Shown here: positions 1 through 60,259 of the stretch, piece by piece | How positions within the stretch are numbered: the first letter of the stretch is position 1 | Layout: each line of letters opens with the position of its first letter | IMG/VR virus record: IMGVR_UViG_3300010316_001058 | Coordinates: 1-60,259 of that record | Direction: 5' to 3' (one strand) | DNA: 60,259 nt | DNA from: a virus | The notes under the pieces: model-generated | Database searches by the model: none | Told to the model about the DNA's origin: nothing | The model's input: the letters and a program-made list of their open reading frames with translations, nothing else | Made by a program: the position numbers and the translations under genes

Positions 1-132
1 TGGAGTGACACCATCTGATATTCTAATCTCGCCTGTAGTACTCTCGTAGAACAATCTACCAGTGTGTCCTACATAGTTTTCTGGTGTTGACGCAGCACCA
101 TTTCTGCTTAAAAAGAAATCATAAATTGCCAT
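1..132 (-). CDS. Tail fibre/structural protein, N-terminal part
   Basis: Open reading frame of 44 codons starting at ATG 132-130 and running off the left edge. The N-terminus MAIYDFFLSRNG is followed by GRLFYESTTGEIRISDG, a phrase typical of the start of phage tail-fibre or adhesin-like virion proteins, in which a short beta module announces a repeated fibre. It starts immediately downstream of the 102-aa minus-strand gene, so the two probably share a late transcript. Only the first 44 residues are visible, so the fibre assignment is family resemblance, not proof. Confidence 0.6.
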   Translation of the reverse strand, partial: MAIYDFFLSRNGAASTPENYVGHTGRLFYESTTGEIRISDGVTP

Positions 133-135
133 TGC

Positions 136-444
136 TTATCCTTCGAATGGGCCGTCGTCGTCTGCCAACTCTTTTGTGCTGCTGATGTTTAATCCTGCGT
201 TTCTTTTAATGTGATTGAGCTCATCGTCACCTTCTTCGCCTTCTTCTTCATAAGCGTTTGGCATACCTTCTGACTTCTTTAGAAGTTCCATCTTTGCTTG
301 AAGCGGCGGTATATACTGAGCATCATCAGTGTCTTCTGGGTCAACTACGTCTTGATCCATATCCTGCGTTGCTTTGCTAATTATAGGATCTTCTACGCCG
401 TCAACTTGATCAGCTAGTAATCTTAATAAATCTGATATTTTCAT
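136..444 (-). CDS. Small acidic protein, marine T4-like type
   Basis: 102 residues, strongly acidic, with N-terminus MKISDLLRLLADQ and a PPLQAKMELLKK segment that I recognise from conserved small proteins of marine T4-like phages, often among virion or prohead genes. A T4-type late box (TATAAATA on the minus strand) lies at 461-468, just upstream of the start, which supports late expression. No catalytic motif is visible. The function is unknown; a scaffold or core role is possible. Confidence 0.7.
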   Translation of the reverse strand: MKISDLLRLLADQVDGVEDPIISKATQDMDQDVVDPEDTDDAQYIPPLQAKMELLKKSEGMPNAYEEEGEEGDDELNHIKRNAGLNISSTKELADDDGPFEG

Positions 445-460
445 TGGTCGTCCTTTTGTA

Positions 461-468
461 TATTTATA
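461..468 (-). promoter_or_regulatory. T4-type late promoter box
   Basis: Minus strand reads TATAAATA, the exact T4 late-promoter consensus, 17 nt before the start of the 102-aa gene. There is no -35 element, as expected for gp55-dependent late promoters. Confidence 0.7.
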
Positions 469-471
469 ACT

Positions 472-690
472 TTATGTCCACGGACGTCCGGTTACTAATC
501 CGCCAGCATTTGCGTTGTCTACAATGTCAGCAGCACTATTTGATCCAACTCCGTAAAGTGTAGGTAATTGAGTAGCATCAAGTGTCGCTCGTGGGTTGCC
601 GTCAGCAGCTCTTTTGATTGCAGCGGCTGCTAGTTTAGCATCTTGACGCTGTCTCTTAAATTCTAGTGTTGATATTCCATTTGCCGCCAT
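472..690 (-). CDS. Small conserved phage protein (72 aa)
   Basis: The N-terminus [16 protein letters not shown], followed by an Ala-rich helix and [12 protein letters not shown], matches a short protein I recognise as recurrent among structural genes of marine T4-like phages. A GATAAATA-like late box lies at 709-716 on the minus strand. No enzymatic motif is seen; the role is unknown. Confidence 0.7.
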
Positions 691-729
691 AATAGTTCTC
701 CATACAGATATTTATCGTTAAATAGCTTT

Positions 730-1938
730 GTGATAGATTTAACTCCATTTCAAAAAACAATCGATGAATTAAAGACACAAGGCAACTATCGTGTGTTTAA
801 TGATATAATACGTGAGCGAGGGAAGTTCCCTCGCGCTATCTGGTATGGCCCATATGCTATTAAAGAGATAGTAAACTGGTGCTCAAACGATTACCTTGGG
901 ATGGGGCAAAATAAAACAGTCATTGATGCTATGTCAACTGCTCTTATCCAAACAGGCGCAGGCAGTGGCGGCACACGAAACATCAGTGGCACGACACACT
1001 ATCACGTAGCATTAGAAAATGAGTTAGCAAGACTGCATAACAAGAGTTCTGCTTTATTATATTCTAGTGCGTATGTTGCCAATGAGTGGACAATAATCGC
1101 CCTAAGCAAAATCATTACCGACATTGTGTTTCTTAGTGATAGTAAGAACCATGCCTCATTAATTCAAGGCATAAAACACAGTGGTGCTCGCAAACTTGTT
1201 TGGACGCACAATGATATGGACGATTTAGAAGAGAAGTTGAGCCAAGTTTCCGCACAGAACTCTACCCCTTGCGTAGTCTTCGAATCCGTATATAGTATGG
1301 ATGGTGATGTCGCGCCTATTTCTCAAATCTGCGAACTTGCCGAAAAGTATAACGCTATCACCTACATTGACGAGGTTCACGCTGTTGGACTGTACGGGAG
1401 GACGGGCGCAGGGTACCTTGAGTTACTAAATCTACAGGACAGAGTAGACATTGTTAATGGAACCCTAGGCAAGGCATTTGGTGTATCTGGGGGCTACGTT
1501 GCTGCAAACAGTGTTGTATTAGACGCTGTCAGGAGCGTAGCCTCTGGGTTCATCTTTACTACCAGCATCTCACCTGTGACTTGTGCAGGTGCTCTTGCTA
1601 GTGTAAAGTATCTTAAAGACCACAACGAACTTAGGATAGCACATCAAGAACGTGCAACCACACTCAAACGTATGCTAGTAGAAGCAGGTATAGAAGTGTA
1701 CAAAGATAGCTGTACACATATTGTACCTGTAATGGTACGGGATCCTATACGCTGCAAGACTATGAGTGATGTATTACTAAATGAATACGGAATATATGTG
1801 CAAAGCATAAACTTTCCTACAGTAGCAGAAGGAGAAGAGCGATTAAGATTCGCACCTACTCCGTTACACACAGATGCTATGATGAGCGATTTAGTTGAAG
1901 CACTTGTTAACGTCTTTAAGGATGTCAAAGGCTATTAA
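730..1938 (+). CDS. hemA: 5-aminolevulinate synthase (auxiliary metabolic gene)
   Basis: 402-residue PLP enzyme that condenses glycine and succinyl-CoA to 5-aminolevulinate, the first step of tetrapyrrole synthesis by the C4 pathway. Visible family features are [11 protein letters not shown] near residue 50, the [11 protein letters not shown] glycine-binding stretch, [12 protein letters not shown] with the PLP-contacting Asp and His, the Schiff-base lysine in [12 protein letters not shown], and the C-terminal [19 protein letters not shown]. Length equals alphaproteobacterial HemA, so it appears complete. The start is GTG at 730, which reproduces the usual N-terminus, although I see no strong ribosome site. 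It stands alone on the plus strand between minus-strand structural genes. Directly downstream are a second hemA 3' end and a broken HNH gene, pointing to acquisition or rearrangement by homing. Confidence 0.95.
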
Positions 1939-1947
1939 CTATCCTAC
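1930..1947 (+). repeat. Short hemA-like sequence (INYPTV) left of homing-gene remnant
   Basis: Encodes INYPTV in the frame of the downstream HNH remnant. The same peptide recurs at the start of the second hemA 3' fragment (2331 on) and as INFPTV inside the intact gene. It probably marks the old insertion point of the endonuclease in a hemA copy. A GATAAATA late box follows at 1951-1958. Confidence 0.55.
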
Positions 1948-2020
1948 TGTGATAAATAAGAGTGTAGTCCACGGTATTGGCGTACCCGACTACTCTAACA
2001 CTAGCGAGGAGTATCAGCAA

Positions 2021-2334
2021 ATGTATTTACAAAACAAATACACTCGTATCTATAATAACATCATAGAACAGGCTAAGACAAGAACAATTAATCGCAAACT
2101 GGCAGAGTGACTTCGGACGAAACTAAACGCAAAATAGCTAACTCTGCAAAAGAGCGATGGGATAACCAAGATACAGTTGCTGAAGAAGCGCGGCGAGATA
2201 AGATTAGAGCAGCGAGAGCTAAACAAGTGATAACTACAGTACAGGTTACCTGTCCGCATTGCGGGAAAACTGGAGGTAATAGGATTATGCCACGTTATCA
2301 TTTTGATAACTGTAAATTAAGGAAGTCTAAATGA
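2021..2334 (+). pseudogene. HNH homing endonuclease remnant
   Basis: Two pieces of one homing gene in different frames. The first (from ATG 2021 to the TGA at 2108-2110) gives NKYTRIYNNIIEQAK, the N-terminus shared by the HNH genes at 4.4, 42 and 51 kb. The second gives DETKRKIANSAKERW, a NUMOD3-like DNA-binding repeat, and ends with a zinc module CPHCGKTGG...YHFDNCK. The catalytic HHIIP core is missing, so a deletion plus a frameshift has removed nuclease activity. It lies between intact hemA and a duplicated hemA 3' end. Its last codons overlap the ATG of that fragment (ATGA). Confidence 0.85.
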
Positions 2335-2459
2335 TAAATTATCCAACAGTAGCAGTAGGGCAGGAGAGATTGCGCTTTGTACCTACACCATTACACACAG
2401 ACGCAACGATTGACGACTGTGTGCGAGCAGTAAAGGAAACATTAAATGAATATTCGTAA
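2331..2459 (+). pseudogene. Second hemA 3' end (C-terminal 42 codons)
   Basis: Encodes MINYPTVAVGQERLRF and then [14 protein letters not shown], clearly the C-terminus of another ALAS. The intact gene upstream has [15 protein letters not shown] at the same place. The two differ at many third positions and in amino acids, so this is a diverged homologue, not a recent tandem copy. The stop (2457-2459) overlaps the DUF454 start at 2446. It cannot be an enzyme by itself. Confidence 0.9.
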
Positions 2460-2862
2460 GGCGCTTTGGTTTACCCTAGGCATGATACTATTAGCTGTTG
2501 CATTTATCGGAGTGTATTTGCCAGGGCTGCCCTGGAGTACGCCTGCTGTAGGCGCTGCATACTGCTTCTCTAAGTCAAGTCAGCGTATGCACGATTGGTT
2601 GTACAATCACAAGCTGTTTGGCCCGTTCTTAACAGGCTGGAGTGAGAAGCGTATCTTCCCTACTAAGTTCAAATACTTTATGGTTGTAACAATGTGTTCT
2701 AGTCTATTGCTGATGTGGTTCACTACAGGTAACCCTAAGGCTATGTTATGGACAGGTGGCTTTATGTTCTTGGTCTGCCTCTGGGGATTTCGTTACCCGG
2801 GTAGTGAAGATGAGTACCAGCGACGCAAGGCCGCTGGTAAAAGGATTGCTTGGTTAAAGTAA
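2446..2862 (+). CDS. DUF454 (YbaN-type) inner-membrane protein
   Basis: 138 residues with two hydrophobic regions (about residues 7-35 and 80-112) and the DUF454 signature: VYLPGLPWSTPAVGAAYCFSK, then SQRMHDWLYNHKLFGP, then a basic tail. The family is small inner-membrane proteins of unknown biochemical role, common in proteobacteria. It begins inside the hemA 3' fragment and is co-directional with hemA. The two may be a host-derived pair, but a shared heme role is inference only. Confidence 0.85.
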   Translation: MNIRKALWFTLGMILLAVAFIGVYLPGLPWSTPAVGAAYCFSKSSQRMHDWLYNHKLFGPFLTGWSEKRIFPTKFKYFMVVTMCSSLLLMWFTTGNPKAMLWTGGFMFLVCLWGFRYPGSEDEYQRRKAAGKRIAWLK

Positions 2863-2863
2863 G

Positions 2864-3388
2864 TTAGACCGGTTCAAGATCTAACCACTGGTTCCAGCTA
2901 GGGTGCTTAACTGTCAACGGAAGCTGCTTACGCTTGCGCACTAGTTCCCAGTATCCTGGGCGGTATGGTGGGTACATAGGCTTCATTAACAGTTTGTTGC
3001 CTTTTCGAGTGTTACAAGGTCCACACGCAGTAACGATGTTTTCGAAGTTGGTCTTGCCACCTTTGCTTACAGGTTGGACATGGTCCATTGTAGCAGCACT
3101 TCTAGTTACTGGTGTGTTACAGTACTGACACTTATACATATCGCGTAGGTAAACGTTGCTCTTAGAGAAGCGTACCATCGACTTGCTGCGAACGTAATCC
3201 TTGAGCATAATTACTGCCGGGACTTTGGTTTCCCAGTTGGCCGATCTGACCATCCAGTCATCATACCATTCAAGAACTGTACACTTGTCGTTGTACATAT
3301 ATAGTATCGCTTCCTTCCACTGAATTGCACTCAATGGTAAGAAAGATACTGGCTGCGCGTCTGTGTTTAATAATAATGTATCACTCAT
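2864..3388 (-). CDS. HNH endonuclease
   Basis: 174 residues. The N-terminal half resembles stand-alone phage and bacterial HNH proteins (LLNTDAQPVSFLPLSAIQW). The nuclease core is C-Q-Y-C...AATMDHVQPVSKGGKTNFENIVTACGPCNTRKGN, with the zinc-binding CxxC pairs, the catalytic His of DHV and the NxxN of the HNH fold. It belongs to a different HNH lineage from the homing genes at 42 and 51 kb and has no duplicated neighbour end. It could cut DNA in homing, packaging or host degradation. It ends 2 nt from the convergent DUF454 gene. Confidence 0.85.
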   Translation of the reverse strand: MSDTLLLNTDAQPVSFLPLSAIQWKEAILYMYNDKCTVLEWYDDWMVRSANWETKVPAVIMLKDYVRSKSMVRFSKSNVYLRDMYKCQYCNTPVTRSAATMDHVQPVSKGGKTNFENIVTACGPCNTRKGNKLLMKPMYPPYRPGYWELVRKRKQLPLTVKHPSWNQWLDLEPV

Positions 3389-3417
3389 TTTCTTTTCTTT
3401 CTGTCTTCTAAGACATT

Positions 3418-3783
3418 CTAATCTCCTGTTTGTGGACTAAATTTTGACATAGTTGACTGAATACAAGTACGTCCATTCCTATCTGTGAACGTCATAGTAG
3501 CGATTCCAGTGTCTTGGTTAGTCCAACCCATGTACACTCCCGGAATTACGATTACTTCTTCTTCTCCGTTTTCATTCTTTGTTACGTCAACAATGCGACC
3601 ACTTGCTGAAAACAATATTCTTTGCTCTAATCCTTCTGCTGTTAGTAAGTCTGATATTCTTTCGTAGTCGCTGCATGATACCGCTTGAGTCCTTATTTCA
3701 AACCCGGGCGGCAGTGTCGAATCTTGTGCTAACACAGGGCCAGCAAGTAACATTGTTGCGGCTACTCCTAATACGTACTTCAT
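3418..3783 (-). CDS. Exported protein of unknown function
   Basis: 121 residues with a clear signal peptide: MKYVLGVAATMLLAGPVLAQ, with AQ at the cleavage site after about residue 20. The mature part is about 100 residues, beta-rich by pattern (repeated V-I-V-I and GRTC), with two cysteines (CSDY and TCIQ) that could form a disulfide in the periplasm. It looks like a small periplasmic protein from a bacterial host rather than a classical phage gene. I do not recognise a family. Confidence 0.75.
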   Translation of the reverse strand: MKYVLGVAATMLLAGPVLAQDSTLPPGFEIRTQAVSCSDYERISDLLTAEGLEQRILFSASGRIVDVTKNENGEEEVIVIPGVYMGWTNQDTGIATMTFTDRNGRTCIQSTMSKFSPQTGD

Positions 3784-3792
3784 TGTTATCTC

Positions 3793-4332
3793 CTAGATAT
3801 ACTGGTCGATCATACTAGCAGCGCATAAGTCTATAGCCTTTTCCCAATGTCTGGAACTGTTACAATATACTATATCTTCATTTGCTTCACAAGTCAACCA
3901 ACTTTTTTCTTTAATGATTTCTTTCTCTAATTGGCTAGGGTTCCACCCTGCCATCCCGCTTATGAATTTATAGTTAACAGGCACATCACCCATCTGCATT
4001 TTCTCTATCATAAGTTCGTCACTTGACACTGCCGCATAGTTTGCAAAAGCAAGTGTATTAGAACTAGCAAACTCTGTTGTATGAAGCATGAAGAGAGCCT
4101 GTTCTTGTATTGGACCTCCTACATATAGTTCATCACCAAGCGGCCACGACACTCCGTGTTTCTCTAATACTGATGGCATATCAAGTCCACTTGACCGATT
4201 TAAACAAAGGCCGACATAGCCGCCGATGTTGGCTTCAGTAATTAGTACAACACTCTTGCGAAAGAAATGATCTGTAAGATCGGGATGTGCTACTAATAGT
4301 GTTCCTGGTTTTATAAATGGTTTATTCTGCAT
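3793..4332 (-). CDS. yqgE: YqgE/AlgH family protein (UPF0301, DUF179)
   Basis: 179 residues, the usual length of YqgE. Diagnostic stretches are KPGTLLVAHPDLTDHFFRKSVVLITE near the start, GGYVGLCLNR, ELYVGGPI, and SGMAGWNPSQLEKEI. The family is widespread in proteobacteria, and its function is unresolved (sometimes tied to alginate or redox regulation). Copies in marine phages are known to me, so it is probably a host-derived accessory gene. It shares orientation and short spacing with the exported protein downstream. Confidence 0.9.
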   Translation of the reverse strand: MQNKPFIKPGTLLVAHPDLTDHFFRKSVVLITEANIGGYVGLCLNRSSGLDMPSVLEKHGVSWPLGDELYVGGPIQEQALFMLHTTEFASSNTLAFANYAAVSSDELMIEKMQMGDVPVNYKFISGMAGWNPSQLEKEIIKEKSWLTCEANEDIVYCNSSRHWEKAIDLCAASMIDQYI

Positions 4333-4420
4333 ACTGATATTTACCTTAATGCTGATAGCAAATGTAAAAATATCAATGTGTTTAATCGTAGTTTGGGAAA
4401 GTTTATAGTTCTAACTATGT

Positions 4421-4621
4421 TTACCTATTTATATACTTACAATTATCAAAGTGCCAACGTTTCATACTAGGTTCACCGCCTGTTTTACTTCTTGACTTAT
4501 AAAATGATTGCGGTATAATGTGATGGCATTCTGTGTAAACGTCGTCAGGTAATGATCTGAAGCGGGCCTGTTCTATAATCTCATAATAGATGCGGGTATA
4601 CTTATTGTCTATAAATAGCAT
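4421..4621 (-). pseudogene. Miniature HNH homing endonuclease remnant
   Basis: 66 codons, open in frame, but an internal deletion joins the N-terminus (NKYTRIYYEIIEQARFRS...ECHHIIPQS) to the extreme C-terminal module GGEPSMKRWHFDNCK. The HNH histidines HH are kept, but the rest of the nuclease core and the NUMOD repeats are gone. It is therefore a decayed relative of the genes at 41.8 and 50.9 kb. Confidence 0.8.
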
Positions 4622-4710
4622 TGCTGTTGTTCCTTATTAACAATAGAGCAGTTGGAGCGGCTACTCGCGAACTGCGCTTTACAATAATATTTATCGTTTA
4701 ATTTAAAAAC

Positions 4711-4962
4711 TCACGAATAGTCTGGAAGTGGTCCACCGTGGGATTTACCTTTAATCTTCTTGCCTCCCACGGTGATTCTTTTCTTTCCGACTTTATGAGA
4801 CTTTTTGCCTGAACGTCTGCGATAGCCTTGACTCTTGCAGCTTGAGAGCGCACTGGCTCCAATTGCTGAATCAGGCTTTGAACTCTTACAAAGGCTGGCG
4901 CTTGCTTGCCAATCTACTAGCTCTTCGTCGTCACGGGATTCTGTTATCTCATTTATTTTCAT
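4711..4962 (-). CDS. Small basic protein with MKINEITE start
   Basis: 83 residues. The N-terminus MKINEITESRDDEE is a recurrent opening in marine T4-like phage proteins. The middle VDWQASASLCKSSKPDSAIGASALSSCKSQG and the Lys/Gly-rich tail (GKKSHKVGKKRITVGGKK) also recur. Two cysteines are spaced like a small metal site, and the basic tail may bind nucleic acid. A late box GATAAATA is at 4968-4975. Function unknown. Confidence 0.7.
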   Translation of the reverse strand: MKINEITESRDDEELVDWQASASLCKSSKPDSAIGASALSSCKSQGYRRRSGKKSHKVGKKRITVGGKKIKGKSHGGPLPDYS

Positions 4963-4967
4963 ACTAA

Positions 4968-4975
4968 TATTTATC
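4968..4975 (-). promoter_or_regulatory. T4-type late promoter box
   Basis: Minus strand GATAAATA six nt before the ATG of the 83-aa basic protein. If used, the transcript would start at or inside the start codon region, so a longer or leaderless message is possible. Confidence 0.45.
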
Positions 4976-4978
4976 CAC

Positions 4979-5188
4979 TCACCTATATTTGTCAGCTGAA
5001 TTGTCGAACTCTTCTTCTACTAGGGCAAAGGTAAATGCTTTCCTAGGACCCTTGGTCGTGTTAAGGCAGACTTCACCTGATTTCTCGTGATATTCAATCT
5101 TTGTAATTTCAGCCGGCTCTCTATTTTTGCCCACAAGGATTGTTTGCCCTAACTCTAAGTCAAAGCTTATCTTTTTTAGTGTACTCAT
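4979..5188 (-). CDS. Hypothetical 69-aa protein
   Basis: Begins MSTLKKISFDLELGQTILVGKNREPAEITKIEYHE, a beta-strand pattern resembling small KOW or SH3-like folds. There is an SD-like GGGAGACTTCC just upstream. I do not recognise a family. It is the last minus-strand gene before the plus-strand early region. Confidence 0.6.
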   Translation of the reverse strand: MSTLKKISFDLELGQTILVGKNREPAEITKIEYHEKSGEVCLNTTKGPRKAFTFALVEEEFDNSADKYR

Positions 5189-5278
5189 TGGAAGTCTCCC
5201 GTTAACACATTACTGTGTATCAGTATTTATTTGAAATAACCTAAGCAAAGCTAATTAATTATATAATAGGAGACATAC

Positions 5279-5566
5279 ATGGATATCGCAGACATCGAAG
5301 CAGGACAATCATATGCCTGTAAATTTAAGATAAGAACATTTGTAGACAAAGAAGGTATAGCAGTTGACACCAGAACACTTGCTCCGGGAGAAGCTGTTGT
5401 AGGTGGCACTCCGGGCGAGTACGAAGGGTTTGGATACATTGTCAAGCGTGACGCAGACAAACGCCTTGTTGAAGTAATGGACCCTAAGCTAGAACGTGAG
5501 TGGGTAGTGAACTGGAACGATACCTGGGATGTTGACGTAATCGAATGGGTTGATAAAAACGATTGA
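5279..5566 (+). CDS. Hypothetical 95-aa acidic protein
   Basis: First gene of the rightward block, preceded by GGAGACATAC ribosome-site spacing. It is a beta-rich acidic protein (MDIADIEAGQSYACKFKIR) with a Gly-rich centre (PGEAVVGGTPGEYEGFGYI) and a terminal WNDTWDVDVIEW. It looks like the small nucleotide- or DNA-mimic-sized phage proteins, but no family is recognised. The stop codon lies inside the next promoter. Confidence 0.75.
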   Translation: MDIADIEAGQSYACKFKIRTFVDKEGIAVDTRTLAPGEAVVGGTPGEYEGFGYIVKRDADKRLVEVMDPKLEREWVVNWNDTWDVDVIEWVDKND

Positions 5567-5591
5567 CGACACCATAACTCTCTGTTATAAT
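5563..5591 (+). promoter_or_regulatory. Sigma70-type promoter
   Basis: TTGACG, 17-nt spacer, TATAAT. The -35 overlaps the stop codon of the preceding gene. It drives the 57-aa gene at 5628. Confidence 0.75.
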
Positions 5592-5627
5592 GACTGTAAT
5601 GTCAATCTTGCATCGAAGGAGTAAACC

Positions 5628-5801
5628 ATGCGAGTAAAAGAAACAGAGATGCCAAAGGTTGTAGATGTAGTTTACAAAGATAACTTTTACGCAAACGTTG
5701 GCATGGGCATGGCTTGGACAACATGTGTTAATCAAGCAGCTACTGAACTAGGGTATACTGGCGAACAATTTGATCGAAAGAGTTTGTTCAATAATGCGTA
5801 A
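5628..5801 (+). CDS. Hypothetical 57-aa protein
   Basis: Starts MRVKETEMPKVVDVVYKDNFY after GGAG at good spacing (GAAGGAGTAAACC). It contains GMGMAWTTCVNQAATELGY. No family recognised. Its end overlaps the next gene by eight nt (ATGCGTAA), suggesting translational coupling. Confidence 0.65.
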   Translation: MRVKETEMPKVVDVVYKDNFYANVGMGMAWTTCVNQAATELGYTGEQFDRKSLFNNA

Positions 5802-6072
5802 GATACACGAAATCGATTGTGTTGAAGTTGGAATACATCCTTATGGCCAGGTTGGATCGCGGCGCAGACATCGCCCAAGCTACAAGTTTAAGGCCGAGTT
5901 TATTGAAGCTGCACTAAGCAATGGACAATTGATGTTCTTAGAAGACAAACATTGGCGTATGCGTCCGCATCCGCGACACAACCCTACAATAGAGTTGTTT
6001 ATCGAAGAGGAAGAACTAACAGCTAGAGATTGGACAGTAATTGGATTACTCTTTCAACGAAATAAAGCCTAA
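5794..6072 (+). CDS. Hypothetical 92-aa protein
   Basis: Start ATG 5794 is chosen over the upstream TTG at 5770 because it overlaps the previous stop. The protein (MRKIHEIDCVEVGIHPYGQ) is basic in the middle (SRRRHRPSYKFKAEF) and acidic at the end. It is possibly a small nucleic-acid binding protein. No family recognised. Confidence 0.65.
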   Translation: MRKIHEIDCVEVGIHPYGQVGSRRRHRPSYKFKAEFIEAALSNGQLMFLEDKHWRMRPHPRHNPTIELFIEEEELTARDWTVIGLLFQRNKA

Positions 6073-6307
6073 GCTAGAGATACAAGTTGACTACCACATA
6101 AACAAGTGGACGTCAACTGCTGACCGCAGGGCGCATCATACTAGCTTTTTTGGTAAGCTAAGTCCTGCCCAGCAACAGTTCATATCAACTAAATGCTATA
6201 GCTGGCATTTATTAAAAAATACACTAACGCTTACACTGCTACACGAGAAGCACGTCAGCTTTGCTCAGGTGCTTTTTTCTGATGTAAAACTCAAAATAGA
6301 CCATTAA
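6041..6307 (+). CDS. Possible small protein, TTG start
   Basis: 88 codons from TTG 6041 overlapping the previous gene. The sequence KPKLEIQVDYHINKWTST and a Leu-rich stretch LLKNTLTLTLLHEKH look protein-like, but there is no strong ribosome site, so the start and reality are uncertain. Confidence 0.4.
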   Translation: MDYSFNEIKPKLEIQVDYHINKWTSTADRRAHHTSFFGKLSPAQQQFISTKCYSWHLLKNTLTLTLLHEKHVSFAQVLFSDVKLKIDH

Positions 6308-6318
6308 AGGACAACACA

Positions 6319-6636
6319 ATGAAAACCCTACTAGCCGCAGCACTAGTTGCATTAACAGCAACATCAACATCAGCATTGGCCCACGGAGACGGAACACTGT
6401 ATCAAGGACACGGACACGGACACGATCACACACTCGGGCATCATCATGATGGACATACGCATCATCAGCCTGTGCCTGTATATCGCGCACCACCTCCTGT
6501 TGTTGTTTGTAACTACTATACTGAGAGCCATCGCCGAGGCCCAGAGATTTGGTACTACACCCGCGACTGCTACGGCAACGTAGTCAACACTTGGGCTGAG
6601 TACGCACCTGTATACTATTACCAGCACAGATATTAA
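6319..6636 (+). CDS. Exported histidine-rich protein
   Basis: 105 residues. The signal peptide MKTLLAAALVALTATSTSALA is followed by a mature N-terminus of His/Gly repeats: HGDGTLYQGHGHGHDH, then LGHHHDGHTHH. Such runs bind Zn, Ni or Cu, and similar segments occur in periplasmic metal chaperones and zinc-uptake proteins. The C-terminal part (CNYYTESHRRGPEIWYYTRDCYG) has two cysteines for a likely disulfide. An AAAGGACAACACA ribosome site precedes the ATG. Metal scavenging or buffering in the periplasm is an inference. Confidence 0.75.
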   Translation: MKTLLAAALVALTATSTSALAHGDGTLYQGHGHGHDHTLGHHHDGHTHHQPVPVYRAPPPVVVCNYYTESHRRGPEIWYYTRDCYGNVVNTWAEYAPVYYYQHRY

Positions 6637-6638
6637 GG

Positions 6639-6666
6639 TTGACATCTCAGCAAAATGTCATATACT
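6639..6666 (+). promoter_or_regulatory. Sigma70-type promoter
   Basis: TTGACA, 16-nt spacer, TATACT, directly after the His-rich gene. It drives the 106-aa gene at 6706. The leader lacks the AGGGCA motif of the main array. Confidence 0.75.
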
Positions 6667-6705
6667 GTACATATGTATCAACCCTTGGAATATTAGGAAC
6701 AAACC

Positions 6706-7026
6706 ATGCCTGCATACAAATACAAGAACAGCTTGCTTTGGAATGAAAGCACAGACATCGTAGACAAAGAGATTGAAGAACTGGCTGCTTGGCTACACTC
6801 CAGCGAGATTGATGTAGACTTTACCATCGACCATCACGTACACGTAGATGAAGAAGGCAATCGCATCTTGTTCCTGCCCTGGGGTATCAATGACAGACAA
6901 TTGTTTACTATGACCCTGATCCTTAGTAGCAGTGAACTCAGCTTTGAAGACAAGCCTGTGCATTTTGATAAACCACCTGTGGAGTATGTTGATGACAACT
7001 GGAAGCCCAAACCCCAGCGGGGATAA
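6706..7026 (+). CDS. Hypothetical 106-aa protein
   Basis: MPAYKYKNSLLWNESTDIVDKEIEELAAWL with an acidic centre and VDFTIDHHVHVDEEGNRI. Mixed alpha/beta; no motif that I recognise. It is first in a chain of overlapping or adjacent small genes to about 7855. Confidence 0.65.
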   Translation: MPAYKYKNSLLWNESTDIVDKEIEELAAWLHSSEIDVDFTIDHHVHVDEEGNRILFLPWGINDRQLFTMTLILSSSELSFEDKPVHFDKPPVEYVDDNWKPKPQRG

Positions 7027-7030
7027 AACA

Positions 7031-7273
7031 ATGAAACTGTATCGCATCACCACTAGCAAACCCTTAACTAAAACTCAGCTGTCTCTAGTAGCCGGTGTTA
7101 AGAGCAACAGCACAGTGACCCAAGAACACTTGTACAGTGATGATCCTTTTGACCATCACTGGCTATGGGCTATAAGCGGCGCACAAACTGTTACAGCCAA
7201 CGATGTGCTGCTGGTAAGGTTTCACTTGGCTGACTGCTACACGCACATTCAAGGATTGTTCGCCAATGATTAA
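7031..7273 (+). CDS. Hypothetical 80-aa protein
   Basis: Start ATG 7031 (MKLYRITTSKPLTKTQ) is preferred because GGGGATAAAAC upstream offers a ribosome site and the upstream extension is a shadow of the preceding gene. It is reminiscent of the small MYRW-type proteins at 28.6-29.5 kb in size and opening. It ends eight nt inside the next gene. Confidence 0.65.
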   Translation: MKLYRITTSKPLTKTQLSLVAGVKSNSTVTQEHLYSDDPFDHHWLWAISGAQTVTANDVLLVRFHLADCYTHIQGLFAND

Positions 7274-7454
7274 GATACCCCTCAGCGACGACAGTGTGTA
7301 TTGGGCTGCTGACTCACCAATTAAAAAGCTGCTCCAAGGCCACGACTATCACGTATCCCTTCCCAGGCGGAATGACGGATACACTCCTCCTATAATAAAC
7401 ATAAGTCCAACAGTGAGCGCAAACACTTTAACAATGATTAGGTTACTAGCATGA
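7266..7454 (+). CDS. Hypothetical 62-aa protein
   Basis: MIKIPLSDDSVYWAADSPIKKLLQGHDY, ending LTMIRLLA. The start overlaps the preceding stop. The last 26 nt are repeated at the end of the next gene, indicating tandem duplication. Confidence 0.6.
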   Translation: MIKIPLSDDSVYWAADSPIKKLLQGHDYHVSLPRRNDGYTPPIINISPTVSANTLTMIRLLA

Positions 7455-7630
7455 TTGGTATTGACATTACTGACATTGATGCGTATGACCTACACGAGCA
7501 ACAAATCAGTGAGTTGCTCAGCGACTACTTCTGGTATTTCTGGCGCAACGGATCGGCCGACTGCTACATGTTAAAAGTAAGCTCACTAGTGCCCAAGACT
7601 ACTTTAACAATGATTAGGTTACTGGTATGA
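7451..7630 (+). CDS. Hypothetical 59-aa protein, duplicated 3' end
   Basis: MIGIDITDIDAYDLHEQQISELLSDYFWYFW, ending TLTMIRLLV. ATG overlaps the previous TGA (ATGA). The C-terminal seven residues copy those of the upstream gene. The frame stays open past the TGA at 7628-7630 for another 75 codons. Confidence 0.6.
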   Translation: MIGIDITDIDAYDLHEQQISELLSDYFWYFWRNGSADCYMLKVSSLVPKTTLTMIRLLV

Positions 7631-7855
7631 GATACGAATGGGCAATGCGGAGGTAACATACTACCCAGCAACGATGAGATCAAACGTATTGTAGGCAACA
7701 AAAACTTCGTAACTACTGCATTTGATTTGAATCGCATTGACGGCATTGCCACCACTGGCACACTGCCCATTCAAATAGTTTTTGTGGTAGAGACTGATGA
7801 GCCTCTAAACCCACACAAGAAACTGCTGTTAGATGTATTGTTGAGCAACATATAA
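7631..7855 (+). pseudogene. In-frame continuation after TGA, start lost
   Basis: Same frame as the gene ending at 7630. It reads LPSNDEIKRIVGNKNFVTTAF and then LPIQIVFVVETDEPLN to a TAA at 7853. A ribosome site GGAGG lies at 7650-7654, but only ATA/CTA codons follow at the right distance. It is therefore either a gene that lost its start, a product of TGA readthrough, or a piece translated from a rare start. Confidence 0.4.
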
Positions 7856-7887
7856 ACTAAGCACACACTACAGAACTTTACAAGTAA

Positions 7888-8053
7888 AGGCCCCGCTGTT
7901 GCTGATTGCATATACAACAAAAAAACATCTTATACATATATACAGATCGTACACGCATATAGGCCCCGCTGTTGAGGTCTATGCACTCAAGCAAAAAACA
8001 TCTTATACATATATACAGATCGTACACGCATATAGGCCCCGCTGTTGAGGTCT
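7888..8053 (+). repeat. Two perfect 60-bp direct repeats plus a partial copy
   Basis: 7921-7980 and 7994-8053 are identical 60-mers (period 73). They end in AGGCCCCGCTGTTGAGGTCT, whose core AGGCCCCGCTGTTG also occurs at 7888-7901. No ORF spans them. They could be regulatory RNA or protein-binding sites. Confidence 0.85.
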
Positions 8054-8082
8054 AGCATTCACACCTGCGCGTAAATACTAGT

Positions 8083-8337
8083 ATGATTCACACCAGTCTT
8101 ATAAGAACCCTCAGCGAACCTCCTACACACGCGCAAGCACAGCTTGATCAACTGTTGCCCAACCACAACTACCATTGGACAGGCTATAGTGGGCATCGCT
8201 ATGGTTTAAAAATCGTTTGGGAACTTGAGAAGAGAGTCTTTTGCGTAGCAAAGCGACCCCTATGGATGATAGACGATAGAGTGTTACTGCTGGTAGACAC
8301 TGTTAGAGAGTCTTTTGCGAAGCAAAGCGACCCCTAA
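8083..8337 (+). CDS. Hypothetical 84-aa protein containing a repeated hairpin
   Basis: MIHTSLIRTLSEPPTHAQAQLDQLLPNHNY. The second half contains two copies (8232-8260, 8306-8334) of a 29-bp element found again at 28081-28109, so the C-terminus is built from non-coding repeat DNA. The gene may be real with an invaded 3' end. Confidence 0.45.
   Translation: MIHTSLIRTLSEPPTHAQAQLDQLLPNHNYHWTGYSGHRYGLKIVWELEKRVFCVAKRPLWMIDDRVLLLVDTVRESFAKQSDP
8232..8260 (+). repeat. 29-bp element, copy 1
   Basis: GAGAGTCTTTTGCG(T/A)AGC... with inverted arms CTTTTGCG and GCAAAG. It matches 8306-8334 (one mismatch) and 28081-28109. Confidence 0.85.
8306..8334 (+). repeat. 29-bp element, copy 2
   Basis: Same element as 8232-8260 with A for T in the turn. 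It ends 3 nt before the stop of the 84-aa ORF. Confidence 0.85.
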
Positions 8338-8385
8338 GCAGCTACTACGTAAATGAAATATACTAGACTAGTATCGTATTCAAGA

Positions 8386-8520
8386 CTTTAACTGTAGAGA
8401 AACTGAGCCTTAACTATAGAGAAACTGAGCCTTAACTATAGAGAAACTCGGAGTATTCAAAAAGACCTTAGAGCAGTCAAAAAGACCTTAGAGCAGTCAA
8501 AAAGACCTTAGAGTATTTGA
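8386..8520 (+). repeat. Two families of short tandem repeats
   Basis: About three copies of a 22-bp unit with core TTAACTATAGAGAAACTGAG, followed by three copies of a 20-bp unit AAAAAGACCTTAGAGCAGTC. No gene is present. It is the left part of the non-coding block 8338-9538. Confidence 0.8.
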
Positions 8521-8588
8521 ACTATACCCCAGCCGACCTCAGCCAAAGGTTTAACAAAGTGCTATAAGTCTTTGAATTCTGCGAGAAA

Positions 8589-8644
8589 AACCACCACGAC
8601 AGGCACCTGTCGCCAGGTCGTTAGGCGGTTGTAATGGTGGTTAA
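8589..8644 (+). repeat. Compound inverted repeat, left copy
   Basis: Outer arms AACCACCA and TGGTGGTT enclose CGACAGG-CA-CCTGTCG and GCCAGGTCGTTAGG. A partner at 29825-29880 has the same left flank but the central 20 bp inverted. It could be a terminator, a recombination or a replication structure. Confidence 0.7.
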
Positions 8645-8767
8645 CCTGAATAACCTAATCGAATCAATAGCTTAGTACTACTAGTTCATCCTCAAGTCTG
8701 GGCTTAATAGTGCTTAAAGATCAATGACTTAGCTCAACTAGTTCAACCAGAATTCACTATTTCAAAC

Positions 8768-8964
8768 TCTTACTACGTGTGATCGACTTTTTCAATGTTT
8801 TCAATGGGTTAGCGGGTTTTCATCATGTATTACATCAAGATTTGAAATTTCTCAATGTTTTCAAAGTCTTACTACGTGTGATCGACTTTTTCAATGTTTT
8901 CAATGGGTTAGCTGTGGATGTAGATGTGATGGTCAAACTCTTACTACGTGTGATCGACTTTTTC
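8768..8964 (+). repeat. 46-bp direct repeats (two full, one partial)
   Basis: Identical 46-mers at 8768-8813 and 8867-8912 start TCTTACTACGTGTGATCGAC. A 26-bp partial copy lies at 8939-8964. The ORF of 62 codons over this stretch is just the repeat read through and is not accepted as a gene. Confidence 0.85.
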
Positions 8965-9040
8965 TAAGTCGTTGTGTTCGTTGAGTATATTGGCACCGAG
9001 ATTGTTTAATGAAATCAATGAGTTATAGGCCTGGGAGATA

Positions 9041-9265
9041 GTTTAACATTAAACCATTTTCGCATATAAGGTTTATTATGTTATCTTTTCTCAAGGTAGT
9101 TTAACGTTAAACCATTTGGGGAGAAGGTAGTTTAACGTTAAACCATTTTAGGAGATAGTTTAACGTTAAACCATTTTCACATATAAGGTTTATTATGTTA
9201 TCTCGGCGGGATGACTTATAAGGTTTATTATGTTATCTAAAGAGATGGTTTAATCATTAAACCAT
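9041..9265 (+). repeat. Palindrome and 22-23-bp repeat cluster (origin/control candidate)
   Basis: GTTTAACATTAAAC at 9041-9054 and the perfect palindrome GTTTAACGTTAAAC at 9099-9112, 9130-9143 and 9158-9171 are interleaved with TATAAGGTTTATTATGTTAT at 9064, 9181 and 9217. The cluster is closed by ATGGTTTAAT-C-ATTAAACCAT at 9245-9265. The area is AT-rich and has no gene. Multiple identical dyads suggest a protein-binding array such as an origin, partition or operator region. Confidence 0.8.
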
Positions 9266-9473
9266 AGAGTCAGGGCTCCGTGCCCTCCCGTCTGCTGCTT
9301 CTGGCTATCGCCTTGTCACCAACCTCACTTACAGTATAGCACCTCTAGCCGAGACTGCAACCAAATTGAATCCAATGATTTCAAGCAGTTAGGAAATAAA
9401 TTTATTTTTCTAAGTCATTGAAGTTGTTGGAAACTTTTCGGTTGCATTAGTGTGAAATTTGATTAAAAAGAGG

Positions 9474-9502
9474 TTGACAATGGCACCGAAAGGTGCTATT
9501 GT
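9474..9502 (+). promoter_or_regulatory. Array promoter 1
   Basis: TTGACA-N17-TATTGT. Spacer dyad GCACC-GAAA-GGTGC. Leader AGGGCAACA. Drives the gene at 9539. Confidence 0.9.
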
Positions 9503-9538
9503 TATTGTATAGGGCAACACACAAGAGGGAACAGCACA

Positions 9539-9697
9539 ATGACTGTTAAGCAACTTAAAGCTAAAATGAATCAAGCGTTTGACAACCATGCCGCAGAACT
9601 TGCCGCAGGCAACACCCAGCAGATCCAAGCAGCTTGGAACGTGTACGCGATTGCAAAGAACACTTATATGGAAGCATATTTTGGGGGCGATGAATGA
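9539..9697 (+). CDS. Early protein, 52 aa
   Basis: MTVKQLKAKMNQAFDNHAAE is a mostly helical, Ala/Gln-rich peptide ending FGGDE. The ribosome site AGAGGGA is 9 nt before ATG. It is the first gene of the promoter array. No family recognised. Confidence 0.75.
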   Translation: MTVKQLKAKMNQAFDNHAAELAAGNTQQIQAAWNVYAIAKNTYMEAYFGGDE

Positions 9698-9704
9698 AAA
9701 ACGG

Positions 9705-9733
9705 TTGACACAGCCACAACGCTGTGTTATAGT
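9705..9733 (+). promoter_or_regulatory. Array promoter 2
   Basis: TTGACA-N17-TATAGT. Spacer dyad ACAGC...GCTGT, a different operator sequence from promoter 1. Leader AGGGCAAAC. Confidence 0.9.
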
Positions 9734-9770
9734 TAACGTATAGGGCAAACAAACAAGAGGGACTACCGCA

Positions 9771-10085
9771 ATGGCATATGTGATTTACCGCAAAGACACC
9801 ACAGCTATTCCAGCGCAACTGCGTGACAAGGCTTACAAGACACTGCCAGCAGCTAAGGCAGCGCTCACACGTTTCAACACTGCGTGGGCCAAGACACGTG
9901 GCAAGTTGGGCAACGAGCCAGAGGCGCCGCAGTTCACAATGGGCATTGCGGAGGTTGGTTATTATTATGAGAACATTGAGCGCACGGTGACACGTGTCAA
10001 CATGATGAGCGGCAAGAAGTACCAGGAGCGGGTGAACACTTCAATTGCTTGCTCGCCGGCTTCGGAAACCTACTGGTGCTCGTAA
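9771..10085 (+). CDS. Conserved phage protein, MAYVIY family
   Basis: 104 residues. The opening MAYVIYRKDTT and the AAKAALTRFNTA helix are shared by a small-protein family I recognise from many tailed phages, of unknown function. A second part, EVGYYYENIERTVTRVNMMSGKKY, resembles a beta hairpin with conserved aromatic residues. The ribosome site is AGAGGGAC. Confidence 0.8.
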   Translation: MAYVIYRKDTTAIPAQLRDKAYKTLPAAKAALTRFNTAWAKTRGKLGNEPEAPQFTMGIAEVGYYYENIERTVTRVNMMSGKKYQERVNTSIACSPASETYWCS

Positions 10086-10093
10086 GAAAAAGG

Positions 10094-10122
10094 TTGACAA
10101 TGGCACCGAAAGGTGCTATTGT
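10094..10122 (+). promoter_or_regulatory. Array promoter 3
   Basis: TTGACA-N17-TATTGT, spacer identical to promoter 1. Leader AGGGCAAACAAG (10131-10142) is an exact complement of hairpin loop 3 of the RNA at 20.9 kb. Confidence 0.9.
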
Positions 10123-10153
10123 TATTGTATAGGGCAAACAAGGAGACGACAAC

Positions 10154-10576
10154 ATGAGCTACTGGAACAACGAAGGCACATACGAAGCTGAAGCTGCGAC
10201 ACTGCAAGAGCTTGTACCTGCGCTGGGCAAGTCAGATACATTCAAAGGCGAGATTTGGCGCGCTGCCACAAAGATCTACTACGACTACTTCAACAACGGT
10301 TGGGGCAACAACTGGAAGCAGGCCGCTGCGTTCCTTATCACCAACATCGATCTTGACGAAGCCACACGCGACATGCTGTTCCAGCACGCCAACAACAACA
10401 TGGGCGATGGCTTTGATGAGCAGCTAGACGCGATGATTAACACTGTGATTGTTCAACTGCGCTCAATCGAAGACACGCCTAACACGCAGGACATGTGGGA
10501 GTTCGAAGCTGACTGGGAACTGGATCGCAAGTTTGCTGGCGACAGCAGACGGGCACGGCGCCTTCGACGAAGATGA
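10154..10576 (+). CDS. Early protein, 140 aa (paralogue of 13901 gene)
   Basis: MSYWNNEGTYEAEAATLQELVPALG and YYDYFNNGWGNNWKQAAAFL align with YWHNKGKYQADYARL and DLYNNGMGNNTSGAVNFL of the gene at 13901, so the two are paralogues separated by 3.3 kb. Acidic with a short basic tail (SRRARRLRRR). The NNGxGNN motif is the best-kept part. It belongs to a widespread phage small-protein family of unknown role. Confidence 0.85.
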   Translation: MSYWNNEGTYEAEAATLQELVPALGKSDTFKGEIWRAATKIYYDYFNNGWGNNWKQAAAFLITNIDLDEATRDMLFQHANNNMGDGFDEQLDAMINTVIVQLRSIEDTPNTQDMWEFEADWELDRKFAGDSRRARRLRRR

Positions 10577-10595
10577 GGAATATGATTATTAATGG

Positions 10596-10624
10596 TTGAC
10601 AATGGCACCAAACGGTGCTATTGT
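10596..10624 (+). promoter_or_regulatory. Array promoter 4
   Basis: TTGACA-N17-TATTGT. Dyad GCACC-AAAC-GGTGC. Leader has AGGCAAAC (one G fewer). Confidence 0.9.
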
Positions 10625-10658
10625 TAATGTATAGGCAAACAAACAAGAGGACAGCGAT

Positions 10659-11030
10659 ATGTTTGATCAGTGGAACACCGCAAAGACATTCAAAGCAGGC
10701 CAGTTCGATATCGAGGTCGCGTGGGCATACGAAGATATGCCGTTGCGTGATTGTTTTGACGAGGACTTGTTTGACCTCGAAGACCTACAAGACCGCTGTG
10801 AGCGTTATGTAGACACGCACTATATGGTTCGCGTCCGCGCGCTGTGCGACGGTGTAGAGATGGGGGCAGACTACTTGGGCTCGTGCTACGCAAGTGACTG
10901 CGACCCTGCAGACGACATCGAGCTCGGTATCGACGGCTACTTGGAAGATATGGTAAGCTCAGTTGTAAGCCAAGCGCAGGAAGAAGCTGTAAAGATGTTG
11001 GATCGTCTTAAGGCAGATTTCCTTTCTTAA
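10659..11030 (+). CDS. Very acidic early protein, 123 aa
   Basis: MFDQWNTAKTFKAGQFDIEV, then a run of Asp/Glu (DCFDEDLFDLEDLQD) and CYASDCDPADDIELG. Strong negative charge and small size are typical of phage proteins that bind host enzymes or mimic DNA, but no specific family is seen. The ribosome site AAGAGGACAG is good. Confidence 0.75.
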   Translation: MFDQWNTAKTFKAGQFDIEVAWAYEDMPLRDCFDEDLFDLEDLQDRCERYVDTHYMVRVRALCDGVEMGADYLGSCYASDCDPADDIELGIDGYLEDMVSSVVSQAQEEAVKMLDRLKADFLS

Positions 11031-11034
11031 TGGT

Positions 11035-11063
11035 TGACAATGGCACCAAACGGTGCTATTGTT
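11035..11063 (+). promoter_or_regulatory. Array promoter 5
   Basis: Sequence as promoter 4. Its -35 starts 4 nt after the preceding stop. Confidence 0.9.
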
Positions 11064-11096
11064 AATGTATAGGCAAACAAACAAGAGGACGACACA

Positions 11097-11450
11097 ATGG
11101 ACATCACAGTAGCACAGATCCAGGACTGGCTTTCGGAAGCAGAAGAAGCAGCTCGCATCGCAGCCGCAGAAGCATATGCGAAGAATGGCAACTCAGACTG
11201 GGACGCCTGCGGGTTTGGTTGGGTTAACATCTACAAGTTCGAAGGCAAGAACCTAGACGGGCGTTCGCGTTTGGCTAAGCTGCTCAAGAGTGCAGGTGTG
11301 CGTCAGAACTACACACGAGCGTTCGAAGTATGGAACCCAGGTGGTTACGGCGGGCAGAGCATCTCAATCAAAGAAGCTGCGGCCAGTGCCTATGCAGACG
11401 TGTTGATCCGCAAGGGCTTTACTGCCTACGCTGGCTCGCGTATGGATTAA
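11097..11450 (+). CDS. Conserved phage protein, CGFGWV family (117 aa)
   Basis: Contains SDWDACGFGWVNIYKFEGK, WNPGGYGGQSISIKEAAASAYADVL and the terminal AGSRMD. This pattern recurs in small proteins of many T4-like and other phages, function unknown. The Ala/Glu-rich N-terminal helix (residues 1-30) precedes a beta-rich core. Confidence 0.85.
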   Translation: MDITVAQIQDWLSEAEEAARIAAAEAYAKNGNSDWDACGFGWVNIYKFEGKNLDGRSRLAKLLKSAGVRQNYTRAFEVWNPGGYGGQSISIKEAAASAYADVLIRKGFTAYAGSRMD

Positions 11451-11453
11451 TGG

Positions 11454-11482
11454 TTGACAGCACTGCGCTGTGGTGCTATTGT
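11454..11482 (+). promoter_or_regulatory. Array promoter 6
   Basis: TTGACA-N17-TATTGT. Spacer dyad GCAC...GTGC. Leader AGTAGGGCAACA. Confidence 0.9.
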
Positions 11483-11513
11483 ATATGAGTAGGGCAACAC
11501 AAAGGAACGACAT

Positions 11514-11717
11514 ATGAAACCGATCCGCGAAGTAACCAACAAGATCCACGCTGCTATTGCAGAAGGTACATTGGATCCATTGCAGGTAGCTGAAGCTGCA
11601 CTGCGTTTTCTCAGCGAGGACGATGTAGCCACAATGGCACACAACGAAGAGTTCTTCCTCTACGAAGAAGAGTTCTTGGAAGGCGACGACGACTTTGCAC
11701 TCATGGAGGACTTCTAA
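11514..11717 (+). CDS. Acidic early protein, 67 aa
   Basis: MKPIREVTNKIHAAIAEGTLDP. The C-terminal half is acidic (EEFFLYEEEFLEGDDDF). AAGGAACGACAT ribosome site. It looks helical in the first half; no family recognised. Confidence 0.75.
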   Translation: MKPIREVTNKIHAAIAEGTLDPLQVAEAALRFLSEDDVATMAHNEEFFLYEEEFLEGDDDFALMEDF

Positions 11718-11725
11718 AAAAGAGG

Positions 11726-11754
11726 TTGACACAGCCCTAGGGCTGTGCTATTGT
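11726..11754 (+). promoter_or_regulatory. Array promoter 7
   Basis: TTGACA-N17-TATTGT. Perfect spacer palindrome ACAGCCC-TA-GGGCTGT. Confidence 0.9.
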
Positions 11755-11786
11755 AAGTTATAGGGCAACATAACAAGGGATACACT

Positions 11787-11951
11787 ATGTATAAAATCAC
11801 AGTTACTAAAGACGCGGATCCAGGCCTTGCAGGAATACCAGCCGTCATAACGGGTGTAACCGACGATGGCGTAGAACTGGTTCTACGGTTTGATGAGGGC
11901 TCGGGACTTTTTGCTCATCCCAAGAACGTTGTCCTACTGAAAAACAAATGA
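11787..11951 (+). CDS. Small beta-rich early protein, 54 aa
   Basis: MYKITVTKDADPGLAGIPAV, then GVELVLRFDEGSG and PKNVVLLKNK. The strand pattern resembles a KOW/SH3-like barrel. The stop TGA abuts the -35 of the next promoter. Confidence 0.7.
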   Translation: MYKITVTKDADPGLAGIPAVITGVTDDGVELVLRFDEGSGLFAHPKNVVLLKNK

Positions 11952-11980
11952 TTGACATTGCGCCGCTCCAGTGCTATAGT
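11952..11980 (+). promoter_or_regulatory. Array promoter 8
   Basis: TTGACA-N17-TATAGT. Dyad CTCCA...TGGAG spans the -10 instead of the spacer. Confidence 0.9.
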
Positions 11981-12015
11981 ATTGGAGTAGGGCAACGCAC
12001 ACAAAGGAACCGCAT

Positions 12016-12210
12016 ATGGACAAGATTCGTGCTGAGAAATGGCAGAAACTGATCGACCTGCTGGACGAAGCAGATGGGCTCCAGCAAGAGCTGTTGGGCG
12101 ATGTAGACGAGTTTGCTTGTAAAGAGTTCCACGAAGCTATCACAGCTATCGCCGAAGACTTGGAAGGTTGGGCTGCTGAAGAAGAAAAAGAGGTTGACAC
12201 TACTGCGTAG
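12016..12210 (+). CDS. Acidic helical early protein, 64 aa
   Basis: MDKIRAEKWQKLIDLLDEADGLQQELL, all-helical pattern, acidic. The coding end overlaps the next promoter (-35 at 12194-12199), so its last codons double as promoter DNA. Confidence 0.75.
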   Translation: MDKIRAEKWQKLIDLLDEADGLQQELLGDVDEFACKEFHEAITAIAEDLEGWAAEEEKEVDTTA

Positions 12211-12222
12211 ACGTGCTATAAC
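12194..12222 (+). promoter_or_regulatory. Array promoter 9
   Basis: TTGACA-N17-TATAAC, embedded in the last five codons of the preceding gene. Dyad CTAC-TGC-GTAG. Leader diverges (AAACAGCAACAAG). Confidence 0.85.
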
Positions 12223-12254
12223 TTACAAGTAAACAGCAACAAGAGGGACACAAG

Positions 12255-12530
12255 ATGCTGACACTGGAAAACACTGTTCGTTCGTATAGCGGCAAGCTTG
12301 GCTGTATGTGTGGCTGCAATGGCACCTACAACGAAGGTAGCCGTGCTCGCAAGATGGCTATCACTGCACTGCTGAAGAACCCAGACGTGCAACTGCAAGC
12401 GTGGAACCGAGGACGCGGCGACGATGCGGGCTGCTTGTTCGTTGACACTGCTACTCGCACCCGTGTGCTGTACCTCAATGAAGAGGGTGTTGCTGTTGCT
12501 CGTGCTTTGGGCGTTGGAGAAGTAGAATAA
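12255..12530 (+). CDS. Conserved phage protein, CMCGCNGTY family (91 aa)
   Basis: YSGKLGCMCGCNGTYNEGSRARKM is a signature I recognise from small proteins of several phage groups. The three cysteines in LGCMCGC could bind a metal. The rest (RTRVLYLNEEGVAVARALG) is a short beta/alpha unit. Function unknown. Confidence 0.8.
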   Translation: MLTLENTVRSYSGKLGCMCGCNGTYNEGSRARKMAITALLKNPDVQLQAWNRGRGDDAGCLFVDTATRTRVLYLNEEGVAVARALGVGEVE

Positions 12531-12534
12531 ATGG

Positions 12535-12563
12535 TTGACACAGCCTTAGGGCTGTGTTATTGT
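12535..12563 (+). promoter_or_regulatory. Array promoter 10
   Basis: TTGACA-N17-TATTGT. Dyad ACAGCC-TTA-GGGCTGT. Leader AGGGCAACA. Confidence 0.9.
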
Positions 12564-12599
12564 ATATGAGTAGGGCAACACGCATACAAGGAGCATGAT

Positions 12600-12824
12600 A
12601 TGCAAATCACAGTAAACATCGATGCCTATCTAAATAAGCAGCAGCTGGAGCGTATTGCAGGTGACTCAATTGCAGCCAAGCTGGATACCATTGTGCAGCA
12701 TTTGTCAAATGAGTTCGGTGTGTATGCCGATGCAGGGCAGTCTGCCAGCGGGCTATGGATTGAGTTGGATGAAGGCTCGCCTGTGGACTTTGTCAAAGGC
12801 TTAGACACTTACAAGTTCTTTTGA
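12600..12824 (+). CDS. Early protein, 74 aa
   Basis: MQITVNIDAYLNKQQLERIAGDSIAAKLD, alpha/beta pattern with GLWIELDEGSPVDFVKGL. AAGGAGCATGAT ribosome site. No family recognised. Confidence 0.75.
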   Translation: MQITVNIDAYLNKQQLERIAGDSIAAKLDTIVQHLSNEFGVYADAGQSASGLWIELDEGSPVDFVKGLDTYKFF

Positions 12825-12832
12825 AAAAGAGG

Positions 12833-12861
12833 TTGACACAGCCTTAGGGCTGTGTTATTGT
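12833..12861 (+). promoter_or_regulatory. Array promoter 11
   Basis: TTGACA-N17-TATTGT. Same ACAGCC/GGGCTGT dyad as promoter 10. Confidence 0.9.
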
Positions 12862-12894
12862 AAGACATAGGGCAACACACAAGGGAACGACATA

Positions 12895-13323
12895 ATGGCA
12901 TATGTAAGCAAAGACACCAAAGCAGCGTTGGCACCAGCAATCAAAGCAGTGCTTAAGAAGTACGCTGTCAAAGGCACCATCGCAGTTCGCAATCACAGCA
13001 GCTTGGTAGTCAACCTGCGCAGTGGCGCATTGGACTTGATTGGTGATGCCAACGCTTGGAACCAGCAGTATGCAGAGCGCACAGGACAGCGAGCTCACCC
13101 TGTGACTGACTACTACCAAGTGAACCCGTACTATGCAGGCACAGAGCACAGCGTTGACCCGCGTGTAGGCGAGTTCTTCGAAGAGCTGATTGCTGCAATG
13201 AAAGGCAACCTGTGGTACAATAACAGTGACGCACAGATCGACTACTTCGACACAGCCTACTACCTGGACATCAATGTAGGCAAGTGGGACAAGCCCTACG
13301 TGTTGGAAAAAGAATACGCATAA
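12895..13323 (+). CDS. Conserved phage protein, MAYVSK family, copy 1 (142 aa)
   Basis: MAYVSKDTKAALAPAIKAVLKKY and VKGTIAVRNHSSLVVNLRSG, then a variable middle with YYQVNPYYAG and a conserved end (YFDTAYYLDINVGKWDKPY). A diverged second copy is at 22160. The family is common in T4-like and other phages, with unknown function. The alternating helix and strand pattern suggests a small globular fold. Start confirmed by AAGGGAACGAC spacing. Confidence 0.85.
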   Translation: MAYVSKDTKAALAPAIKAVLKKYAVKGTIAVRNHSSLVVNLRSGALDLIGDANAWNQQYAERTGQRAHPVTDYYQVNPYYAGTEHSVDPRVGEFFEELIAAMKGNLWYNNSDAQIDYFDTAYYLDINVGKWDKPYVLEKEYA

Positions 13324-13328
13324 ACTGG

Positions 13329-13357
13329 TTGACACTGCTCTACTCCGGTGCTATAGT
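13329..13357 (+). promoter_or_regulatory. Array promoter 12
   Basis: TTGACA-N17-TATAGT. Dyad CTACTCC...GGAGTAG spans the -10 and start region. Confidence 0.9.
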
Positions 13358-13391
13358 ATTGGAGTAGGGCAACGCACAAGAGGAGCACACA

Positions 13392-13598
13392 ATGCGTTCA
13401 ATGAAAGTATACGGTATCAAAGACGGCGGTGCAGAGCAGTATGTGGACACAGTCTACTCAGCTGCTGAAGGCAAGCAGGTTCACGTGCTGATGAAGCTGC
13501 AAGGCCACTTCGACGAGATGGTTGTGCGTGATGCGCTGGGTGGCAAGCAGATGCACCGCGACTTGCGTGTTGATCAAAGTCTTATGCAGCCTGCATAA
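13392..13598 (+). CDS. Early protein, 68 aa
   Basis: MRSMKVYGIKDGGAEQYVDTVYSAAEGK, followed by a His-containing helix (VLMKLQGHFDEMVVRDAL). AGAGGAGCAC ribosome site. No family recognised. Confidence 0.75.
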   Translation: MRSMKVYGIKDGGAEQYVDTVYSAAEGKQVHVLMKLQGHFDEMVVRDALGGKQMHRDLRVDQSLMQPA

Positions 13599-13604
13599 TA
13601 ATGG

Positions 13605-13633
13605 TTGACACTGCTCTACTCCAGTGCTATAGT
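13605..13633 (+). promoter_or_regulatory. Array promoter 13
   Basis: TTGACA-N17-TATAGT. Perfect 8-bp arms CTACTCCA and TGGAGTAG flank the -10. Confidence 0.9.
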
Positions 13634-13670
13634 ATTGGAGTAGGGCAACATAACAAGAGGGAAACACGTT

Positions 13671-13829
13671 ATGGATTATATCTTTGAAATTATGCAGCTG
13701 GACAATGACAAGATTGCGCCGGCTATGCAGAAGTTGAACGAACTGCAAGCAGAGTTCCATTCTGCACCCTACGACCAGGCCCGTATTGATCGACTGGAAT
13801 ATGAACTGGAACGGATGATTAACGAATAA
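13671..13829 (+). CDS. Coiled-coil-like early protein, 52 aa
   Basis: MDYIFEIMQLDNDKIAPAMQKLNELQAEF, with heptad-like Leu/Met spacing throughout and ending RLEYELERMINE. Probably a short helical pair. AAGAGGGAAACAC ribosome site. Confidence 0.75.
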   Translation: MDYIFEIMQLDNDKIAPAMQKLNELQAEFHSAPYDQARIDRLEYELERMINE

Positions 13830-13834
13830 AGGTG

Positions 13835-13863
13835 TTGACAGCATCAGTGCTTGATGCTATAAC
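13835..13863 (+). promoter_or_regulatory. Array promoter 14
   Basis: TTGACA-N17-TATAAC. Dyad GCATCA-GTGCT-TGATGC. The leader AGGGCAACATAACAAGAGGG is identical to that of promoter 13. Confidence 0.9.
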
Positions 13864-13900
13864 TAACACATAGGGCAACATAACAAGAGGGAAACACGTT

Positions 13901-14329
13901 ATGGAAAACATTTACTGGCACAACAAAGGCAAGTACCAAGCAGACTACGCACGCCTTTGCGAAGCATTGATTCCTGGAATGGGCAACTGCGAAACTGTAG
14001 CAGGAGAGATGCTGCGCTGTGTATCACGCCTTGCACACGACCTTTACAACAACGGTATGGGCAACAACACGTCAGGCGCTGTGAACTTCCTCAAAGCCAA
14101 AGGCGCTATTGACAGCAACACTCACGCAACCATCTACGAATACACACGTGGCCTGCTGTATGACGGGCGCTACAAAGGCGACAGCTTGCAGGTTGCTGTA
14201 GAGCACGCCATTGACAGTGCAATGGAGCTCATCCTTGCACACCCTGTGCTGGCTACCCTGCCCAACACGGAAGACATGTTCGACTACGAGGATCCCGAGG
14301 AAGTGTACGAGGACGACTACTACGCATAA
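13901..14329 (+). CDS. Early protein, 142 aa (paralogue of 10154 gene)
   Basis: MENIYWHNKGKYQADYARLCEALIPGMG, DLYNNGMGNNTSGAVNFL and an acidic C-terminus (YEDPEEVYEDDYYA). It shares the YW-N-KG-Y and NNGxGNN signatures with the 10154 gene. The last third differs, consistent with old duplication and divergence. Confidence 0.85.
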   Translation: MENIYWHNKGKYQADYARLCEALIPGMGNCETVAGEMLRCVSRLAHDLYNNGMGNNTSGAVNFLKAKGAIDSNTHATIYEYTRGLLYDGRYKGDSLQVAVEHAIDSAMELILAHPVLATLPNTEDMFDYEDPEEVYEDDYYA

Positions 14330-14360
14330 GAGATCCCTCAGAGCAGCGTGTTAAAAATGG

Positions 14361-14389
14361 TTGACACGCTGCTCAACTCGTGCTATAAC
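14361..14389 (+). promoter_or_regulatory. Array promoter 15
   Basis: TTGACA-N17-TATAAC. GAGCAGCGTGT (14341-14351) upstream and ACACGCTGCTC across the -35 form an 11-bp inverted repeat, an operator or a short terminator. Confidence 0.9.
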
Positions 14390-14420
14390 TAACACATAGG
14401 GCAACAAAGAGGACACTGCT

Positions 14421-14702
14421 ATGTCGATGATGGACTACTACCTCTACTATGACGAAGATCAGGACTGTGCTGAAGAGGCAATGCCCGAGCACACGCCTGT
14501 TGAGCCTGTGCACCTGTTGGAACTGTATCAACGTGGTCTGCTCCAGCTGCGCGAAGTGTTCAGTCACCGGGGGTGGCATCACAAGCTCACGCTGATGCAG
14601 TGGACAGACACTGGCGACGAGTATAACGCTCAGATGTGGGACGGGCCCACGGGCGAAGAATATGGGTGTCACGATGTTGAAAAATACAATGAATGGGGTT
14701 GA
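14421..14702 (+). CDS. Acidic early protein, 93 aa
   Basis: MSMMDYYLYYDEDQDCAEEAMPEH, then ELYQRGLLQLREVFSHRGWHHKLTL. Its stop TGA is inside the -35 (TTGACA) of the next promoter, so the last codons and promoter are the same DNA. No family recognised. Confidence 0.75.
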   Translation: MSMMDYYLYYDEDQDCAEEAMPEHTPVEPVHLLELYQRGLLQLREVFSHRGWHHKLTLMQWTDTGDEYNAQMWDGPTGEEYGCHDVEKYNEWG

Positions 14703-14727
14703 CACGCTGCTCAACTCCTGCTATAAC
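14699..14727 (+). promoter_or_regulatory. Array promoter 16
   Basis: TTGACA-N17-TATAAC. Nearly identical to promoter 15 but without the upstream arm. Confidence 0.9.
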
Positions 14728-14758
14728 TAACACATAGGGCAACAAAGAGGACTACACT

Positions 14759-15001
14759 ATGAGCCATATGACTGCACTGAAAGAAATGTTTCCGCGCACA
14801 GACAACACCCGTCACTCCGCGTTCTGCGAGCGTGTTCCAATGGACCTATTTGAAGCAATGGAATCCGAACTGCGCACAGAGATGCGAGCAAAGGGCTACC
14901 GTGCCATGTATCGCGGTCCGCGTGTGAGCAACGATACCCGCGGCATTCCTTCAATGACACGGCGCTGCGATGCGACTCACGTGTTGCTGTATCGCAAATA
15001 A
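14759..15001 (+). CDS. Basic early protein, 80 aa
   Basis: MSHMTALKEMFPRTDNTRHSAF, with a helical middle (DLFEAMESELRTEMRAKGYR) and a basic C-terminus. In contrast to most neighbours it is basic. No family recognised. Confidence 0.75.
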   Translation: MSHMTALKEMFPRTDNTRHSAFCERVPMDLFEAMESELRTEMRAKGYRAMYRGPRVSNDTRGIPSMTRRCDATHVLLYRK

Positions 15002-15005
15002 ATGG

Positions 15006-15034
15006 TTGACACAGCCTAAGGGTTGTGCTATATT
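15006..15034 (+). promoter_or_regulatory. Array promoter 17
   Basis: TTGACA-N17-TATATT. Imperfect dyad ACAGCC...GGTTGT. Leader diverged (GTAGACAGAAACAC). Confidence 0.85.
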
Positions 15035-15075
15035 AAACAAGTAGACAGAAACACAGTGTAGAGGGAATATACACA

Positions 15076-15501
15076 ATGGGAACTCGTTCAACAATCGCAA
15101 TTGAAAACGCAGACGGCACAGTCACTGGCATCTATTGTCACTGGGATGGCTACCTCAGCAACAACGGCCGTATCCTGCAAGAGAACTACACAGACGAAGC
15201 TAAGGTGCGTGAACTGATCGCACTAGGCGACCTTAGCAGCTTGGGCGAGACTGTTGGCACCAAGCACAGCTTCGACAATGCTCCTCGCAACGAGTGCAAC
15301 GCTTACGGGCGCGATCGCGGCGAGAAGGATGTGGGTCCTGCGAGCTATGACACCTACGCAAACTTCCTTGACGTGATGGGGCAGGAGTTCGACTACTTGT
15401 TTGTGCCCGGCAAGGGCTGGCAAGTGCGCTACTTTGGCGAGTGGGAAAATACCGAAAGCCCGCTTGCAGAAGCACTGGTTAAGGACGCAGAAGAAGCGTA
15501 A
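15076..15501 (+). CDS. Conserved phage protein, MGTRSTIA family (141 aa)
   Basis: MGTRSTIAIENADGTVTGIYCHWDG, with WDGY-LSNNGRIL, LIALGDLSSLGE and a Gly-rich middle. This family occurs in very many tailed phages and some bacteria. It has no assigned function and is never essential in the cases I know of. Length and motif order are complete. Confidence 0.9.
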   Translation: MGTRSTIAIENADGTVTGIYCHWDGYLSNNGRILQENYTDEAKVRELIALGDLSSLGETVGTKHSFDNAPRNECNAYGRDRGEKDVGPASYDTYANFLDVMGQEFDYLFVPGKGWQVRYFGEWENTESPLAEALVKDAEEA

Positions 15502-15530
15502 GGCCGCGCTGCTATATATACACAAGCAGG

Positions 15531-15559
15531 TTGACAGAACGATCTGCTTGTGTTATACT
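15531..15559 (+). promoter_or_regulatory. Array promoter 18
   Basis: TTGACA-N17-TATACT. ACACAAGCAG (15520-15529) and CTGCTTGTGT (15544-15553) make a 10-bp inverted repeat around the -35, a strong operator candidate. Confidence 0.9.
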
Positions 15560-15577
15560 AAACGCACAACAAAGGTA

Positions 15578-16123
15578 ATGGAGGGTAGTACCATACCAAA
15601 TTGGAATTCGAATGTAATCATCATTGATGGACCTGCGGATAAGATCCGTGCGCTGTGGGACGCTGCACAACCTGCAGAAGGCAACGACGGCTCACTGCTG
15701 GAAGCAATGGCGCCCATCGGCGAGTGGGACTACGATACTGCTGTTACTGCTTGGGGCACCAAGTGGGATGTGTCGATGGAAGGGCTTCAGCTCATTGAAG
15801 GCGGCGACGGCACTGCGAGCATTCAGGGCTATGCTGACTCAGCTTGGGGCCCGCCCATTGAAGCGTTCCAGACCTATGCTGCGGCCAACGACGATGTGTT
15901 CCTGTCGCTGAAATACTTTGAACCCGGTATGAGCTTTATCGGACAGTGGGATTCAGAAGCAGGTGACGACTACTGGGAAGACGTGGGCAGCTTGCTGGAG
16001 ACTACTGCTGAGTCTGATCCGTTCCTTTACGAGCTTATGGAAGAGTTCGACGTGTGGGGTTGGTTTGACGACGAGGAAGAGGAAGACGAGACTGCTGAAG
16101 AGATCGAACTTAGCGAAGAATAA
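15578..16123 (+). CDS. YubB/DUF1281-like protein with altered start
   Basis: 181 residues. PNWNSNVIIIDGPADKIRALW resembles the family opening MPNWCxNxLxVxG of ferredoxin-fold YubB-like proteins. Here the codon before CCAAATTGG is ATA (15593-15595), not ATG. GGAGGG sits 7 nt before it, so the ancestral start seems to have mutated and translation may now begin at ATG 15578, adding MEGST. The C-terminus is extremely acidic (DDEEEEDETAEEIELSEE). The conserved Cys of the family is Asn here. Confidence 0.75.
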   Translation: MEGSTIPNWNSNVIIIDGPADKIRALWDAAQPAEGNDGSLLEAMAPIGEWDYDTAVTAWGTKWDVSMEGLQLIEGGDGTASIQGYADSAWGPPIEAFQTYAAANDDVFLSLKYFEPGMSFIGQWDSEAGDDYWEDVGSLLETTAESDPFLYELMEEFDVWGWFDDEEEEDETAEEIELSEE

Positions 16124-16126
16124 TGG

Positions 16127-16155
16127 TTGACACTAGGCCCTCCTTATGCTATTTT
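16127..16155 (+). promoter_or_regulatory. Array promoter 19 with operator reaching the ribosome site
   Basis: TTGACA-N17-TATTTT. GCCCTCCTT (16137-16145) and AAGGAGGGC (16169-16177) form a 9-bp inverted repeat. The right arm is the Shine-Dalgarno of the next gene. Confidence 0.85.
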
Positions 16156-16182
16156 GTATAAGTAACGCAAGGAGGGCATCAA

Positions 16183-16332
16183 ATGCGCATCACAATCAAA
16201 GCTGAAGACATCACTGTTCGCAACCGTGCTTATGGCGAGGCACGTTCGCAAGGGCGTCTTGCTACTCGCAGCATCTGCGACAAGACCAAATATCGCCGCA
16301 AAGAAAAACACAAAAAGAAGTTGACAGACTAG
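16183..16332 (+). CDS. Small basic early protein, 49 aa
   Basis: MRITIKAEDITVRNRAYGEARSQGR and a Lys/Arg-rich end (KYRRKEKHKKK). It is unlike the acidic neighbours. The last four codons (LTD stop) are the -35 region of the next promoter. Confidence 0.7.
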   Translation: MRITIKAEDITVRNRAYGEARSQGRLATRSICDKTKYRRKEKHKKKLTD

Positions 16333-16349
16333 GCCCTAGGTGCTATAAC
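16321..16349 (+). promoter_or_regulatory. Array promoter 20
   Basis: TTGACA-N17-TATAAC, inside the end of the basic 49-aa gene. Dyad CTAGG-CCCTAG. Confidence 0.85.
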
Positions 16350-16378
16350 TAACACATAAGCAACGAGAGGGACACAAG

Positions 16379-16594
16379 ATGCTTTACGTAGATGTTAAGA
16401 CTGTAACTGCAACTGAAGACGGTTTGTTTACTGTGGTACTTGCGTGTGACGGCGTAGAGGTGCAGTGCGAAGGCGTAGCGTGGTTTGACGCAGCATACGA
16501 CGAAGACGAGCTGATAGCAGTGTTTGAAGAATGGCAAGACTTGGCGCTTGAGCCCGAAGAAGGCTATACTTTTGTAGGCGAAACAGTATTGTAA
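16379..16594 (+). CDS. Acidic early protein, 71 aa
   Basis: MLYVDVKTVTATEDGLFTVVLACDGVEV, a beta-rich start, then an acidic helical part (FDAAYDEDELIAVFEEW). GAGAGGGACACAAG ribosome site. No family recognised. Confidence 0.75.
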   Translation: MLYVDVKTVTATEDGLFTVVLACDGVEVQCEGVAWFDAAYDEDELIAVFEEWQDLALEPEEGYTFVGETVL

Positions 16595-16600
16595 AAAAAT

Positions 16601-16648
16601 AGCAGTGCAGGCAAAATAACGCTTGCACTGCTCGTCATATGCTATAAC
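16601..16648 (+). promoter_or_regulatory. Array promoter 21 with degenerate -35 and upstream hairpin
   Basis: -10 TATAAC at 16643-16648 and leader AGGGCAACA are intact, but no TTGACA at the right place. AGCAGTGCA (16601-16609) and TGCACTGCT (16624-16632) form a 9-bp inverted repeat that replaces it and could act as a terminator hairpin or operator. Confidence 0.6.
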
Positions 16649-16677
16649 TAACACATAGGGCAACACACAGAAGGAAC

Positions 16678-16706
16678 TACACAATGGCACCGAAAGGTGC
16701 TATTGT
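16678..16706 (+). promoter_or_regulatory. Array promoter 22, -35 destroyed
   Basis: TACACA instead of TTGACA, spacer and TATTGT as promoter 1. It starts right after the ribosome site of promoter 21, as if the gene between the two promoters had been deleted. Confidence 0.65.
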
Positions 16707-16734
16707 TATTGTATAGGCAAACAAGGAGACGACG

Positions 16735-16890
16735 ATGACTAATGAGTATGTTGCGGAGCGGGTCAAGCGGTTGCTAGCGAACGAGATTGAAGACAACGAG
16801 ACTGAGATGGAGATGCTGACTGTGCTGCCCGATGGCTCACTTAAGGTGTATGGCTTCACTGGCGAAGCTGTTATAATTAATTTCAAATAA
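16735..16890 (+). CDS. Acidic early protein, 51 aa
   Basis: MTNEYVAERVKRLLANEIEDNETEMEML, helix then strands (LTVLPDGSLKVYGFTGEAVIINFK). AAGGAGACGACG ribosome site. No family recognised. Confidence 0.75.
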   Translation: MTNEYVAERVKRLLANEIEDNETEMEMLTVLPDGSLKVYGFTGEAVIINFK

Positions 16891-16894
16891 GGGG

Positions 16895-16923
16895 TTGACA
16901 TTGGCACCAAAGGGTGCTATATT
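16895..16923 (+). promoter_or_regulatory. Array promoter 23
   Basis: TTGACA-N17-TATATT. GCACC-AAAG-GGTGC. Leader AGGGCAAAC. Confidence 0.9.
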
Positions 16924-16959
16924 AAGTTATAGGGCAAACAAACAAAGAGGGACTACACA

Positions 16960-17175
16960 ATGGCTAACATGAGCTACTGCCGCTTCCAAAACACTGTACA
17001 AGATCTTCAGGATTGCTTCTACGCAATCGAAGAAGCTATTGAGCAGGGCGAGAGCATGGATCTTAGTGATGATGAGAAGCGCGCCTTCAATCGCATGTTC
17101 AACTTGATGGAGGACATGATGCCGATGATGGAAGCAGTCACTGAGCTCGAAGATGAGTTGGAGGCTGCTGAATGA
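16960..17175 (+). CDS. Conserved phage protein, MANMSYCRF family (71 aa)
   Basis: MANMSYCRFQNTVQDLQDCF followed by an acidic helix pair with several Met. The signature MANMSYCRFxNTxxDLxDC is familiar from many phage genomes. Function unknown. It overlaps the next gene by ATGA, indicating coupling. Confidence 0.85.
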   Translation: MANMSYCRFQNTVQDLQDCFYAIEEAIEQGESMDLSDDEKRAFNRMFNLMEDMMPMMEAVTELEDELEAAE

Positions 17176-17363
17176 GCTGGGACCGCACAGGGGAGAGTGT
17201 CACTGGCGCATACCTTGAACAGTTCGACTTCACAGGCGTCGTTGAGTCGTCGCGTGTGACCTATGGTGGAGCAATTCAGCACACCATCTTACTTGGTAAT
17301 GAAATTATTGTATTCGATGTGGCGCGTGAACGCCTGTTGGTACTTGAAGGAGACTTGAAATGA
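17172..17363 (+). CDS. Early protein, 63 aa
   Basis: MSWDRTGESVTGAYLEQFDFTGVVES, beta-rich with FDVARERLLVLEGDLK at the end. The pattern GxVExSRVxYGG resembles short beta-barrel phage proteins. Coupled to both neighbours by overlapping stop/start codons. Confidence 0.75.
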   Translation: MSWDRTGESVTGAYLEQFDFTGVVESSRVTYGGAIQHTILLGNEIIVFDVARERLLVLEGDLK

Positions 17364-17431
17364 TTACTGCACTTATCGGTATGTTCGCTATCCCCTTGAT
17401 GCCCGTTGCTATCGGAATGGTGTATGCTTAA
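17360..17431 (+). CDS. Tiny membrane peptide, 23 aa
   Basis: MITALIGMFAIPLMPVAIGMVYA is one hydrophobic helix. GAAGGAGA lies at ideal distance and ATG overlaps the previous TGA. It is too short to judge by homology, but the ribosome site and coupling favour expression. Confidence 0.55.
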   Translation: MITALIGMFAIPLMPVAIGMVYA

Positions 17432-17477
17432 CATCCGCGGCGCCGAGCACCGTGCGATCTACGACAGCATTCCTTAA
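17424..17477 (+). CDS. Possible 17-aa peptide
   Basis: MLNIRGAEHRAIYDSIP, overlapping the membrane peptide stop. No own ribosome site. Listed only because all stop/start overlaps in this run are coupled. Confidence 0.3.
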   Translation: MLNIRGAEHRAIYDSIP

Positions 17478-17486
17478 ACAAAATGG

Positions 17487-17515
17487 TTGACAATGGCACC
17501 GAAAGGTGCTATTGT
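17487..17515 (+). promoter_or_regulatory. Array promoter 24
   Basis: TTGACA-N17-TATTGT, spacer as promoter 1. Leader AGGGCAAACAAG, exact complement of RNA loop 3. Confidence 0.9.
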
Positions 17516-17552
17516 TATTGTATAGGGCAAACAAGCTAAAGGAGTTTAGCAC

Positions 17553-17840
17553 ATGGGACGCAAGACAATTGAAGTTGGCAAGCTGTTGAAGATTGCAAAT
17601 AACTTCCTCGCAGCAGAAGCAACAACCGCCGAAGAGCGCGAAGGCGTCTGTTCTATCATCGAAGCGGCGCTGTTCGAAAGCGGCAACTATGAAGGCTTCC
17701 GCTACCTCGAGCAAGAGCATCACGCAGACGGCACGTTGAAGACATTGGGCTGCGGCTCACGACGCTATTACTTCACTAACAAGGTCACGCAAGAAGCCTT
17801 TGCCGCCGAAGACCGTAACATCAACAAGATTCGCGTGTAA
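17553..17840 (+). CDS. Conserved phage protein, 95 aa
   Basis: KLLKIANNFLAAEATTAEEREGVCSIIEAALF and NYEGFRYLEQE...CGSRRYYF follow a pattern I recognise from small conserved proteins of several phage groups (helical start, G-NY-GF-YL, then RRYY). Ribosome site CTAAAGGAGTTTAGC, with flanking arms that can pair (CTAAA/TTTAG). Confidence 0.8.
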   Translation: MGRKTIEVGKLLKIANNFLAAEATTAEEREGVCSIIEAALFESGNYEGFRYLEQEHHADGTLKTLGCGSRRYYFTNKVTQEAFAAEDRNINKIRV

Positions 17841-17844
17841 GAGG

Positions 17845-17872
17845 TTGACAGCAGCCGCAGAGATGCTATTAT
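17845..17872 (+). promoter_or_regulatory. Array promoter 25
   Basis: TTGACA, 16-nt spacer, TATTAT. No clear dyad. Leader diverged (GTAGACAACAAAG). Confidence 0.85.
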
Positions 17873-17902
17873 AAACAAGTAGACAACAAAGAGGGTACTT
17901 AT

Positions 17903-18103
17903 ATGTCGACTATCGAACAACGAGCTGACTGGGCAATGGCCGCAGCGGACAACATCGATCGCAACCTTGCTGACGCAGTGGACGGCGACCTCGACAACAT
18001 CCAAGAACATATGTACACCTTAGCGCACGACGGCGCAGTGGATGCCGGCGCTACAATGGAAGACGCAACAGAAATCGCAATCATGCTAGCAGGAGAACAA
18101 TAA
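17903..18103 (+). CDS. Early protein, 66 aa
   Basis: MSTIEQRADWAMAAADNIDRNLADAV, helical and acidic. Stop overlaps the next ATG (TAATG). Confidence 0.75.
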   Translation: MSTIEQRADWAMAAADNIDRNLADAVDGDLDNIQEHMYTLAHDGAVDAGATMEDATEIAIMLAGEQ

Positions 18104-18291
18104 TGTTTACAGTTTACTTTGCCCGTGGGTACTTCAACGAAGAGATCGTGGCTACATGCCGCACAGAAGAAGCAGCAGTTGCCCGAGCAGACGAAGAGTT
18201 TGCTAACGGTAGCCGCGACATTGAGGTCTACGATAGCGCAGGTGTGTGCATCTACGTAGCCGACGAAGAAGTGTTGTTCGACGAATATTAA
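18103..18291 (+). CDS. Early protein, 62 aa
   Basis: MFTVYFARGYFNEEIVATCRTEEAAVARADEEF, ending VYDSAGVCIYVADEEVLFDEY. Alpha/beta pattern, acidic. AGGAGAACAATA precedes the start and TAATG couples it to the gene before. No family recognised. Confidence 0.75.
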   Translation: MFTVYFARGYFNEEIVATCRTEEAAVARADEEFANGSRDIEVYDSAGVCIYVADEEVLFDEY

Positions 18292-18294
18292 TGG

Positions 18295-18323
18295 TTGACA
18301 GCCACTAGTGATCGTGCTATATT
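18295..18323 (+). promoter_or_regulatory. Array promoter 26
   Basis: TTGACA-N17-TATATT. Palindrome CACTAGTG in the spacer. Confidence 0.9.
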
Positions 18324-18359
18324 AAGTTATAGGCAAACAAACAAAGAGGGTACTACACA

Positions 18360-18644
18360 ATGTCAAATGTACGCACAGCAATCCAAGCAATCCGCGGTAT
18401 GAGCAACGACGAGATCAATGAGATCATGGAAGCGATCCGGCTCCAGCGTAACTTTAACTCAAAGGACGCTGTGCGTTCGTTTATGGTCGGCGACACTGTC
18501 AAATTCAACGCTGGTCCACGCCGCGGTATGCGCTACGGCACTGTTACCAAAGTCAACATCAAAAACATCAAGGTGCGCACCACAGACGGTGCCAACTGGA
18601 ATGTTGCTGCTACGCTGCTGGAACAGGATACTTCCAAAGCGTAA
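18360..18644 (+). CDS. KOW-like early protein, 94 aa
   Basis: Helical N-terminus (VRTAIQAIRGMSNDEINEIMEAI) joined to a beta-barrel module with VGDTVKFNAGPRRGMRYGTVTKVNIKN, a pattern like KOW/SH3 nucleic-acid-binding units and of a type I recognise in phages. The size and the VGDxVxF start of the barrel fit. Function unknown; RNA or ribosome binding is possible. Confidence 0.8.
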   Translation: MSNVRTAIQAIRGMSNDEINEIMEAIRLQRNFNSKDAVRSFMVGDTVKFNAGPRRGMRYGTVTKVNIKNIKVRTTDGANWNVAATLLEQDTSKA

Positions 18645-18653
18645 CACATCACC

Positions 18654-18673
18654 AGCAGGGCTTAGGCCCTGCT
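18654..18673 (+). terminator. Hairpin AGCAGGGC-TTAG-GCCCTGCT
   Basis: Perfect 8-bp stem with 4-nt loop just after the KOW-like gene. No U-tract follows, so it may be a processing or stability element. Confidence 0.5.
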
Positions 18674-18705
18674 TCACCGCCGATATCATAACTAGGAGAG
18701 AACAG

Positions 18706-18876
18706 ATGTCAAAGAGTATTGTTAATCAGATTACCTCAATGAGCGAACGGCGGATCGAACAACTGGCAGCATCACTTTACGCTGCTGACCCAGCACAGGC
18801 AATGGCACTGGCCAAAGCGATTGGGTTCGAAGATATGGAAGCCATGCTAGACAGCCGGGAGGGTGTTGCGGTATAA
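18706..18876 (+). CDS. Early protein, 56 aa
   Basis: MSKSIVNQITSMSERRIEQLAASLYAADP, helical, ending LDSREGVAV. AGGAGAGAACAG gives the start. It immediately precedes the tRNA cluster. No family recognised. Confidence 0.7.
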   Translation: MSKSIVNQITSMSERRIEQLAASLYAADPAQAMALAKAIGFEDMEAMLDSREGVAV

Positions 18877-18885
18877 ATAGACTAC

Positions 18886-18962
18886 GCTCCAGTAGCACAA
18901 TTGGTTAGTGCATTCCGCTCATAACGGAACGGTTGTAGGTTCAAGTCCTACCTGGAGCACCA
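18886..18962 (+). tRNA. tRNA with CAT anticodon (Met, or Ile if lysidine-modified)
   Basis: Full cloverleaf: acceptor GCTCCAG/CTGGAGC, anticodon loop CTCATAA on stem TTCCG/CGGAA, T-arm with GGTTCAAGTCC, encoded CCA at 18960-18962. G1-C72 argues against an initiator. Confidence 0.9.
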
Positions 18963-18965
18963 TAC

Positions 18966-19049
18966 GCCCCCTTGGTGGAATGGTAGACGCGGGAGACTTA
19001 AAATCTCCTTCCTTAGGGAGTGCCAGTTCGAGTCTGGCAGGGGGCACCA
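18966..19049 (+). tRNA. tRNA-Leu (TAA)
   Basis: Acceptor GCCCCCT/AGGGGGC, long variable arm (CCTTCCTTAGGGAGT), anticodon loop CTTAAAA giving TAA, T-arm GTTCGAGTC, encoded CCA. 84 nt as expected for class II. Confidence 0.92.
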
Positions 19050-19057
19050 TAGTTAAC

Positions 19058-19118
19058 GGATCCTTAGCTCAGCTGGGGAAGAATATATTTGATGGACCCT
19101 TAGCTCAGCTGGTGAGCT
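19058..19118 (+). pseudogene. Two tRNA 5'-half fragments
   Basis: GGATCCTTAGCTCAGCTGG (19058) and GGACCCTTAGCTCAGCTGG (19094) are the acceptor 5' strand and D-arm of tRNAs, without the remaining parts. They look like remnants of lost tRNA genes. Confidence 0.75.
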
Positions 19119-19142
19119 ATTGAAGCGTAGAATACATATGCT

Positions 19143-19219
19143 GTCTCCGTGGCACAACTGGACAGCGCAAGGCACTTCTAATGCCTAGGTTGGGGGTTCG
19201 AGTCCCTCCGGGGACACCA
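19143..19219 (+). tRNA. tRNA-Arg (TCT)
   Basis: Acceptor GTCTCCG/CGGGGAC (one G-U), anticodon loop CTTCTAA giving TCT, T-arm GGTTCGAGTCC, CCA encoded. A 12-bp inverted repeat, AGAATACATATG (19129-19140) and CATATGTATTCT (19218-19229), encloses the gene and overlaps the CCA. Confidence 0.92.
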
Positions 19220-19264
19220 TATGTATTCTTCGATCAAAAAGTACTCTTCCTGCTAACTTTTCGG

Positions 19265-19293
19265 TTGACATCGGTATCAATCAGTGCTATAAC
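19265..19293 (+). promoter_or_regulatory. Array promoter 27
   Basis: TTGACA-N17-TATAAC. Spacer dyad degenerate (GGTATCAATCAGTGC). Leader AGGCAAAC. Confidence 0.85.
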
Positions 19294-19326
19294 TAATGTA
19301 TAGGCAAACAAACAAAGGGTAGCAAG

Positions 19327-19515
19327 ATGACAGCAACAGAAAAAGCAATGGCAGCAGAATTGGAGATCAGTAAGTGCCTCGAGGCACTTACTGATCTCCA
19401 GCTGCTTACCGCTATGGAAGCACTCGACAGTGACCCAGCGCCGCAGCATGTTAAAGATCTTATCATGCGCAAAATCAACAGCATTATGAATGTGCGTATT
19501 GGATTGGAGGCGTAA
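19327..19515 (+). CDS. Early protein, 62 aa, with 40-bp palindrome in its gene
   Basis: MTATEKAMAAELEISKCLEALTD, helical. Codons 12-25 are written by a perfect 40-bp palindrome (19361-19400), arm TGGAGATCAGTAAGTGCCTC. It may be a genuine symmetric helix coding segment, an operator or an insertion of palindromic DNA. Followed closely by the zinc-ribbon gene. Confidence 0.65.
   Translation: MTATEKAMAAELEISKCLEALTDLQLLTAMEALDSDPAPQHVKDLIMRKINSIMNVRIGLEA
19361..19400 (+). repeat. Perfect 40-bp palindrome
   Basis: Two 20-nt arms without a spacer, inside a coding region. In mRNA it would form a 20-bp hairpin with no loop apart from the fold itself. Confidence 0.95.
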
Positions 19516-19516
19516 G

Positions 19517-19780
19517 ATGGCAACGTGTCCAGAGTGCTTTGAACGCAAACCGTTTTGGGCTCGTCGTTGCCATAGTTGCAACGAAGAGATTGGATTCTTG
19601 CGTCAGCTATATACTCAGTGGGTGATCCTTACAGTGACCTTTGGGTCTATGTGGGTGTTCTATGCTGCGTTCGCAGGCGGCGTTTGGCATGCATTGTTCT
19701 GGAGCCTAGTTTGGGTGCTTGGTCCACTCATCATTGCGTTTCCGTTCATATTCATCTATTTTCTAAAGTTTGCAAAATAA
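19517..19780 (+). CDS. Zinc-ribbon membrane protein, 87 aa
   Basis: MATCPECFERKPFWARRCHSC is a four-cysteine zinc ribbon (CPEC...CHSC). After a short linker come two hydrophobic helices (about residues 32-55 and 58-82), ending in FLKFAK. The start ATG 19517 has GGAGG 8 nt upstream. The arrangement of a cytoplasmic zinc ribbon plus a TM hairpin is common in small bacterial proteins. Role unknown; a membrane-targeting partner is possible. Confidence 0.75.
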   Translation: MATCPECFERKPFWARRCHSCNEEIGFLRQLYTQWVILTVTFGSMWVFYAAFAGGVWHALFWSLVWVLGPLIIAFPFIFIYFLKFAK

Positions 19781-19784
19781 ACGG

Positions 19785-19812
19785 TTGACACTAGCGCGTT
19801 AGGTGCTATACT
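19785..19812 (+). promoter_or_regulatory. Array promoter 28
   Basis: TTGACA, 16-nt spacer, TATACT. Dyad CTA-GCGCGT-TAG. Leader AAGCAAAG. Drives the AAA+ gene. Confidence 0.85.
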
Positions 19813-19839
19813 AAACAAGTAAGCAAAGAAGGGCAACGT

Positions 19840-20835
19840 ATGACACAGATTAAAATCAACAACGGTAGCTATAAGATCCGCGGCGCTGAGACTAGCATGT
19901 CCGGCAATGTGTTTGAGCTTGTAGAAGAATTCAAAGTTGGTAAGATTGGCGGCTACGTAACCGTAGATGGTCGTAGCGTTGCCGGCTTGCCCGATCGCAA
20001 CATCAAGATCCGCTGCGATGGTCCAGAAGACTACACGGTGGTCACAGGCCCCGCTAATGTACAGGCGATTGACGAAACAGACGAGCAGATCATTGAGCGG
20101 CTTCGCAACCGTTTCGACATGCTTTCGGAGATGACCAAAGCAGTCAAGAAGGGCGCTGTTGGCGCTATGATCGTAAGCGGACCTCCAGGCGTTGGCAAGT
20201 CACATGGTGTTGAGGAAGTGCTTGATCGGTATCAGATGGTTGAGACGCTGGGTGGCAGTCAGAAGCACGAGGTAGTCAAAGGCGCAATGAGCGCGATTGG
20301 CTTGTACTGCAAGCTCTACAAGTTCTCCGACAAGGACAACGTGTTGGTGTTCGACGACTGTGACAGCATCTTTAACGACGAGCTGTCGCTTAACATTATG
20401 AAGGCGGCACTTGACTCAAAGAAGAAGCGTGTGATTCACTGGAACACAGATAGCTACAAGCTACGCAACGAAGGTGTGCCAGATCAGTTCGAGTTCAAAG
20501 GCTCGGCGATCTTTATCACTAACTTGAAGTTCGACAAAGTCAAAGGCAAGCTGCGCGAGCACCTTAAGGCACTTGAGTCACGCTGCCACTACATTGACTT
20601 GACAATTGATACAGACCGCGAGAAGATGCTGCGCATCAACCAAATCGTACAGGACGGCATGTTGGACAGCTACGGCTTCGACGACGAGACACTTGAAGAG
20701 ATCATTGACTTCGTTGACATCAACAAAGATCAACTGCGTGAATTGAGCCTGCGTACTGTACTGAAGATCGCAGACTTAGTAAAGAGCTTTCCAGATCGCT
20801 GGGGCGACTTTGCACAGAATACCGTTATGCGGTAA
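19840..20835 (+). CDS. AAA+ ATPase
   Basis: 331 residues. Walker A VSGPPGVGKSHG (about residues 112-122), Walker B VLVFDDCDS (about 178), sensor-1-like AIFITNLKF, and an arginine-rich region SRCHYIDL near the end of the ATPase domain. The first 90 residues are beta-rich and lack the ATPase motifs. Similar ATPases of unknown role are found in T4-like phages (not gp44). It is the largest gene in the array and stands right before the structured RNA. Possible roles are DNA remodelling or a host-takeover chaperone; neither is shown. Confidence 0.9.
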   Translation: MTQIKINNGSYKIRGAETSMSGNVFELVEEFKVGKIGGYVTVDGRSVAGLPDRNIKIRCDGPEDYTVVTGPANVQAIDETDEQIIERLRNRFDMLSEMTKAVKKGAVGAMIVSGPPGVGKSHGVEEVLDRYQMVETLGGSQKHEVVKGAMSAIGLYCKLYKFSDKDNVLVFDDCDSIFNDELSLNIMKAALDSKKKRVIHWNTDSYKLRNEGVPDQFEFKGSAIFITNLKFDKVKGKLREHLKALESRCHYIDLTIDTDREKMLRINQIVQDGMLDSYGFDDETLEEIIDFVDINKDQLRELSLRTVLKIADLVKSFPDRWGDFAQNTVMR

Positions 20836-20842
20836 CGAGATG

Positions 20843-21024
20843 GTGTTGCGTTTGGCAGGTTGAGCTATGCTCCCGCAAACGCAACACTTAAAGCAGGGTT
20901 AACCTGCGACAGTGCTGGACACTTGTTTGCCCTCGGTCCAGCGCACTACAGAGCAAGAGTGCTGCCCTCGCACTATGCTCTAACTGCTCGGGATGCGGTT
21001 GCCCTGCTGCTCCCGAGCATTTTT
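20843..21024 (+). ncRNA. Five-hairpin RNA with loops complementary to early mRNA leaders
   Basis: After the AAA+ stop come HP1 (12-bp stem, 20843-20854 with 20876-20887), HP2 (GCAGG/CCTGC, 20893-20907), HP3 (stem GCTGGAC/GTCCAGC, loop 20921-20935), HP4 (GAGCA and AGTGC with GCACT and TGCTC, loop TGCCCTC, 20951-20980) and HP5 (TGCTCGGGA/TCCCGAGCA, 20985-21019, then TTTTT). The HP3 loop holds CTTGTTTGCCCT, exact antisense of the leader AGGGCAAACAAG. The HP5 loop holds GTTGCCCT, antisense of AGGGCAAC. No ORF fits the region. Transcription could continue from promoter 28 or start nearby. The function is inferred from base complementarity. Confidence 0.7.
20985..21024 (+). terminator. Rho-independent terminator
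   Basis: 9-bp stem TGCTCGGGA/TCCCGAGCA followed by TTTTTC. It ends the structured RNA, and the next promoter begins 4 nt later. It is the clearest intrinsic terminator in the array. Confidence 0.8.
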
Positions 21025-21027
21025 CTC

Positions 21028-21056
21028 TTGACAAGACGTCCAAACGGTGTTACTAT
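21028..21056 (+). promoter_or_regulatory. Array promoter 29 (divergent leader)
   Basis: TTGACA-N17-TACTAT. Leader GAAAGTAAGAAAC lacks AGGGCA, so this message would escape pairing with the upstream RNA. Confidence 0.7.
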
Positions 21057-21083
21057 GAAAGTAAGAAACAAAGGAGAGTCCGA

Positions 21084-21434
21084 ATGAATAAGCTCATCGC
21101 AGTCGCACTGGCTGGCATTGTGTTCGTAACCCCGGCGCAGGCTGGCAATGAAGATGTCATCGTCGGAGCCATTGTTGGCGCGATCCTTGGCAAGGTGCTC
21201 AGTGATAGTCACGGGCATCAGCCACAGTACTATCCACAGCACAGCCCACAAGTTCAGCTACCACAGCACAACCCACGCAACTCACCACGCTTGCCGGGCT
21301 ACTCACGTGGTGTAAACAACCCTAGCGCAGTGTGCTCGAGCACAGCACAGCACAGTGGGAACTGGGTTATCGTGCGTCAATATAACTGCTATGGCGAACT
21401 GCTCGGTGTTCAAAAGAGTGTGCGTCACTACTAA
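21084..21434 (+). CDS. Exported protein with glycine-zipper
   Basis: 116 residues. Signal peptide MNKLIAVALAGIVFVTPAQA. The mature start NEDVIVGAIVGAILGKVL is a glycine-zipper-like helix. The middle is rich in His, Gln, Pro (PQYYPQHSPQVQLPQHNP). The C-terminus has WVIVRQYNCYGELLG, similar to the CYGN end of the His-rich protein at 6319. It probably acts in the periplasm or outer membrane; function unknown. Confidence 0.75.
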   Translation: MNKLIAVALAGIVFVTPAQAGNEDVIVGAIVGAILGKVLSDSHGHQPQYYPQHSPQVQLPQHNPRNSPRLPGYSRGVNNPSAVCSSTAQHSGNWVIVRQYNCYGELLGVQKSVRHY

Positions 21435-21441
21435 TTAGTGG

Positions 21442-21470
21442 TTGACATTGGCACCGTTCAGTGCTATAGT
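21442..21470 (+). promoter_or_regulatory. Array promoter 30
   Basis: TTGACA-N17-TATAGT. GCAC-CGTTCA-GTGC. Leader AGGGCAACA. Confidence 0.9.
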
Positions 21471-21506
21471 ATATGTATAGGGCAACACGCTAAAGGAGAT
21501 TAGCAC

Positions 21507-21701
21507 ATGACTCAGTGGAAAGATATTTCAACGTTCGACTACGGTGCGTATCGCTATGTGGACGTGCTAGTGCGTGGCAAGGATGGTGTGGCTGTGGCTG
21601 CTTGGGACCCCGCGGAATTTGCATTCATCTCCGACCTCCGCGGCAAAGGTATGGGGGAAACCGTATACGGCCCAGTTGCTTGGATGGAAATTCCAGAGTA
21701 A
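21507..21701 (+). CDS. Early protein, 64 aa
   Basis: MTQWKDISTFDYGAYRYVDVLVRGKDGVAVAAW, ending GPVAWMEIPE. The beta-strand pattern with WxxI start and GPVAWMxxP end resembles short conserved phage proteins. Ribosome site CTAAAGGAGATTAGC. Confidence 0.75.
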   Translation: MTQWKDISTFDYGAYRYVDVLVRGKDGVAVAAWDPAEFAFISDLRGKGMGETVYGPVAWMEIPE

Positions 21702-21711
21702 GGATAATGAG

Positions 21712-21864
21712 ATGACTAGAATTTTTATAGTGATGATGATCGTGACTCTTGTAGTGGGACTTGCGTCAGTGTCCTTTGTGGTCAGCAAGTGTGGCGCCAA
21801 GGGGCTGCTCTACGGCAATGGCGCGGTGATCGTTGCTGCTTCAGGAGTGTGCGACGACAAATAA
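21712..21864 (+). CDS. Small membrane protein, 50 aa
   Basis: MTRIFIVMMIVTLVVGLASVSFVV is a single TM helix or signal anchor, followed by KCGAKGLLYGNGAVIVAASGVCDDK with two cysteines, possibly a periplasmic disulfide. It follows the 64-aa gene after 10 nt, with AAGGATAATGAG as ribosome site. Confidence 0.7.
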   Translation: MTRIFIVMMIVTLVVGLASVSFVVSKCGAKGLLYGNGAVIVAASGVCDDK

Positions 21865-21868
21865 ATGG

Positions 21869-21897
21869 TTGACATTGACACCATTAGGTGCTATAGT
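21869..21897 (+). promoter_or_regulatory. Array promoter 31
   Basis: TTGACA-N17-TATAGT. ACACC-ATTA-GGTGC. Leader AGGGCAACAAGG with the ribosome site directly attached. Confidence 0.9.
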
Positions 21898-21922
21898 ATA
21901 TGTATAGGGCAACAAGGAGATA

Positions 21923-22093
21923 ATGAAAATGACCAACTGCTGCGCAAAGAATAAAGTCTGGGTTAATAAGTTCGCTGACCTTGAGGTTCAGGACGTCGAT
22001 AGCAAGGGTGCTCTAACCAAAGATTATGTTGCCTTTGATGTAAATGTTTTTATTTGCAAGGTTTGCAATAAAATTCATTTAAGCGCGGATTAG
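21923..22093 (+). CDS. Small Cys-containing early protein, 56 aa
   Basis: MKMTNCCAKNKVWVNKFADLEV, ending FICKVCNKIHLSAD. The CC and CxxC pairs suggest a small zinc ribbon. AAGGAGATA ribosome site lies within the leader AGGGCAACAAGGAG. No family recognised. Confidence 0.7.
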   Translation: MKMTNCCAKNKVWVNKFADLEVQDVDSKGALTKDYVAFDVNVFICKVCNKIHLSAD

Positions 22094-22095
22094 GC

Positions 22096-22124
22096 TTGTA
22101 ATCTGCACCATTAGGTGCTATAGT
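22096..22124 (+). promoter_or_regulatory. Array promoter 32, weak -35
   Basis: TTGTAA-N17-TATAGT. Perfect GCACC-ATTA-GGTGC dyad. It overlaps nothing and begins 3 nt after the stop. Confidence 0.75.
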
Positions 22125-22159
22125 ATATGTATAGGGCAACAACACAAGAGGGCAACAAG

Positions 22160-22510
22160 ATGGCATATGTAAGCAAAGAAGACAAAGCGAAGTTGGCACC
22201 AGCGATCAAAGCTGTGCTTGCCAAGTACAACATGAAGGGCACGATCGCCGTGCGTCATCACAGCACATTGGTTGTCACTGTGCGTCAAGGCGCTATCGAC
22301 TTCGGTGGCACCGACATCGACGTTAACGTTTATTGGATTCACGAGCACTACAAGGGCAAGGCTAAGAAGTTCCTTACAGAGCTGCTGGCGGCTATGAAGG
22401 GGCCGGACTTCTTTGATCACTCAGACTCAATGACTGATTACTTCCACCGCAGCCACTACACAGACATCAACATCGGCGCATGGAACAGGCCATACGCGCT
22501 GGCCAAGTAA
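22160..22510 (+). CDS. Conserved phage protein, MAYVSK family, copy 2 (116 aa)
   Basis: MAYVSKEDKAKLAPAIKAVLAKYNMKGT; copy 1 is at 12895. Both keep HHS/NHS-LVV and the end YTDINIGAWNRPY. The middle is shortened by about 26 residues. Start ATG 22160 is preferred to the upstream in-frame codon because AGAGGGCAAC is well placed. Confidence 0.85.
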   Translation: MAYVSKEDKAKLAPAIKAVLAKYNMKGTIAVRHHSTLVVTVRQGAIDFGGTDIDVNVYWIHEHYKGKAKKFLTELLAAMKGPDFFDHSDSMTDYFHRSHYTDINIGAWNRPYALAK

Positions 22511-22533
22511 CACACAAACAAAGGACGAACATC

Positions 22534-22878
22534 ATGGGAATTTATTACAGAGGCATCAGCAAGCGCACTCGCACTGTCAAAGGCGTTACGTTTGCGTTCA
22601 CTAACTTCCACGGCAAAGCGCCAGTGAACCGAGTCGAACCCAACCGAGCGTGGAACACCTTTGTTACCAAGAGCTCAAAGACCGCAGACGAGATGGCGCT
22701 CAAGGTCAACTATGTAGTCATGGCCAACACCATCACCGAGATGGCCGAATATGGCGAGACTGTGATCGCTGCGTGGAATGGACAGTCGACTATGGACGAT
22801 CACTTTTGGGACACCAAGGCTGTTGGCAAGGTGATCAAGCGTGGCAAGCGGTGGCAGGTTGAGTTCAGCCCTGCCTAA
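22534..22878 (+). CDS. Early protein, 114 aa
   Basis: MGIYYRGISKRTRTVKGVTFAFTNFHGKAP, basic at the start, then NYVVMANTITEMAEYGETVIAAWNGQ and a basic end (IKRGKRWQVEFSPA). ACAAAGGACGAAC precedes the start. It shares the promoter of copy 2, giving a two-gene unit. No family recognised. Confidence 0.75.
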   Translation: MGIYYRGISKRTRTVKGVTFAFTNFHGKAPVNRVEPNRAWNTFVTKSSKTADEMALKVNYVVMANTITEMAEYGETVIAAWNGQSTMDDHFWDTKAVGKVIKRGKRWQVEFSPA

Positions 22879-22887
22879 ACAAAATGG

Positions 22888-22916
22888 TTGACATCGGAAC
22901 CGTTTGATGCTATATT
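22888..22916 (+). promoter_or_regulatory. Array promoter 33
   Basis: TTGACA-N17-TATATT. Dyad decayed (GGAACCGTTTGATGC). Leader AGGGCAAAC. Confidence 0.9.
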
Positions 22917-22952
22917 ATATGTATAGGGCAAACAACCAAAGAGAGACGCACA

Positions 22953-23690
22953 ATGATTAAGTTTACAAGCATCGTAGCCGCTGCAATGATTACCGCAGGA
23001 GCGGCATCAGCATGTGAATACAAAGCACACAACATCAACATTGACTTCAACGGCACCGCGCCAATTGCAGGTGCGTGTGAAGGCGCAGTGACAGCGATCA
23101 AGTTCTTTGAAGATGTAGGCTACGACGAGCAAGTGTTCACTGTAAACATCACAGTCACTGACGCTGTCTACACTTACATGACAAACGAGAACACAGGCGA
23201 AGAGATTCCGCTTCGTGCGTTTGGCCTGTATGACGGCGAATCAAATCAAATCACAATAAGCGCCTTGGGCACTGACTACATGAACTCACGCACTGCATGG
23301 AACACTGATGCGCGTGATGACACCAGCGGCATGCCAATCACTGAAGAGATTTGGGCAAGCGTTATTACACACGAGACAGCTCATGCACTTAGCACACAGG
23401 TCTTCAACAGGCTGAACCCTGTGATGGTGAGCAACGGCTATTTTATGCCACATGGCCCAAGCGAGTATATTTCTTACATGATTCAACTCGCTACTACACG
23501 CGATGAACTGCGTGATGAGATCATTGCCAGCTTTGACAACCCTACAGCGTTTGCACACAGAGACAACTTGAATCCGTATGTCCACTTTGCTCACCCACAC
23601 AAGTATGGCGTCCGCGCGTACCTTACACAGAACATGGATTGGTTCCATAATGCACTGAGCGGCAAGTTTGGTCAACTGCCGGATTGGTAA
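22953..23690 (+). CDS. Exported zinc metallopeptidase-like protein
   Basis: 245 residues. Signal peptide MIKFTSIVAAAMITAGAASA. The zinc motif HETAH (in VITHETAHALSTQ, about residues 143-147) gives HExxH with the catalytic Glu. A possible downstream ligand is Glu in GPSEYISY, about 28 residues later. This resembles secreted peptidase-like proteins of alphaproteobacteria and is most likely host derived. Expression from an early promoter suggests action on the cell envelope during takeover rather than lysis. The exact peptidase family is not certain. Confidence 0.8.
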   Translation: MIKFTSIVAAAMITAGAASACEYKAHNINIDFNGTAPIAGACEGAVTAIKFFEDVGYDEQVFTVNITVTDAVYTYMTNENTGEEIPLRAFGLYDGESNQITISALGTDYMNSRTAWNTDARDDTSGMPITEEIWASVITHETAHALSTQVFNRLNPVMVSNGYFMPHGPSEYISYMIQLATTRDELRDEIIASFDNPTAFAHRDNLNPYVHFAHPHKYGVRAYLTQNMDWFHNALSGKFGQLPDW

Positions 23691-23698
23691 ATTAGAGG

Positions 23699-23727
23699 TT
23701 GACAATGGCACCACTAGGTGCTATTGT
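23699..23727 (+). promoter_or_regulatory. Array promoter 34
   Basis: TTGACA-N17-TATTGT. GCACC-ACTA-GGTGC. Confidence 0.9.
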
Positions 23728-23764
23728 TATTGTATAGGCAAACAACAAAAGACGAGGGCAGTCA

Positions 23765-24319
23765 ATGAAGTTTATCAAAGTTATCGCGCACACAGTCAAT
23801 GTCGCGGCATTAGCCGGCATGATTGGAGTATACGCAGCAAACAATGTCGCAGCAGACACAGCACAAGACACGATGTCAGTTGCTGATATTGTAGGCGCCG
23901 CCGAACTACTGTGTCTACAGCAAAACATCTACTTCGAAGCAGGCAACCAAAGCCTGCTGGGCAAGGTATCCGTTGCGTGGGTCACACTCAATCGAGTAGA
24001 GGACGATCGTTATCCAGGAACGATCTGCGGCGTAGTCAAGCAAGGACTCAAGGATGACAAGGGCAACATGATCCGACACAAGTGTCAGTTCAGCTGGTAC
24101 TGCGATGGCAAGGCTGATACTGTTTCTGACAACGTTATCGAGCAGCGCGCCTGGCAAGACAGTCAGATAGTTGCCGAGGTTGTGCTGCTAGACTGGGCTC
24201 GTGCTATGCAGTCACCAGTTGGCGAAGCTGTTATGTATCACGCAGACTATGTCGAGCCATACTGGGCTTCAAGCTACGATCGCGTGGTACAGATCGACAC
24301 TCACATTTTTTACGAATAA
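23765..24319 (+). CDS. Cell wall hydrolase, SleB/Hydrolase_2 family
   Basis: 184 residues. N-terminal hydrophobic segment (about 7-30) as signal or anchor, then the SleB-type domain with CLQQNIYFEAGNQSLLGKVSV (catalytic Glu in YFEA), VTLNRVEDDRYPGTICGVV, CQFSWYCDG and YHADYV. These enzymes cleave cortex or murein glycan strands. In phages the family serves as endolysin or muralytic enzyme. Its position in the early array, next to the exported metallopeptidase, is unusual for a lysis gene. No holin is adjacent, though the tiny membrane genes are candidates. Confidence 0.9.
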   Translation: MKFIKVIAHTVNVAALAGMIGVYAANNVAADTAQDTMSVADIVGAAELLCLQQNIYFEAGNQSLLGKVSVAWVTLNRVEDDRYPGTICGVVKQGLKDDKGNMIRHKCQFSWYCDGKADTVSDNVIEQRAWQDSQIVAEVVLLDWARAMQSPVGEAVMYHADYVEPYWASSYDRVVQIDTHIFYE

Positions 24320-24323
24320 GGGG

Positions 24324-24352
24324 TTGACAACGGTGTCAATCAATGCTATAAC
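24324..24352 (+). promoter_or_regulatory. Array promoter 35
   Basis: TTGACA-N17-TATAAC. Spacer GGTGTCAATCAATGC without a strong dyad. Leader AGGCAAACAAGG. Confidence 0.9.
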
Positions 24353-24381
24353 TAGTGTATAGGCAAACAAGGAGACACGCG

Positions 24382-24783
24382 ATGACACATACTTTTGAAG
24401 CAAACATTTTTTCCGACTTGTTCAAAGATGCGCGTGGCTACCGTCCAGACAGCGGACACGAGTTCTACATGCTGGACACCACCGACGATCGCAAGCAAGA
24501 GATCTGGGACAGCATGATCGAAGAGTTCAACGAAGCACAAGAAGCAGAGCAGAAGCGCGAAGCTGCGGCACTTGCTGCGTTTGAAGCTCGTGTTGCTGCG
24601 ACACGCGCACTTGGTGCCAGCACTGACGTCGAAGCGATCAAATGGATCCTTGACGCAGAAGGCATGGACGAGTACGATTACATGTACGGCGCTGATGCTG
24701 CGGCTTTCCACTTCGGACTTGCTTACAGCAATCCATTCAAAGAACTATTCACTCAAGCAATGACTAAGGAGACGACACAATGA
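24382..24783 (+). CDS. Acidic helical early protein, 133 aa
   Basis: MTHTFEANIFSDLFKDARGYRPDSGHEFYML, then a long Ala/Glu helix (FNEAQEAEQKREAAALAAFEARVAATRAL) that is coiled-coil-like, and a hydrophobic end. Overlaps the next gene by ATGA. No family recognised. Confidence 0.75.
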   Translation: MTHTFEANIFSDLFKDARGYRPDSGHEFYMLDTTDDRKQEIWDSMIEEFNEAQEAEQKREAAALAAFEARVAATRALGASTDVEAIKWILDAEGMDEYDYMYGADAAAFHFGLAYSNPFKELFTQAMTKETTQ

Positions 24784-24935
24784 GCTTTATTCCATTTATC
24801 CTCCAAGGTGCGTTCTTTGGATACGTACTCGGCAACTTTTTGTCAATGGAGACTGACCTACTAGCGTTCATAGGCCTGTGCCTCATCAACGCCGCGCTGG
24901 TGATTGTCTACGGCGACCACCGCCGCAACGAATAA
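24780..24935 (+). CDS. Small two-helix membrane protein, 51 aa
   Basis: MSFIPFILQGAFFGYVLGNFLSM and LLAFIGLCLINAALVIVYG are two hydrophobic helices separated by ETD, ending in the basic YGDHRRNE. This is a holin-like size and topology, and it is translationally coupled to the helical gene. It is about 460 bp after the SleB hydrolase, so a holin role is conceivable but unproven. Confidence 0.7.
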   Translation: MSFIPFILQGAFFGYVLGNFLSMETDLLAFIGLCLINAALVIVYGDHRRNE

Positions 24936-24939
24936 ATGG

Positions 24940-24968
24940 TTGACATCGACACCAAACGGTGTTATCGT
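24940..24968 (+). promoter_or_regulatory. Array promoter 36
   Basis: TTGACA-N17-TATCGT. ACACC-AAAC-GGTGT dyad. Confidence 0.9.
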
Positions 24969-24995
24969 AAGTTATAGGCAAACAAGGAGAAGACT

Positions 24996-25475
24996 ATGGG
25001 ACTTGATATGTATCTGACTGCTGAGCGTTACCTTTGGGGATCCGGCGACAACACTGACAAAGACGTCAAAGCTGCTATCCAAAAGATGATGCCAGAGACT
25101 GCGGGCATGGAAGTCAAGACCGTGAGCATCGAAGCCATGTACTGGCGCAAGGCCAACGCTATCCACAAGTGGTTCGTTGACACACTACAGGAAGGAGTCG
25201 ACGAGTGTCAGACTACTCGACTCGAATGGGATAGCCTTGTTCAGCTTCGCGCACTGTGTCAGAGTGTACTTGCTGATCATTCTATTGCTCCAGACGTGCT
25301 GCCAGCAGGCGGCGGGTTCTTCTTTGGCAACACTGAGTACGACGAGTGGTACTTCGACACCCTAGAGCGTACCGTTGAAGGCATTGACCGCATTGAGAAT
25401 CAGTTGGTGGCTGAAACGGACCGATCCGGTGTGCCGTACAGCCAGTGGGAATTCAAATACCAAAGTTCCTGGTAA
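24996..25475 (+). CDS. Conserved phage protein, MGLDMYL family (159 aa)
   Basis: MGLDMYLTAERYLWGSGD and VKTVSIEAMYWRKANAIHKWFVDTLQEG, then GGGFFFGNTEYDEWYFDTLERT, are family signatures known from very many phages, function unknown. The YWRKANAIHKWFV core is the best conserved. AAGGAGAAGACT ribosome site. Confidence 0.9.
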   Translation: MGLDMYLTAERYLWGSGDNTDKDVKAAIQKMMPETAGMEVKTVSIEAMYWRKANAIHKWFVDTLQEGVDECQTTRLEWDSLVQLRALCQSVLADHSIAPDVLPAGGGFFFGNTEYDEWYFDTLERTVEGIDRIENQLVAETDRSGVPYSQWEFKYQSSW

Positions 25476-25482
25476 TAAGAGG

Positions 25483-25511
25483 TTGACAATGGCACCATTG
25501 GGTGCTAGTAT
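25483..25511 (+). promoter_or_regulatory. Array promoter 37
   Basis: TTGACA-N17-TAGTAT. GCACC-ATTG-GGTGC. Leader AGGGCAAAC. Confidence 0.85.
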
Positions 25512-25544
25512 AAGTGTATAGGGCAAACAAACAAGGAACATGAT

Positions 25545-25721
25545 ATGATAGTCTATGCTGTGATGTGCGAGAGCTACAACGGTGAGCGCGATGTGACTGA
25601 GGTCTATACCTTGTATGCTAACAAGAACGATGCCGAAGCCTTTGTAGCCACTGCGATGGCTGGCAAGCGCAGTTCATATTCGCCTACATATTATGTTGAC
25701 CCAATGGAAGTTATTGGTTGA
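25545..25721 (+). CDS. Early protein, 58 aa
   Basis: MIVYAVMCESYNGERDVTEVYTLYANKNDAEAF, alpha/beta, ending YYVDPMEVIG. This pattern (Y-V-CE, YxxxxDAE) is like a widespread small phage protein. The stop TGA is inside the next -35. Confidence 0.75.
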   Translation: MIVYAVMCESYNGERDVTEVYTLYANKNDAEAFVATAMAGKRSSYSPTYYVDPMEVIG

Positions 25722-25746
25722 CAAAGGCACCATTTGGTGCTAGTAT
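25718..25746 (+). promoter_or_regulatory. Array promoter 38
   Basis: TTGACA-N17-TAGTAT, overlapping the preceding stop. GCACC-ATTT-GGTGC. Confidence 0.85.
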
Positions 25747-25780
25747 AAGTGTACAGGGCAACACGCTAAGGAGTTAGCAC

Positions 25781-26182
25781 ATGACAAAGACATTTACCCG
25801 CGTAGGCATCAGCACTAACAAAGGCAAGACTCAGTTCCGCTACACCAACGACCTCAACCGTGAGACGGTGCTCAGCAAGAACGGTCACACTGACATCGTG
25901 TTCTACGAGCTCGGCGAAGCGTTGACCAAAGAGCAGGCAAGCGAAGTTATGAGCAACATCCTTGCTCAAGCTGCTAGCGGCGCATTGGAAGCAACACCCG
26001 ACGATGGCTTTGTTGAACCCAAGGACGAAGCTGTCCAGGTAGCAATGTGCCAAGCTGCTCGCGACAATCCAACACTGGACGCGCAAGCTTTGTTCATGCT
26101 AGTGACTGCTCCGGAAGTCGAAGAGGAGTGGACCCCTGAGAATGCCGACTACTGCGATGTTGGATCGCGTCATCATTATTAA
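25781..26182 (+). CDS. Early protein, 133 aa
   Basis: MTKTFTRVGISTNKGKTQFRYTNDLNRETVL, a beta-rich start, then LGEALTKEQASEVMSNILAQ and a helical acidic end. Ribosome site CTAAGGAGTTAGC with pairing flanks, as at 17553 and 21507. No family recognised. Confidence 0.75.
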   Translation: MTKTFTRVGISTNKGKTQFRYTNDLNRETVLSKNGHTDIVFYELGEALTKEQASEVMSNILAQAASGALEATPDDGFVEPKDEAVQVAMCQAARDNPTLDAQALFMLVTAPEVEEEWTPENADYCDVGSRHHY

Positions 26183-26192
26183 ATAATAATGG

Positions 26193-26221
26193 TTGACAAT
26201 GGCACCATTAGGTGCTATAGT
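26193..26221 (+). promoter_or_regulatory. Array promoter 39
   Basis: TTGACA-N17-TATAGT. GCACC-ATTA-GGTGC. Leader AGGGCAAACAAG (26230-26241), exact complement of RNA loop 3. Confidence 0.9.
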
Positions 26222-26252
26222 ATATGTATAGGGCAAACAAGAGGACTTGAAC

Positions 26253-26477
26253 ATGTCAACATCATTGCGCGACGTAACTCCAACACTCCTGCAGACACGC
26301 TTCTTTGGCGGACAGAACCGCGGCCCATGTGTACAAGTTACACAGACGCAGATGAAGAGCTGTGCTGCAAGCAACCCACAAGGTGTGCAGTTCCTGCAAC
26401 TCACACGCAACGAAGCAGCACTGTTGGCAGCAGAGTTGTTGCGCTTTGCTACAGGCAACGAAGTGGAGGAAGTATAA
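26253..26477 (+). CDS. Early protein, 74 aa
   Basis: MSTSLRDVTPTLLQTRFFGGQNRGPCVQVTQ, then QFLQLTRNEAALLAAELLRFATG. The FFGGxNRGxCVQ pattern and the C-terminal helix look like a conserved phage family. Stop/start TAATG couples it to the next gene. Confidence 0.75.
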   Translation: MSTSLRDVTPTLLQTRFFGGQNRGPCVQVTQTQMKSCAASNPQGVQFLQLTRNEAALLAAELLRFATGNEVEEV

Positions 26478-26758
26478 TGAACACTGCACAGATCATCCTA
26501 AGCCAAATCAAAACACTGGACCCGATGGCCACGTTCGCTTGGGGCGCGAAAGATATGATCCGCATCACTGACGGCTTGAAGTTCAAGACTTCGGGCATGG
26601 TCAAGTGGAAAGGCTACGTAGAGGTCACACTCAACGGCAGCGACCTCTACGACATCGACTTCTACAAGATCCGCGGTGCCAAGCTTACCTACACCGAACA
26701 GGTAACTGATGTGTTCGTCGAAGACTTGGTCAGCACCATAGACAGCGTGGTAGGATAA
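26477..26758 (+). CDS. Early protein, 93 aa
   Basis: MNTAQIILSQIKTLDPMATFAWGAKDM, then GLKFKTSGMVKWKGYVEVTLNGSDLYDIDFYKIRG. The beta-rich second half with KWKGYVEVTLN resembles conserved small proteins of T4-like phages. GGAGGAAGTATA places the start. Confidence 0.8.
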   Translation: MNTAQIILSQIKTLDPMATFAWGAKDMIRITDGLKFKTSGMVKWKGYVEVTLNGSDLYDIDFYKIRGAKLTYTEQVTDVFVEDLVSTIDSVVG

Positions 26759-26775
26759 CATGTCATCATAAAAGG

Positions 26776-26804
26776 TTGACAATGGCACCGTTTGGTGCTA
26801 TAGT
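26776..26804 (+). promoter_or_regulatory. Array promoter 40
   Basis: TTGACA-N17-TATAGT. GCACC-GTTT-GGTGC. Leader AGGGCAACAAGGAG contains the ribosome site. Confidence 0.9.
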
Positions 26805-26832
26805 ATATGTATAGGGCAACAAGGAGAGCAAG

Positions 26833-27072
26833 ATGTTCAGCGAGACTTATACTGTAAAGCAACTTCGGAATGCGTTGTTGGCGTTGAGCAACCGCAAGAC
26901 CAAGAGTGTCAAAAAGCGTATGGCATATGCTCGACTCAACAACATGCTGGATTGGCTAGGTTGGGAAGACCAAAAAGAAGTTACACTGAAGGATCTATAC
27001 GCCATTCCCAGCGTAGGCAAGAAGACTGTAGATACTGTCCTATGTGACTGGCGGCATGTATTAAGAGGTTGA
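26833..27072 (+). CDS. Basic early protein, 79 aa
   Basis: MFSETYTVKQLRNALLALSNRKTKSVKKRMAYARL, then LYAIPSVGKKTVDTVLCDW, a helix-hairpin-helix-like IPSVGKKT. HhH motifs bind DNA backbone non-specifically, so DNA binding is plausible. The tail runs into promoter 41. Confidence 0.75.
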   Translation: MFSETYTVKQLRNALLALSNRKTKSVKKRMAYARLNNMLDWLGWEDQKEVTLKDLYAIPSVGKKTVDTVLCDWRHVLRG

Positions 27073-27097
27073 CAATGGTATCATTCGATGCTATAAC
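27069..27097 (+). promoter_or_regulatory. Array promoter 41
   Basis: TTGACA-N17-TATAAC, beginning inside the last codons of the HhH gene. Weak dyad (GGTATCATTCGATGC). Confidence 0.85.
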
Positions 27098-27130
27098 TAG
27101 TGTATAGGCAAACAAACAAAGGACTTGAAT

Positions 27131-27391
27131 ATGAAACTCACAGTACAGAACTTGCAGCAGATGATGCAGTACCTCCGCAACGTTGCAGAGATTGATGCCA
27201 ACGATGTAGTCAGCAACGCTGCTTCAAGCCTTGCTTATCGTTTGGAAGCTGCTGGCCTTAGCTGCTTTGACATGAGCTTGGACTTCACTAAGTGGAGCAC
27301 AGCTGATCAAGCCATTGCCAAGTATGCTATCAGCAAGCGCAACACCTATGTGTTGCTGCCCGGCAACCGTCACGCAACACTCGCAGCATAA
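27131..27391 (+). CDS. Early protein, 86 aa
   Basis: MKLTVQNLQQMMQYLRNVAEIDANDVVS, helical, ending YVLLPGNRHATLAA. The upstream in-frame TTG is ignored because AAAGGACTTGAAT fits ATG 27131. First of four closely spaced genes after the last array promoter. Confidence 0.75.
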   Translation: MKLTVQNLQQMMQYLRNVAEIDANDVVSNAASSLAYRLEAAGLSCFDMSLDFTKWSTADQAIAKYAISKRNTYVLLPGNRHATLAA

Positions 27392-27401
27392 GGAACACAC
27401 T

Positions 27402-27611
27402 ATGACTAATAGAGTCTTTGAAGATGCTAACAGCTTTGAAGTATCAAGCAAGGGCTGTGATGTAGAAGTCTATGTGTTCAACACCACTGACCGCAGTGTG
27501 AACATACAATGCATCGAGGAAGCTGGCTGGGACAGTCAGCGCGTCACTATGAATATTACAGCTGAGGAAGCTACTAAGCTCAAGCAGTTCCTCATCGCAC
27601 AAGGATACTAA
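27402..27611 (+). CDS. Early protein, 69 aa
   Basis: MTNRVFEDANSFEVSSKGCDVEVYVFNTTDRSVNIQCIEE is beta-rich. The C-terminal helix ends EATKLKQFLIAQGY. It looks like a two-layer alpha/beta sandwich. AAGGAACACACT ribosome site. Confidence 0.75.
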   Translation: MTNRVFEDANSFEVSSKGCDVEVYVFNTTDRSVNIQCIEEAGWDSQRVTMNITAEEATKLKQFLIAQGY

Positions 27612-27612
27612 C

Positions 27613-27774
27613 ATGACAGAGCTAGAGTTCCTCCAGGGCTTCATTGACTGGGCACAGGCACAGGGCAAGCTAACGCACAAGGATATGACTGCGTACACTG
27701 CACAGCTACAGCAGCAGCAGCAGCTAGAACAAGCTCGCGCAGTAGTAGCTGAACAGTTCAAAGGACGGTTCTAA
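27613..27774 (+). CDS. Gln-rich helical early protein, 53 aa
   Basis: MTELEFLQGFIDWAQAQGKLTHKDM, then a poly-Gln run (LQQQQQLEQ) encoded by CAG repeats. The start follows the previous stop by 1 nt (TAACATG). Confidence 0.7.
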   Translation: MTELEFLQGFIDWAQAQGKLTHKDMTAYTAQLQQQQQLEQARAVVAEQFKGRF

Positions 27775-27860
27775 TGAACTCGTTGGGATGGTGGTGGCTT
27801 AGTGTGTTTGTAGCATGTATTTTGTTTTGGTATGTGTTTATCAAATTTATTTTCTTCTGA
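27774..27860 (+). CDS. Tiny membrane protein, 28 aa
   Basis: MNSLGWWWLSVFVACILFWYVFIKF, a single very aromatic TM helix. TAATG overlap with the gene before. Possible holin-like or anchoring peptide. Confidence 0.6.
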   Translation: MNSLGWWWLSVFVACILFWYVFIKFIFF

Positions 27861-27881
27861 GAAATAAAAAAAATATTTCTC
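27859..27881 (+). terminator. AT-rich hairpin after the array
   Basis: GAGAAATA and TATTTCTC with an A-rich loop, overlapping the TGA of the 28-aa gene, followed by a G-run. Lacks a U-tract on the plus strand. Confidence 0.45.
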
Positions 27882-27939
27882 GAGGGGGGTCGGGGCATAT
27901 ATTATATAATGATAACAACTACTTAGCTACAGCTAAGCC

Positions 27940-27976
27940 TCTCTTTCTTTCATCTTTCTTTCATCTTTCTTTCATG
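27940..27976 (+). repeat. Tandem TCTTTCTTTCA pyrimidine repeats
   Basis: Three consecutive copies of an 11-bp pyrimidine unit with core CTTTCATCTTT. The gene-free stretch 27861-28343 holds this, the third 29-bp element and promoter 28284. Confidence 0.8.
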
Positions 27977-28080
27977 CTTTTTAAAATCCATGGGTGCAAA
28001 ATCACCACCTCACTTCTGTAAGTACTTCTCTACATATTTTCGTAACAGAATTTTTTACACTCAAGGACCCATTTCGGGCA

Positions 28081-28109
28081 GAGAGTCTTTTGCGTAGCAA
28101 AGCGACCCC
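28081..28109 (+). repeat. 29-bp element, copy 3
   Basis: Identical to 8232-8260, 19.8 kb away. The two ends of the early block therefore share this hairpin. Confidence 0.9.
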
Positions 28110-28283
28110 ACTATACAAAACTTTGTCTTATAATAGATCTACAGTGTTAAATTTTTTGCGCAAAATTTTTTCTACACAGTACAGGGAAATTCTCAGCGAA
28201 GCACAAACAAGTACGAGCGTGTAAGCGAGTACTGAGTCTGTAAGACTCTCTTGACTTACTATACAGCTCTAGCATTTTTATTG

Positions 28284-28312
28284 TTGACACTACCTCTAAA
28301 CTCTGCTATACT
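28284..28312 (+). promoter_or_regulatory. Sigma70-type promoter, non-array
   Basis: TTGACA-N17-TATACT. No dyad and no AGGGCA leader. Drives the cluster 28344-29807. Confidence 0.8.
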
Positions 28313-28343
28313 GCAGACAACGTTAACTAGCACAGGCATTCAG

Positions 28344-28577
28344 ATGGGACTAACCAAACACTACACGTGGCACGTTCAGATACAAAGTACCTATCCTGGT
28401 AGTGTTATGCGCGTTGTTCACGAGTTCCGCGACAGTGGATTCATAGTAACAGAACTTCCCGGGCGCATCGACTGGAAGTACTCTTTAACACACAGTAATC
28501 CTGCCGCTATGACACTGCACTTACTAACAGTTGACAGCGTAAACTTTACTGTGTTACACGAGTTTGCTAATGTATAG
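28344..28577 (+). CDS. Hypothetical 77-aa protein
   Basis: Start ATG 28344 (MGLTKHYTWHVQIQS) lies about 26 nt after the predicted transcript start. Beta-rich (HVQIQSTYPGSVMRVVHEF, FTVLHEFANV). First of four co-directional genes with overlapping ends; no family recognised. Confidence 0.65.
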   Translation: MGLTKHYTWHVQIQSTYPGSVMRVVHEFRDSGFIVTELPGRIDWKYSLTHSNPAAMTLHLLTVDSVNFTVLHEFANV

Positions 28578-28791
28578 ATGGAAAATAAAAACATACTTCG
28601 GCATGGTGTCTACTAACATCCTAGCTAACAAACTACATGACGATAATTTTACTATTGATTCTTATAGTGTTGATGCTAGTGGCAAGTATATGTATGTTAA
28701 GGTTAGCCACGCCAGCCTTGGTGCTATAACTATAGCGAGATTAAAACACCATGAGATATTTAGCACTGTTGAAGTTGTTAATTTATTCTAG
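28570..28791 (+). CDS. MYRW-type small protein, copy 1
   Basis: MYRWKIKTYFGMVSTNILANKL. The start overlaps the preceding stop in ATGTATAG. The opening resembles those of 28800 and 29147, suggesting tandem paralogues. Confidence 0.65.
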   Translation: MYRWKIKTYFGMVSTNILANKLHDDNFTIDSYSVDASGKYMYVKVSHASLGAITIARLKHHEIFSTVEVVNLF

Positions 28792-28799
28792 GAAATAAA

Positions 28800-29063
28800 A
28801 TGTATAGATGGAAAATTTCTCCCAAGGACCCAGCTGACTTTGATCTAATGTCGGAGTTTGAAACACGTCGGCAGTGTGCTATTGAAACTATGAATCCAAG
28901 TCGAGGATACTTTATTGTTAGTCATACTAGTGAAGTTGCGATTACCAAAGCTGTGATGTTTGGCGGTGATAGATTTACTGTCGAACCCTTGCGGGATAGT
29001 TTTCGTGTACAGCGCAAAAGATACAGTCGCTGGCTGCGCAAGAAAAGTAAAGTGGGTAGATAA
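28800..29063 (+). CDS. MYRW-type small protein, copy 2
   Basis: MYRWKISPKDPADFDLMSEFETRRQ, with a basic end (FRVQRKRYSRWLRKKSKVGR). AGGAAATAAA precedes the start. It shares the first seven residues (MYRWKIx) with copy 1. Confidence 0.65.
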   Translation: MYRWKISPKDPADFDLMSEFETRRQCAIETMNPSRGYFIVSHTSEVAITKAVMFGGDRFTVEPLRDSFRVQRKRYSRWLRKKSKVGR

Positions 29064-29089
29064 CCGGATGCCAAAAATACCTTTTACCG

Positions 29090-29109
29090 CAAGCTGCTAC
29101 GCAGCTTTT
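29090..29109 (+). terminator. Short hairpin with T-run
   Basis: AAGCTGC-TAC-GCAGCTT followed by TTC. The stem is 7 bp. Between copy 2 and copy 3. Confidence 0.45.
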
Positions 29110-29146
29110 CGGGCTTCTTGTGCCGCTCTACGCCGCGGAGGTTCTG

Positions 29147-29461
29147 ATGCATAGATGGTACTATATCATACTAGATCATAATGAGTTCTATTGGGAAGCC
29201 AATCAGCAGATCCGCAAGTATCGCCAGCAACTGGTGGAAGATCTGTTGCTGTCAGGATGTGCAACCACAGTAGATCCTCAGCTTGAAACAGAAGGTGTTA
29301 TTGTAAAGTGCAGTGACAGTGTTTGGCTTGCTATCAATCTCAAGTACAGTGAACTAATGCGAGTAGTAAAAACACGCGAGTTAAACCTTGAAGAAGTTAT
29401 AGAATATCTCAAGACCAATCATTCGGTTACTAGAAAGGTCGTCAACCATGGCGCACTCTAA
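29147..29461 (+). CDS. MHRW-type small protein, copy 3
   Basis: MHRWYYIILDHNEFYWEANQQ, 104 aa, ending VVNHGAL. ATG 29147 preferred over 29120 since CGGAGGTTCTG lies before it. The opening fits copies 1 and 2. Confidence 0.65.
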   Translation: MHRWYYIILDHNEFYWEANQQIRKYRQQLVEDLLLSGCATTVDPQLETEGVIVKCSDSVWLAINLKYSELMRVVKTRELNLEEVIEYLKTNHSVTRKVVNHGAL

Positions 29462-29562
29462 AATCAGCCAATGGCGCAAACTACTGTTTACTAATACAGA
29501 GCGCGGCCTTTGACGATGAGTTTAATCAGGATATGATATCCCGTATGTTTGCTGAACAATGA
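29448..29562 (+). pseudogene. Frameshifted small gene
   Basis: MAHSKISQWRKLLFTNTE stops at 29514, while the other frame reads AAFDDEFNQDMISRMFAEQ to the TGA at 29560. A one-base change would fuse them. Probably decayed; overlaps both neighbours. Confidence 0.4.
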
Positions 29563-29807
29563 CCAACTGTTGGCACAAATGGGAAACCAACGACCTTTCA
29601 CTCTTTGTTGATGTCGAAACGTTTTTAGAATACCACGGTCATTCCTGCGGAATCTATAACTGTCCAGCAGCTATTGGTCTAGTTCTAAGAATGGAAGCCA
29701 GGCTAGCAACTTATGCACAACTACACAACCTAGCTTTTGTGCCTGTTGAGATTGATGACGAGCACGCCGCTGAATTACTAGTGCGCTGTGCTGTGGATAA
29801 TGTCTAA
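29559..29807 (+). CDS. Hypothetical 82-aa protein
   Basis: MTNCWHKWETNDLSLFVDVETFLEYHGHSC, with IYNCPAAIGLVLRM. Several Cys and His could bind metal. Last plus-strand gene before the convergent gp41. ATGA overlap with the preceding fragment. Confidence 0.65.
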   Translation: MTNCWHKWETNDLSLFVDVETFLEYHGHSCGIYNCPAAIGLVLRMEARLATYAQLHNLAFVPVEIDDEHAAELLVRCAVDNV

Positions 29808-29824
29808 AACACCATCTTTTCACT

Positions 29825-29880
29825 AACCACCACGACAGGCGCCTAACGACCTGGCGACAGGCGCCTGTCGCCATGGTTGT
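29825..29880. repeat. Compound inverted repeat, right copy
   Basis: Left flank AACCACCACGACAGGC as at 8589, then CCTAACGACCTGGCGACAGG, the exact reverse complement of the segment at the left copy. A perfect 20-bp palindrome, GGCGACAGGC/GCCTGTCGCC, lies at 29853-29872. Confidence 0.75.
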
Positions 29881-29887
29881 GTCAAAA

Positions 29888-29939
29888 CTCGATTAACACA
29901 TGCCTACAGTACTAGTGGTGCGGTCGCATGTTAATCGAG
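29888..29939. terminator. Inverted repeat between convergent genes
   Basis: CTCGATTAACA (29888-29898) and TGTTAATCGAG (29929-29939) are 11-bp arms around a 30-nt loop, in the 140-bp gap between convergent transcripts. A bidirectional terminator is likely; no T-run. Confidence 0.6.
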
Positions 29940-29947
29940 CTTAACTC

Positions 29948-31402
29948 TTATGATTTTAATGTGTTAAGGAAACTTCTCAGCTTGGTTGAATCAGCTTGTG
30001 CTTGAACTTTTCCAATGGGCTTTCCTGTTACAGGATCCATCTCAATCTCAGGAGTAGTGTCAGTCCAGTCTGTCTTGGTCTGACTTTGTCTCTTGATGTT
30101 AGCTACAATGCTACTGCCCGATGTAGTGCCTGATGATGAACCTTCATCATCCATATCGTCTTCGTCTATGTCAAAGATGCGCAATGTGTCTATGTCAAAG
30201 CCCAGATCAATCTTTGAGTTCACTCCGCTCGAACTACGTGTCTTCATTAGCTGTAATTGATAGCGTCCGCGTTCGCGCATTGCTCGACTTGTAAAGATGC
30301 CAAACAGGTTATCCGCTGTGTTGATCTTTGAGATACCGCCCGAGATGTGAGAGTGGTCGAATTCAATTTCTTCAACTGCTCCTCTGTTAAGCTGCGACGC
30401 TGTAACAAAGATTGTGTTCAGTTCCATAGCAAGGTTGCGCAGTTCTTCACTTACGTACTTGTCTTTGATGAACAAGTTCTCTGCTGAAATCTTTGCACCG
30501 TTTGGATGTAGTAGATCCAAATAGTCAACTAGGATAACATCAATCTTGCGCCCTGTTTTGATTTCGTATTCTTTGATATAGCTGCGAATGTCGTTGGGCG
30601 TTTTGCCAGATGGCATGTACTTAACTTGGAACGCACCGGACTTCTTGCCTATCATTGTAACTTTCATTTCAACATCATCAATGTTCTTAAAGATGTCTCT
30701 AGTGCTAATGCCAGTTAGCATTGAGTCAACACGCATACTCACTAGTGCTTCACTAAGTTCTAGTGTGATGTATAAAACGTTCAGTCCTGCTAGTGCCCAG
30801 TTCACTCCTAGGTTGGCCATGAACAAACTCTTACCAGAACCCGATCCGCCTGCAAAGATATTAAGCTCGCCTCTGTTGAAGCCTCCAAACAGTTTATGAT
30901 CTAGTGCTGCCCAGCCTGTAGATATTTGTCCGTTGCTTTCTTTAATGCTTTCCAAACGCGACCGCGGATTCTCAAAGTAGTTAGTACCAAGGTCTTTTTG
31001 TAAACCAATCTGTACAGCTTTCTTAACCAAGTCTTCAACAGGACCGTACTCTCCCTTTTCAAGTAGGTCTGCTGATTGTAAGATTGCACGTTCGAGTGCC
31101 TTGTGACGTGAGAACGTTTCGAAGTCTGTGAGCAGCCAATCGAAATGCTCTTCTCTCAGACCATCGCCCGGATCCTTTAGGTCAGAATGTGTGCTAGCAT
31201 TAACCATATCAAACGTCGGCATTGCGTTGTGCTCTGCTACGTAATCACTAACAAACTCGGCTGCATTGGCTAGTCGCCTGTCAAAGTTCTCTGGGTCAAA
31301 GATGTTCTGGCAGCGAATAAATGTCTGCGCATCTCTAAGCATCATTTCTAGATATACTTTTTGTATATCGAAACCGTATTCTGTATTTTGCTTTGTTTTC
31401 AT
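29948..31402 (-). CDS. 41: Replicative DNA helicase, T4 gp41-like
   Basis: 484 residues, close to T4 gp41. N-terminal helical domain (1-150), then a RecA-type core with Walker A FAGGSGSGKSLFM (about residue 187), Walker B DVILVDYLDLLHP (about 285), and the DnaB-type ASQLNR and GGISKINTADNLFGI motifs. It forms a hexamer moving 5' to 3' on the lagging strand with the gp61 primase. Its promoter is spaced so that transcription should begin at the ATG (leaderless). It lies just upstream, in transcription order, of the boundary hairpins. Confidence 0.95.
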   Translation of the reverse strand: MKTKQNTEYGFDIQKVYLEMMLRDAQTFIRCQNIFDPENFDRRLANAAEFVSDYVAEHNAMPTFDMVNASTHSDLKDPGDGLREEHFDWLLTDFETFSRHKALERAILQSADLLEKGEYGPVEDLVKKAVQIGLQKDLGTNYFENPRSRLESIKESNGQISTGWAALDHKLFGGFNRGELNIFAGGSGSGKSLFMANLGVNWALAGLNVLYITLELSEALVSMRVDSMLTGISTRDIFKNIDDVEMKVTMIGKKSGAFQVKYMPSGKTPNDIRSYIKEYEIKTGRKIDVILVDYLDLLHPNGAKISAENLFIKDKYVSEELRNLAMELNTIFVTASQLNRGAVEEIEFDHSHISGGISKINTADNLFGIFTSRAMRERGRYQLQLMKTRSSSGVNSKIDLGFDIDTLRIFDIDEDDMDDEGSSSGTTSGSSIVANIKRQSQTKTDWTDTTPEIEMDPVTGKPIGKVQAQADSTKLRSFLNTLKS

Positions 31403-31408
31403 ATACTT

Positions 31409-31437
31409 AGTATACCTTCTTTAATCAGTCTTGTCAA
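31409..31437 (-). promoter_or_regulatory. Sigma70-type promoter, leaderless gp41
   Basis: On the minus strand TTGACA (31437-31432), 17 nt, TATACT (31414-31409), six nt, then ATG 31402. The expected +1 is the A of the start codon. Confidence 0.8.
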
Positions 31438-32134
31438 TATTATATTTGGTCTTAATAAACGGAAGAATCACTTGCTCTGTAAAATCTACATATTGCCCTT
31501 CTCCGGGATGCCAGCCATCGCTACAAAACGGGTGTGTGCTATTGTCCCTGCACCATTCATGGCATCCTTCAACTGGCAAGAAATGATTCCAATCAATTAG
31601 TTTATATAGATAATCAACGTCAGGAGTATCTCGATAACTAAATGTTTCGGCAGTAAAGTTACTCATAAAAAATTTAATCTTATTAGCTTTCAGAAATGAC
31701 TGTAAATAGATAATGTTGTGCAGCGTATCTATCTGTGCGCCAATGTTGTCGTGGCGTCTATAGAAGTCTCGAGAATATACATTGGTCCAATGGACGTTGT
31801 GAATTAGCCAACCACCTTGACTGTTTTTAGGAAACGTTACAGGATTATGTTGCCAGCCATCTATATTCTTTTTTTGATAGGCTTGATGAATTACTTTATT
31901 AGTGGTAAACTGTTCGCCTCGATTGACTCCGCTCCACATAACTCCAACTAGTGTATTTTTGTAACTCTTTAATTCTGTCAATGCGTGTATAACACGTTTA
32001 GCTATTAGCCCATTTCCTTGACACGACAACCCGACATTTGTTAAGTCGGCACCTAACATTTCACTTAGTGGCAATGGCCATGCACGTATTGATTCAGTTT
32101 CTGTGAAGCTACACCCGCCCGTAATTAGTTTCAT
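31421..32134 (-). CDS. SGNH/GDSL-like hydrolase
   Basis: 237 residues. GGCSFTE at residues 6-12 is the block-I nucleophile motif (Ser after GC). GLSCQGNG (residues about 34-41) fits block II with Gly, and the C-terminal SDGWHPGEGQYVDF contains the DxxH catalytic pair. Such proteins are esterases or acyltransferases acting on sugars and are common in marine T4-like phages beside the carbamoyltransferase. Starts by overlap of 4 nt (ATGA) with that gene, so they form one operon and probably act on the same substrate. Confidence 0.8.
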   Translation of the reverse strand: MKLITGGCSFTETESIRAWPLPLSEMLGADLTNVGLSCQGNGLIAKRVIHALTELKSYKNTLVGVMWSGVNRGEQFTTNKVIHQAYQKKNIDGWQHNPVTFPKNSQGGWLIHNVHWTNVYSRDFYRRHDNIGAQIDTLHNIIYLQSFLKANKIKFFMSNFTAETFSYRDTPDVDYLYKLIDWNHFLPVEGCHEWCRDNSTHPFCSDGWHPGEGQYVDFTEQVILPFIKTKYNIDKTD

Positions 32135-33600
32135 GTAAACACCTTTACCTTATATTTCTTTTCAAAGTTTGCAGCGTCATGTGCATTATTAACAATCGGC
32201 ATACCTTTGATATTAAGACTAGTGTTGAGCAGCATTGGGCAACCTGTTAGTTTGTACCATTGTTCAAGCAAAGATCTAAAACCTGATTTACTTGATTTTG
32301 CAACTGTTTGAACTCTGCTAGTTCCGTCTCCGTGGACAATTGCCGGATACTGATCAGGATATCTGCAACGTGATGTGTACTGCATATATGGCCCGACGGG
32401 ACCTTCAAAGTAGTCTGCTGCGTGTTCTTCAAGTATAGCTGGGGCAAATGGTCTGAACTGTTGACGTTTTTTGATTTCATTAACTGTATGCTTAATATTA
32501 CTACCACGAGGATCAGCAAGCAAACTGCGATTGCCCAAGGCTCTGGGGCCGAATTCTGCTCTTCCATTAGCTACTCCTACAATACTGTTTGTACTTAGTT
32601 CCTGTAAAAGACTATCTATGGGATAAGGACGATCGATGTTATATCCTAAATAAACGTGTGGCATTTCTATGTGCTGTTGCTTATGTGCAAGTACACACCC
32701 TATAGCCGATCCTGCGTCACCTGGGTTAGGCATGATCCAAACATTGTTAAAATATTTGCGAGCAATGTGATTAGCTGAACAGTTTAGAGCACACCCACCT
32801 GCTATTACTAGATTAGGTATATCGTACTGTGACACATATTGTATTAAGTATTCAAAGATGTCTTCGTACACTTTTTGTGTAGCAGCAGCAATGTCAAATA
32901 GATCTTGTTCTGTAGTAAGATCCGGCCTCCAGTCTAAACAGCCACGATGAAGGTTTCTTTTAAACTTTATTTGAGGACTATTCATATCAGGCCAACGATC
33001 GATAAAGTCGCGTACTATGTCCCTATAAAGACGATTAGGATCGCCGTATGCTGCCATGCCCATAAGAATATATTCGTCTTCTTGTGGGTTTAGTCCAACC
33101 CTTTGGGTAAGTGCGGAATACCAGAGCCCCACTGAGTGTGGGTATCTTTGTGAATAGATTCTGTTAAGTTCTTGTCCTTTACCATGCCAGATAGTGAGTG
33201 TGTCAAACTCTCCAATACTGTCGATACAGACAACGCAGGCTTCGTCAAAAGCACTAGTATAATACCCGGCAGCAGCATGGGAAAGATGATGATCAGTATA
33301 CTGAATAGGAGCATTAATTTTGTAATTAGCCAAATAATTTCGAACATTATTCTCCCTAAAGTTAATCCCTTGCCCTGCTCTAAATTGTCTAAGAGTCTTG
33401 ACAAGGGGTCTTTCGTACCAAATAATTTCATCTGGCTCTCCCCATTGTTTTGCATAATCTATCAGTTGTATATTCAGGTGTGCATCGTTTTTTATACCAC
33501 TAAATCGTTCACTATGACTAGCAAATTTTATTTCAGTAACATCTTCATCAAAGACTGCCAAGGCAGCGTCGTGGCTGTTTGCACTAATTCCCCAGATCAT
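32131..33600 (-). CDS. Carbamoyltransferase (NodU/CmcH/TobZ family)
   Basis: 489 residues. Begins MIWGISANSHDAALAVFDED (ATPase-like Kae1 domain). H-motif TDHHLSHAAAGYYTS (metal-binding His, about 100-110), IAGGCALNCSANHI (about 268-280) and the YrdC-like C-terminus with NGRAEFGPRALGNRSLLADPR and the RPFAPAIL strand. The family makes O-carbamoyl groups on sugars or antibiotics from carbamoyl phosphate and ATP. Present in many marine T4-like phages. Its substrate here may be a phage glycan or modified DNA base. The start overlaps the GIY-YIG gene end by 4 nt. Confidence 0.9.
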   Translation of the reverse strand: MIWGISANSHDAALAVFDEDVTEIKFASHSERFSGIKNDAHLNIQLIDYAKQWGEPDEIIWYERPLVKTLRQFRAGQGINFRENNVRNYLANYKINAPIQYTDHHLSHAAAGYYTSAFDEACVVCIDSIGEFDTLTIWHGKGQELNRIYSQRYPHSVGLWYSALTQRVGLNPQEDEYILMGMAAYGDPNRLYRDIVRDFIDRWPDMNSPQIKFKRNLHRGCLDWRPDLTTEQDLFDIAAATQKVYEDIFEYLIQYVSQYDIPNLVIAGGCALNCSANHIARKYFNNVWIMPNPGDAGSAIGCVLAHKQQHIEMPHVYLGYNIDRPYPIDSLLQELSTNSIVGVANGRAEFGPRALGNRSLLADPRGSNIKHTVNEIKKRQQFRPFAPAILEEHAADYFEGPVGPYMQYTSRCRYPDQYPAIVHGDGTSRVQTVAKSSKSGFRSLLEQWYKLTGCPMLLNTSLNIKGMPIVNNAHDAANFEKKYKVKVFT

Positions 33601-34220
33601 TTAAGTTTGTATCCTAATTTATAACCGCTGGGTGCTGTACCAAGTAAACACCTAATACGGTCTGTTCCGTTATTATAGAATCGCTTACCTTTCATTTTAT
33701 CGCTTATCTCTTTGCGCTTGTCATCAGAATGTTTTTTCCCATACATAGGATTGTTTTCTCCTGATTGTGCAGCCGACATCCTTGATTTTTGTTCATTAGA
33801 TCTTTTTAAACCAGTTCTAGATTCTGACATCTTTCTTTTTGTTTCGTCGGAATGTGGTTGTCTTTTTCTTCTTGCCATAATTAAATTCTCTATGTGTTGC
33901 TTAGTAAACCCGTTTCCTCTAGTATAATGATTTTCGCCCGAACTGAATCCTTTGCCGCCCGGTTGCTTGTTATGACAATTTTTATCAGTTATCCACAAAT
34001 CCCCGACGTAAAGTTCTTCAGCACAGTGGCATTCTTCTTCTGTATCAAATTCTGCTAACGTAATGCGTTCAAAATTTTCAACTCCGTATTTTGCGATAGC
34101 ATTTTTAACTACTTCACTACTTCCAAAATAACCATCAAAGTCTTCAGTTAGCATTTTGTGCTTACCGATATAATATTTGTTATTTGTTTTATTCACTGTT
34201 TTATATACTATGTATTTCAT
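33597..34220 (-). CDS. GIY-YIG homing endonuclease
   Basis: About 207 residues from ATG 34220 (upstream in-frame codons rejected since MKYIVYKTVNKTNNKYYIGKH is the catalytic GIY-YIG). The catalytic Tyr pair, an Arg and EELY (metal Glu) follow. Then come NUMOD3-type repeats SGENHYTRGNGFT, HSDETKRKMSESR and HSDDKRKEISDKM, and the short end YKLGYKLK. Inserted between the 36-aa gene and carbamoyltransferase. A direct repeat CCGTTTATTTA in 34.23-34.28 kb marks the site. Confidence 0.9.
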   Translation of the reverse strand: MKYIVYKTVNKTNNKYYIGKHKMLTEDFDGYFGSSEVVKNAIAKYGVENFERITLAEFDTEEECHCAEELYVGDLWITDKNCHNKQPGGKGFSSGENHYTRGNGFTKQHIENLIMARRKRQPHSDETKRKMSESRTGLKRSNEQKSRMSAAQSGENNPMYGKKHSDDKRKEISDKMKGKRFYNNGTDRIRCLLGTAPSGYKLGYKLK

Positions 34221-34255
34221 AGTTATATTTAGCATTAAATAAACGGAGCCTTCTG

Positions 34256-34366
34256 TTAACGATAAATAAACGGATCTTTCTTCCGCAACTCCTTCATCTT
34301 CTTGCGGAAGGCAATTTCTTCTTTAAGTCTTGTGTAAGGCCACATTAACCATTTTAGTAAAACCAT
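34256..34366 (-). CDS. Small basic conserved protein, 36 aa
   Basis: MVLLKWLMWPYTRLKEEIAF and KKMKELRKKDPFIYR. This tiny gene recurs next to the primase in marine T4-like phages. It overlaps the primase end by 13 nt. Amphipathic, basic; role unknown. Easily missed because of its length. Confidence 0.75.
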   Translation of the reverse strand: MVLLKWLMWPYTRLKEEIAFRKKMKELRKKDPFIYR

Positions 34367-35343
34367 TTTTTTGCTCTCAATCTTATTTTTAGCGGCGATG
34401 TCTCAGCAGCGCTCACTACACTATATAGCGCATACAATTTACCGTACTTGCTAACGCAATCATCAACGTCTTCGACATCTTCTGGCCAGTCAGGTAAACT
34501 AACTCCCCATTCTTGTTCGATTGCTTGTTCCATAAGTCCCATGCCCTTGTTGTTCCTGTCTGGTACAACAATAACATCTTTATTTAATCTATTAATCAGC
34601 AACGCCTGTTGATCTGATATCTCACTTCCGTTAAACGCAACGCCTCCTAAATGACTTGCGTCAATTGGTCCTTCAGTTGCAATAACAAACATCTTCTCGT
34701 GACTCTGTTGGTCTAGGCCGAATACATAGCCAGGCTGGCTTTCCATTAAGTAACGAGGCTTGTCATTCTTATCTATGTTTCTAGCAGTCCATCCTACTAT
34801 TCTATTCTCATAGTAAAATGGTACAATCAGTCGACGCTTGTACAACGGATTGTTACACCAAAAGTAGTTGTAGCCGTCATCTAAATAGAGATTGCGCGAC
34901 GTCATGTACTGCATCACATCCCATAGTGCGCCATCGGCACAAGGGTCGTCTGTAATTTCTATAGTGTTATTAGGCAGTGCCATTGTTTCAAATTTCGGAA
35001 CAACAGTGCCAGTAGCAAACGATCTAATCTCAACGTTTTCTTTAATGCGCAATGCATCAAACGTTAGCTTAGTAATAACTTCATCTGGGACATACAGCCA
35101 ACTAAGTAACTGTCGCATTTTGTAACCAAGCTTTCTGCCTGGTTGCCAACTTGCTTTAAATCCGCAGTTGAAACAGTGATACGAAACACTATCGCCGTTT
35201 TCAATTAAGCCTGCTCTATCTTTAGTGTCTCTAGATTCGCCGTTGTGAACACAGCACGAACCTGAAAAGGTGACCCAGCCACTAGGCGTAGTTTTACGCT
35301 TAGGTGGAAGATAAGATACAAGGACTTCGCTTACAATGCTCAT
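34354..35343 (-). CDS. 61: DNA primase, T4 gp61-like
   Basis: 329 residues. N-terminal zinc-ribbon (HCFNCGFKAS with the two-Cys knuckle, plus Cys/His in GSCCVHNGE). TOPRIM domain with the Glu of VIATEGPID (about residue 220) and the DxD region VVPDRNNKGM (about 255). Together with gp41 it makes pentamer RNA primers. Distinctive basic C-terminus. Its promoter would give a leaderless mRNA, as with gp41. Confidence 0.9.
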   Translation of the reverse strand: MSIVSEVLVSYLPPKRKTTPSGWVTFSGSCCVHNGESRDTKDRAGLIENGDSVSYHCFNCGFKASWQPGRKLGYKMRQLLSWLYVPDEVITKLTFDALRIKENVEIRSFATGTVVPKFETMALPNNTIEITDDPCADGALWDVMQYMTSRNLYLDDGYNYFWCNNPLYKRRLIVPFYYENRIVGWTARNIDKNDKPRYLMESQPGYVFGLDQQSHEKMFVIATEGPIDASHLGGVAFNGSEISDQQALLINRLNKDVIVVPDRNNKGMGLMEQAIEQEWGVSLPDWPEDVEDVDDCVSKYGKLYALYSVVSAAETSPLKIRLRAKKWFY

Positions 35344-35349
35344 AATAGT

Positions 35350-35378
35350 AGTATAACATTACAGGAAAGTAAAGTCAA
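35350..35378 (-). promoter_or_regulatory. Sigma70-type promoter, leaderless gp61
   Basis: TTGACT-N17-TATACT on the minus strand, then ACTATT and ATG 35343. +1 is predicted at the start codon. Confidence 0.8.
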
Positions 35379-35410
35379 TTAGTTTATTTCTCATTGTGCA
35401 TTAGCTGCTA

Positions 35411-35647
35411 TTAAATCATCCATCCGAGGTCACTTGCAACAAAATCGCCGATCTCTTTTGAATGTCGACAGTTTGCTCTATACATCATGCCCGGACAATC
35501 ACAAGTGAAGCCTTTTTCAGTCATTTCAATTGTGTAGACTTCGCCCTTTTTCTTGCCAGCAAGTGCCCAAATACTACCAAGTTGAGGATGGTTTTTGTAG
35601 TGAGTTCCTACTGCCGGCTTGTAAACTCTAGAACCATATTTACTCAC
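35411..35647 (-). CDS. SWIM-type zinc-finger protein, 78 aa
   Basis: GFTCDCPGMMYRANCRHSKEIGDF matches CxCxnCxH, the SWIM zinc motif that binds DNA or proteins. The first half (SRVYKPAVGTHYKNHPQLG) is basic. GTG start at 35647 with GGAG 14 nt upstream in the promoter leader. Similar short SWIM proteins occur near primase in marine T4-like phages; role unknown. Confidence 0.8.
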   Translation of the reverse strand: MSKYGSRVYKPAVGTHYKNHPQLGSIWALAGKKKGEVYTIEMTEKGFTCDCPGMMYRANCRHSKEIGDFVASDLGWMI

Positions 35648-35685
35648 TGCTCTACTCCGTGCTTATCTATTTTCCCTATAATAGT

Positions 35686-35714
35686 ATTATAGCATTGCAG
35701 TCTAATAAAGTCAA
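35686..35714 (-). promoter_or_regulatory. Sigma70-type promoter, SWIM gene
   Basis: TTGACT-N17-TATAAT on the minus strand. The message starts near AGGGAAAATAG and has a 30-nt leader. Confidence 0.8.
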
Positions 35715-36506
35715 TTAGTTTCTAACTAGTACCTTAGGTAATGTTCCATCTGGGTCAGCTGTTGTTTTGATTCTTAAGAAACGGATAACACCTGTGAAGT
35801 TAGCTGGTGTAGGTTCTGTTTCAGTTCCGTCGAACGTCAGTGTCACTACGTCCGACCATACCGTAGTGCCGGTAATTGCGTTCTCTAACGTTGCTTGTAC
35901 AATTACGTCACCTACATACCCATTAGTGTATACCGCCACTGTATGAAGCGCATCGTTGTTGTTAGTGCCCGGTTCAGCGTCAACTGCGCCCGATACGTAA
36001 GGCGAGTCCAGAACGTTGTCTACTAGGTTAAAGGTTTCGATAACCTTCGATGCTTTAGGACCGGGGAATATTTCATTGCTTACCTTAATGATACCGTTGT
36101 TGCCAAAGTGCGAGTCAGTATAAGTTAGCACATCTTTACCGTCTTGATCAACAAGGATGATGCTGTATGATAGGTATTGGTATTTGAAATTCAACATTGC
36201 GTTTTCAGGTATTGTAATGCTGAACAAACCTTTGCACTTTGTAGTTGATCCATCATCAAGTGATACACCATCAATGTCCAATACTAGGTTTTTGTTTTCG
36301 TCAAAGGCAATAAATCTAGGTGTATACTGTGTTGTATCAATTGGTTTTTGATCTGCGTTAAGTAGTCTGAATTGAACTACGTTATCTATTCCTTTATATA
36401 CTTGTATATGTCTTTGATACACTGGTCTGTACTCCACTATGAATCCTGCCAAATCGGCTACAACGTTCACTCTATTATTGACTAAATATCTTGGTAACAA
36501 CTGCAT
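35715..36506 (-). CDS. Virion-type structural protein
   Basis: 263 residues, beta-rich throughout (RHIQVYKGIDNVVQFRLLNADQ, GLFSITIPENAMLNF, VVTLTFDGTETEPTPANFTGV). Patterned like marine T4-like structural proteins with an Ig-like end. A late box AATAAATA at 36512-36519 supports late expression, unlike its replication neighbours. Which virion part it forms is unknown. Confidence 0.7.
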   Translation of the reverse strand: MQLLPRYLVNNRVNVVADLAGFIVEYRPVYQRHIQVYKGIDNVVQFRLLNADQKPIDTTQYTPRFIAFDENKNLVLDIDGVSLDDGSTTKCKGLFSITIPENAMLNFKYQYLSYSIILVDQDGKDVLTYTDSHFGNNGIIKVSNEIFPGPKASKVIETFNLVDNVLDSPYVSGAVDAEPGTNNNDALHTVAVYTNGYVGDVIVQATLENAITGTTVWSDVVTLTFDGTETEPTPANFTGVIRFLRIKTTADPDGTLPKVLVRN

Positions 36507-36511
36507 AGCTA

Positions 36512-36519
36512 TATTTATT
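36512..36519 (-). promoter_or_regulatory. T4-type late promoter box
   Basis: Minus strand AATAAATA, 6 nt before the start of the structural gene. It differs from the consensus at position 1. Confidence 0.45.
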
Positions 36520-36530
36520 AAAAAGAGAAC

Positions 36531-36899
36531 ATGTTAACAAAAGATATAAAAGATAAATTCCCGTTCTTGAGCGTGGTGAAGTACGGAGGCAACGAGTATG
36601 TTGGCATCGTAATCAATCAGGATCAGTGGGTTACTAGTATGTACATTTATAGTACTTTAAAGACTATTGTCGAAAAGCAAGGGTTCTTAGAGATGGGCGA
36701 AGTATGGTGGTGGGAGTCGAATAGACTCATACCTATCAATATATTTCTAAAAAAAGAAATGGAACCATACAAGTATTCCATTATGACTATGAACTCCAAG
36801 GACGTAGATGTATCAATAGGGCCGACTGTAAATTTAAATAATCTACTTATAAAGAGGGTAAAGCGTAAGAATGTACAGCTTGTAAAGAAACCTAAGTAG
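36531..36899 (+). CDS. Conserved marine phage protein, 122 aa
   Basis: MLTKDIKDKFPFLSVVKYGGNEYVGIVINQD, with MYIYSTLKTIVEKQGFLEMGEVWWWESNR, and a basic end (KRVKRKNVQLVKKPK). I recognise this protein from marine T4-like genomes. Only plus-strand gene between 29.8 and 46.1 kb. AGAGAAC ribosome site. Function unknown. Confidence 0.75.
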   Translation: MLTKDIKDKFPFLSVVKYGGNEYVGIVINQDQWVTSMYIYSTLKTIVEKQGFLEMGEVWWWESNRLIPINIFLKKEMEPYKYSIMTMNSKDVDVSIGPTVNLNNLLIKRVKRKNVQLVKKPK

Positions 36900-37452
36900 A
36901 TAGTTGTTCGCAGATTAAATTCATGTGTACAATCACTAGCATTGCGTAGCTGTAGGCATGGCTTTTTTTGAAAAAGTATTCGTCAGTAGTTGGCTTAACC
37001 CATACATCCGACAACACTTCATCCCAGGGCTTACCGATAAGGTGCCGCTTAGCCGGCCGAATAATTGCCAGTACCGCAGCAAGTTGTTCTAAGTTTGCGG
37101 GCGGATTCTTCCTACAAATATTAGCATGGCCAGATAGGTGGAATAACTGATCTACAAATTCGTCGTGTTGCAATAATTCCCATATAGGCTCTTGCTCAGT
37201 CAACGCATTAAGATGTTCTTCGTCTCGAATATCTTTATATATGTTAACATTAAGAAAGTCTAGTTTAAAATAGTTGCGGTCTTCCGCAGTCTTGTAATCA
37301 ATAGTAGCCAGACCATCTATCGGATTGTGGGGTATTTCAGTAACGTAGATTCCTGTATTATGCTTCTTGCCGTTAGATAATTTAGCCACACGGTGCTCTA
37401 GTAATGATAAGATTTCAGATCTATTTTTGAAATCAATGTCAATATCAGGCAT
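36892..37452 (-). CDS. DnaE-derived mini-protein, 186 aa
   Basis: Starts MPDIDIDFKNRSEILSLLEH. PDxDxDF is the catalytic Asp motif of bacterial DNA polymerase III alpha (DnaE), and the C-terminus FFKKSHAYSYAMLVIVH copies the KSHAxxYA region of DnaE. Nothing of the PHP, thumb or most fingers is present. ATG 37452 is chosen since it follows the preceding stop (TAATATG) and the upstream extension is out of family. Similar small proteins recur in marine T4-like phages. Catalysis with so little of the fold is doubtful; a DNA-binding or accessory role is possible. Confidence 0.75.
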   Translation of the reverse strand: MPDIDIDFKNRSEILSLLEHRVAKLSNGKKHNTGIYVTEIPHNPIDGLATIDYKTAEDRNYFKLDFLNVNIYKDIRDEEHLNALTEQEPIWELLQHDEFVDQLFHLSGHANICRKNPPANLEQLAAVLAIIRPAKRHLIGKPWDEVLSDVWVKPTTDEYFFKKSHAYSYAMLVIVHMNLICEQLST

Positions 37453-37453
37453 A

Positions 37454-37645
37454 TTACTTGTCTTTCTTTCCGCGCTTTGCTTCGCTTTCTGCTTTAGATA
37501 ATTTGTTATTCCAGGTGTTGTTGCTAATGCCCAGTTCACTAGGCATCGGCTTTGTCTTGCCTTTTGTAACAGCGCCGCCCTTTTTAAGGAACGCATCGAT
37601 CAAGTCTTGATCAGTAGTCGGCTTAGGTCGGTGATTCATTGCCAT
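37454..37645 (-). CDS. Small basic protein, 63 aa
   Basis: MAMNHRPKPTTDQDLIDAFLKKGGAVTKGKTK, ending KLSKAESEAKRGKKDK. Lys-rich, possibly nucleic-acid binding. Coupled to the DnaE-like gene. Known as a short conserved gene in marine T4-likes. Confidence 0.7.
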   Translation of the reverse strand: MAMNHRPKPTTDQDLIDAFLKKGGAVTKGKTKPMPSELGISNNTWNNKLSKAESEAKRGKKDK

Positions 37646-37657
37646 TGAGTAGTTCCT

Positions 37658-38155
37658 TTACGTATATAACTTCTTTGCTTTAGCTACTCGTTTTGTAGCA
37701 CGGTCCCACTTGAGTTTGCTCACTCTATCTTTAATTGTAATTCCGAGCAAGTGATCCATTTCGTGAAGATATACCTTTGCACTGTATCCGTTAATCTTAG
37801 TAATCTGTTCTTCTAGATTCTCATCTAAGTAAGTTGCCAAGATTTCTTTAGGACGCTTTACTTTAACATAGACATCAGGGAAACTCAAGCAACCTTCGTC
37901 GTCAAGTGTTACATCTTCTGTATATTGCAAGATAGTTGGGTTGATAAAAATGTTAGCGTTATCTGGCGAGTCGCCAAATACAAATACTTTCTTGTCTAGT
38001 CCGATTTGATTAGCTGCTAGCCCAATGCCGCGATTGCTTATCATAAACTCAACCATTTCGTCTTTGAGTTCTTTTGGATCAAAGCCGGGATTAGTAGGAT
38101 CTACTTCCTCAACTACTTTTTCTAAAAACGGATCTGGGTAATATAATAGGTTCAT
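37658..38155 (-). CDS. def: Peptide deformylase
   Basis: 165 residues with all three deformylase motifs: GIGLAANQIG (residues 43-52), EGCLSFP with the metal Cys (about 87-93), and HEMDH (HExxH, about 129-133). It removes the N-formyl group from nascent proteins and is common in marine phages, where it may aid host photosystem or virion protein turnover. Length is typical of the short phage form. Overlaps the gene before by 4 nt. Confidence 0.95.
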   Translation of the reverse strand: MNLLYYPDPFLEKVVEEVDPTNPGFDPKELKDEMVEFMISNRGIGLAANQIGLDKKVFVFGDSPDNANIFINPTILQYTEDVTLDDEGCLSFPDVYVKVKRPKEILATYLDENLEEQITKINGYSAKVYLHEMDHLLGITIKDRVSKLKWDRATKRVAKAKKLYT

Positions 38156-38853
38156 AATTTGCTTTCTTTCACTACTTGTTTTACTAATTCAACGTCTGCT
38201 GGCGATCTCCTAAATCGTATAGCCCAGTGCTTCGGGTCTAATACAGCGTAAATCATTTCTAATTGTTCATCACTTAACTTGTTAAGCATCTCTTGTCCGC
38301 TTTCGCAATTAAGCATTAACCACGGAGATATCTTTCCATCCTTGATGTGCCATACTACGCGGTTGGGTGAAATATATTTAAAATAATGATTCCATACTGA
38401 GTCGTTTTCTTTTGCCCATTCAACCATAGTATTAACAGAACGTTCTAGTGCAGTCTCAACACCTTCCTTGCGGATAGCTTCAATGGCATACTTTTCGTAC
38501 ATAGCATCACTGCACCATTTGTCTAGTTTTGCGCCGCTGGTTACAACGTGATCAATATACTTCTCTGGATACAATGGCTTCACGTTACTTAAGAAGCTAC
38601 CAAATTTTACAAAGGCATTGTAGTACGGACTCTTGCTAAATTCAGCATATGTCTTTTCTTTTGTTGCGCCTGTGCTTAGTTTGTAAAAACGTTGAAACGC
38701 ATACAAGCCTAACTTCACTGGCTTCTCATCTCTCTGCAGCGCCCGCCGTTTCGGCTCGCACATATGATTAAACAATGTACGCTCACGAGAGTAACCTGTG
38801 TTACAATACTCGCATTTAAAAGGCTTTTCAGAGCTTGATGTTTTCGATGCCAT
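38152..38853 (-). CDS. Zinc-finger protein, 233 aa
   Basis: ATG 38853 (MASKTSSSEKPFKCEYCNTGYSRERTLFNHMCE) gives a C2HC-type finger right at the N-terminus. The rest is alpha-rich with FKYISPNRVVWHIKDGKISPW. Found in marine T4-like phages in this same cluster. Role unknown; DNA binding likely. Confidence 0.75.
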   Translation of the reverse strand: MASKTSSSEKPFKCEYCNTGYSRERTLFNHMCEPKRRALQRDEKPVKLGLYAFQRFYKLSTGATKEKTYAEFSKSPYYNAFVKFGSFLSNVKPLYPEKYIDHVVTSGAKLDKWCSDAMYEKYAIEAIRKEGVETALERSVNTMVEWAKENDSVWNHYFKYISPNRVVWHIKDGKISPWLMLNCESGQEMLNKLSDEQLEMIYAVLDPKHWAIRFRRSPADVELVKQVVKESKL

Positions 38854-39298
38854 ATTCTTCAGCCAATTGCTTGAGTTCTTTTTTTGTAGATATTCCAGCA
38901 AGTAGTTCTACCTCATCTTTCTTTAAGTGCGGATAAATTTCTTCAATCAGCTTAATTGCCTTTGAATTATTTGTACCCTTCTTTTTGTGGCCAATCCATT
39001 GATGAAATTCAATATTGCCTGTTGCTCCGCTCATACAAAGTAACTGCCACAGCAACTCAGGATGTCCACTATCTTTACCAACTCCGATATCGTTGAAGTT
39101 TTTGTTGTACTGGTAGTTAGTTAATAGTACAGCACGTTCTTGTCTTTGTCTGCTACCTTTAACCGAACTTACATATCTATTTAACAACCAAAAGCTTACG
39201 CTCTTCTTTTCTTCGTCGCTGAATTCTTTCCATGCACCTTTGTAATTCATGTCGATGCAGCCTAGTGTTTGCTTTAGTGTAAGCTTTTCGTCTGTCAT
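38828..39298 (-). CDS. Possible clamp-loader small subunit (gp62-like)
   Basis: 156 residues. HPELLWQLLCMSGATGNIEFHQWIG and the C-terminal KKELKQLAEEYGIE resemble gp62-type proteins of marine T4-likes, but no motif is decisive. Its position near UvsW fits a replication role. Overlaps the zinc-finger gene by 26 nt. gp44/gp45 are not visible in this window. Confidence 0.5.
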   Translation of the reverse strand: MTDEKLTLKQTLGCIDMNYKGAWKEFSDEEKKSVSFWLLNRYVSSVKGSRQRQERAVLLTNYQYNKNFNDIGVGKDSGHPELLWQLLCMSGATGNIEFHQWIGHKKKGTNNSKAIKLIEEIYPHLKKDEVELLAGISTKKELKQLAEEYGIENIKL

Positions 39299-39543
39299 TT
39301 TTTACCCTCACTCTTTACAATATAATACAGATTTACTAATATGTCAAACTGTTTCTGCAGAGTGACGTTATCTTTTGCTAGATCTTTCATTTCACAGAAA
39401 TCATTGTAATCAAACAAATCAGCTTCGGTGCTAGTCCTGCCTATCTCCCAGCGTGGAATGTCCGGACGACCTGCGTACCTGGCGTACTTTATATTACCTA
39501 CTCGTTCGTAAACTAATGTTTCGCCAGGTATTAGGTTTCCCAT
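39295..39543 (-). CDS. Hypothetical 82-aa protein
   Basis: MGNLIPGETLVYERVGNIKYARYAGRPDIPRWEIGR, then a helical end (LAKDNVTLQKQFDILVNLYYIV). Overlaps both neighbours by 1-4 nt. Conserved-looking in marine T4-like phages; unknown role. Confidence 0.7.
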   Translation of the reverse strand: MGNLIPGETLVYERVGNIKYARYAGRPDIPRWEIGRTSTEADLFDYNDFCEMKDLAKDNVTLQKQFDILVNLYYIVKSEGKK

Positions 39544-40316
39544 TACAAGTTTCCTTTGTAAGAATACGTTACAATATCTTTAACTAACTGCTCAAAGTCT
39601 TCTAACTTTAGCATATTAGGGCCGTCGCTCGGCGCGTTGTCTGGGTCTTCGTGTACTTCTATGAAAAAATTAGTAACGCCCAGAGCACTACCTGCACGAC
39701 AAAGATCAGGAACATACTTCCTATTACCACCCGAAGCGGTTCCAAGCCCGCCAGGTTTTTGTACAGCGTGAGTAGCATCCAAAACGATAGGGCAATCATA
39801 GGTGCCGAGCATATAGCTAATGCCAGTAAAATCCACGACGAGAGTGTTATATCCAAAACTTGTTCCCCTTTCAGTTATCCAGACTTCGGAGGCTCCTTGC
39901 GTTTTCGAGAGTATACCTTTGATATCCCACGGCGCAAGAAACTGTCCTTTTTTAATATTGACGATTTTACCTGTCGCCACGCAAGCGTTGATAAGATCTG
40001 TTTGACGGCAAAGAAAAGCAGGAACTTGATAAACATCAACACAATTATAACTATCCACATTTTTTACTTGCTCCGCATCATGTACGTCGGTTAATGTCTT
40101 GACCCCGAACATTTCCTTAATAGTTTTGAAGTCTGCCATAGTAGCACCAATGCCGTGGCCACGGATGCCATCGACACTGGTTCTGTTAGCTTTATCATAG
40201 CTGGCCTTGAAGTAATAGTCAATACCGTATAGTTCACAAACACGCTTGCATTCTTTAGCAATCGCCGCGCTTTGAGCTAGACTTTCGTGCTGGCATGGAC
40301 CAGCTATGATTCTCAT
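39543..40316 (-). CDS. kdsA: KDO-8-phosphate synthase
   Basis: 257 residues. MRIIAGPCQHESLAQSAAIA (binding of arabinose-5-P), YYFKASYDKANRTS, GVKTLTDVHDAEQ, VDVYQVPAFLCRQTDL, VNIKKGQFLAPWD, and LDATHAVQKPGG...SGGNRKYVPDL are KdsA motifs in order. It makes 3-deoxy-D-manno-octulosonate-8-P from PEP and arabinose-5-P, the precursor of LPS inner core KDO. Slightly shorter than the bacterial enzyme. Phage copies are unusual. It implies the phage boosts or alters host LPS or glycan synthesis, together with the glycan cluster at 45-54 kb. Confidence 0.92.
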   Translation of the reverse strand: MRIIAGPCQHESLAQSAAIAKECKRVCELYGIDYYFKASYDKANRTSVDGIRGHGIGATMADFKTIKEMFGVKTLTDVHDAEQVKNVDSYNCVDVYQVPAFLCRQTDLINACVATGKIVNIKKGQFLAPWDIKGILSKTQGASEVWITERGTSFGYNTLVVDFTGISYMLGTYDCPIVLDATHAVQKPGGLGTASGGNRKYVPDLCRAGSALGVTNFFIEVHEDPDNAPSDGPNMLKLEDFEQLVKDIVTYSYKGNL

Positions 40317-40669
40317 GTTTTTTTACCAATTGTTCTACGTACAATATCATCATGATTAAATTCGGCCCAATAGAGTTCAAATGCTATTCCGTCTTTAAGA
40401 CCTTCAAACTGATGAATCTTACCTGGCTTAACTTGTGTAAAGTCACCTGCTTTGAGAATTGTTTCGTCTACCAATCCTTCATTATCGCCGTCTTGCCAAA
40501 CCCGTACAATCATTTCTCCAGACTCAACAAAGAACCCATTCCACTTATACTTGTGCTCATGTTCTGAACACTTATATCCTTTGTTAAATTCAATGCGGTG
40601 AAACTCTAGTACACCGTTAGCGTGGATGAGCTCTGTTGATCCCCATATTTTACCGGCGCGAACTCCCAT
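40313..40669 (-). CDS. Cupin-fold protein
   Basis: 118 residues, single cupin barrel with CSEHEHKYKWNGFFVESGEM (metal-binding His/Glu) and KPGKIHQFEG. It resembles sugar-nucleotide-modifying cupins. Adjacent to kdsA with a 4-nt overlap, so probably a sugar enzyme or regulator of the same pathway. The GIY-YIG gene ends at its ATG. A diverged copy of its first codons lies at 41282-41317. Confidence 0.8.
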   Translation of the reverse strand: MGVRAGKIWGSTELIHANGVLEFHRIEFNKGYKCSEHEHKYKWNGFFVESGEMIVRVWQDGDNEGLVDETILKAGDFTQVKPGKIHQFEGLKDGIAFELYWAEFNHDDIVRRTIGKKT

Positions 40670-41256
40670 TATTTTTTCTCCTTACAATTATCAAAATGCC
40701 ATCTAGTCATAGACGGTTTACCTCCTTTTTTATTACAATAAGGACAAACAATTTGTTCTTTTTTGTCCCCAACAATCCCTTTATTCCACGGAATATTTCC
40801 TTCGGCAAAAGAGTGAATCTGTACCGTTTTATATTTTTTAGGTTTACTGTAATGCCCGTGCTGATCGCCACTTACTTGCGTTTTACCTAATCGAAATCCT
40901 ATAGGACAATCTTCGGTTAACATATTATCTTTTCCATTAGTAAACCAATGTTTTTCACTATGGTTTGGAGGCATACCTCCACCTTCTAATATATTCCAAC
41001 CTATTTCTTTAATAGGGCGCAGTTCGATTTCTTTAGCAATACATTCTTCTTCAGTTCCTTCAAATACGATATCTACTTCTAATTCTTTATATAAGTTGTA
41101 AACATTTTGTAAATGAGAATTAGGATGAGACTTATTACGCAATTTGTTAAAATGTCCCTGAATTCTATTGCCTCGGCCTTCGGTTACAGTTATGCCAACA
41201 TATCCTTGTGTCATTATATCATTATGTTCTTTATGTTTTATCCAATATACTTTCAT
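40669..41256 (-). CDS. GIY-YIG homing endonuclease
   Basis: About 195 residues from ATG 41256. MKVYWIKHKEHNDIMTQGYVGIT holds the Y/W-I and GYVG of the GIY-YIG core, with the Arg and Glu further on (RGNRIQGHF, TEEECIAKEIE). The C-terminus is CPYCNKKGGKPSMTRWHFDNCK, a zinc finger shared with HNH genes in this window. It sits just 5' of the cupin and downstream of a duplicated cupin N-terminus. Confidence 0.85.
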   Translation of the reverse strand: MKVYWIKHKEHNDIMTQGYVGITVTEGRGNRIQGHFNKLRNKSHPNSHLQNVYNLYKELEVDIVFEGTEEECIAKEIELRPIKEIGWNILEGGGMPPNHSEKHWFTNGKDNMLTEDCPIGFRLGKTQVSGDQHGHYSKPKKYKTVQIHSFAEGNIPWNKGIVGDKKEQIVCPYCNKKGGKPSMTRWHFDNCKEKK

Positions 41257-41281
41257 ACAAGTATTTAGCATTTTTCCTGCT

Positions 41282-41317
41282 TTTATAAATCTTTCCTGCT
41301 TTTATTCCCATTTTCAT
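41282..41317 (-). pseudogene. Duplicate 5' end of the cupin gene
   Basis: ATG 41317 reads MKMGIKAGKIY, matching MGVRAGKIW of the cupin, then diverges into other codons. It lies upstream of the GIY-YIG gene, so an insertion has separated or replaced the cupin 5' end. Confidence 0.75.
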
Positions 41318-41322
41318 TCTCC

Positions 41323-41826
41323 TTATAATAGCAGCGAATAGTCTATTAATTCGCATTGTCTTGATATATCCTTAACAAAATAAGCACACATCGGGTCATC
41401 GCCAGTTGATATTGGCACAGTTAGTAGTTGTCCATTTTTCATTTTAGGAAAGTACCATTTAACGTCTGTATAAAAGTTAACTATCTTTACTTCACCAAAA
41501 TAAGTTTTAAAGCTTGAACGTGGATTAAAGAGGAAAGCCTCAAACCCTCTGTCGTTTAAACTAGTTAGCGGAAGTACCTCTAGGTCGTTGCTGCTTTCGG
41601 AACACCCTACCGCTATACTCCAATCTACAGGCATTGGTATCTCGAATCCGTTAATTTCTAGTATCATTGCCGGAGCACTAAAGCTTTCTAGAAAAATTAA
41701 TGGTATAAAGAAGAAGTCAGGTTCTGCTGGATTTGAATTATCCAATACTGAAAATCTTACGTCATCAACTTGTTCCGGAAGTGTGTCTAGTTCTAGGCAT
41801 TTGTTTTCTAATGTTAATATTCTCAT
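41323..41826 (-). CDS. Conserved marine phage protein, 167 aa
   Basis: MRILTLENKCLELDTLPEQVDDVRFSVLDNSNP, then a beta-rich middle (MILEINGFEIPMPVDWSIAVG) and KTYFGEVKIVNFYTDVKW. Known to me from marine T4-like genomes beside UvsW; unknown function. Transcribed after the HNH gene. Confidence 0.7.
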   Translation of the reverse strand: MRILTLENKCLELDTLPEQVDDVRFSVLDNSNPAEPDFFFIPLIFLESFSAPAMILEINGFEIPMPVDWSIAVGCSESSNDLEVLPLTSLNDRGFEAFLFNPRSSFKTYFGEVKIVNFYTDVKWYFPKMKNGQLLTVPISTGDDPMCAYFVKDISRQCELIDYSLLL

Positions 41827-41827
41827 T

Positions 41828-42547
41828 TTATTTCCAATCTACTTTTTCTATTGTGCAAAACTTAACATGTCTTGCAGTAACATTCTTTTTATTACAAGAT
41901 GGACAACTATCTACTCTTTTTTGCGGGCCGCGTTTTCCTTGCATGTTCTTACTCATTTTTTCACGAGTCTCAGCAGAATGTGTTTTTCCTAACATCCCCG
42001 AAGGCTTTCCTTCTTTAGTTTTAGATATTTTTTCTTTTACAGATTTTGCCTTTTCTGCACCGTATCTTTCTTCTAAAGATTTGTTAGAATACAATTCTTT
42101 TAATTTTTCTTTAGCAGTTTCTGAATATTCTTGTAATCCAACCTTGCCTTTATTCCACGGAGTTCTTCCTATATTAGATTCACTTATTTTTTGACGCATT
42201 TCTTTAGTATAAACTCTATTGCTATTTGCTTCTGCTATTGCAGTTCTAGCAATATCAAATTGCCTGCTAGTTAGATTTCTTTTTTGCTTGGAGTTTTGCT
42301 GTACAAATTTTCCTAATGCATTTTGCATTTTCTTTTTATAAAAAGTTTCGGTTGTGCATTTAGTAAGTAACCAGTGACAAATAAAGTGCTCTCTTGCAGT
42401 TAAATCTACTAAGTTTTCTTTATTGTTACTTCCGCCCATACATTTAGGAATAATATGATGTCTTTCTTTATATTCAGTTAAATCTCTATTTTTAGCATTT
42501 TCTATGATCATATCGTACCATTTTTTATATTTGTTGTTAGTAAACAT
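41828..42547 (-). CDS. HNH homing endonuclease
   Basis: 239 residues. NKYKKWYDMIIENAK opens the protein. HNH core ERHHIIPKCMGGSNNKENLVDLTAREHFICHWLL (catalytic HH, N, H). NUMOD-type repeats (KMQGKRGPQKR). The last codons FCTIEKVDWK repeat the uvsW 3' end (FTIEKVDWQK) but with different codons. A late box CATAAATA at 42565-42572 precedes it. Located directly 3' of uvsW. Confidence 0.9.
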   Translation of the reverse strand: MFTNNKYKKWYDMIIENAKNRDLTEYKERHHIIPKCMGGSNNKENLVDLTAREHFICHWLLTKCTTETFYKKKMQNALGKFVQQNSKQKRNLTSRQFDIARTAIAEANSNRVYTKEMRQKISESNIGRTPWNKGKVGLQEYSETAKEKLKELYSNKSLEERYGAEKAKSVKEKISKTKEGKPSGMLGKTHSAETREKMSKNMQGKRGPQKRVDSCPSCNKKNVTARHVKFCTIEKVDWK

Positions 42548-42564
42548 AATATACTCCTTTAGTA

Positions 42565-42572
42565 TATTTATG
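42565..42572 (-). promoter_or_regulatory. T4-type late promoter box
   Basis: Minus strand CATAAATA, 18 nt before the HNH start. It gives the homing gene its own late expression. Confidence 0.55.
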
Positions 42573-42590
42573 CTTTCTGGTAAAACTTTT

Positions 42591-44060
42591 TTATTTTTGC
42601 CAGTCTACCTTTTCGATTGTAAAAGGATATTGGGCTTCAGAATAAAATTTCTTGCGCTGTGTTAGGTGGCGCTTGGCATACTTACATGTAGATGTTAAAT
42701 CCCATATTTGCACAAAGTCTTTGTCTTTTGCCTTTCTTACGCCTCTACCGATTGATTGGATTACTCGAACAAAGCTCTTGCCTGGCTCGAATAGCATTAG
42801 ATTAAAAATTCTAGGAATGTTAATACCAACCGCAGCAACACCATATGTAGCAATCACAATTTGATTTGTGCCAGTGTTGATGTCGTCGTAGGCTGTCTTC
42901 CTGTCCTTTAATTTCACATCACCCTTAACGAATACCGATCCGGGTATGAGAGATTGTAATGTCTCCCCTGCGCTAATCCTGTCTACAAGTATCAAAGTGT
43001 TGCCGCTGTCTTTGATACTATCGATCATTGTAGCTATAAACTCTAATCGAGCTTGATTAGAAGTTAAATATTTTAGTTCTTCTTGGTAGTTTCTAAATGC
43101 CTGAGTGTCTATCAACTGCATCACATTAACGTGACACTTTGATAGTAAGCCTAAATCTTGTAGTTCCTTGGCACTAACCTGTCCAACTACTGGTCCAATA
43201 CTTGCCAAGATGCTTTGGAATTCAAAGTCTTCTTTTGGAATTGTTCCAGTTAATCCCCAACGTATGGGAGCGTTTTTAAGGTTTTGTGTTAGTATTTTCT
43301 TAAGTACTTCTGCTTTAGCTTGGTGTACTTCGTCGACAATTATAGCAGCAACACCGTCTAAGAATTCAGCTAAACTTAGTATTGCTGAGCCGTCTTTATG
43401 CTTCTTGTCCATAATGTTGAGCGACTGCCAAGTACAGATAGTGTGCGTTCTGCCTAGCTCTTTTCTGTCACCAAAGTACACACCCACATCAAGTCCGCAG
43501 TTAATGTAGTCTTCTTCAGTCTGCGTAACCAACGACTTGTTGGGTACAATAATTATCGAACGACCAAATGATTCTGCTAGGTGACTGAGGGTTGCAGTAG
43601 TAATTGTCTTACCTGCGCCTGTAGCAATCTCTTGGAGACTTTGCGGATGATCGATAAAGTTGTTGATAGCAACAACTTGGTGATCGTGTAGAACAATGTC
43701 TTCACCTTCGGCAGGATGCCCTGCTGGCCACTTAACGCCTTGGTCTGCCCAATAACGTTCTGTTACTCTCGGAAACTGTAGATTAATCTTATTGCGCTGA
43801 TCTACAATCTCTCCAACTTCTATTTTTTCTCGTTGAAGTTCAGCTAGAATTACATCTAAATGATTAAGATATCCATTGCCGCCAAGGCCAAAAAAGCCTA
43901 CTTTGCCGTCCCATCTGCCTAGCTTATACTGAGGCATATGCTTTGCGTAAGGCACTTCATACTTGAGCGCGTTTGCAATTCTGCGTCTAACGTCTACTGA
44001 TAAATTTTCTAACTTTACATTTACTTCGTCTTGAATAATTAATTTACAACTAGTTACCAT
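42591..44060 (-). CDS. uvsW: UvsW helicase
   Basis: 489 residues of the UvsW type (T4 protein about 503). N-terminal double-stranded RNA-like domain, then Walker A ATGAGKTITT (about residues 145-155), DEVHQ (DEAD-like box) in IIVDEVHQAK (about 241), LTGTIP (motif III), and C-terminal LVDRISAG and QSIGRGVRKAKDK motif VI. It unwinds recombination intermediates and R-loops in late replication. Overlaps the 403-aa gene by 7 nt. Its C-terminal codons are duplicated by the HNH gene behind it. Confidence 0.95.
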   Translation of the reverse strand: MVTSCKLIIQDEVNVKLENLSVDVRRRIANALKYEVPYAKHMPQYKLGRWDGKVGFFGLGGNGYLNHLDVILAELQREKIEVGEIVDQRNKINLQFPRVTERYWADQGVKWPAGHPAEGEDIVLHDHQVVAINNFIDHPQSLQEIATGAGKTITTATLSHLAESFGRSIIIVPNKSLVTQTEEDYINCGLDVGVYFGDRKELGRTHTICTWQSLNIMDKKHKDGSAILSLAEFLDGVAAIIVDEVHQAKAEVLKKILTQNLKNAPIRWGLTGTIPKEDFEFQSILASIGPVVGQVSAKELQDLGLLSKCHVNVMQLIDTQAFRNYQEELKYLTSNQARLEFIATMIDSIKDSGNTLILVDRISAGETLQSLIPGSVFVKGDVKLKDRKTAYDDINTGTNQIVIATYGVAAVGINIPRIFNLMLFEPGKSFVRVIQSIGRGVRKAKDKDFVQIWDLTSTCKYAKRHLTQRKKFYSEAQYPFTIEKVDWQK

Positions 44061-45265
44061 CGGTATATTTGTGAATGCTTTCTTAAGGGCGACATTTGAT
44101 TGTCGTACATTATTTGCAGATCCGTGCGCTCATTCGCATATAGATCAACGTACCTATCGATGCTGCTACTGTTAAAAAACAATGATGTGATTGGTTTCCA
44201 ATCACAGTCTTGCTGAAGCAATATCTTAGGCAATTTATTACTATTAATATAAACTACTTTAGTATCTTTGTTAACCCAATTATTGAGTTTTTTGTCTTTA
44301 ACATACTCATTAAAGTCTGCTGGACCATCTAGTCTAAAGAGGACGCTCTGTTCCTCAGTTGCTACTAGATTGCGCAGTATTGAATAACACTTGTACAGAG
44401 AATCTTCGGCATTATTGTTGTTTAATCCGATCAGCAAAGGAAACCTATCAAGCTTCCAAATAGTGCTAAGAACATCTTGCAATGCAACATTTTCGTTGTT
44501 TACAAAAACTTCAAGATCTTTTCTGTTAACAAGAGTAGCAAGCAAGTCTTCACCACTGACTTGATCGTCAGTAATTAGTCCATAGCGCCTCTTACGATCT
44601 ATAATTTTAACAGCGTCATAATCTGTGTCTTGTCCAATCTTCTGTCGCAAGCTATCACTAATGTTAAACAGCTCGTTGTTCTTATAAAGAGGAAGATAGT
44701 CTTCGGGGTTGCTTTTTACTTCTGCAACCCTTTTGTAATAATCAAGAATCTCTTGATCAATATCAAAGTTTCGATCTTTAAATTCTTCAACTATTTCATA
44801 AGTAGAAACTTCGTCAAACAAGAAGTAATGTTCTAGAGTTCCTAGCTCGTGGTAGTAGTTCTTTTCTAATGACTTAGCAACAGCTTCCACTGCTACGATT
44901 GTTTTCTTGTTGAACGGAAACCGAATCTTAATCCAAGTGCCGTCTACTGGTCCCGACTTTGTTTCAATTCCGTCAACTAGCGTAACAGTCTTAGATCTAT
45001 CAATATGTCTGAGAGGAAGTCTCAATTGAGACACTGCCTCGTCAAAACCTTCTACGCTGTTATAAACGAATTGTTCTCTGTAACTCGCAAGCTTTTCTTT
45101 AGCAAGTGCATACTGCCTGTCTGTTAGTGCAGTATTTCGAAATACTTGCCGTGCAAAGCTGTCAAGTAAAGCACGATCGTTTTCGTTGATGTGAAAGTTG
45201 CCATCGCCTTTTAATCGGCACAGCATCTCAAGGCAATCTTCAATATGTAAAACTGTTTGTATCAT
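44054..45265 (-). CDS. Conserved 403-aa protein beside uvsW
   Basis: MIQTVLHIEDCLEMLCRLKGDGNFHINEN, with an alpha-rich body and KTVTLVDGIETKSGPVDGTWIKIRFPFNKK. Widely present next to UvsW in marine T4-likes; no motif that I can assign. Coupled to uvsW and possessing its own leaderless-type promoter, so an early to middle replication function is expected. Confidence 0.75.
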   Translation of the reverse strand: MIQTVLHIEDCLEMLCRLKGDGNFHINENDRALLDSFARQVFRNTALTDRQYALAKEKLASYREQFVYNSVEGFDEAVSQLRLPLRHIDRSKTVTLVDGIETKSGPVDGTWIKIRFPFNKKTIVAVEAVAKSLEKNYYHELGTLEHYFLFDEVSTYEIVEEFKDRNFDIDQEILDYYKRVAEVKSNPEDYLPLYKNNELFNISDSLRQKIGQDTDYDAVKIIDRKRRYGLITDDQVSGEDLLATLVNRKDLEVFVNNENVALQDVLSTIWKLDRFPLLIGLNNNNAEDSLYKCYSILRNLVATEEQSVLFRLDGPADFNEYVKDKKLNNWVNKDTKVVYINSNKLPKILLQQDCDWKPITSLFFNSSSIDRYVDLYANERTDLQIMYDNQMSPLRKHSQIYRW

Positions 45266-45271
45266 ACGCTT

Positions 45272-45300
45272 ACTATAACACCTTAGAGGCGCGGTGTCAA
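45272..45300 (-). promoter_or_regulatory. Sigma70-type promoter, leaderless 403-aa gene
   Basis: TTGACA-N17-TATAGT, then six nt, AAGCGT, and ATG 45265. Same geometry as for gp41 and gp61. Confidence 0.8.
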
Positions 45301-46128
45301 GTTCTTTAATGGGATGCCGTTTGCTATTTCACTAACCGTATATTCTGTATGAGCATAATCGTTTACCCATTGTTGTCTGTCTGGCCGATTTGGATTTTCT
45401 ATGTTACTAAAATCATCAATGTCGTTTGCTACTTCGTATGCTAAACTATGTCTACTAACATACGCAGGTATGCCTTCTAGAACTGCTTGAATTCCTGGGT
45501 TGCTGCTCCAGTTGACCACAGCCCAAGCATCGTCGAAGCTTAGGTCGTAGTTATCGTAACTGCCAGGTATTTTTGTTGGCATAGCTGCTATTGTGTTCAG
45601 CGGATGTACCACGCGATGTCTGCTTCTTGGATGGGTGCGTACTACAATAGGACGGTTAGTGTGTTGCCGGATCCTGGTCACAGTAGAGCTGATCCATTCA
45701 TTCATCTCTGGCATATTGTCCCATTGCTGACTCTTTTCGTGTTGGCCGCAGAGTAATATGTGATTGCCCGAATTCTTCCAAGGCTGTGTCTTAATCTTCA
45801 AGCTCTTTGCTCGTTCAGTGTCGTTGCCGCTTGGTCCAAGATAAGCATCTCTGTTTATTCCATTGAGGCCGACTTTCCAAGTAGTGCCTCGGTTAATGCT
45901 GCCTATTTCTAAGACTATGACTGGCATATCTCGTTTGCGCCTTGCACTCCATATCTTTTTATTAGCTGCCATTCGACCGTTCCACAGCACACTCCAAATC
46001 ACTGCTACATCGGCATCGTCGCTGTTGTAGACAACGTTGTAGCCTGCGTTTACTAAGCTTGTAGCAAATGCTTCAAATACAGGTTTTGAATTTAGCGCAC
46101 CATGATTAGTCCATAGGCTAAATTTCAT
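45283..46128 (-). CDS. Capsule/KDO-type glycosyltransferase-like protein, paralogue 1
   Basis: 281 residues. Contains HILLCGQHEKSQQW (nucleotide-sugar loop), RPIVVRTHPRSRH, and WAVVNWSSNPGIQAVLEGIPAYVS, close to the KpsC/KpsS-type pattern. It belongs with genes 47542, 48458 and 51805, all showing a Ser/Asn-rich loop before Ile/Val-Glu-Gly. Likely acts in surface glycan assembly. Family assignment by motif only. Confidence 0.65.
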   Translation of the reverse strand: MKFSLWTNHGALNSKPVFEAFATSLVNAGYNVVYNSDDADVAVIWSVLWNGRMAANKKIWSARRKRDMPVIVLEIGSINRGTTWKVGLNGINRDAYLGPSGNDTERAKSLKIKTQPWKNSGNHILLCGQHEKSQQWDNMPEMNEWISSTVTRIRQHTNRPIVVRTHPRSRHRVVHPLNTIAAMPTKIPGSYDNYDLSFDDAWAVVNWSSNPGIQAVLEGIPAYVSRHSLAYEVANDIDDFSNIENPNRPDRQQWVNDYAHTEYTVSEIANGIPLKNLTPRL

Positions 46129-46167
46129 CGGTTAAATACTCCATAACATATTTACAAAGGATAACAA

Positions 46168-47016
46168 ATGTCAGATATAACTGTGGTTACAACATTCCAT
46201 CAGCCAGGCTTAGAATTGTACGGTCAAAGATTCTTAGACTCGTTTGCTGAGCGAGTTGACAAAAAGATCAAGTTGTTAGTCTACACAGAAGACTGTGACC
46301 CAGTAAATCCAGACCCTGATCAAATCACAATATTAGACGCAAAGGAAGTTTTGCCTAAGCTAAATCAATTCAAAGCATTGTGGAAAGGTATTCCGAAAGC
46401 AAATGGGAAACCTCCAGCTGATATTGTTCAACGTCGTCCAAGAGACCATCACAAAGAATTTAAATGGGATGCTGTACGTTTTGCTAACAAAGTGTATGCT
46501 GTATTTGATGCATGTGAGCGCAGCACTGATTGGTGTGTTTGGATGGACGCAGACACGTTTGTACACAGTGATTGGAGTTACGAAGAATTTAAAGAGTGCT
46601 TACCGGACACCAGCTGGATCACTTATGTAGGCAGAGGCAAAGGATCACAGACGTGGCCCGAGTGCGGATTCTACGGAATGAATTTAAAGAATGGCGACTG
46701 CAAGGAATTCCTAAAAGAATTTGAACGGGTATACGACGATGCCGACAATGGAATATTTTTATTAGAAGAATGGCACGACAGTTATGTGTTCGGCGACATC
46801 TTAAGTCGTATGAAAAAGATTGCTCCCAACGTGTTAGACTATAGCGCAGAGATGTATTTAAAAGAAGCTAAGACAGGAGGCGGGGGACATCCCCTTATTA
46901 ATTCAGTGTTAGGCAAATGGATTGATCATATGAAGGGTGATCGCAAAAACACAGGAAAAAGCTTACCTAAAGATATTATGGTAAAGAGAAAAGAAAAGTA
47001 TTGGAAAAATAAATGA
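46168..47016 (+). CDS. Glycosyltransferase
   Basis: 282 residues. DxD motif in WMDADTFVHSDWS (about residues 126-135) for a metal-bound nucleotide sugar, opening VVTTFHQPGLELYG, and WPECGFYGMNLKNG. It resembles marine phage glycosyltransferases of the GT-A type. Coupled to a methyltransferase by ATGA overlap. One of two plus-strand genes in the glycan cluster, between divergent partners. Confidence 0.75.
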   Translation: MSDITVVTTFHQPGLELYGQRFLDSFAERVDKKIKLLVYTEDCDPVNPDPDQITILDAKEVLPKLNQFKALWKGIPKANGKPPADIVQRRPRDHHKEFKWDAVRFANKVYAVFDACERSTDWCVWMDADTFVHSDWSYEEFKECLPDTSWITYVGRGKGSQTWPECGFYGMNLKNGDCKEFLKEFERVYDDADNGIFLLEEWHDSYVFGDILSRMKKIAPNVLDYSAEMYLKEAKTGGGGHPLINSVLGKWIDHMKGDRKNTGKSLPKDIMVKRKEKYWKNK

Positions 47017-47552
47017 AACCTTGGATATTTGAAGTAATGGTCGACATAATCGGCGATGCTAAATGCAACACCGTTGCAGAGATTGGTACACATAACGGCG
47101 GCACAGCACAGCAATTAATTAGCTTGCTTGCTCCGCGCGTTGAAAAATTAATGTATTACGGGTACGACATCTTTGACGCAGACAATCCTGATCTAGAGTT
47201 TCACAAGCAAGAACGCAATGGCAAGGCGCCTGCGTCTTACGATCAAGCTTTGTATACACTGCGTAAAATATCTAAGCGGCTCGGAAATATCGAGTACACT
47301 CTCTTTAAAGGGTTTACTACTGACACTCTTGTTACTCCGCAAGTTTTTGATTTTGTATATATCGACGGCGGGCATAGTTATGACACAGTTAAGCATGATT
47401 ATTCCATGGTCAAAGACAGTAAGTTAATTGTATTTGATGATTACAAAATTCCAGGAGTACAACAGGCAGTAACAGAAATAGAAGCTACTGGAGTTGCTGT
47501 AGAAATTGTTAGCACTCCGTCAAAGCATACTTGGGCTGTTATTAGAAATTAA
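47013..47552 (+). CDS. SAM-dependent methyltransferase
   Basis: 179 residues, class I. VAEIGTHNGGTAQ is the SAM-binding motif I, followed by YYGYDIFDADN (motif II), FVYIDGGHSYD and KLIVFDDYKIP. Such enzymes methylate sugars in O-antigen clusters. The ATG overlaps the glycosyltransferase stop (ATGA). Confidence 0.8.
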   Translation: MKPWIFEVMVDIIGDAKCNTVAEIGTHNGGTAQQLISLLAPRVEKLMYYGYDIFDADNPDLEFHKQERNGKAPASYDQALYTLRKISKRLGNIEYTLFKGFTTDTLVTPQVFDFVYIDGGHSYDTVKHDYSMVKDSKLIVFDDYKIPGVQQAVTEIEATGVAVEIVSTPSKHTWAVIRN

Positions 47553-48471
47553 TATATTCTCTCATATGGCGCCAGCAGCTACCATCTTCTAGTTCGCTAA
47601 ACTTCCAATGAAACATACTAATACGCTCTAGCCATTTTTGTCTATCAAATTCCACAGGAGTTTCTATTTTAGAAAAGTCAGTGTGCGCAACTTCTGCGCA
47701 TTGGCTTGTTTTAGGACCAGTAATAAAAGCAGGATATCCCATAATGATCGGACCTACTATTGAGCTACTATTGTGGTTAACTACTGCCCATGCCTTGGAT
47801 AAATCTTCTTCAAATGTTGTTCCGATATTAATTTTAACACCAGGCAAACGTGTAATCTCAGGTAAGTTTAAATAGCTGCTTGCATGTCGATCGTTGGGGT
47901 GTCCCCGGACAATAATCAATCGATTGCTATACTTTCTAATCTCTCGAACAGTAGATAAAATCCATTCAACTACTCCTGTGTTGGCCATACTCCAACCGCC
48001 ATTGCGCTGGCAGCATAGCACAATGTTTCTGCCTACAGTTTTATGATTACCTAATTGTATTCCTAAGTCGTTGCTTATCTGTTGCCATCTTTTTGGATCC
48101 GGATTAGTGTCACAGTATATTCCCGTATTAGGAAATACTCCATCAAAGCTATATCTTAAATAATGATGCGGCTCATTTGTTTTATCTGCATAAAGAAATA
48201 GGTTACTATCGGCAGTGACTACATGTCGATTTCTTTCTCGCTGAGTAGTAATTATATCTTGACGCAGCTTTAAGTGAAGTGCTTCTTTACCAAACTCATG
48301 TGTCCACCCTTGTATTACAGCAACGTCAGAATTTCTAATCTTAAAGTTGTCTACTACTTTGCCATTGTCTCCTGCTTGATCTACTCCGGCAGCAAACTTT
48401 GTCAACAGATCTATTTTTTCTGCTTTCTTATTCTTTGGTGGAATAACTTTGAGATAACTATACACCTTCAT
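47542..48471 (-). CDS. Glycosyltransferase-like protein, paralogue 2
   Basis: 309 residues. NIVLCCQRNGGWSM, RLIIVRGHPNDRHASSYL and AWAVVNHNSSSIVGPIIMGYPAFITG align with the same segments of 45283. It probably uses a nucleotide sugar. It converges on the methyltransferase with a 10-nt overlap. Confidence 0.65.
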   Translation of the reverse strand: MKVYSYLKVIPPKNKKAEKIDLLTKFAAGVDQAGDNGKVVDNFKIRNSDVAVIQGWTHEFGKEALHLKLRQDIITTQRERNRHVVTADSNLFLYADKTNEPHHYLRYSFDGVFPNTGIYCDTNPDPKRWQQISNDLGIQLGNHKTVGRNIVLCCQRNGGWSMANTGVVEWILSTVREIRKYSNRLIIVRGHPNDRHASSYLNLPEITRLPGVKINIGTTFEEDLSKAWAVVNHNSSSIVGPIIMGYPAFITGPKTSQCAEVAHTDFSKIETPVEFDRQKWLERISMFHWKFSELEDGSCWRHMREYINF

Positions 48472-49378
48472 TTACAATATTCCAAGCATATCCTGACTGT
48501 AGTTCTTCTAGTGTAAATTGACAGTACGACAAGTGTTTAGCAAAGTTAACACGAGTTTTGTCAGCTGGAGTTTCTAATTTTTCGATATCACTAATGCGAG
48601 TACTACATACTGTTGACGCAGCGTTAGGTGCAAGTGCAATAGCAGGCACACCGTACAAGATAGCTTCAGTGGCAGCAATGCTATTAAATGTAATCAAGCA
48701 ATAAGCATCATCAAGTACTTGCCAAATTGTATTGTTTGTAACTCGTTCACGTCTTGTTGGCTTTTCTCTAATTTCAATTTCACGAATAGTATGTCGTTCA
48801 ATTCTTCTCACAGTGTCACGAATCCATTGATTTAAATCTCTATTATAGAAGTTCATCACTTTGTCGCTCGGCGGACATATTAAAATCTTTTCACCTTTAG
48901 GAGCCGGTGTTAATTCCCATCGAAGTTTAGTTAGTCTATCTTCAGGTCGTTCTATTATAGGTCCTAAGTATTGTAAATTATTTTTTGTTACTCTATGATA
49001 GTTCTTTGCTTTTGATCCAGCTACTTGTAAATACCCTGTATCAATTGCATAGAAGTCTCTACTAGTGTCCATGCAATGTTTTATTGCCTCTTGACTACTT
49101 TTTCCAAGTCCTCTTATTATCAAAGGACTTTTAGTATTTTTCTCACTGCTCCAATTTGATATCCTTCCTGTTGACCCTTGTGCAAACGATTCGCAAACTT
49201 TATCAAAGACAAGTCCTTTTGCTCCTAAGTTTACTTCTTCAGGATCGACATTTATTGCGACTGTTTTAAGTTCTTTTGCCATTGCCTTCATTTCCTCTTT
49301 GGTGCTGTAAAACTGTTCAATTGGATCTAACAGTCCCTTCAGTGCTAGGTTTAGATATTCTTTATGGAATTCCGGCAA
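48458..49378 (-). CDS. Glycosyltransferase-like protein, paralogue 3
   Basis: 306 residues. KILICPPSDKVMNFY, IREIEIREKPTRRER and YCLITFNSIAATEAILYGVPAIA fit the paralogue pattern. The N-terminal domain is longer than in paralogue 1. The family of four suggests expansion by duplication within the phage. Confidence 0.65.
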   Translation of the reverse strand: MPEFHKEYLNLALKGLLDPIEQFYSTKEEMKAMAKELKTVAINVDPEEVNLGAKGLVFDKVCESFAQGSTGRISNWSSEKNTKSPLIIRGLGKSSQEAIKHCMDTSRDFYAIDTGYLQVAGSKAKNYHRVTKNNLQYLGPIIERPEDRLTKLRWELTPAPKGEKILICPPSDKVMNFYNRDLNQWIRDTVRRIERHTIREIEIREKPTRRERVTNNTIWQVLDDAYCLITFNSIAATEAILYGVPAIALAPNAASTVCSTRISDIEKLETPADKTRVNFAKHLSYCQFTLEELQSGYAWNIVNEGV

Positions 49379-49419
49379 TGATAGATCGTTAATATCTATA
49401 TGGCGCTTGCGCTCAATTT

Positions 49420-50169
49420 CTAACTTTTTTTTTTATATTTGGCTCGCGTGTTGCTTTGTGCTAATAGAGTTTTGTAATATTCTACTTGATATTGATACCA
49501 GTCAACCGCGTATTCGCAATTTTGATATTCATCAAACCACGGGCCGCCTTCAGTGTAATGAATAAGCCTAGGTGCACCATCTTCTGGTTCGTTATACCAT
49601 CCTACTAGCCAGTTCCATTCGTGACTAATTTCGCCAATCTCTTCATCTTGCAACCAGCTAAATCTGTGCAAGTATGCTCCGTTGATTTCTGGCTCATTTA
49701 CTAGTTCAGTGGTTAGTTTTTGATTACTAGGATGTTCGCAGTTAAACAGTACCATACTTGACCAGTTTTTTCTTGGATAGATGTGTTGCTGTTGCCCATC
49801 CATCTTAACTCCTTCTTTAGGAGTGTAGTCATGGTGTACGCACATTACAGCATATTTTTCGTTTACTTGATCAAACAATTCTTTAACATCTCTTTTGAAT
49901 ATCATATCACAATCTATAAACAACGCCCAGCCTTTGAACCCATTAAGTTCTGGTACTAGAAAACGAGTAAATGTAAATTCTGTTGATGCTAGCTTGTCAA
50001 CTGACCTGCTGTAATATCCGCGTTTGCGAAGATCAGCTTGCTTCAACGGAATCACTTCAACTGGCACGCTTGCTGTATCAAGGATGCTTTGCTTGCATAT
50101 TTGAAACGCAATATCTTCTCTGCTGTCCCATCCAACGTAAATCTTTAATGGGTTAATTTCTTCTGACAA
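49420..50169 (-). CDS. Glycosyltransferase, GT-A fold
   Basis: 249 residues. IYVGWDSREDIAFQICKQS opens a nucleotide-sugar domain. FIDCDMIFKRDV is the DxD motif (residues 83-94). YLHRFSWLQDEEIG and the HEWNWLVGWYNEPED end are similar to marine phage glycosyltransferases. Overlaps the nucleotidyltransferase by 17 nt, so they form one unit. Confidence 0.75.
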   Translation of the reverse strand: MSEEINPLKIYVGWDSREDIAFQICKQSILDTASVPVEVIPLKQADLRKRGYYSRSVDKLASTEFTFTRFLVPELNGFKGWALFIDCDMIFKRDVKELFDQVNEKYAVMCVHHDYTPKEGVKMDGQQQHIYPRKNWSSMVLFNCEHPSNQKLTTELVNEPEINGAYLHRFSWLQDEEIGEISHEWNWLVGWYNEPEDGAPRLIHYTEGGPWFDEYQNCEYAVDWYQYQVEYYKTLLAQSNTRAKYKKKS

Positions 50170-50920
50170 TGTCTTCCTCCACGCACTGTTCTCCGTACTG
50201 TACTTCTAAAATGTGACAAGGCTGTGCTGTGTCGTTTCGTGCCTTGTGCCACGTACCCTTACCTATTATATATCCGTTGTTTAGTGGATGCAGATTTATA
50301 ACTGATTTGCGGCCCTGGTATTCCGTTGTTAAATGGCATATTCCACTAAGTACATACCAGTGCTCATTTCTAATTTGGTGTTTTTGATCGCTTAGGCTTT
50401 TTCCCGGTAGTATTACTAATTCTTTTACTTTGTAGCCTGGTTTCTCGTCTAGTACTCTGTACCATCCCCATTCGCGTTCTGTTTTAGGATTCTTCCATTC
50501 GTCTAATATCCAGCTTGACGAATTCTTCTTGTCATCACCGCCGATACCCCAAGCAAAAGTAACACCGTACTGATTCTTGTACATGTCGTATTCTGGGCAA
50601 TTGCCTTGTTGCCTATCTCCGCCATTGGCAAAAATGATTTCGGTTTGTTGCCCGTGTGTTGACATCACTCGAAATAAAGCGTGGCACGCTGTACCTGATG
50701 AATCGTCGAAACCAATAACTTGATCCACCATGTCCAAATGTTTAATGATGTTACACCGTTCTTCAAAGGACATAAATGGCTTACCCTTTTTTCGAGTAAG
50801 CCAATCATCTGAATTAACTCCAACTATTAATTTATCACCCAAAGCTTTTGCTGCTTTGAAGTACTCGATGTGCCCGCTGTGTAAAGGATCGTAGCCGCCC
50901 GTACAGAGTACAATTTTCAT
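50153..50920 (-). CDS. Nucleotidyltransferase fused to a cupin
   Basis: 255 residues. N-terminus is a RfaE/TagD-type cytidylyl- or adenylyltransferase: TGGYDPLHSGHIEYF (the HxGH motif) and GVNSDDWLTRKKGKPFMSF. The C-terminal third is a cupin like type II mannose-6-phosphate isomerase: HQIRNEHWYVLSGICHL and GKGTWHKARNDT. It would activate a sugar phosphate and modify it. Its N-terminus has a diverged duplicate at 51617-51679, on the other side of the HNH gene. Confidence 0.85.
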   Translation of the reverse strand: MKIVLCTGGYDPLHSGHIEYFKAAKALGDKLIVGVNSDDWLTRKKGKPFMSFEERCNIIKHLDMVDQVIGFDDSSGTACHALFRVMSTHGQQTEIIFANGGDRQQGNCPEYDMYKNQYGVTFAWGIGGDDKKNSSSWILDEWKNPKTEREWGWYRVLDEKPGYKVKELVILPGKSLSDQKHQIRNEHWYVLSGICHLTTEYQGRKSVINLHPLNNGYIIGKGTWHKARNDTAQPCHILEVQYGEQCVEEDIVRRN

Positions 50921-51612
50921 TTTTTAACAATCCTTCCTTTAATGTAGTTATTTGGCTTTTCGTTAGGAAAACAAAGAATTGAATGATTTGTATTCGGATC
51001 GTAAAACCAAGATTTTCCTCGTTTTCCGTTTCCTGCTGCATATCTTTTAGCAGGGTCTTTCATTTGTTCTTTTGACTTTTGTTTTCTTATCTCAATTTGT
51101 TTAGGGTCCTCAAATTGTTTTCGGTTTGCTTCTTGAAGTTTTTCTTTTGTTTTTTTGTTGTGTGCTTTTCCAAGCATCGGAGGATCTTGAAGTTTTCGTT
51201 TTTCCTTCATCAAAGATCGAGTTTCGTCAGAATGTGTTTTTCCATAATAAGGATTGTTTATCCCTTTTTGTGATTCACCTATTACTTTTTTAGTTTCTTT
51301 AATTATAGATTCATAACCTTTAGACGATATTTTGTATCTTGTTTGATGAGAATTTTCTCTAATCATCATTGTTCTAATAGCATAGGACATTTTTACTTTA
51401 TCTTGGCCTTCTGTCATTTTAACAAGAAGTCTATGACAAATAAAATGTTCTTTTGCTGTAATCGCCACTAAGTTTTCTTTTTTATTCGAGCCACCTAAAC
51501 TTTTTGGGATTATATGATGATTCTCTTTATAAACTGATTCTTCTAAAGGATTATTTTTTCTATTAGAGATAATGCTGTTATACCATCTTGTATATTTGTT
51601 ATTCTTAAACAT
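50917..51612 (-). CDS. HNH homing endonuclease
   Basis: About 231 residues from ATG 51612 (MFKNNKYTRWYNSI). HNH core ENHHIIPKSLGGSNKKENLVAITAKEHFICH as at 41828. NUMOD-type DNA-binding repeats and a short basic end. Begins right after the duplicate 5' end of the nucleotidyltransferase and ends at the start of the intact gene (4-nt overlap). The previous in-frame codons to 51639 are part of the duplicated segment and not used. Confidence 0.9.
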   Translation of the reverse strand: MFKNNKYTRWYNSIISNRKNNPLEESVYKENHHIIPKSLGGSNKKENLVAITAKEHFICHRLLVKMTEGQDKVKMSYAIRTMMIRENSHQTRYKISSKGYESIIKETKKVIGESQKGINNPYYGKTHSDETRSLMKEKRKLQDPPMLGKAHNKKTKEKLQEANRKQFEDPKQIEIRKQKSKEQMKDPAKRYAAGNGKRGKSWFYDPNTNHSILCFPNEKPNNYIKGRIVKK

Positions 51613-51616
51613 ACAA

Positions 51617-51679
51617 TTATTTATCAAACTTTGAATCAAATCCGCCTGTAACTAGTACAACTTTCTTGATTGATTTCAT
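51617..51679 (-). pseudogene. Duplicate 5' end of the nucleotidyltransferase gene
   Basis: ATG 51679 reads MKSIKKVVLVTGGFDSKFDK and then stops. The intact gene opens MKIVLCTGGYDPLHSGH. The match ends at the conserved TGG(F/Y)D, exactly where the HNH element has entered. A late box TATAAATA precedes it (51685-51692), and GATAAATA lies over its stop. Confidence 0.8.
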
Positions 51680-51684
51680 AACGG

Positions 51685-51692
51685 TATTTATA
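51685..51692 (-). promoter_or_regulatory. T4-type late promoter box
   Basis: Minus strand TATAAATA, 5 nt before the ATG of the 20-codon remnant. It would have been the promoter of the uninterrupted nucleotidyltransferase. Confidence 0.65.
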
Positions 51693-51804
51693 TTTTTGTT
51701 ACAGAACAGGAATAATATTTCGCGTAAAGTAATCATGTATTATGTGCCCAAATAAAGTCTTTTCGAATGCCATCAACCATAGAATAATTTAGTTTTTTAA
51801 TTTA

Positions 51805-52731
51805 TTATTGATCATATTTTTCCTTTAAATGAAACCATGGATCGCCCCTTAGTATTTCGTCTTCTCTCCACTGACAATAACCTAAGTTATATAACCATTG
51901 ATTTCTTTCAAAGTATTCTGGATTTTCTAATAACGACAAATCTTTATTTGAACACTCCCAGGCCATTGAACTAGGGCACAAGCTGAACGTAGGAATTCCT
52001 TCGCATATACTCTCAGTTAATGCGTTACTGTTGAACCCGACAACAGCTGAAGCATTATTAAAGTCTTCATACAATCCGGCTCCGCCCTCTAAAGGCTTGG
52101 CGCCGTGTGTATTAGGTGATATTTCTACATTGACAATATTGAGATTATGAATGATTTCCAATTGCTGCTCTTGACGCAAGGGATGAAGTCTTAGTCTTAT
52201 TTTCCGATCAGTATTATTTCTTATATCAGCTACTGTACTGCTTAAGAAATTATCATAAGTTTTATACTTCTCTATCAAATTCTTTAAGCTACTGTCGCCT
52301 GGACGTTGTAATATAACTAAAACGTATTCGCCCGATTCTTTCCAGTCTTTAATTTCTATTTGTTGTTCTTTTTGAATTCGTAACCACCTGTCTGGGGGAG
52401 AATTTTCATTGCAGTAGTTGCCTTCGTCTCTAAAATAACTAGTCCAACTGTACCTGTGATATGCCATAGGGCTAGGCGGACGAATCATATTCTTTCTAAA
52501 AACTGAACTTTCAGTAACTAAAAAAGGCTTATTGCTATCTAAAATAAATTGATAATATTTTTTAAGCTTCTTTCGCTTCTGACTAATAATATTATTTTGC
52601 AAATAGATATCAGCTGACAATATTGTTTTTTGGTCTTCCCAAGGTACTATCTTAAAATTAGGCAGTTGAGGGATAGGGTGATTTCTGTATGCTTCTTCAA
52701 TTCCGACTATTAATGGTTCAGAAGTTTTCAT
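51805..52731 (-). CDS. Glycosyltransferase-like protein, paralogue 4
   Basis: 308 residues. YVLVILQRPGDSSLK, IRLRLHPLRQEQ and SAVVGFNSNALTESICEGIPTFSL match the paralogue pattern of 45283, 47542 and 48458. Overlaps the fused glycosyltransferase/methyltransferase gene by 14 nt. Confidence 0.65.
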   Translation of the reverse strand: MKTSEPLIVGIEEAYRNHPIPQLPNFKIVPWEDQKTILSADIYLQNNIISQKRKKLKKYYQFILDSNKPFLVTESSVFRKNMIRPPSPMAYHRYSWTSYFRDEGNYCNENSPPDRWLRIQKEQQIEIKDWKESGEYVLVILQRPGDSSLKNLIEKYKTYDNFLSSTVADIRNNTDRKIRLRLHPLRQEQQLEIIHNLNIVNVEISPNTHGAKPLEGGAGLYEDFNNASAVVGFNSNALTESICEGIPTFSLCPSSMAWECSNKDLSLLENPEYFERNQWLYNLGYCQWREDEILRGDPWFHLKEKYDQ

Positions 52732-53914
52732 TTACAAAAACTAGTCCTCTATTTCTGACAAAGGCTTTTTTCCGCTTGTGTGTATTCATTGTAGAATGTT
52801 CTCTTAATTTCTTTGTCTTTAATTTGTCATAAATTAAGTTGTATTCTGCAAACGTATCAATCCAATACTGCTCTTCCTGTAAATTAACATGATGATGCCC
52901 GGCCCAGCCCGGCGGAGCATAAGTCATTATTACTGATTTACAACACTGAAACGCTTGCATGTAATTTGGTATATATTCCTCGTACACATGCTCAACAAAC
53001 TCTACGCTCCAGCCTAGATCGTATTTTTTTGTTAATGGAGCAGGACCCGTTGTAAAGTCGTGTATTAAAAAGTTGTCTGCATTATATCGGTCGAGGGTGT
53101 AATCTCCATCAACTCCGAAGCTTTTAAATCCTTGCTCTTCTGCTAGCTGCACCATACCGCCTGGACCGCATCCAATATCCAAAAACGATTTACTATTAAG
53201 TTCTTGTGCTGCCCATAGTAATGCACCTTTGTCTAAATGAGTTTTGTTAGCGTGTCCGCCTAAATGTTCTTCTAATGTTGCCATATTTCTATATCCAATG
53301 AATTTCTCTAAATATTTATCAGTAGTTTTTTGATCGCCTTTTAATGTTAAAAACGCACTATCATTTTTGTTCTTTCCAACTGTAATCCATTCTACGCCAA
53401 CTGGCATAAAGTTGTATTCATTGTCAAGCTGGGGCATAACTAGTTGATCTCTGCCCCATTTCCAATCCCTTATCGGCTTGGAATTTAATGCCTTGGCATA
53501 CTGGTGCCTAAAATCGTCTTGTCCAAAAGTGACTAAGCCGGCTAACCAGCGCCCATCTTTAGGATGCTGCATAACGTAGTGAGCGTCAAACAGCGTTGCA
53601 AATTCTTCTTCTGTAAAACTTCTTGTACAAATAGTATCAGCATCGAGTGTGATAAAGCTTTCATTCATCGGTATTTTAGAAGCTGCTATAAATCTAACAG
53701 CTTGGAGATATGCTATCTTTACTTCGTCGTTTTGAAACTCTATTTCTTCTACGGTGTATTCGACAAACTCTAATTTTTCTAGGTTGATAGGATTAACAAC
53801 GTGGCATCTTAATTTAATCCAAGGGCTATGATGATTGATTGATTTCAACAAACCGATCCCCCAATCATCATAGTATAATTGGTCACAAGCTATTAGTATA
53901 CTATATGCTTGCAT
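52718..53914 (-). CDS. Glycosyltransferase-methyltransferase fusion
   Basis: 398 residues. N-terminal GT-A domain with FITLDADTICTR (DxD, residues about 88-98). C-terminal class I methyltransferase with SFLDIGCGPGGMVQLAEEQG (motif I, about 237-255) and WSVEFVEHVYEEYIP. It would transfer and then methylate a sugar. Overlaps UvsY by 14 nt, so glycan genes and recombination genes share an operon. Confidence 0.8.
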   Translation of the reverse strand: MQAYSILIACDQLYYDDWGIGLLKSINHHSPWIKLRCHVVNPINLEKLEFVEYTVEEIEFQNDEVKIAYLQAVRFIAASKIPMNESFITLDADTICTRSFTEEEFATLFDAHYVMQHPKDGRWLAGLVTFGQDDFRHQYAKALNSKPIRDWKWGRDQLVMPQLDNEYNFMPVGVEWITVGKNKNDSAFLTLKGDQKTTDKYLEKFIGYRNMATLEEHLGGHANKTHLDKGALLWAAQELNSKSFLDIGCGPGGMVQLAEEQGFKSFGVDGDYTLDRYNADNFLIHDFTTGPAPLTKKYDLGWSVEFVEHVYEEYIPNYMQAFQCCKSVIMTYAPPGWAGHHHVNLQEEQYWIDTFAEYNLIYDKLKTKKLREHSTMNTHKRKKAFVRNRGLVFVNENF

Positions 53915-54368
53915 CTTCCATTCCTGCTACTCGTAGTTTAACAACGTTGGTAATTTGCCATTGCTTTTGGTCAAGTGCTTTTAATACACCTAACCATTTG
54001 TTGCGCAGTAGAGCAAATTCATTGATTAATATTTCGTAGTCAACTACTGCTTGTTCGCCATCGACATATTTTTCTACGTCTCTACTTGACAGAGCACGTT
54101 GATAGTTTTCTAGATATTTCTTGAAAAACGAGCTACGCAACTTGCGCAGCTCGATGTTCAAAAAGTGGAGTATTGCTTCGATCTCCTGAAGCTGATTAAA
54201 TCGATGTTCAACAATGCCCGGCATTTCTGCCGCAGCCTTTTCAACATTACCTTTAAGCTTTACTTCAACTCTTGCAGTAAGAAGCTCAGTTTCATAATGC
54301 TGTATTGCTGAAGGTAGTTGTCCAAGATCACGAGTGACCTTACTATACCATCCCATCTTTAATCCCAC
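53901..54368 (-). CDS. uvsY: UvsY recombination mediator
   Basis: 155 residues. GWYSKVTRDLGQLPSAIQHYE and EMPGIVEHRFNQLQEIEAILHFLNIELRK, then YQRALSSRDVEKYVDGEQAVVD, match marine T4-like UvsY. It loads UvsX on gp32-coated ssDNA. Lies in the order gp32, UvsX, 80-aa gene, UvsY. Confidence 0.9.
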   Translation of the reverse strand: MGLKMGWYSKVTRDLGQLPSAIQHYETELLTARVEVKLKGNVEKAAAEMPGIVEHRFNQLQEIEAILHFLNIELRKLRSSFFKKYLENYQRALSSRDVEKYVDGEQAVVDYEILINEFALLRNKWLGVLKALDQKQWQITNVVKLRVAGMEDASI

Positions 54369-54601
54369 TCCTCCGCTTCGTCGTCTACATAACCTTCTGC
54401 GTCAATATCTAAATAATATCCAATCGCAGCGTCTAGCACAGCATCGTGTCCTAGCACTTCTTTGAAAGATACATCACTCACACCGTAGTCTGCTAACATA
54501 TCAACAAATTTTTCTGCTACAACATCAATCTGCTTCTTATCCAAATATTCTTTAAATAAAGTCCAAACATCAGCTATTTGTTCTTCATCCATGGCGTTCA
54601 C
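54359..54601 (-). CDS. Conserved small acidic protein, 80 aa
   Basis: MNAMDEEQIADVWTLFKEYLDKKQIDVVAEKFVDML, acidic and helical, ending EGYVDDEAEEWD. Regularly found between UvsX and UvsY in marine T4-like phages. Overlaps both neighbours. The second Met (MDEEQ) may be the real start. Confidence 0.75.
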   Translation of the reverse strand: MNAMDEEQIADVWTLFKEYLDKKQIDVVAEKFVDMLADYGVSDVSFKEVLGHDAVLDAAIGYYLDIDAEGYVDDEAEEWD

Positions 54602-55716
54602 TCCTCGTTATTTTCTTCTTCAACTACTTCTACTTCAGCTTCTAATGCTTCAGCTTCTCTAGCTTCCTTCTCGATATTTAGCAGTTGCTCTTCCTTGGCA
54701 GGTAAATCAGCCATAACTATTTCCAGCTTGTCACCAGTCCAGTTTTTGCGGAATTCAATAACTTCTTCGCCATCAGTTGTCATGTACTTGTAGCGATTGC
54801 CTTGCTTCTCTAACAAGCCTCGTGCCTCAAATAAGTCAAACAATCCGCTGTAAGGATCCATGCCAGTTGAATAAGGAATCTTTACCTGTACACCTTCAAA
54901 TGGCTTTGAGTATCGTGTTTTCATAACCTTGCAGCCAGCACGAATACCGTGAACCTGTGACGTTTTATTTCCGTCTGCGTCTTCTTTAAGCTTCATCTTC
55001 TTCATAGCCACAACAATACTTGATGCATATACGAATCCGCTGCCGCCTGAGATCTTGTCGTCCGGGTCAAACATATCCTGCGATGCGTAAGTGTGATTTG
55101 TAACAACCATGCCTACATTGTATGAACCAAACATGTTGACACAGTTTGTAACCAATGCTTTAAGTGCCTTTGCTTTACGTCCAAAGTCACCTTTCATATC
55201 ACCTTTGTTAAACTGGTCTTGTTCAGTTGGTGACATAAGCATACCGAGTGAGTCAACTACAAACAACACCTTTGGGCGTTCATCTTCATTCATTGCTTTG
55301 TAGTCTATCATGAATGTTGAAATAGTCTTTGCCACGTCGTCGATCATTGCCATGTTAAGCTTTAGTAGTTTGCTTTCATCTGTGTCCACGTCTAGTGCGT
55401 GTAACCATGATTCGTCTAGTGCGTTCTCTGTGTCAATAAGCACAACATAAATTCCTTGTGCTTGTGCTTCTTTAACTATATTGCCGCTGGCAATATATGA
55501 CTTACCTGCGCCAGATTCACCAGCAAACACACTCACTTTACCGAGTGGAATGCCTCTTCTGAATTCACCGCTGATAAGATAATTGAGAGCATAGTTGCCA
55601 GTTGAGATCCAGTCTGTAGGATCGTGGAAACCTGCGCTCATTCCCGTTATTGATTTTGTTAACGAGTTTCTAAACTTCGTAGGGTCAAATGTCTTTGATA
55701 CCATTAATTTCTCCAA
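54598..55716 (-). CDS. uvsX: UvsX recombinase (RecA family)
   Basis: 372 residues. Walker A FAGESGAGKSYIASG (about residues 65-80), Walker B VLFVVDSLGML (about 149-158), L2-type SGGSGFVYASSIVV, and YDFL-like helical region. ATP-driven strand exchange with UvsY and gp32. The C-terminal tail is very acidic (EAREAEALEAEVEVVEEE). GGAGA ribosome site. Confidence 0.95.
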   Translation of the reverse strand: MEKLMVSKTFDPTKFRNSLTKSITGMSAGFHDPTDWISTGNYALNYLISGEFRRGIPLGKVSVFAGESGAGKSYIASGNIVKEAQAQGIYVVLIDTENALDESWLHALDVDTDESKLLKLNMAMIDDVAKTISTFMIDYKAMNEDERPKVLFVVDSLGMLMSPTEQDQFNKGDMKGDFGRKAKALKALVTNCVNMFGSYNVGMVVTNHTYASQDMFDPDDKISGGSGFVYASSIVVAMKKMKLKEDADGNKTSQVHGIRAGCKVMKTRYSKPFEGVQVKIPYSTGMDPYSGLFDLFEARGLLEKQGNRYKYMTTDGEEVIEFRKNWTGDKLEIVMADLPAKEEQLLNIEKEAREAEALEAEVEVVEEENNEE

Positions 55717-55727
55717 ATTGGTTTATT

Positions 55728-55749
55728 GTACTGGGCCGTAGCCCAGTAC
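55728..55749. terminator. Hairpin between gp32 and uvsX
   Basis: GTACTGGGC-CGTA-GCCCAGTAC, a 9-bp perfect stem. No T-run on either strand, so it may adjust the gp32/uvsX ratio or stabilise mRNA. Confidence 0.5.
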
Positions 55750-55777
55750 TTAATAATATTCAGTTATAGTGTTATTA

Positions 55778-56764
55778 TTATGTTTCTTGTCTGTTACGAA
55801 TCATTGCAAGAATATTCCTTGCCGAATCGTCTGACGCCGGTGCAGGTGTTTCTGCTGCCGCTTCTTCATTGCTCTTAAACGGAATGTCATCGTCTTCATC
55901 TGCTGCCTCTTGCACAGGTGCCTTAGGTGCTGCTGGCTTCGATGCCGGAGTTGACTTGTTTGGATCACCCGTCTTTGCTTGCATACCTGCAGGACGGAAG
56001 TACTGGCTCCAACGATCTGGATCGTATGGTTCGCCATCGACACTTGCTTCAAACATTTCCATCATTACCTTTAGTTCGATTTCGCCTGGCTGCTTCGGAA
56101 GGAAGTCGCCCAAGTTAAACAAACCGTGTGTATTGACTGCTGCCATTTCTTCATCATTTAGAGGACGCTCACGACGTGCCCAGTTTGATGTACCGTAGTC
56201 GGCATATCCGCCTTTTGAGCCTTTGCTTAGACGAAAGTCAAGTCCGTTTGTGTAGTCAGTTGGCATATCTTCCATATCCGGGTCAAGCAAGCTTGCCTTG
56301 ATGATTTGGAAAATCTGTGGTCCAATAATAAATCTACGAACTGGATTCTCTGGAGTTCTGTCATCTGTCAAAGGATTGTCTGCTACAAAACCTTGGAATA
56401 CGTACGAACGCTTCTTCCAATACTTACGACCCATATCTTCAAGTGTTGGATCCTTGAACCATCCACGTACTTCGTTCAAAATGTCACATTTTTCACCGTA
56501 CATTTCCATGCAAGGAATTTGTACTTGTACTGGACGAGAATCTGTCTCACCCTTGATGCCCTGGAATGGCAGCTTAATCATAAGACGTTCTTTCCAGAAA
56601 AAGTCGTTCTTATCATCGCCGTCAGGTAAGAAACGCATAGTACACGTCTCGCCTTCTTTGATATTCCAAAATGGGTAAATTGCTGAATCGCCTGGTGCGT
56701 TGTTTCCACCTGTGCGCGATTCTTGTTCTTTGAGCTTTGCTCTGATTTCTGATAGTGATGCCAT
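55778..56764 (-). CDS. 32: Single-stranded DNA-binding protein, gp32-like
   Basis: 328 residues. N-terminal basic cooperativity part (SLSEIRAKLKEQESR), central OB-fold with IYPFWNIKEGETCTMRFLPDGDDKNDFFWKE and the FFWKERLMIKLPF strand, and an acidic C-terminal tail (EAADEDDDIPFKSNEEAAAE) that recruits partners. Zn ligands are not obvious except CMEMYGEKC. Own sigma70 promoter at 56833-56861. GGAGGCAATTACT ribosome site. Confidence 0.93.
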   Translation of the reverse strand: MASLSEIRAKLKEQESRTGGNNAPGDSAIYPFWNIKEGETCTMRFLPDGDDKNDFFWKERLMIKLPFQGIKGETDSRPVQVQIPCMEMYGEKCDILNEVRGWFKDPTLEDMGRKYWKKRSYVFQGFVADNPLTDDRTPENPVRRFIIGPQIFQIIKASLLDPDMEDMPTDYTNGLDFRLSKGSKGGYADYGTSNWARRERPLNDEEMAAVNTHGLFNLGDFLPKQPGEIELKVMMEMFEASVDGEPYDPDRWSQYFRPAGMQAKTGDPNKSTPASKPAAPKAPVQEAADEDDDIPFKSNEEAAAETPAPASDDSARNILAMIRNRQET

Positions 56765-56832
56765 AGTAATTGCCTCCTAAAGTTTTTGCCTATCTATGTG
56801 CTTTTGTGCCTATAATGTGTAGCACTTATTAC

Positions 56833-56861
56833 ATACTACACGATATTATTTATCATGTCAA
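56833..56861 (-). promoter_or_regulatory. Sigma70-type promoter of gp32
   Basis: TTGACA-N17-TAGTAT on the minus strand. Spacer contains GATAAATA, so a late box overlaps the early element. The message has a leader of about 60 nt. Confidence 0.8.
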
Positions 56862-56896
56862 GCGAAAAATGTCTTGAAAATGAATAAGTTAGCGGA

Positions 56897-59008
56897 TCAA
56901 AGACCCGCTAACCTTGAGATGTCATTTAGTTCTTGTGATTCTTTTTCACTGTCTAATGGAGTCAACCGCCAGTGTCTAAACTCTGTTTGGTCTAATGTTT
57001 TAGTTACTCGTTTGCCTCTAACTGTTTCGCGATACTTTACTGGAGTGTCTAGTTTTACTAACACGTCTCCCAGTGTGCTTGGCTTGATTACTTCTCCTGT
57101 GATGAATCCGCCTTGTGGATAGATTTTAGTAGGATGCCAATCGCCGAGTCTATCCTTTTTCATAAAAGGACTTGTACCACGTACATTTATGCGAACACGT
57201 TGACCTGGTTCGAACTTTTCAGCCGCATCACGATCTTTATCAAAACGCTTCTTAATCATTGAGGTTTGATATTCTGAACTTTTATCAAAATCAGTTCTTT
57301 TCTTAGCGTTGCCTGGGGGTAGATCTAAACTCATTTGATCGTCATCTGCTTCTTGAATGTCAGGTTCTCTAAATCCATAACGCTCTGATACAAGATTGTT
57401 AACCTGCTCTATAAATCCCTTTGCCGGATCAATGAACTGATCGCCGTATTCTTTTTCTACCATCGTTAGTACTGATGTTTCGCCTTTTGGAAACTGGCCT
57501 GTGTGCCTGTCAAAATATGATAGAATAAATTCACCTAGTGGTATTTGTGGTTTTTCAGGTACATCTTTGTCTGGCATTTCATCATAGTCGTCAGCGTCGC
57601 CTTCGCCGAACTGTCCCATAGATTGATTAAACAGTTCTTCTAATTCTTCTTCTTCTTTTACGCAAGAGCCTTTTTCACCGCGTGTCTTGCCTGGTACTTT
57701 TTTATAACCGTCCCGGCACTTGTCATAAACTTTGCTGTTACCGTGTGCTTCGTCTACTTCTTTATCTTTTTTATTTTTGTTTGTATTACCTAATTTATCA
57801 TTTATATCAGCTAATGTTTTCGAAGTTACAGGACCTAATTTTTTACGCTTTTCAGCAGCATCTGCTTGTGCTTTTTTAGATGCTTTATCCATATTACTAT
57901 GCCATGCTTCTTCTACTTCTTTGTCTTTTTTGTACTTTTCAGGATCGCCTGTTCCGCCGCAATCCGGGCAACTCTTTGGGCAAGATTCGTCACAGTCATT
58001 TGCTGCTTCGCCTAGTAAATCATCCGGGCCCAGTGCTTTGGTCTTTGTACCTTCTTTTACTAGATTATAAATGTACGGAAATACATCTGATAATTCTTCA
58101 TTAAACTGTTTAATAGTAAGTTGGTCAACCCAGTTTTCAGCAACATCCTCAGGAACATCTTCGAACATCGGAGTTTCAAAACCGTCAACTGCTTCGCGAT
58201 AATAGTTAGGCTTTTGAAGATTTTCTATAGTCTTCTTTACAGTTACAATGCGTTCTCTAACAATATCCATATAATCAGCAAGGCTTTCTGCCATTACCGA
58301 ACTGCGACCCATATAGTTTTTAAACTTACGAAGCTTTGACATTTCTTCTGAAAGTCCAGTAATGTGTCCGCCGAAATCATCGTATGGCTTTCCGCCTTCA
58401 CTTACGTGACGTGCCATTGCTCTAGCACCGTTTAAGTGACGGAATGGATATTTAAATCGCTCGCCTTCTGCACTTTCAATATAAATGTTGCTAATGTTTC
58501 TTGTTCTTGCGCCTGGCATTTCTTGATTGATGCTTTCATTATGCTTAATAACAATTCTTGCATTGTCTACATCTTGATAGCTAATTCTTCCAGTACCATA
58601 AAGTTTAGATTCGTTCATCGAATATTCTCCGAAGTTATTCTGTGAAAGGAATTTGTAATCCCTTTTTGTAAGGTTTGTTTTTGTAATGTCTCTAACGTCA
58701 AAGTCTAGCATACGCTTCTTTGAAAAACGTCTTAGTTCTTTAAGAAACTCATACCAATTATCTTTAGTAGTTTCGTCTTCATCTTCAACAAAGTCTTTTG
58801 AATAGATTACAGCTAGTCTGTTATCGTCTGATAAGCTAACTGAAACTTTGCCTAGCGGTCTTTCTGATTCAGTATATTCAAAATCAAAGAATCGTGCATC
58901 GCCTGGCTCATTGGTAATGTTGCCTGCTTCGTCGCCAATTGTTACGTTTGGAAAACGACCGCGAATCTTATTAAAAAGATCTTCACTTATTTTACTTAAA
59001 TCCATCAT
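56897..59008 (-). CDS. Large marine T4-like protein, 703 aa
   Basis: MMDLSKISEDLFNKIRGRFPNVTIGDEAG opens the protein. It has a long acidic middle, a Cys-rich segment CDESCPKSCPDCGGTG (about 356-371, zinc-like), a Lys-rich stretch (KKDKEVDEAHGNSK) and a C-terminal KOW-like module (FEPGQRVRINVRG). Known from marine T4-likes between gp32 and gp17, and probably a structural or DNA-associated protein. The late box CATAAATA (59013-59020) is right upstream. Assignment is by context. Confidence 0.65.
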   Translation of the reverse strand: MMDLSKISEDLFNKIRGRFPNVTIGDEAGNITNEPGDARFFDFEYTESERPLGKVSVSLSDDNRLAVIYSKDFVEDEDETTKDNWYEFLKELRRFSKKRMLDFDVRDITKTNLTKRDYKFLSQNNFGEYSMNESKLYGTGRISYQDVDNARIVIKHNESINQEMPGARTRNISNIYIESAEGERFKYPFRHLNGARAMARHVSEGGKPYDDFGGHITGLSEEMSKLRKFKNYMGRSSVMAESLADYMDIVRERIVTVKKTIENLQKPNYYREAVDGFETPMFEDVPEDVAENWVDQLTIKQFNEELSDVFPYIYNLVKEGTKTKALGPDDLLGEAANDCDESCPKSCPDCGGTGDPEKYKKDKEVEEAWHSNMDKASKKAQADAAEKRKKLGPVTSKTLADINDKLGNTNKNKKDKEVDEAHGNSKVYDKCRDGYKKVPGKTRGEKGSCVKEEEELEELFNQSMGQFGEGDADDYDEMPDKDVPEKPQIPLGEFILSYFDRHTGQFPKGETSVLTMVEKEYGDQFIDPAKGFIEQVNNLVSERYGFREPDIQEADDDQMSLDLPPGNAKKRTDFDKSSEYQTSMIKKRFDKDRDAAEKFEPGQRVRINVRGTSPFMKKDRLGDWHPTKIYPQGGFITGEVIKPSTLGDVLVKLDTPVKYRETVRGKRVTKTLDQTEFRHWRLTPLDSEKESQELNDISRLAGL

Positions 59009-59012
59009 ACTG

Positions 59013-59020
59013 TATTTATG
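59013..59020 (-). promoter_or_regulatory. T4-type late promoter box
   Basis: CATAAATA on the minus strand, 5 nt before the start of the 703-aa gene. Confidence 0.5.
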
Positions 59021-60259
59021 TCAAACGTTTGAACTTATAAAGATTGGCATCGGTGGCTCGTAATCTGCTTCGTGTTCTGCTTGCACAAACGTATCGTACA
59101 CACGAGGATCCCAATCTTTCAATACCACCATCATTCTTATAGCAAGCAATGATGCACTAACTAAGTCATCTGTTTGTCCATTTTTTGCTTGATAACTGCT
59201 GCCTGTTGCAACATAGTTTTTAAGTTCTGAAATAAATGGCTTGGACCGCACTGCCATTTTATCATTTTCTATCATTGTTTTTAGTCTGCTACATGCCGAA
59301 ATCTTTGTTGCGTGTGTAGTATTAAACCCTTTGCGGAATTTTCTTACGTGTCCTTTTCTAATAGGCTCACTTACAAATAGTCCGGGAATATTTTCTTCAC
59401 CTATATCGTTAATAACAATAAGAGCAGCTTCGCCTAAACTGTTGTTTTCCACACTCCAATAGATGCCTTGAGGGTTTTTTGTTTGTTCTTCAAGGTACAT
59501 ACAGATATCTTTTAGCACTCGTATTTGTCCCGGAATAGCAGTTGTATTATGTTGCCATTCTGCTACCTGCTCATAAGTAGGTAATTCAAATACTTGAATA
59601 GCTGCGTTGTCGCCTCCAGTTCCCATACTGGGATCAAGTGCCACAACGTATGTATATGACGGCGAGGGTTTTTTGTACCAGCGTGTTTGGCCCATATTAA
59701 TAATAGGTGCATCGCCTCCCATTGATGCTAGCTTAATTGAATTGATTAGTGTTTCGTCAAATACAAGGAATTCACAACCGTATTCACGACGGAATTTCTC
59801 TTCGCCAATTCTGCCAATCTCGTCGCGCTTCCAATCTTCGTCTCTGTCTGGATGTTCACTCCAGTGAGATCTAAATGAGTGAAACCCGTTTTTGCCCAAT
59901 GGTTGTTCATTACCGTGCTCGTCAAACTTGTCGTCTGCTGCTTTCCAAATAGTAGCAAATGTGTCTTCGTCTGAGTTAGGTGTACTTGTAAGAATTGCGC
60001 GTCCACCTGTTGCTAGTGTAGGTGAAATTGACGTCCAGAATTCTTCAGCAATGTTAGGTTGCACAAATGCAAACTCGTCACATTGATGTGAATTAATTTC
60101 GTTTGCTATTATTACATGATTCTCGGCATTAAAAATTTCATATGTATGCTCTAATACTATATCTTCAAGTTTGATTATTTTTTTAACAGTATTATAGGAA
60201 TCTAATATATCTCCTACCTTTAAGTCAATTACTTTTATTTCTTTTTTATTAGAAAAAAA
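59021..60259 (-). CDS. 17: Terminase large subunit gp17, C-terminal part, interrupted by an intein
   Basis: Reading frame open from the right edge to 59021. After the intein end (60083), CDEFAFVQPN is the catalytic DE of Walker B (T4 IDECAFIPN). Next are TATS-like coupling motif ILTSTPN (about 30 residues later), then the nuclease domain with VVALDPSMGTGGDN (first Asp) and further acidic residues (VENNSLGEAAL, DDLVSASLLAIRM). gp17 packages DNA and cuts concatemers. The first visible methionine-like codon is a GTG inside the protein, not a start. Confidence 0.92.
   Translation of the reverse strand, partial: FFSNKKEIKVIDLKVGDILDSYNTVKKIIKLEDIVLEHTYEIFNAENHVIIANEINSHQCDEFAFVQPNIAEEFWTSISPTLATGGRAILTSTPNSDEDTFATIWKAADDKFDEHGNEQPLGKNGFHSFRSHWSEHPDRDEDWKRDEIGRIGEEKFRREYGCEFLVFDETLINSIKLASMGGDAPIINMGQTRWYKKPSPSYTYVVALDPSMGTGGDNAAIQVFELPTYEQVAEWQHNTTAIPGQIRVLKDICMYLEEQTKNPQGIYWSVENNSLGEAALIVINDIGEENIPGLFVSEPIRKGHVRKFRKGFNTTHATKISACSRLKTMIENDKMAVRSKPFISELKNYVATGSSYQAKNGQTDDLVSASLLAIRMMVVLKDWDPRVYDTFVQAEHEADYEPPMPIFISSNV
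60083..60259 (-). other. Intein C-terminal segment in gp17
   Basis: 59 residues ending HTYEIFNAENHVIIANEINS, then HQ, before Cys of CDEFAF. It carries the block F pattern (YEIxxxxNHVIIAN) and a block G-type end. The terminal residue is Gln instead of Asn and the +1 residue is Cys. Upstream IKVIDLKVGDIL fits a Hint beta strand. The N-terminal splice part lies beyond the window, and a homing endonuclease domain may too. Confidence 0.88.

Follow-up and report, generated by a model that had tools for sequence, protein, structure and literature searches.

A multi-hairpin RNA in the 3' UTR of a phage clamp-loader-like gene carries loops complementary to shared early leader words

For the end and the balance of early expression in large virulent phages, most of what is known involves proteins, or else switches of sigma factor or RNA polymerase. 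The RegA protein of phage T4 is a translational repressor of early genes, and the CsrB/RsmZ-type sponges are hairpin arrays that repeat one loop word and have a global effect at sites overlapping the Shine-Dalgarno (SD) sequence. The LhrC1-5 RNAs of Listeria monocytogenes carry three redundant C-rich UCCC sites (two in loops and one in a single-stranded stretch) that bind the G-rich ribosome site and block translation, and one molecule could bind several mRNAs (PMC4132741). Pairing of a C-rich (UCCC) loop with the SD is also found in the Gram-positive small RNAs RsaE, RNAIII, SprD, and FsrA (PMC4132741). CisR is a 3' UTR-derived small RNA acting on phage CTXphi, according to the available part of its description (PMC13250501), and the phage-encoded regulatory RNAs OOP, PreS, VpdS, DicF, 24B_1, aQ, and sas each act on one or a few phage or host mRNAs, or via Hfq, in the available part of the review that covers them (PMC12197685).

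The DNA analyzed here was the 60-kb virus record IMGVR_UViG_3300010316_001058 (60,259 nt; the whole stretch is termed the window), a fragment of an uncultured phage. It has relatives among the jumbo phages, with the helicases of Sinorhizobium phage Phosso and Agrobacterium phage Atu_ph07 being 50-55% identical to that of the window. The gene at 19840-20835 (+) codes for a clamp-loader-like AAA+ ATPase (phrog_1250; Pfam AAA) with only a weak match to the phage clamp loader phrog_168, and its 3' end bears a structured RNA both in the window and in relatives. This element (20843-21024, +) starts after the stop codon of the gene, lies within its 3' UTR, and shares its terminator, with one branch of relatives having an intervening gene; it is not necessarily a free-standing gene. 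A tRNA cluster (tRNA-Met(CAT), tRNA-Leu(TAA), and tRNA-Arg(TCT); 18886-19219) was identified approximately 600 nt upstream of the clamp-loader-like gene, and tRNAs also lay a short distance upstream of it in the L005 locus and some other relatives. Elsewhere in the window, a Nol-like carbamoyltransferase gene was found at 32131-33600 (-) (phrog_1601; E 4e-101) that is possibly a phage modification gene.

An earlier note, made from the letters of the window, had described five hairpins ending in a U-tract terminator, and the fold reproduced all of them. The minimum free energy (MFE) of 20843-21024 was -88.3 compared to a mean of -61.1 for shuffled sequences (z = -6.4), with 0 of 200 shuffles equally stable, and the element occupies the homologous position in relatives. 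Hairpin 1 (20843-20887) has a long perfect stem lacking a leader complement and is followed by the small hairpin 2 (20893-20907; loop GTTAA). Hairpin 3 (20912-20944) has the loop ACTTGTTTGCCCTCG, in which two weak pairs partly close the loop in the MFE fold and are open in the centroid. The 12-nt stretch CTTGTTTGCCCT (20922-20933) in this loop was confirmed to be the exact complement of the AGGGCAAACAAG leaders at 10131, 17524, and 26230, and the other two loop words reported in that note were also present: TGCCCTC (20963-20969) in the loop of hairpin 4 (20950-20981) and GTTGCCCT (20998-21005), complementing the AGGGCAAC class of leaders, in the loop of hairpin 5 (20985-21019). Hairpin 5 forms the terminator stem and is followed by the U-tract (TTTTT; 21020-21024) of the intrinsic terminator.

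The predicted targets are located on the + strand from approximately 9.5 to 27 kb, a region of numerous small genes that mostly have individual sigma70-like promoters. These are probably early genes, judging by the host-type promoters and the layout. A total of 24 sigma70-like promoters (TTGACA-14-TGCTAT) were each followed by AGGGCAA at the expected start site. The leader word AGGGCAAC was identified at 9511-9518, 11491-11498, 11762-11769, 11989-11996, 12572-12579, 12869-12876, 13366-13373, 13642-13649, 13872-13879, 14398-14405, 14736-14743, 16657-16664, 21479-21486, 21906-21913, 22133-22140 (with a second copy, GAGGGCAAC, at 22148 that constitutes the SD), 25755-25762, and 26813-26820. Leaders with AGGGCAAACAA lay at 9742-9752, 16931-16941, 22925-22935, and 25520-25530, while the 12-nt AGGGCAAACAAG leaders spanned 10131-10142, 17524-17535, and 26230-26241. 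The leader of the clamp-loader-like gene itself also contained AGGGCAAC (19830-19837, +) and is a predicted self-target.

All 24 leaders had a perfect complement of at least 8 nt in the 182-nt RNA, distributed across three loops, compared to a mean of 1.1 for dinucleotide shuffles, none of which reached 24 in 2,000 trials; the complement was at least 9 nt in seven leaders and 12 nt in three. At the 7-mer level, other stretches of the window (around 50,500) scored as high as the RNA, such that the significance rests on the 8-mers and the comparative data. Predicted duplex energies were -20.5 kcal/mol for loop 3 with AGGGCAAACAAG and -14.6 kcal/mol for GUUGCCCU, with -12.3 kcal/mol for the GCCCUC/GAGGGC pair and -13.3 kcal/mol for the class B pair of the relatives described below. 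In the window, most of the match fell on the mRNA 5' end, some 15-25 nt ahead of the AUG, and the SD box itself was a poor loop match (0.09). A separate feature of the 34 promoter sites in the window (9474-28531; e.g., 9705, 11726, 12535, and 13835) was that the 14 nt separating TTGACA from the extended -10 TGCTAT often formed a palindrome whose sequence differed between sites (GCACC-gaaa-GGTGC, CAGCC-ttag-GGCTG, and GCATCA-gtgct-TGATGC). Perfect dyads of 5 bp or more occurred in 16 of the 34 spacers compared to 9% of shuffled spacers, and these palindromes could be an operator or hairpin feature of the early promoters.

A protein search with the clamp-loader-like gene product identified 11 IMG/VR loci, six of which (L002-L007) had several hairpins with GCCCTC loops right after the stop codon. 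The SD box in these class A phages was GAGGGC, with 17-19 of approximately 20 copies in L002 and L005 placed just before an ATG. A scan of IMG/VR with a pattern taken only from the RNA (GCCCTC three times, loosely spaced) returned 21 stretches. In 19, the hit lay directly 3' of the clamp-loader-like gene, and the remaining two were chance hits. Clade A comprised 27 loci besides the window. In many of its members, the final codons of the gene formed part of the first hairpin, whose loop contained the stop codon, making the class A RNA physically part of the 3' end of the gene's mRNA. On a 275-kb contig, 19 of 20 forward GAGGGC-ATG sites were within 219.9-230.6 kb, around the RNA and on its strand, and the clamp-loader-like gene's own leader contained the word in 17 of the 27 A loci scored (two of the 27 being B phages). 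The L003 locus had GAGGAGC leaders with GCCCTCA loops, a complement of only about 5 nt. Among the loci as a whole, L079 had the RNA with few matching leaders. The leaders of L004 were mostly GAGGGAA, and its RNA (4580-4790) had a terminator loop of TTCCCTC with the other loops still GCCCTC, a possible small-scale co-change. An AT-rich subclade within class A (L058-L065, L068, L072, and L073) was without both the RNA and GAGGGC, constituting a natural co-loss suited to comparisons of early regulation.

More distant relatives had the hairpin loop CGATTCGCTCCCGG at the homologous place and GGAGCGAA as the SD; in this class B, the loops carried UUCGCUCC and the leader box was GGAGCG(AA). A scan requiring the class B loop word GATTCGCTCCC twice returned 67 stretches, most of them directly 3' of the gene, and clade B comprised over 60 loci with the class B word in the clamp-loader-like gene's own leader in 46 of 63. 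In one (basal) branch, a gene intervened between the clamp-loader-like gene and the RNA, which had only a single motif hairpin. This CCGATTCGCTCCCGG hairpin lay 600-855 nt downstream in those members whose sequence extended far enough, and phages first scored as leader-only likewise had it at this distance where the sequence sufficed; the exception in both cases was L106, in which a few leaders had the word and the RNA was not found. A blind search for hairpin arrays sharing a loop 6-mer recovered the GCCCTC and GATTCGCTCCC arrays along with unrelated low-complexity or coding cases, and a third class was not established. Scanning genome contigs with the class B pattern gave 34 hits that were other repeats, with no clamp-loader neighbor and no comparable element. 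The GCGAATCACAGATTCGCTCCCACAG repeats dispersed in the bacterial genome Natronospirales MAG22 (L183, L189, L200, L202, L209, L212, and L214) contained the class B word by coincidence. At the sensitivity used, the window region and class A had no match in cultured phages and class B gave chance-level hits only; PA5oct and Vibrio phage D479 had no gap for an RNA at the homologous place, and the annotated PA5oct lncRNA near the clamp-loader homolog had no repeated loop word.

The coupling of loops and leaders was evaluated per phage by comparing the 6-mers of the hairpin loops with the 20 nt preceding each open reading frame (ORF). ORFs were called simply, as the longest from an ATG with a minimum of 45 aa, which dilutes the leader fractions. 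For class A RNAs, the matched fraction was 0.30 among their own leaders, 0.29 among those of other class A phages, and 0.016 among class B leaders, while class B RNAs matched 0.23 of their own, 0.22 of other class B, and 0.012 of class A leaders. The controls for A and B gave 0.018 and 0.042 with minus-strand ORFs and 0.051 and 0.040 with shuffled loops. Placing 110 loci on the gene tree, many of them fragments that limit claims of absence, gave 23 with class A RNA and class A leaders, 51 with class B RNA and class B leaders, 29 with neither, and none with crossed classes in either direction. The seven exceptions were five B RNAs without called leaders and two leader-only loci; one of them, L038, carried loop variants. 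Class A formed a single clade with strong support, placed beside or within class B. The RNA and the word were both lost in a nine-phage subclade within A, and in a six-phage subclade near B the RNA was lost and the word nearly so. RNA presence changed about four times on the tree and a phylogenetic sign test had no power; with so few independent joint changes, the case for coupling is the exact complementarity seen in two lineages, and it would be hard to explain otherwise how each lineage came to hold exact complements.

The stems varied around these constant loops. In an alignment of 15 class B sequences (one architectural subset, with the L153 row not aligning), 12 of the 20 consensus pairs had two-sided changes and the loops were invariant; in the outer stem of hairpin 1, all six pairs had two-sided compensatory changes. 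Class A stems had several Watson-Crick types at each position. The total MFE of the two strands gave no preference for either, and the strand call therefore rests on the terminators and wobble pairs. This strand neutrality agrees with a CsrB/RsmZ-like decoy made from the opposite strand, whose loops would show GAGGGC or GGGAGCGAA and titrate a leader-binding translational repressor protein. CsrA-type proteins recognize GGA words at SDs, and RNAs with multiple hairpins titrate them. Such a decoy is nevertheless very unlikely, given that in most loci a + strand U-tract came after the final hairpin, compared to preceding A-runs only 2-5 long, that mismatches inside stems were G-U in 14 cases versus A-C in four, and that array and upstream gene are collinear. 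The evenly spaced copies near a replication gene would also suit loop sites for a phage or host RNA-binding protein or a DNA motif such as iterons, with one DNA-binding protein reading both places; a double-stranded word would read as either GAGGGC or GCCCTC. The chance of this is fainter still, since the leader copies have a single orientation at SD spacing while the RNA copies are reversed and held in hairpin loops with covarying stems, which a DNA site does not need.

Ordinary stacked intrinsic terminators with C-rich loops that happen to match G-rich SD words would account for the last hairpin, which is a terminator, and a degree of anti-SD complementarity comes with any CUCC-like loop. 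The probability of this is almost negligible: the class-specific extensions match their own phages only, with crossed fractions of about 1%, the inner hairpins are without U-tracts, and the loops are invariant while the stems vary. A different question is posed by pairing as proposed with a positive effect, the RNA shielding early mRNAs from RNases or opening leaders for longer or better translation. The evidence for pairing says nothing on its sign, and the window match covers the extreme 5' end of the mRNAs, a place at which pairing could protect against 5'-dependent decay, but the paired word in most relatives is the SD itself, 1-9 nt before the ATG, where a ribosome block is expected. A positive effect is thus unlikely, although it retains some weight.

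The preferred reading, which we hold to be probable, is of a 3'-UTR-borne, multi-loop anti-SD phage RNA that binds, and likely blocks ribosomes on, a shared early regulon including its host gene. Loop-leader pairing is well supported by the sequence comparisons, which also document the conserved structure, strand, position, and loop-leader complementarity with joint change; from these, we infer pairing in the cell, repression rather than activation, and a role in ending the early phase. The intrinsic terminator would end an RNA carried in the 3' UTR of the clamp-loader-like replication gene, its hairpin loops displaying a word exactly complementary to the early-leader word (GAGGGC, GGAGCG(AA), or AGGGCAA in the window) that overlaps or adjoins the SD site. 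The loops would pair in trans with the leaders, most likely blocking ribosome binding on many early mRNAs at once. In most relatives the word and the SD overlap, such that the loops should compete with the 30S subunit for this site, and the window match at 15-25 nt before the AUG is still within the 30S footprint. GAGG or GGAG is enough for the 16S anti-SD and the GC or CGAA extension is without a partner in the 16S 3' end; the extension matches the loops but not 16S, which suggests selection for the RNA rather than the ribosome. The targets would include the mRNA bearing the RNA, giving a shut-off or dosage feedback tied to replication gene expression. With targets clustered around the RNA on its strand and usually including its gene, the simplest circuit has self-repression: expression of the replication gene would yield the multi-loop RNA from its 3' end, and the early set together with the gene itself would be turned down.

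The central proposal of the earlier note, one phage RNA whose loops pair with a common early leader word, has therefore gained support at the sequence level from the shuffled controls, the covarying stems, and relatives, in which leader word and loops are retained, replaced, or lost jointly. Its placement of the pairing next to the ribosome site held and was extended in most relatives, in which the word is the SD itself; the window differs, with its match at the mRNA 5' end. We further lean towards the view that the early-gene ribosome-binding word has been standardized as a private RNA operator, read by a dedicated replication-gene-linked multi-loop RNA that switches off the whole regulon, with the words replaced together (UUCGCUCC/GGAGCGAA to GCCCUC/GAGGGC). 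If true, a single RNA addressing many early messages by a private SD word would act as a regulon switch made of RNA. The joint replacement of the word in dozens of leaders and in the loops of one RNA would then be an unusual regulon-wide coevolution. The reading directly predicts the outcome of loop/leader swaps between the classes and provides two orthogonal word pairs.

Compared to known systems, the element had no Rfam match of any kind and no homology to LhrC; only tRNAs exceeded the gathering threshold in Rfam 15, the best sub-threshold hit being 13.7 bits versus 81.3 needed (E 2.7). CsrB/RsmZ RNAs copy the target word and titrate a protein, whereas the present RNA carries the complement of the leader word, on a strand assigned from the terminator and wobble pairs, and does not belong to these sponges. 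The likeness to T4 RegA is that one phage factor would act on many early mRNAs at initiation sites, with RegA being a protein and the present factor an RNA. As with CisR, as far as the available part of its description goes, the RNA is carried at an mRNA 3' end, but here the gene and the predicted targets are all phage-encoded (PMC13250501). A literature search of open-licence papers found no phage RNA of this design, in line with the earlier note, and none of OOP, PreS, VpdS, DicF, 24B_1, aQ, and sas is described as multi-loop and matched to a shared early leader word in the available part of the review (PMC12197685). Like anti-SD small RNAs, its unpaired loops complement the SD region of several mRNAs beyond chance, and several motif copies occur per RNA (3-5 in most class A and 2-3 in many class B members, with a single copy in the basal branch). 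The nearest mode of action is that of LhrC with its redundant C-rich sites at the ribosome site; however, LhrC is host-encoded, stress-induced, and multicopy with a generic UCCC, compared to a phage-encoded, replication-gene-linked RNA with a lineage-specific 6-8 nt word matching the early leaders of one phage (PMC4132741). RsaE, RNAIII, SprD, and FsrA have scattered host targets, while the target word here appears standardized across a regulon. The present RNA probably works like the LhrC/RsaE-type small RNAs and is unrelated to them. Having no Rfam family and, at the sensitivity used, no match in cultured phages, and differing from the phage small RNAs in the available part of the review, it is therefore classed as a new RNA family whose mechanism is of a known kind, in which the novelty is the private, lineage-specific word common to the loops and the leaders of the regulon.
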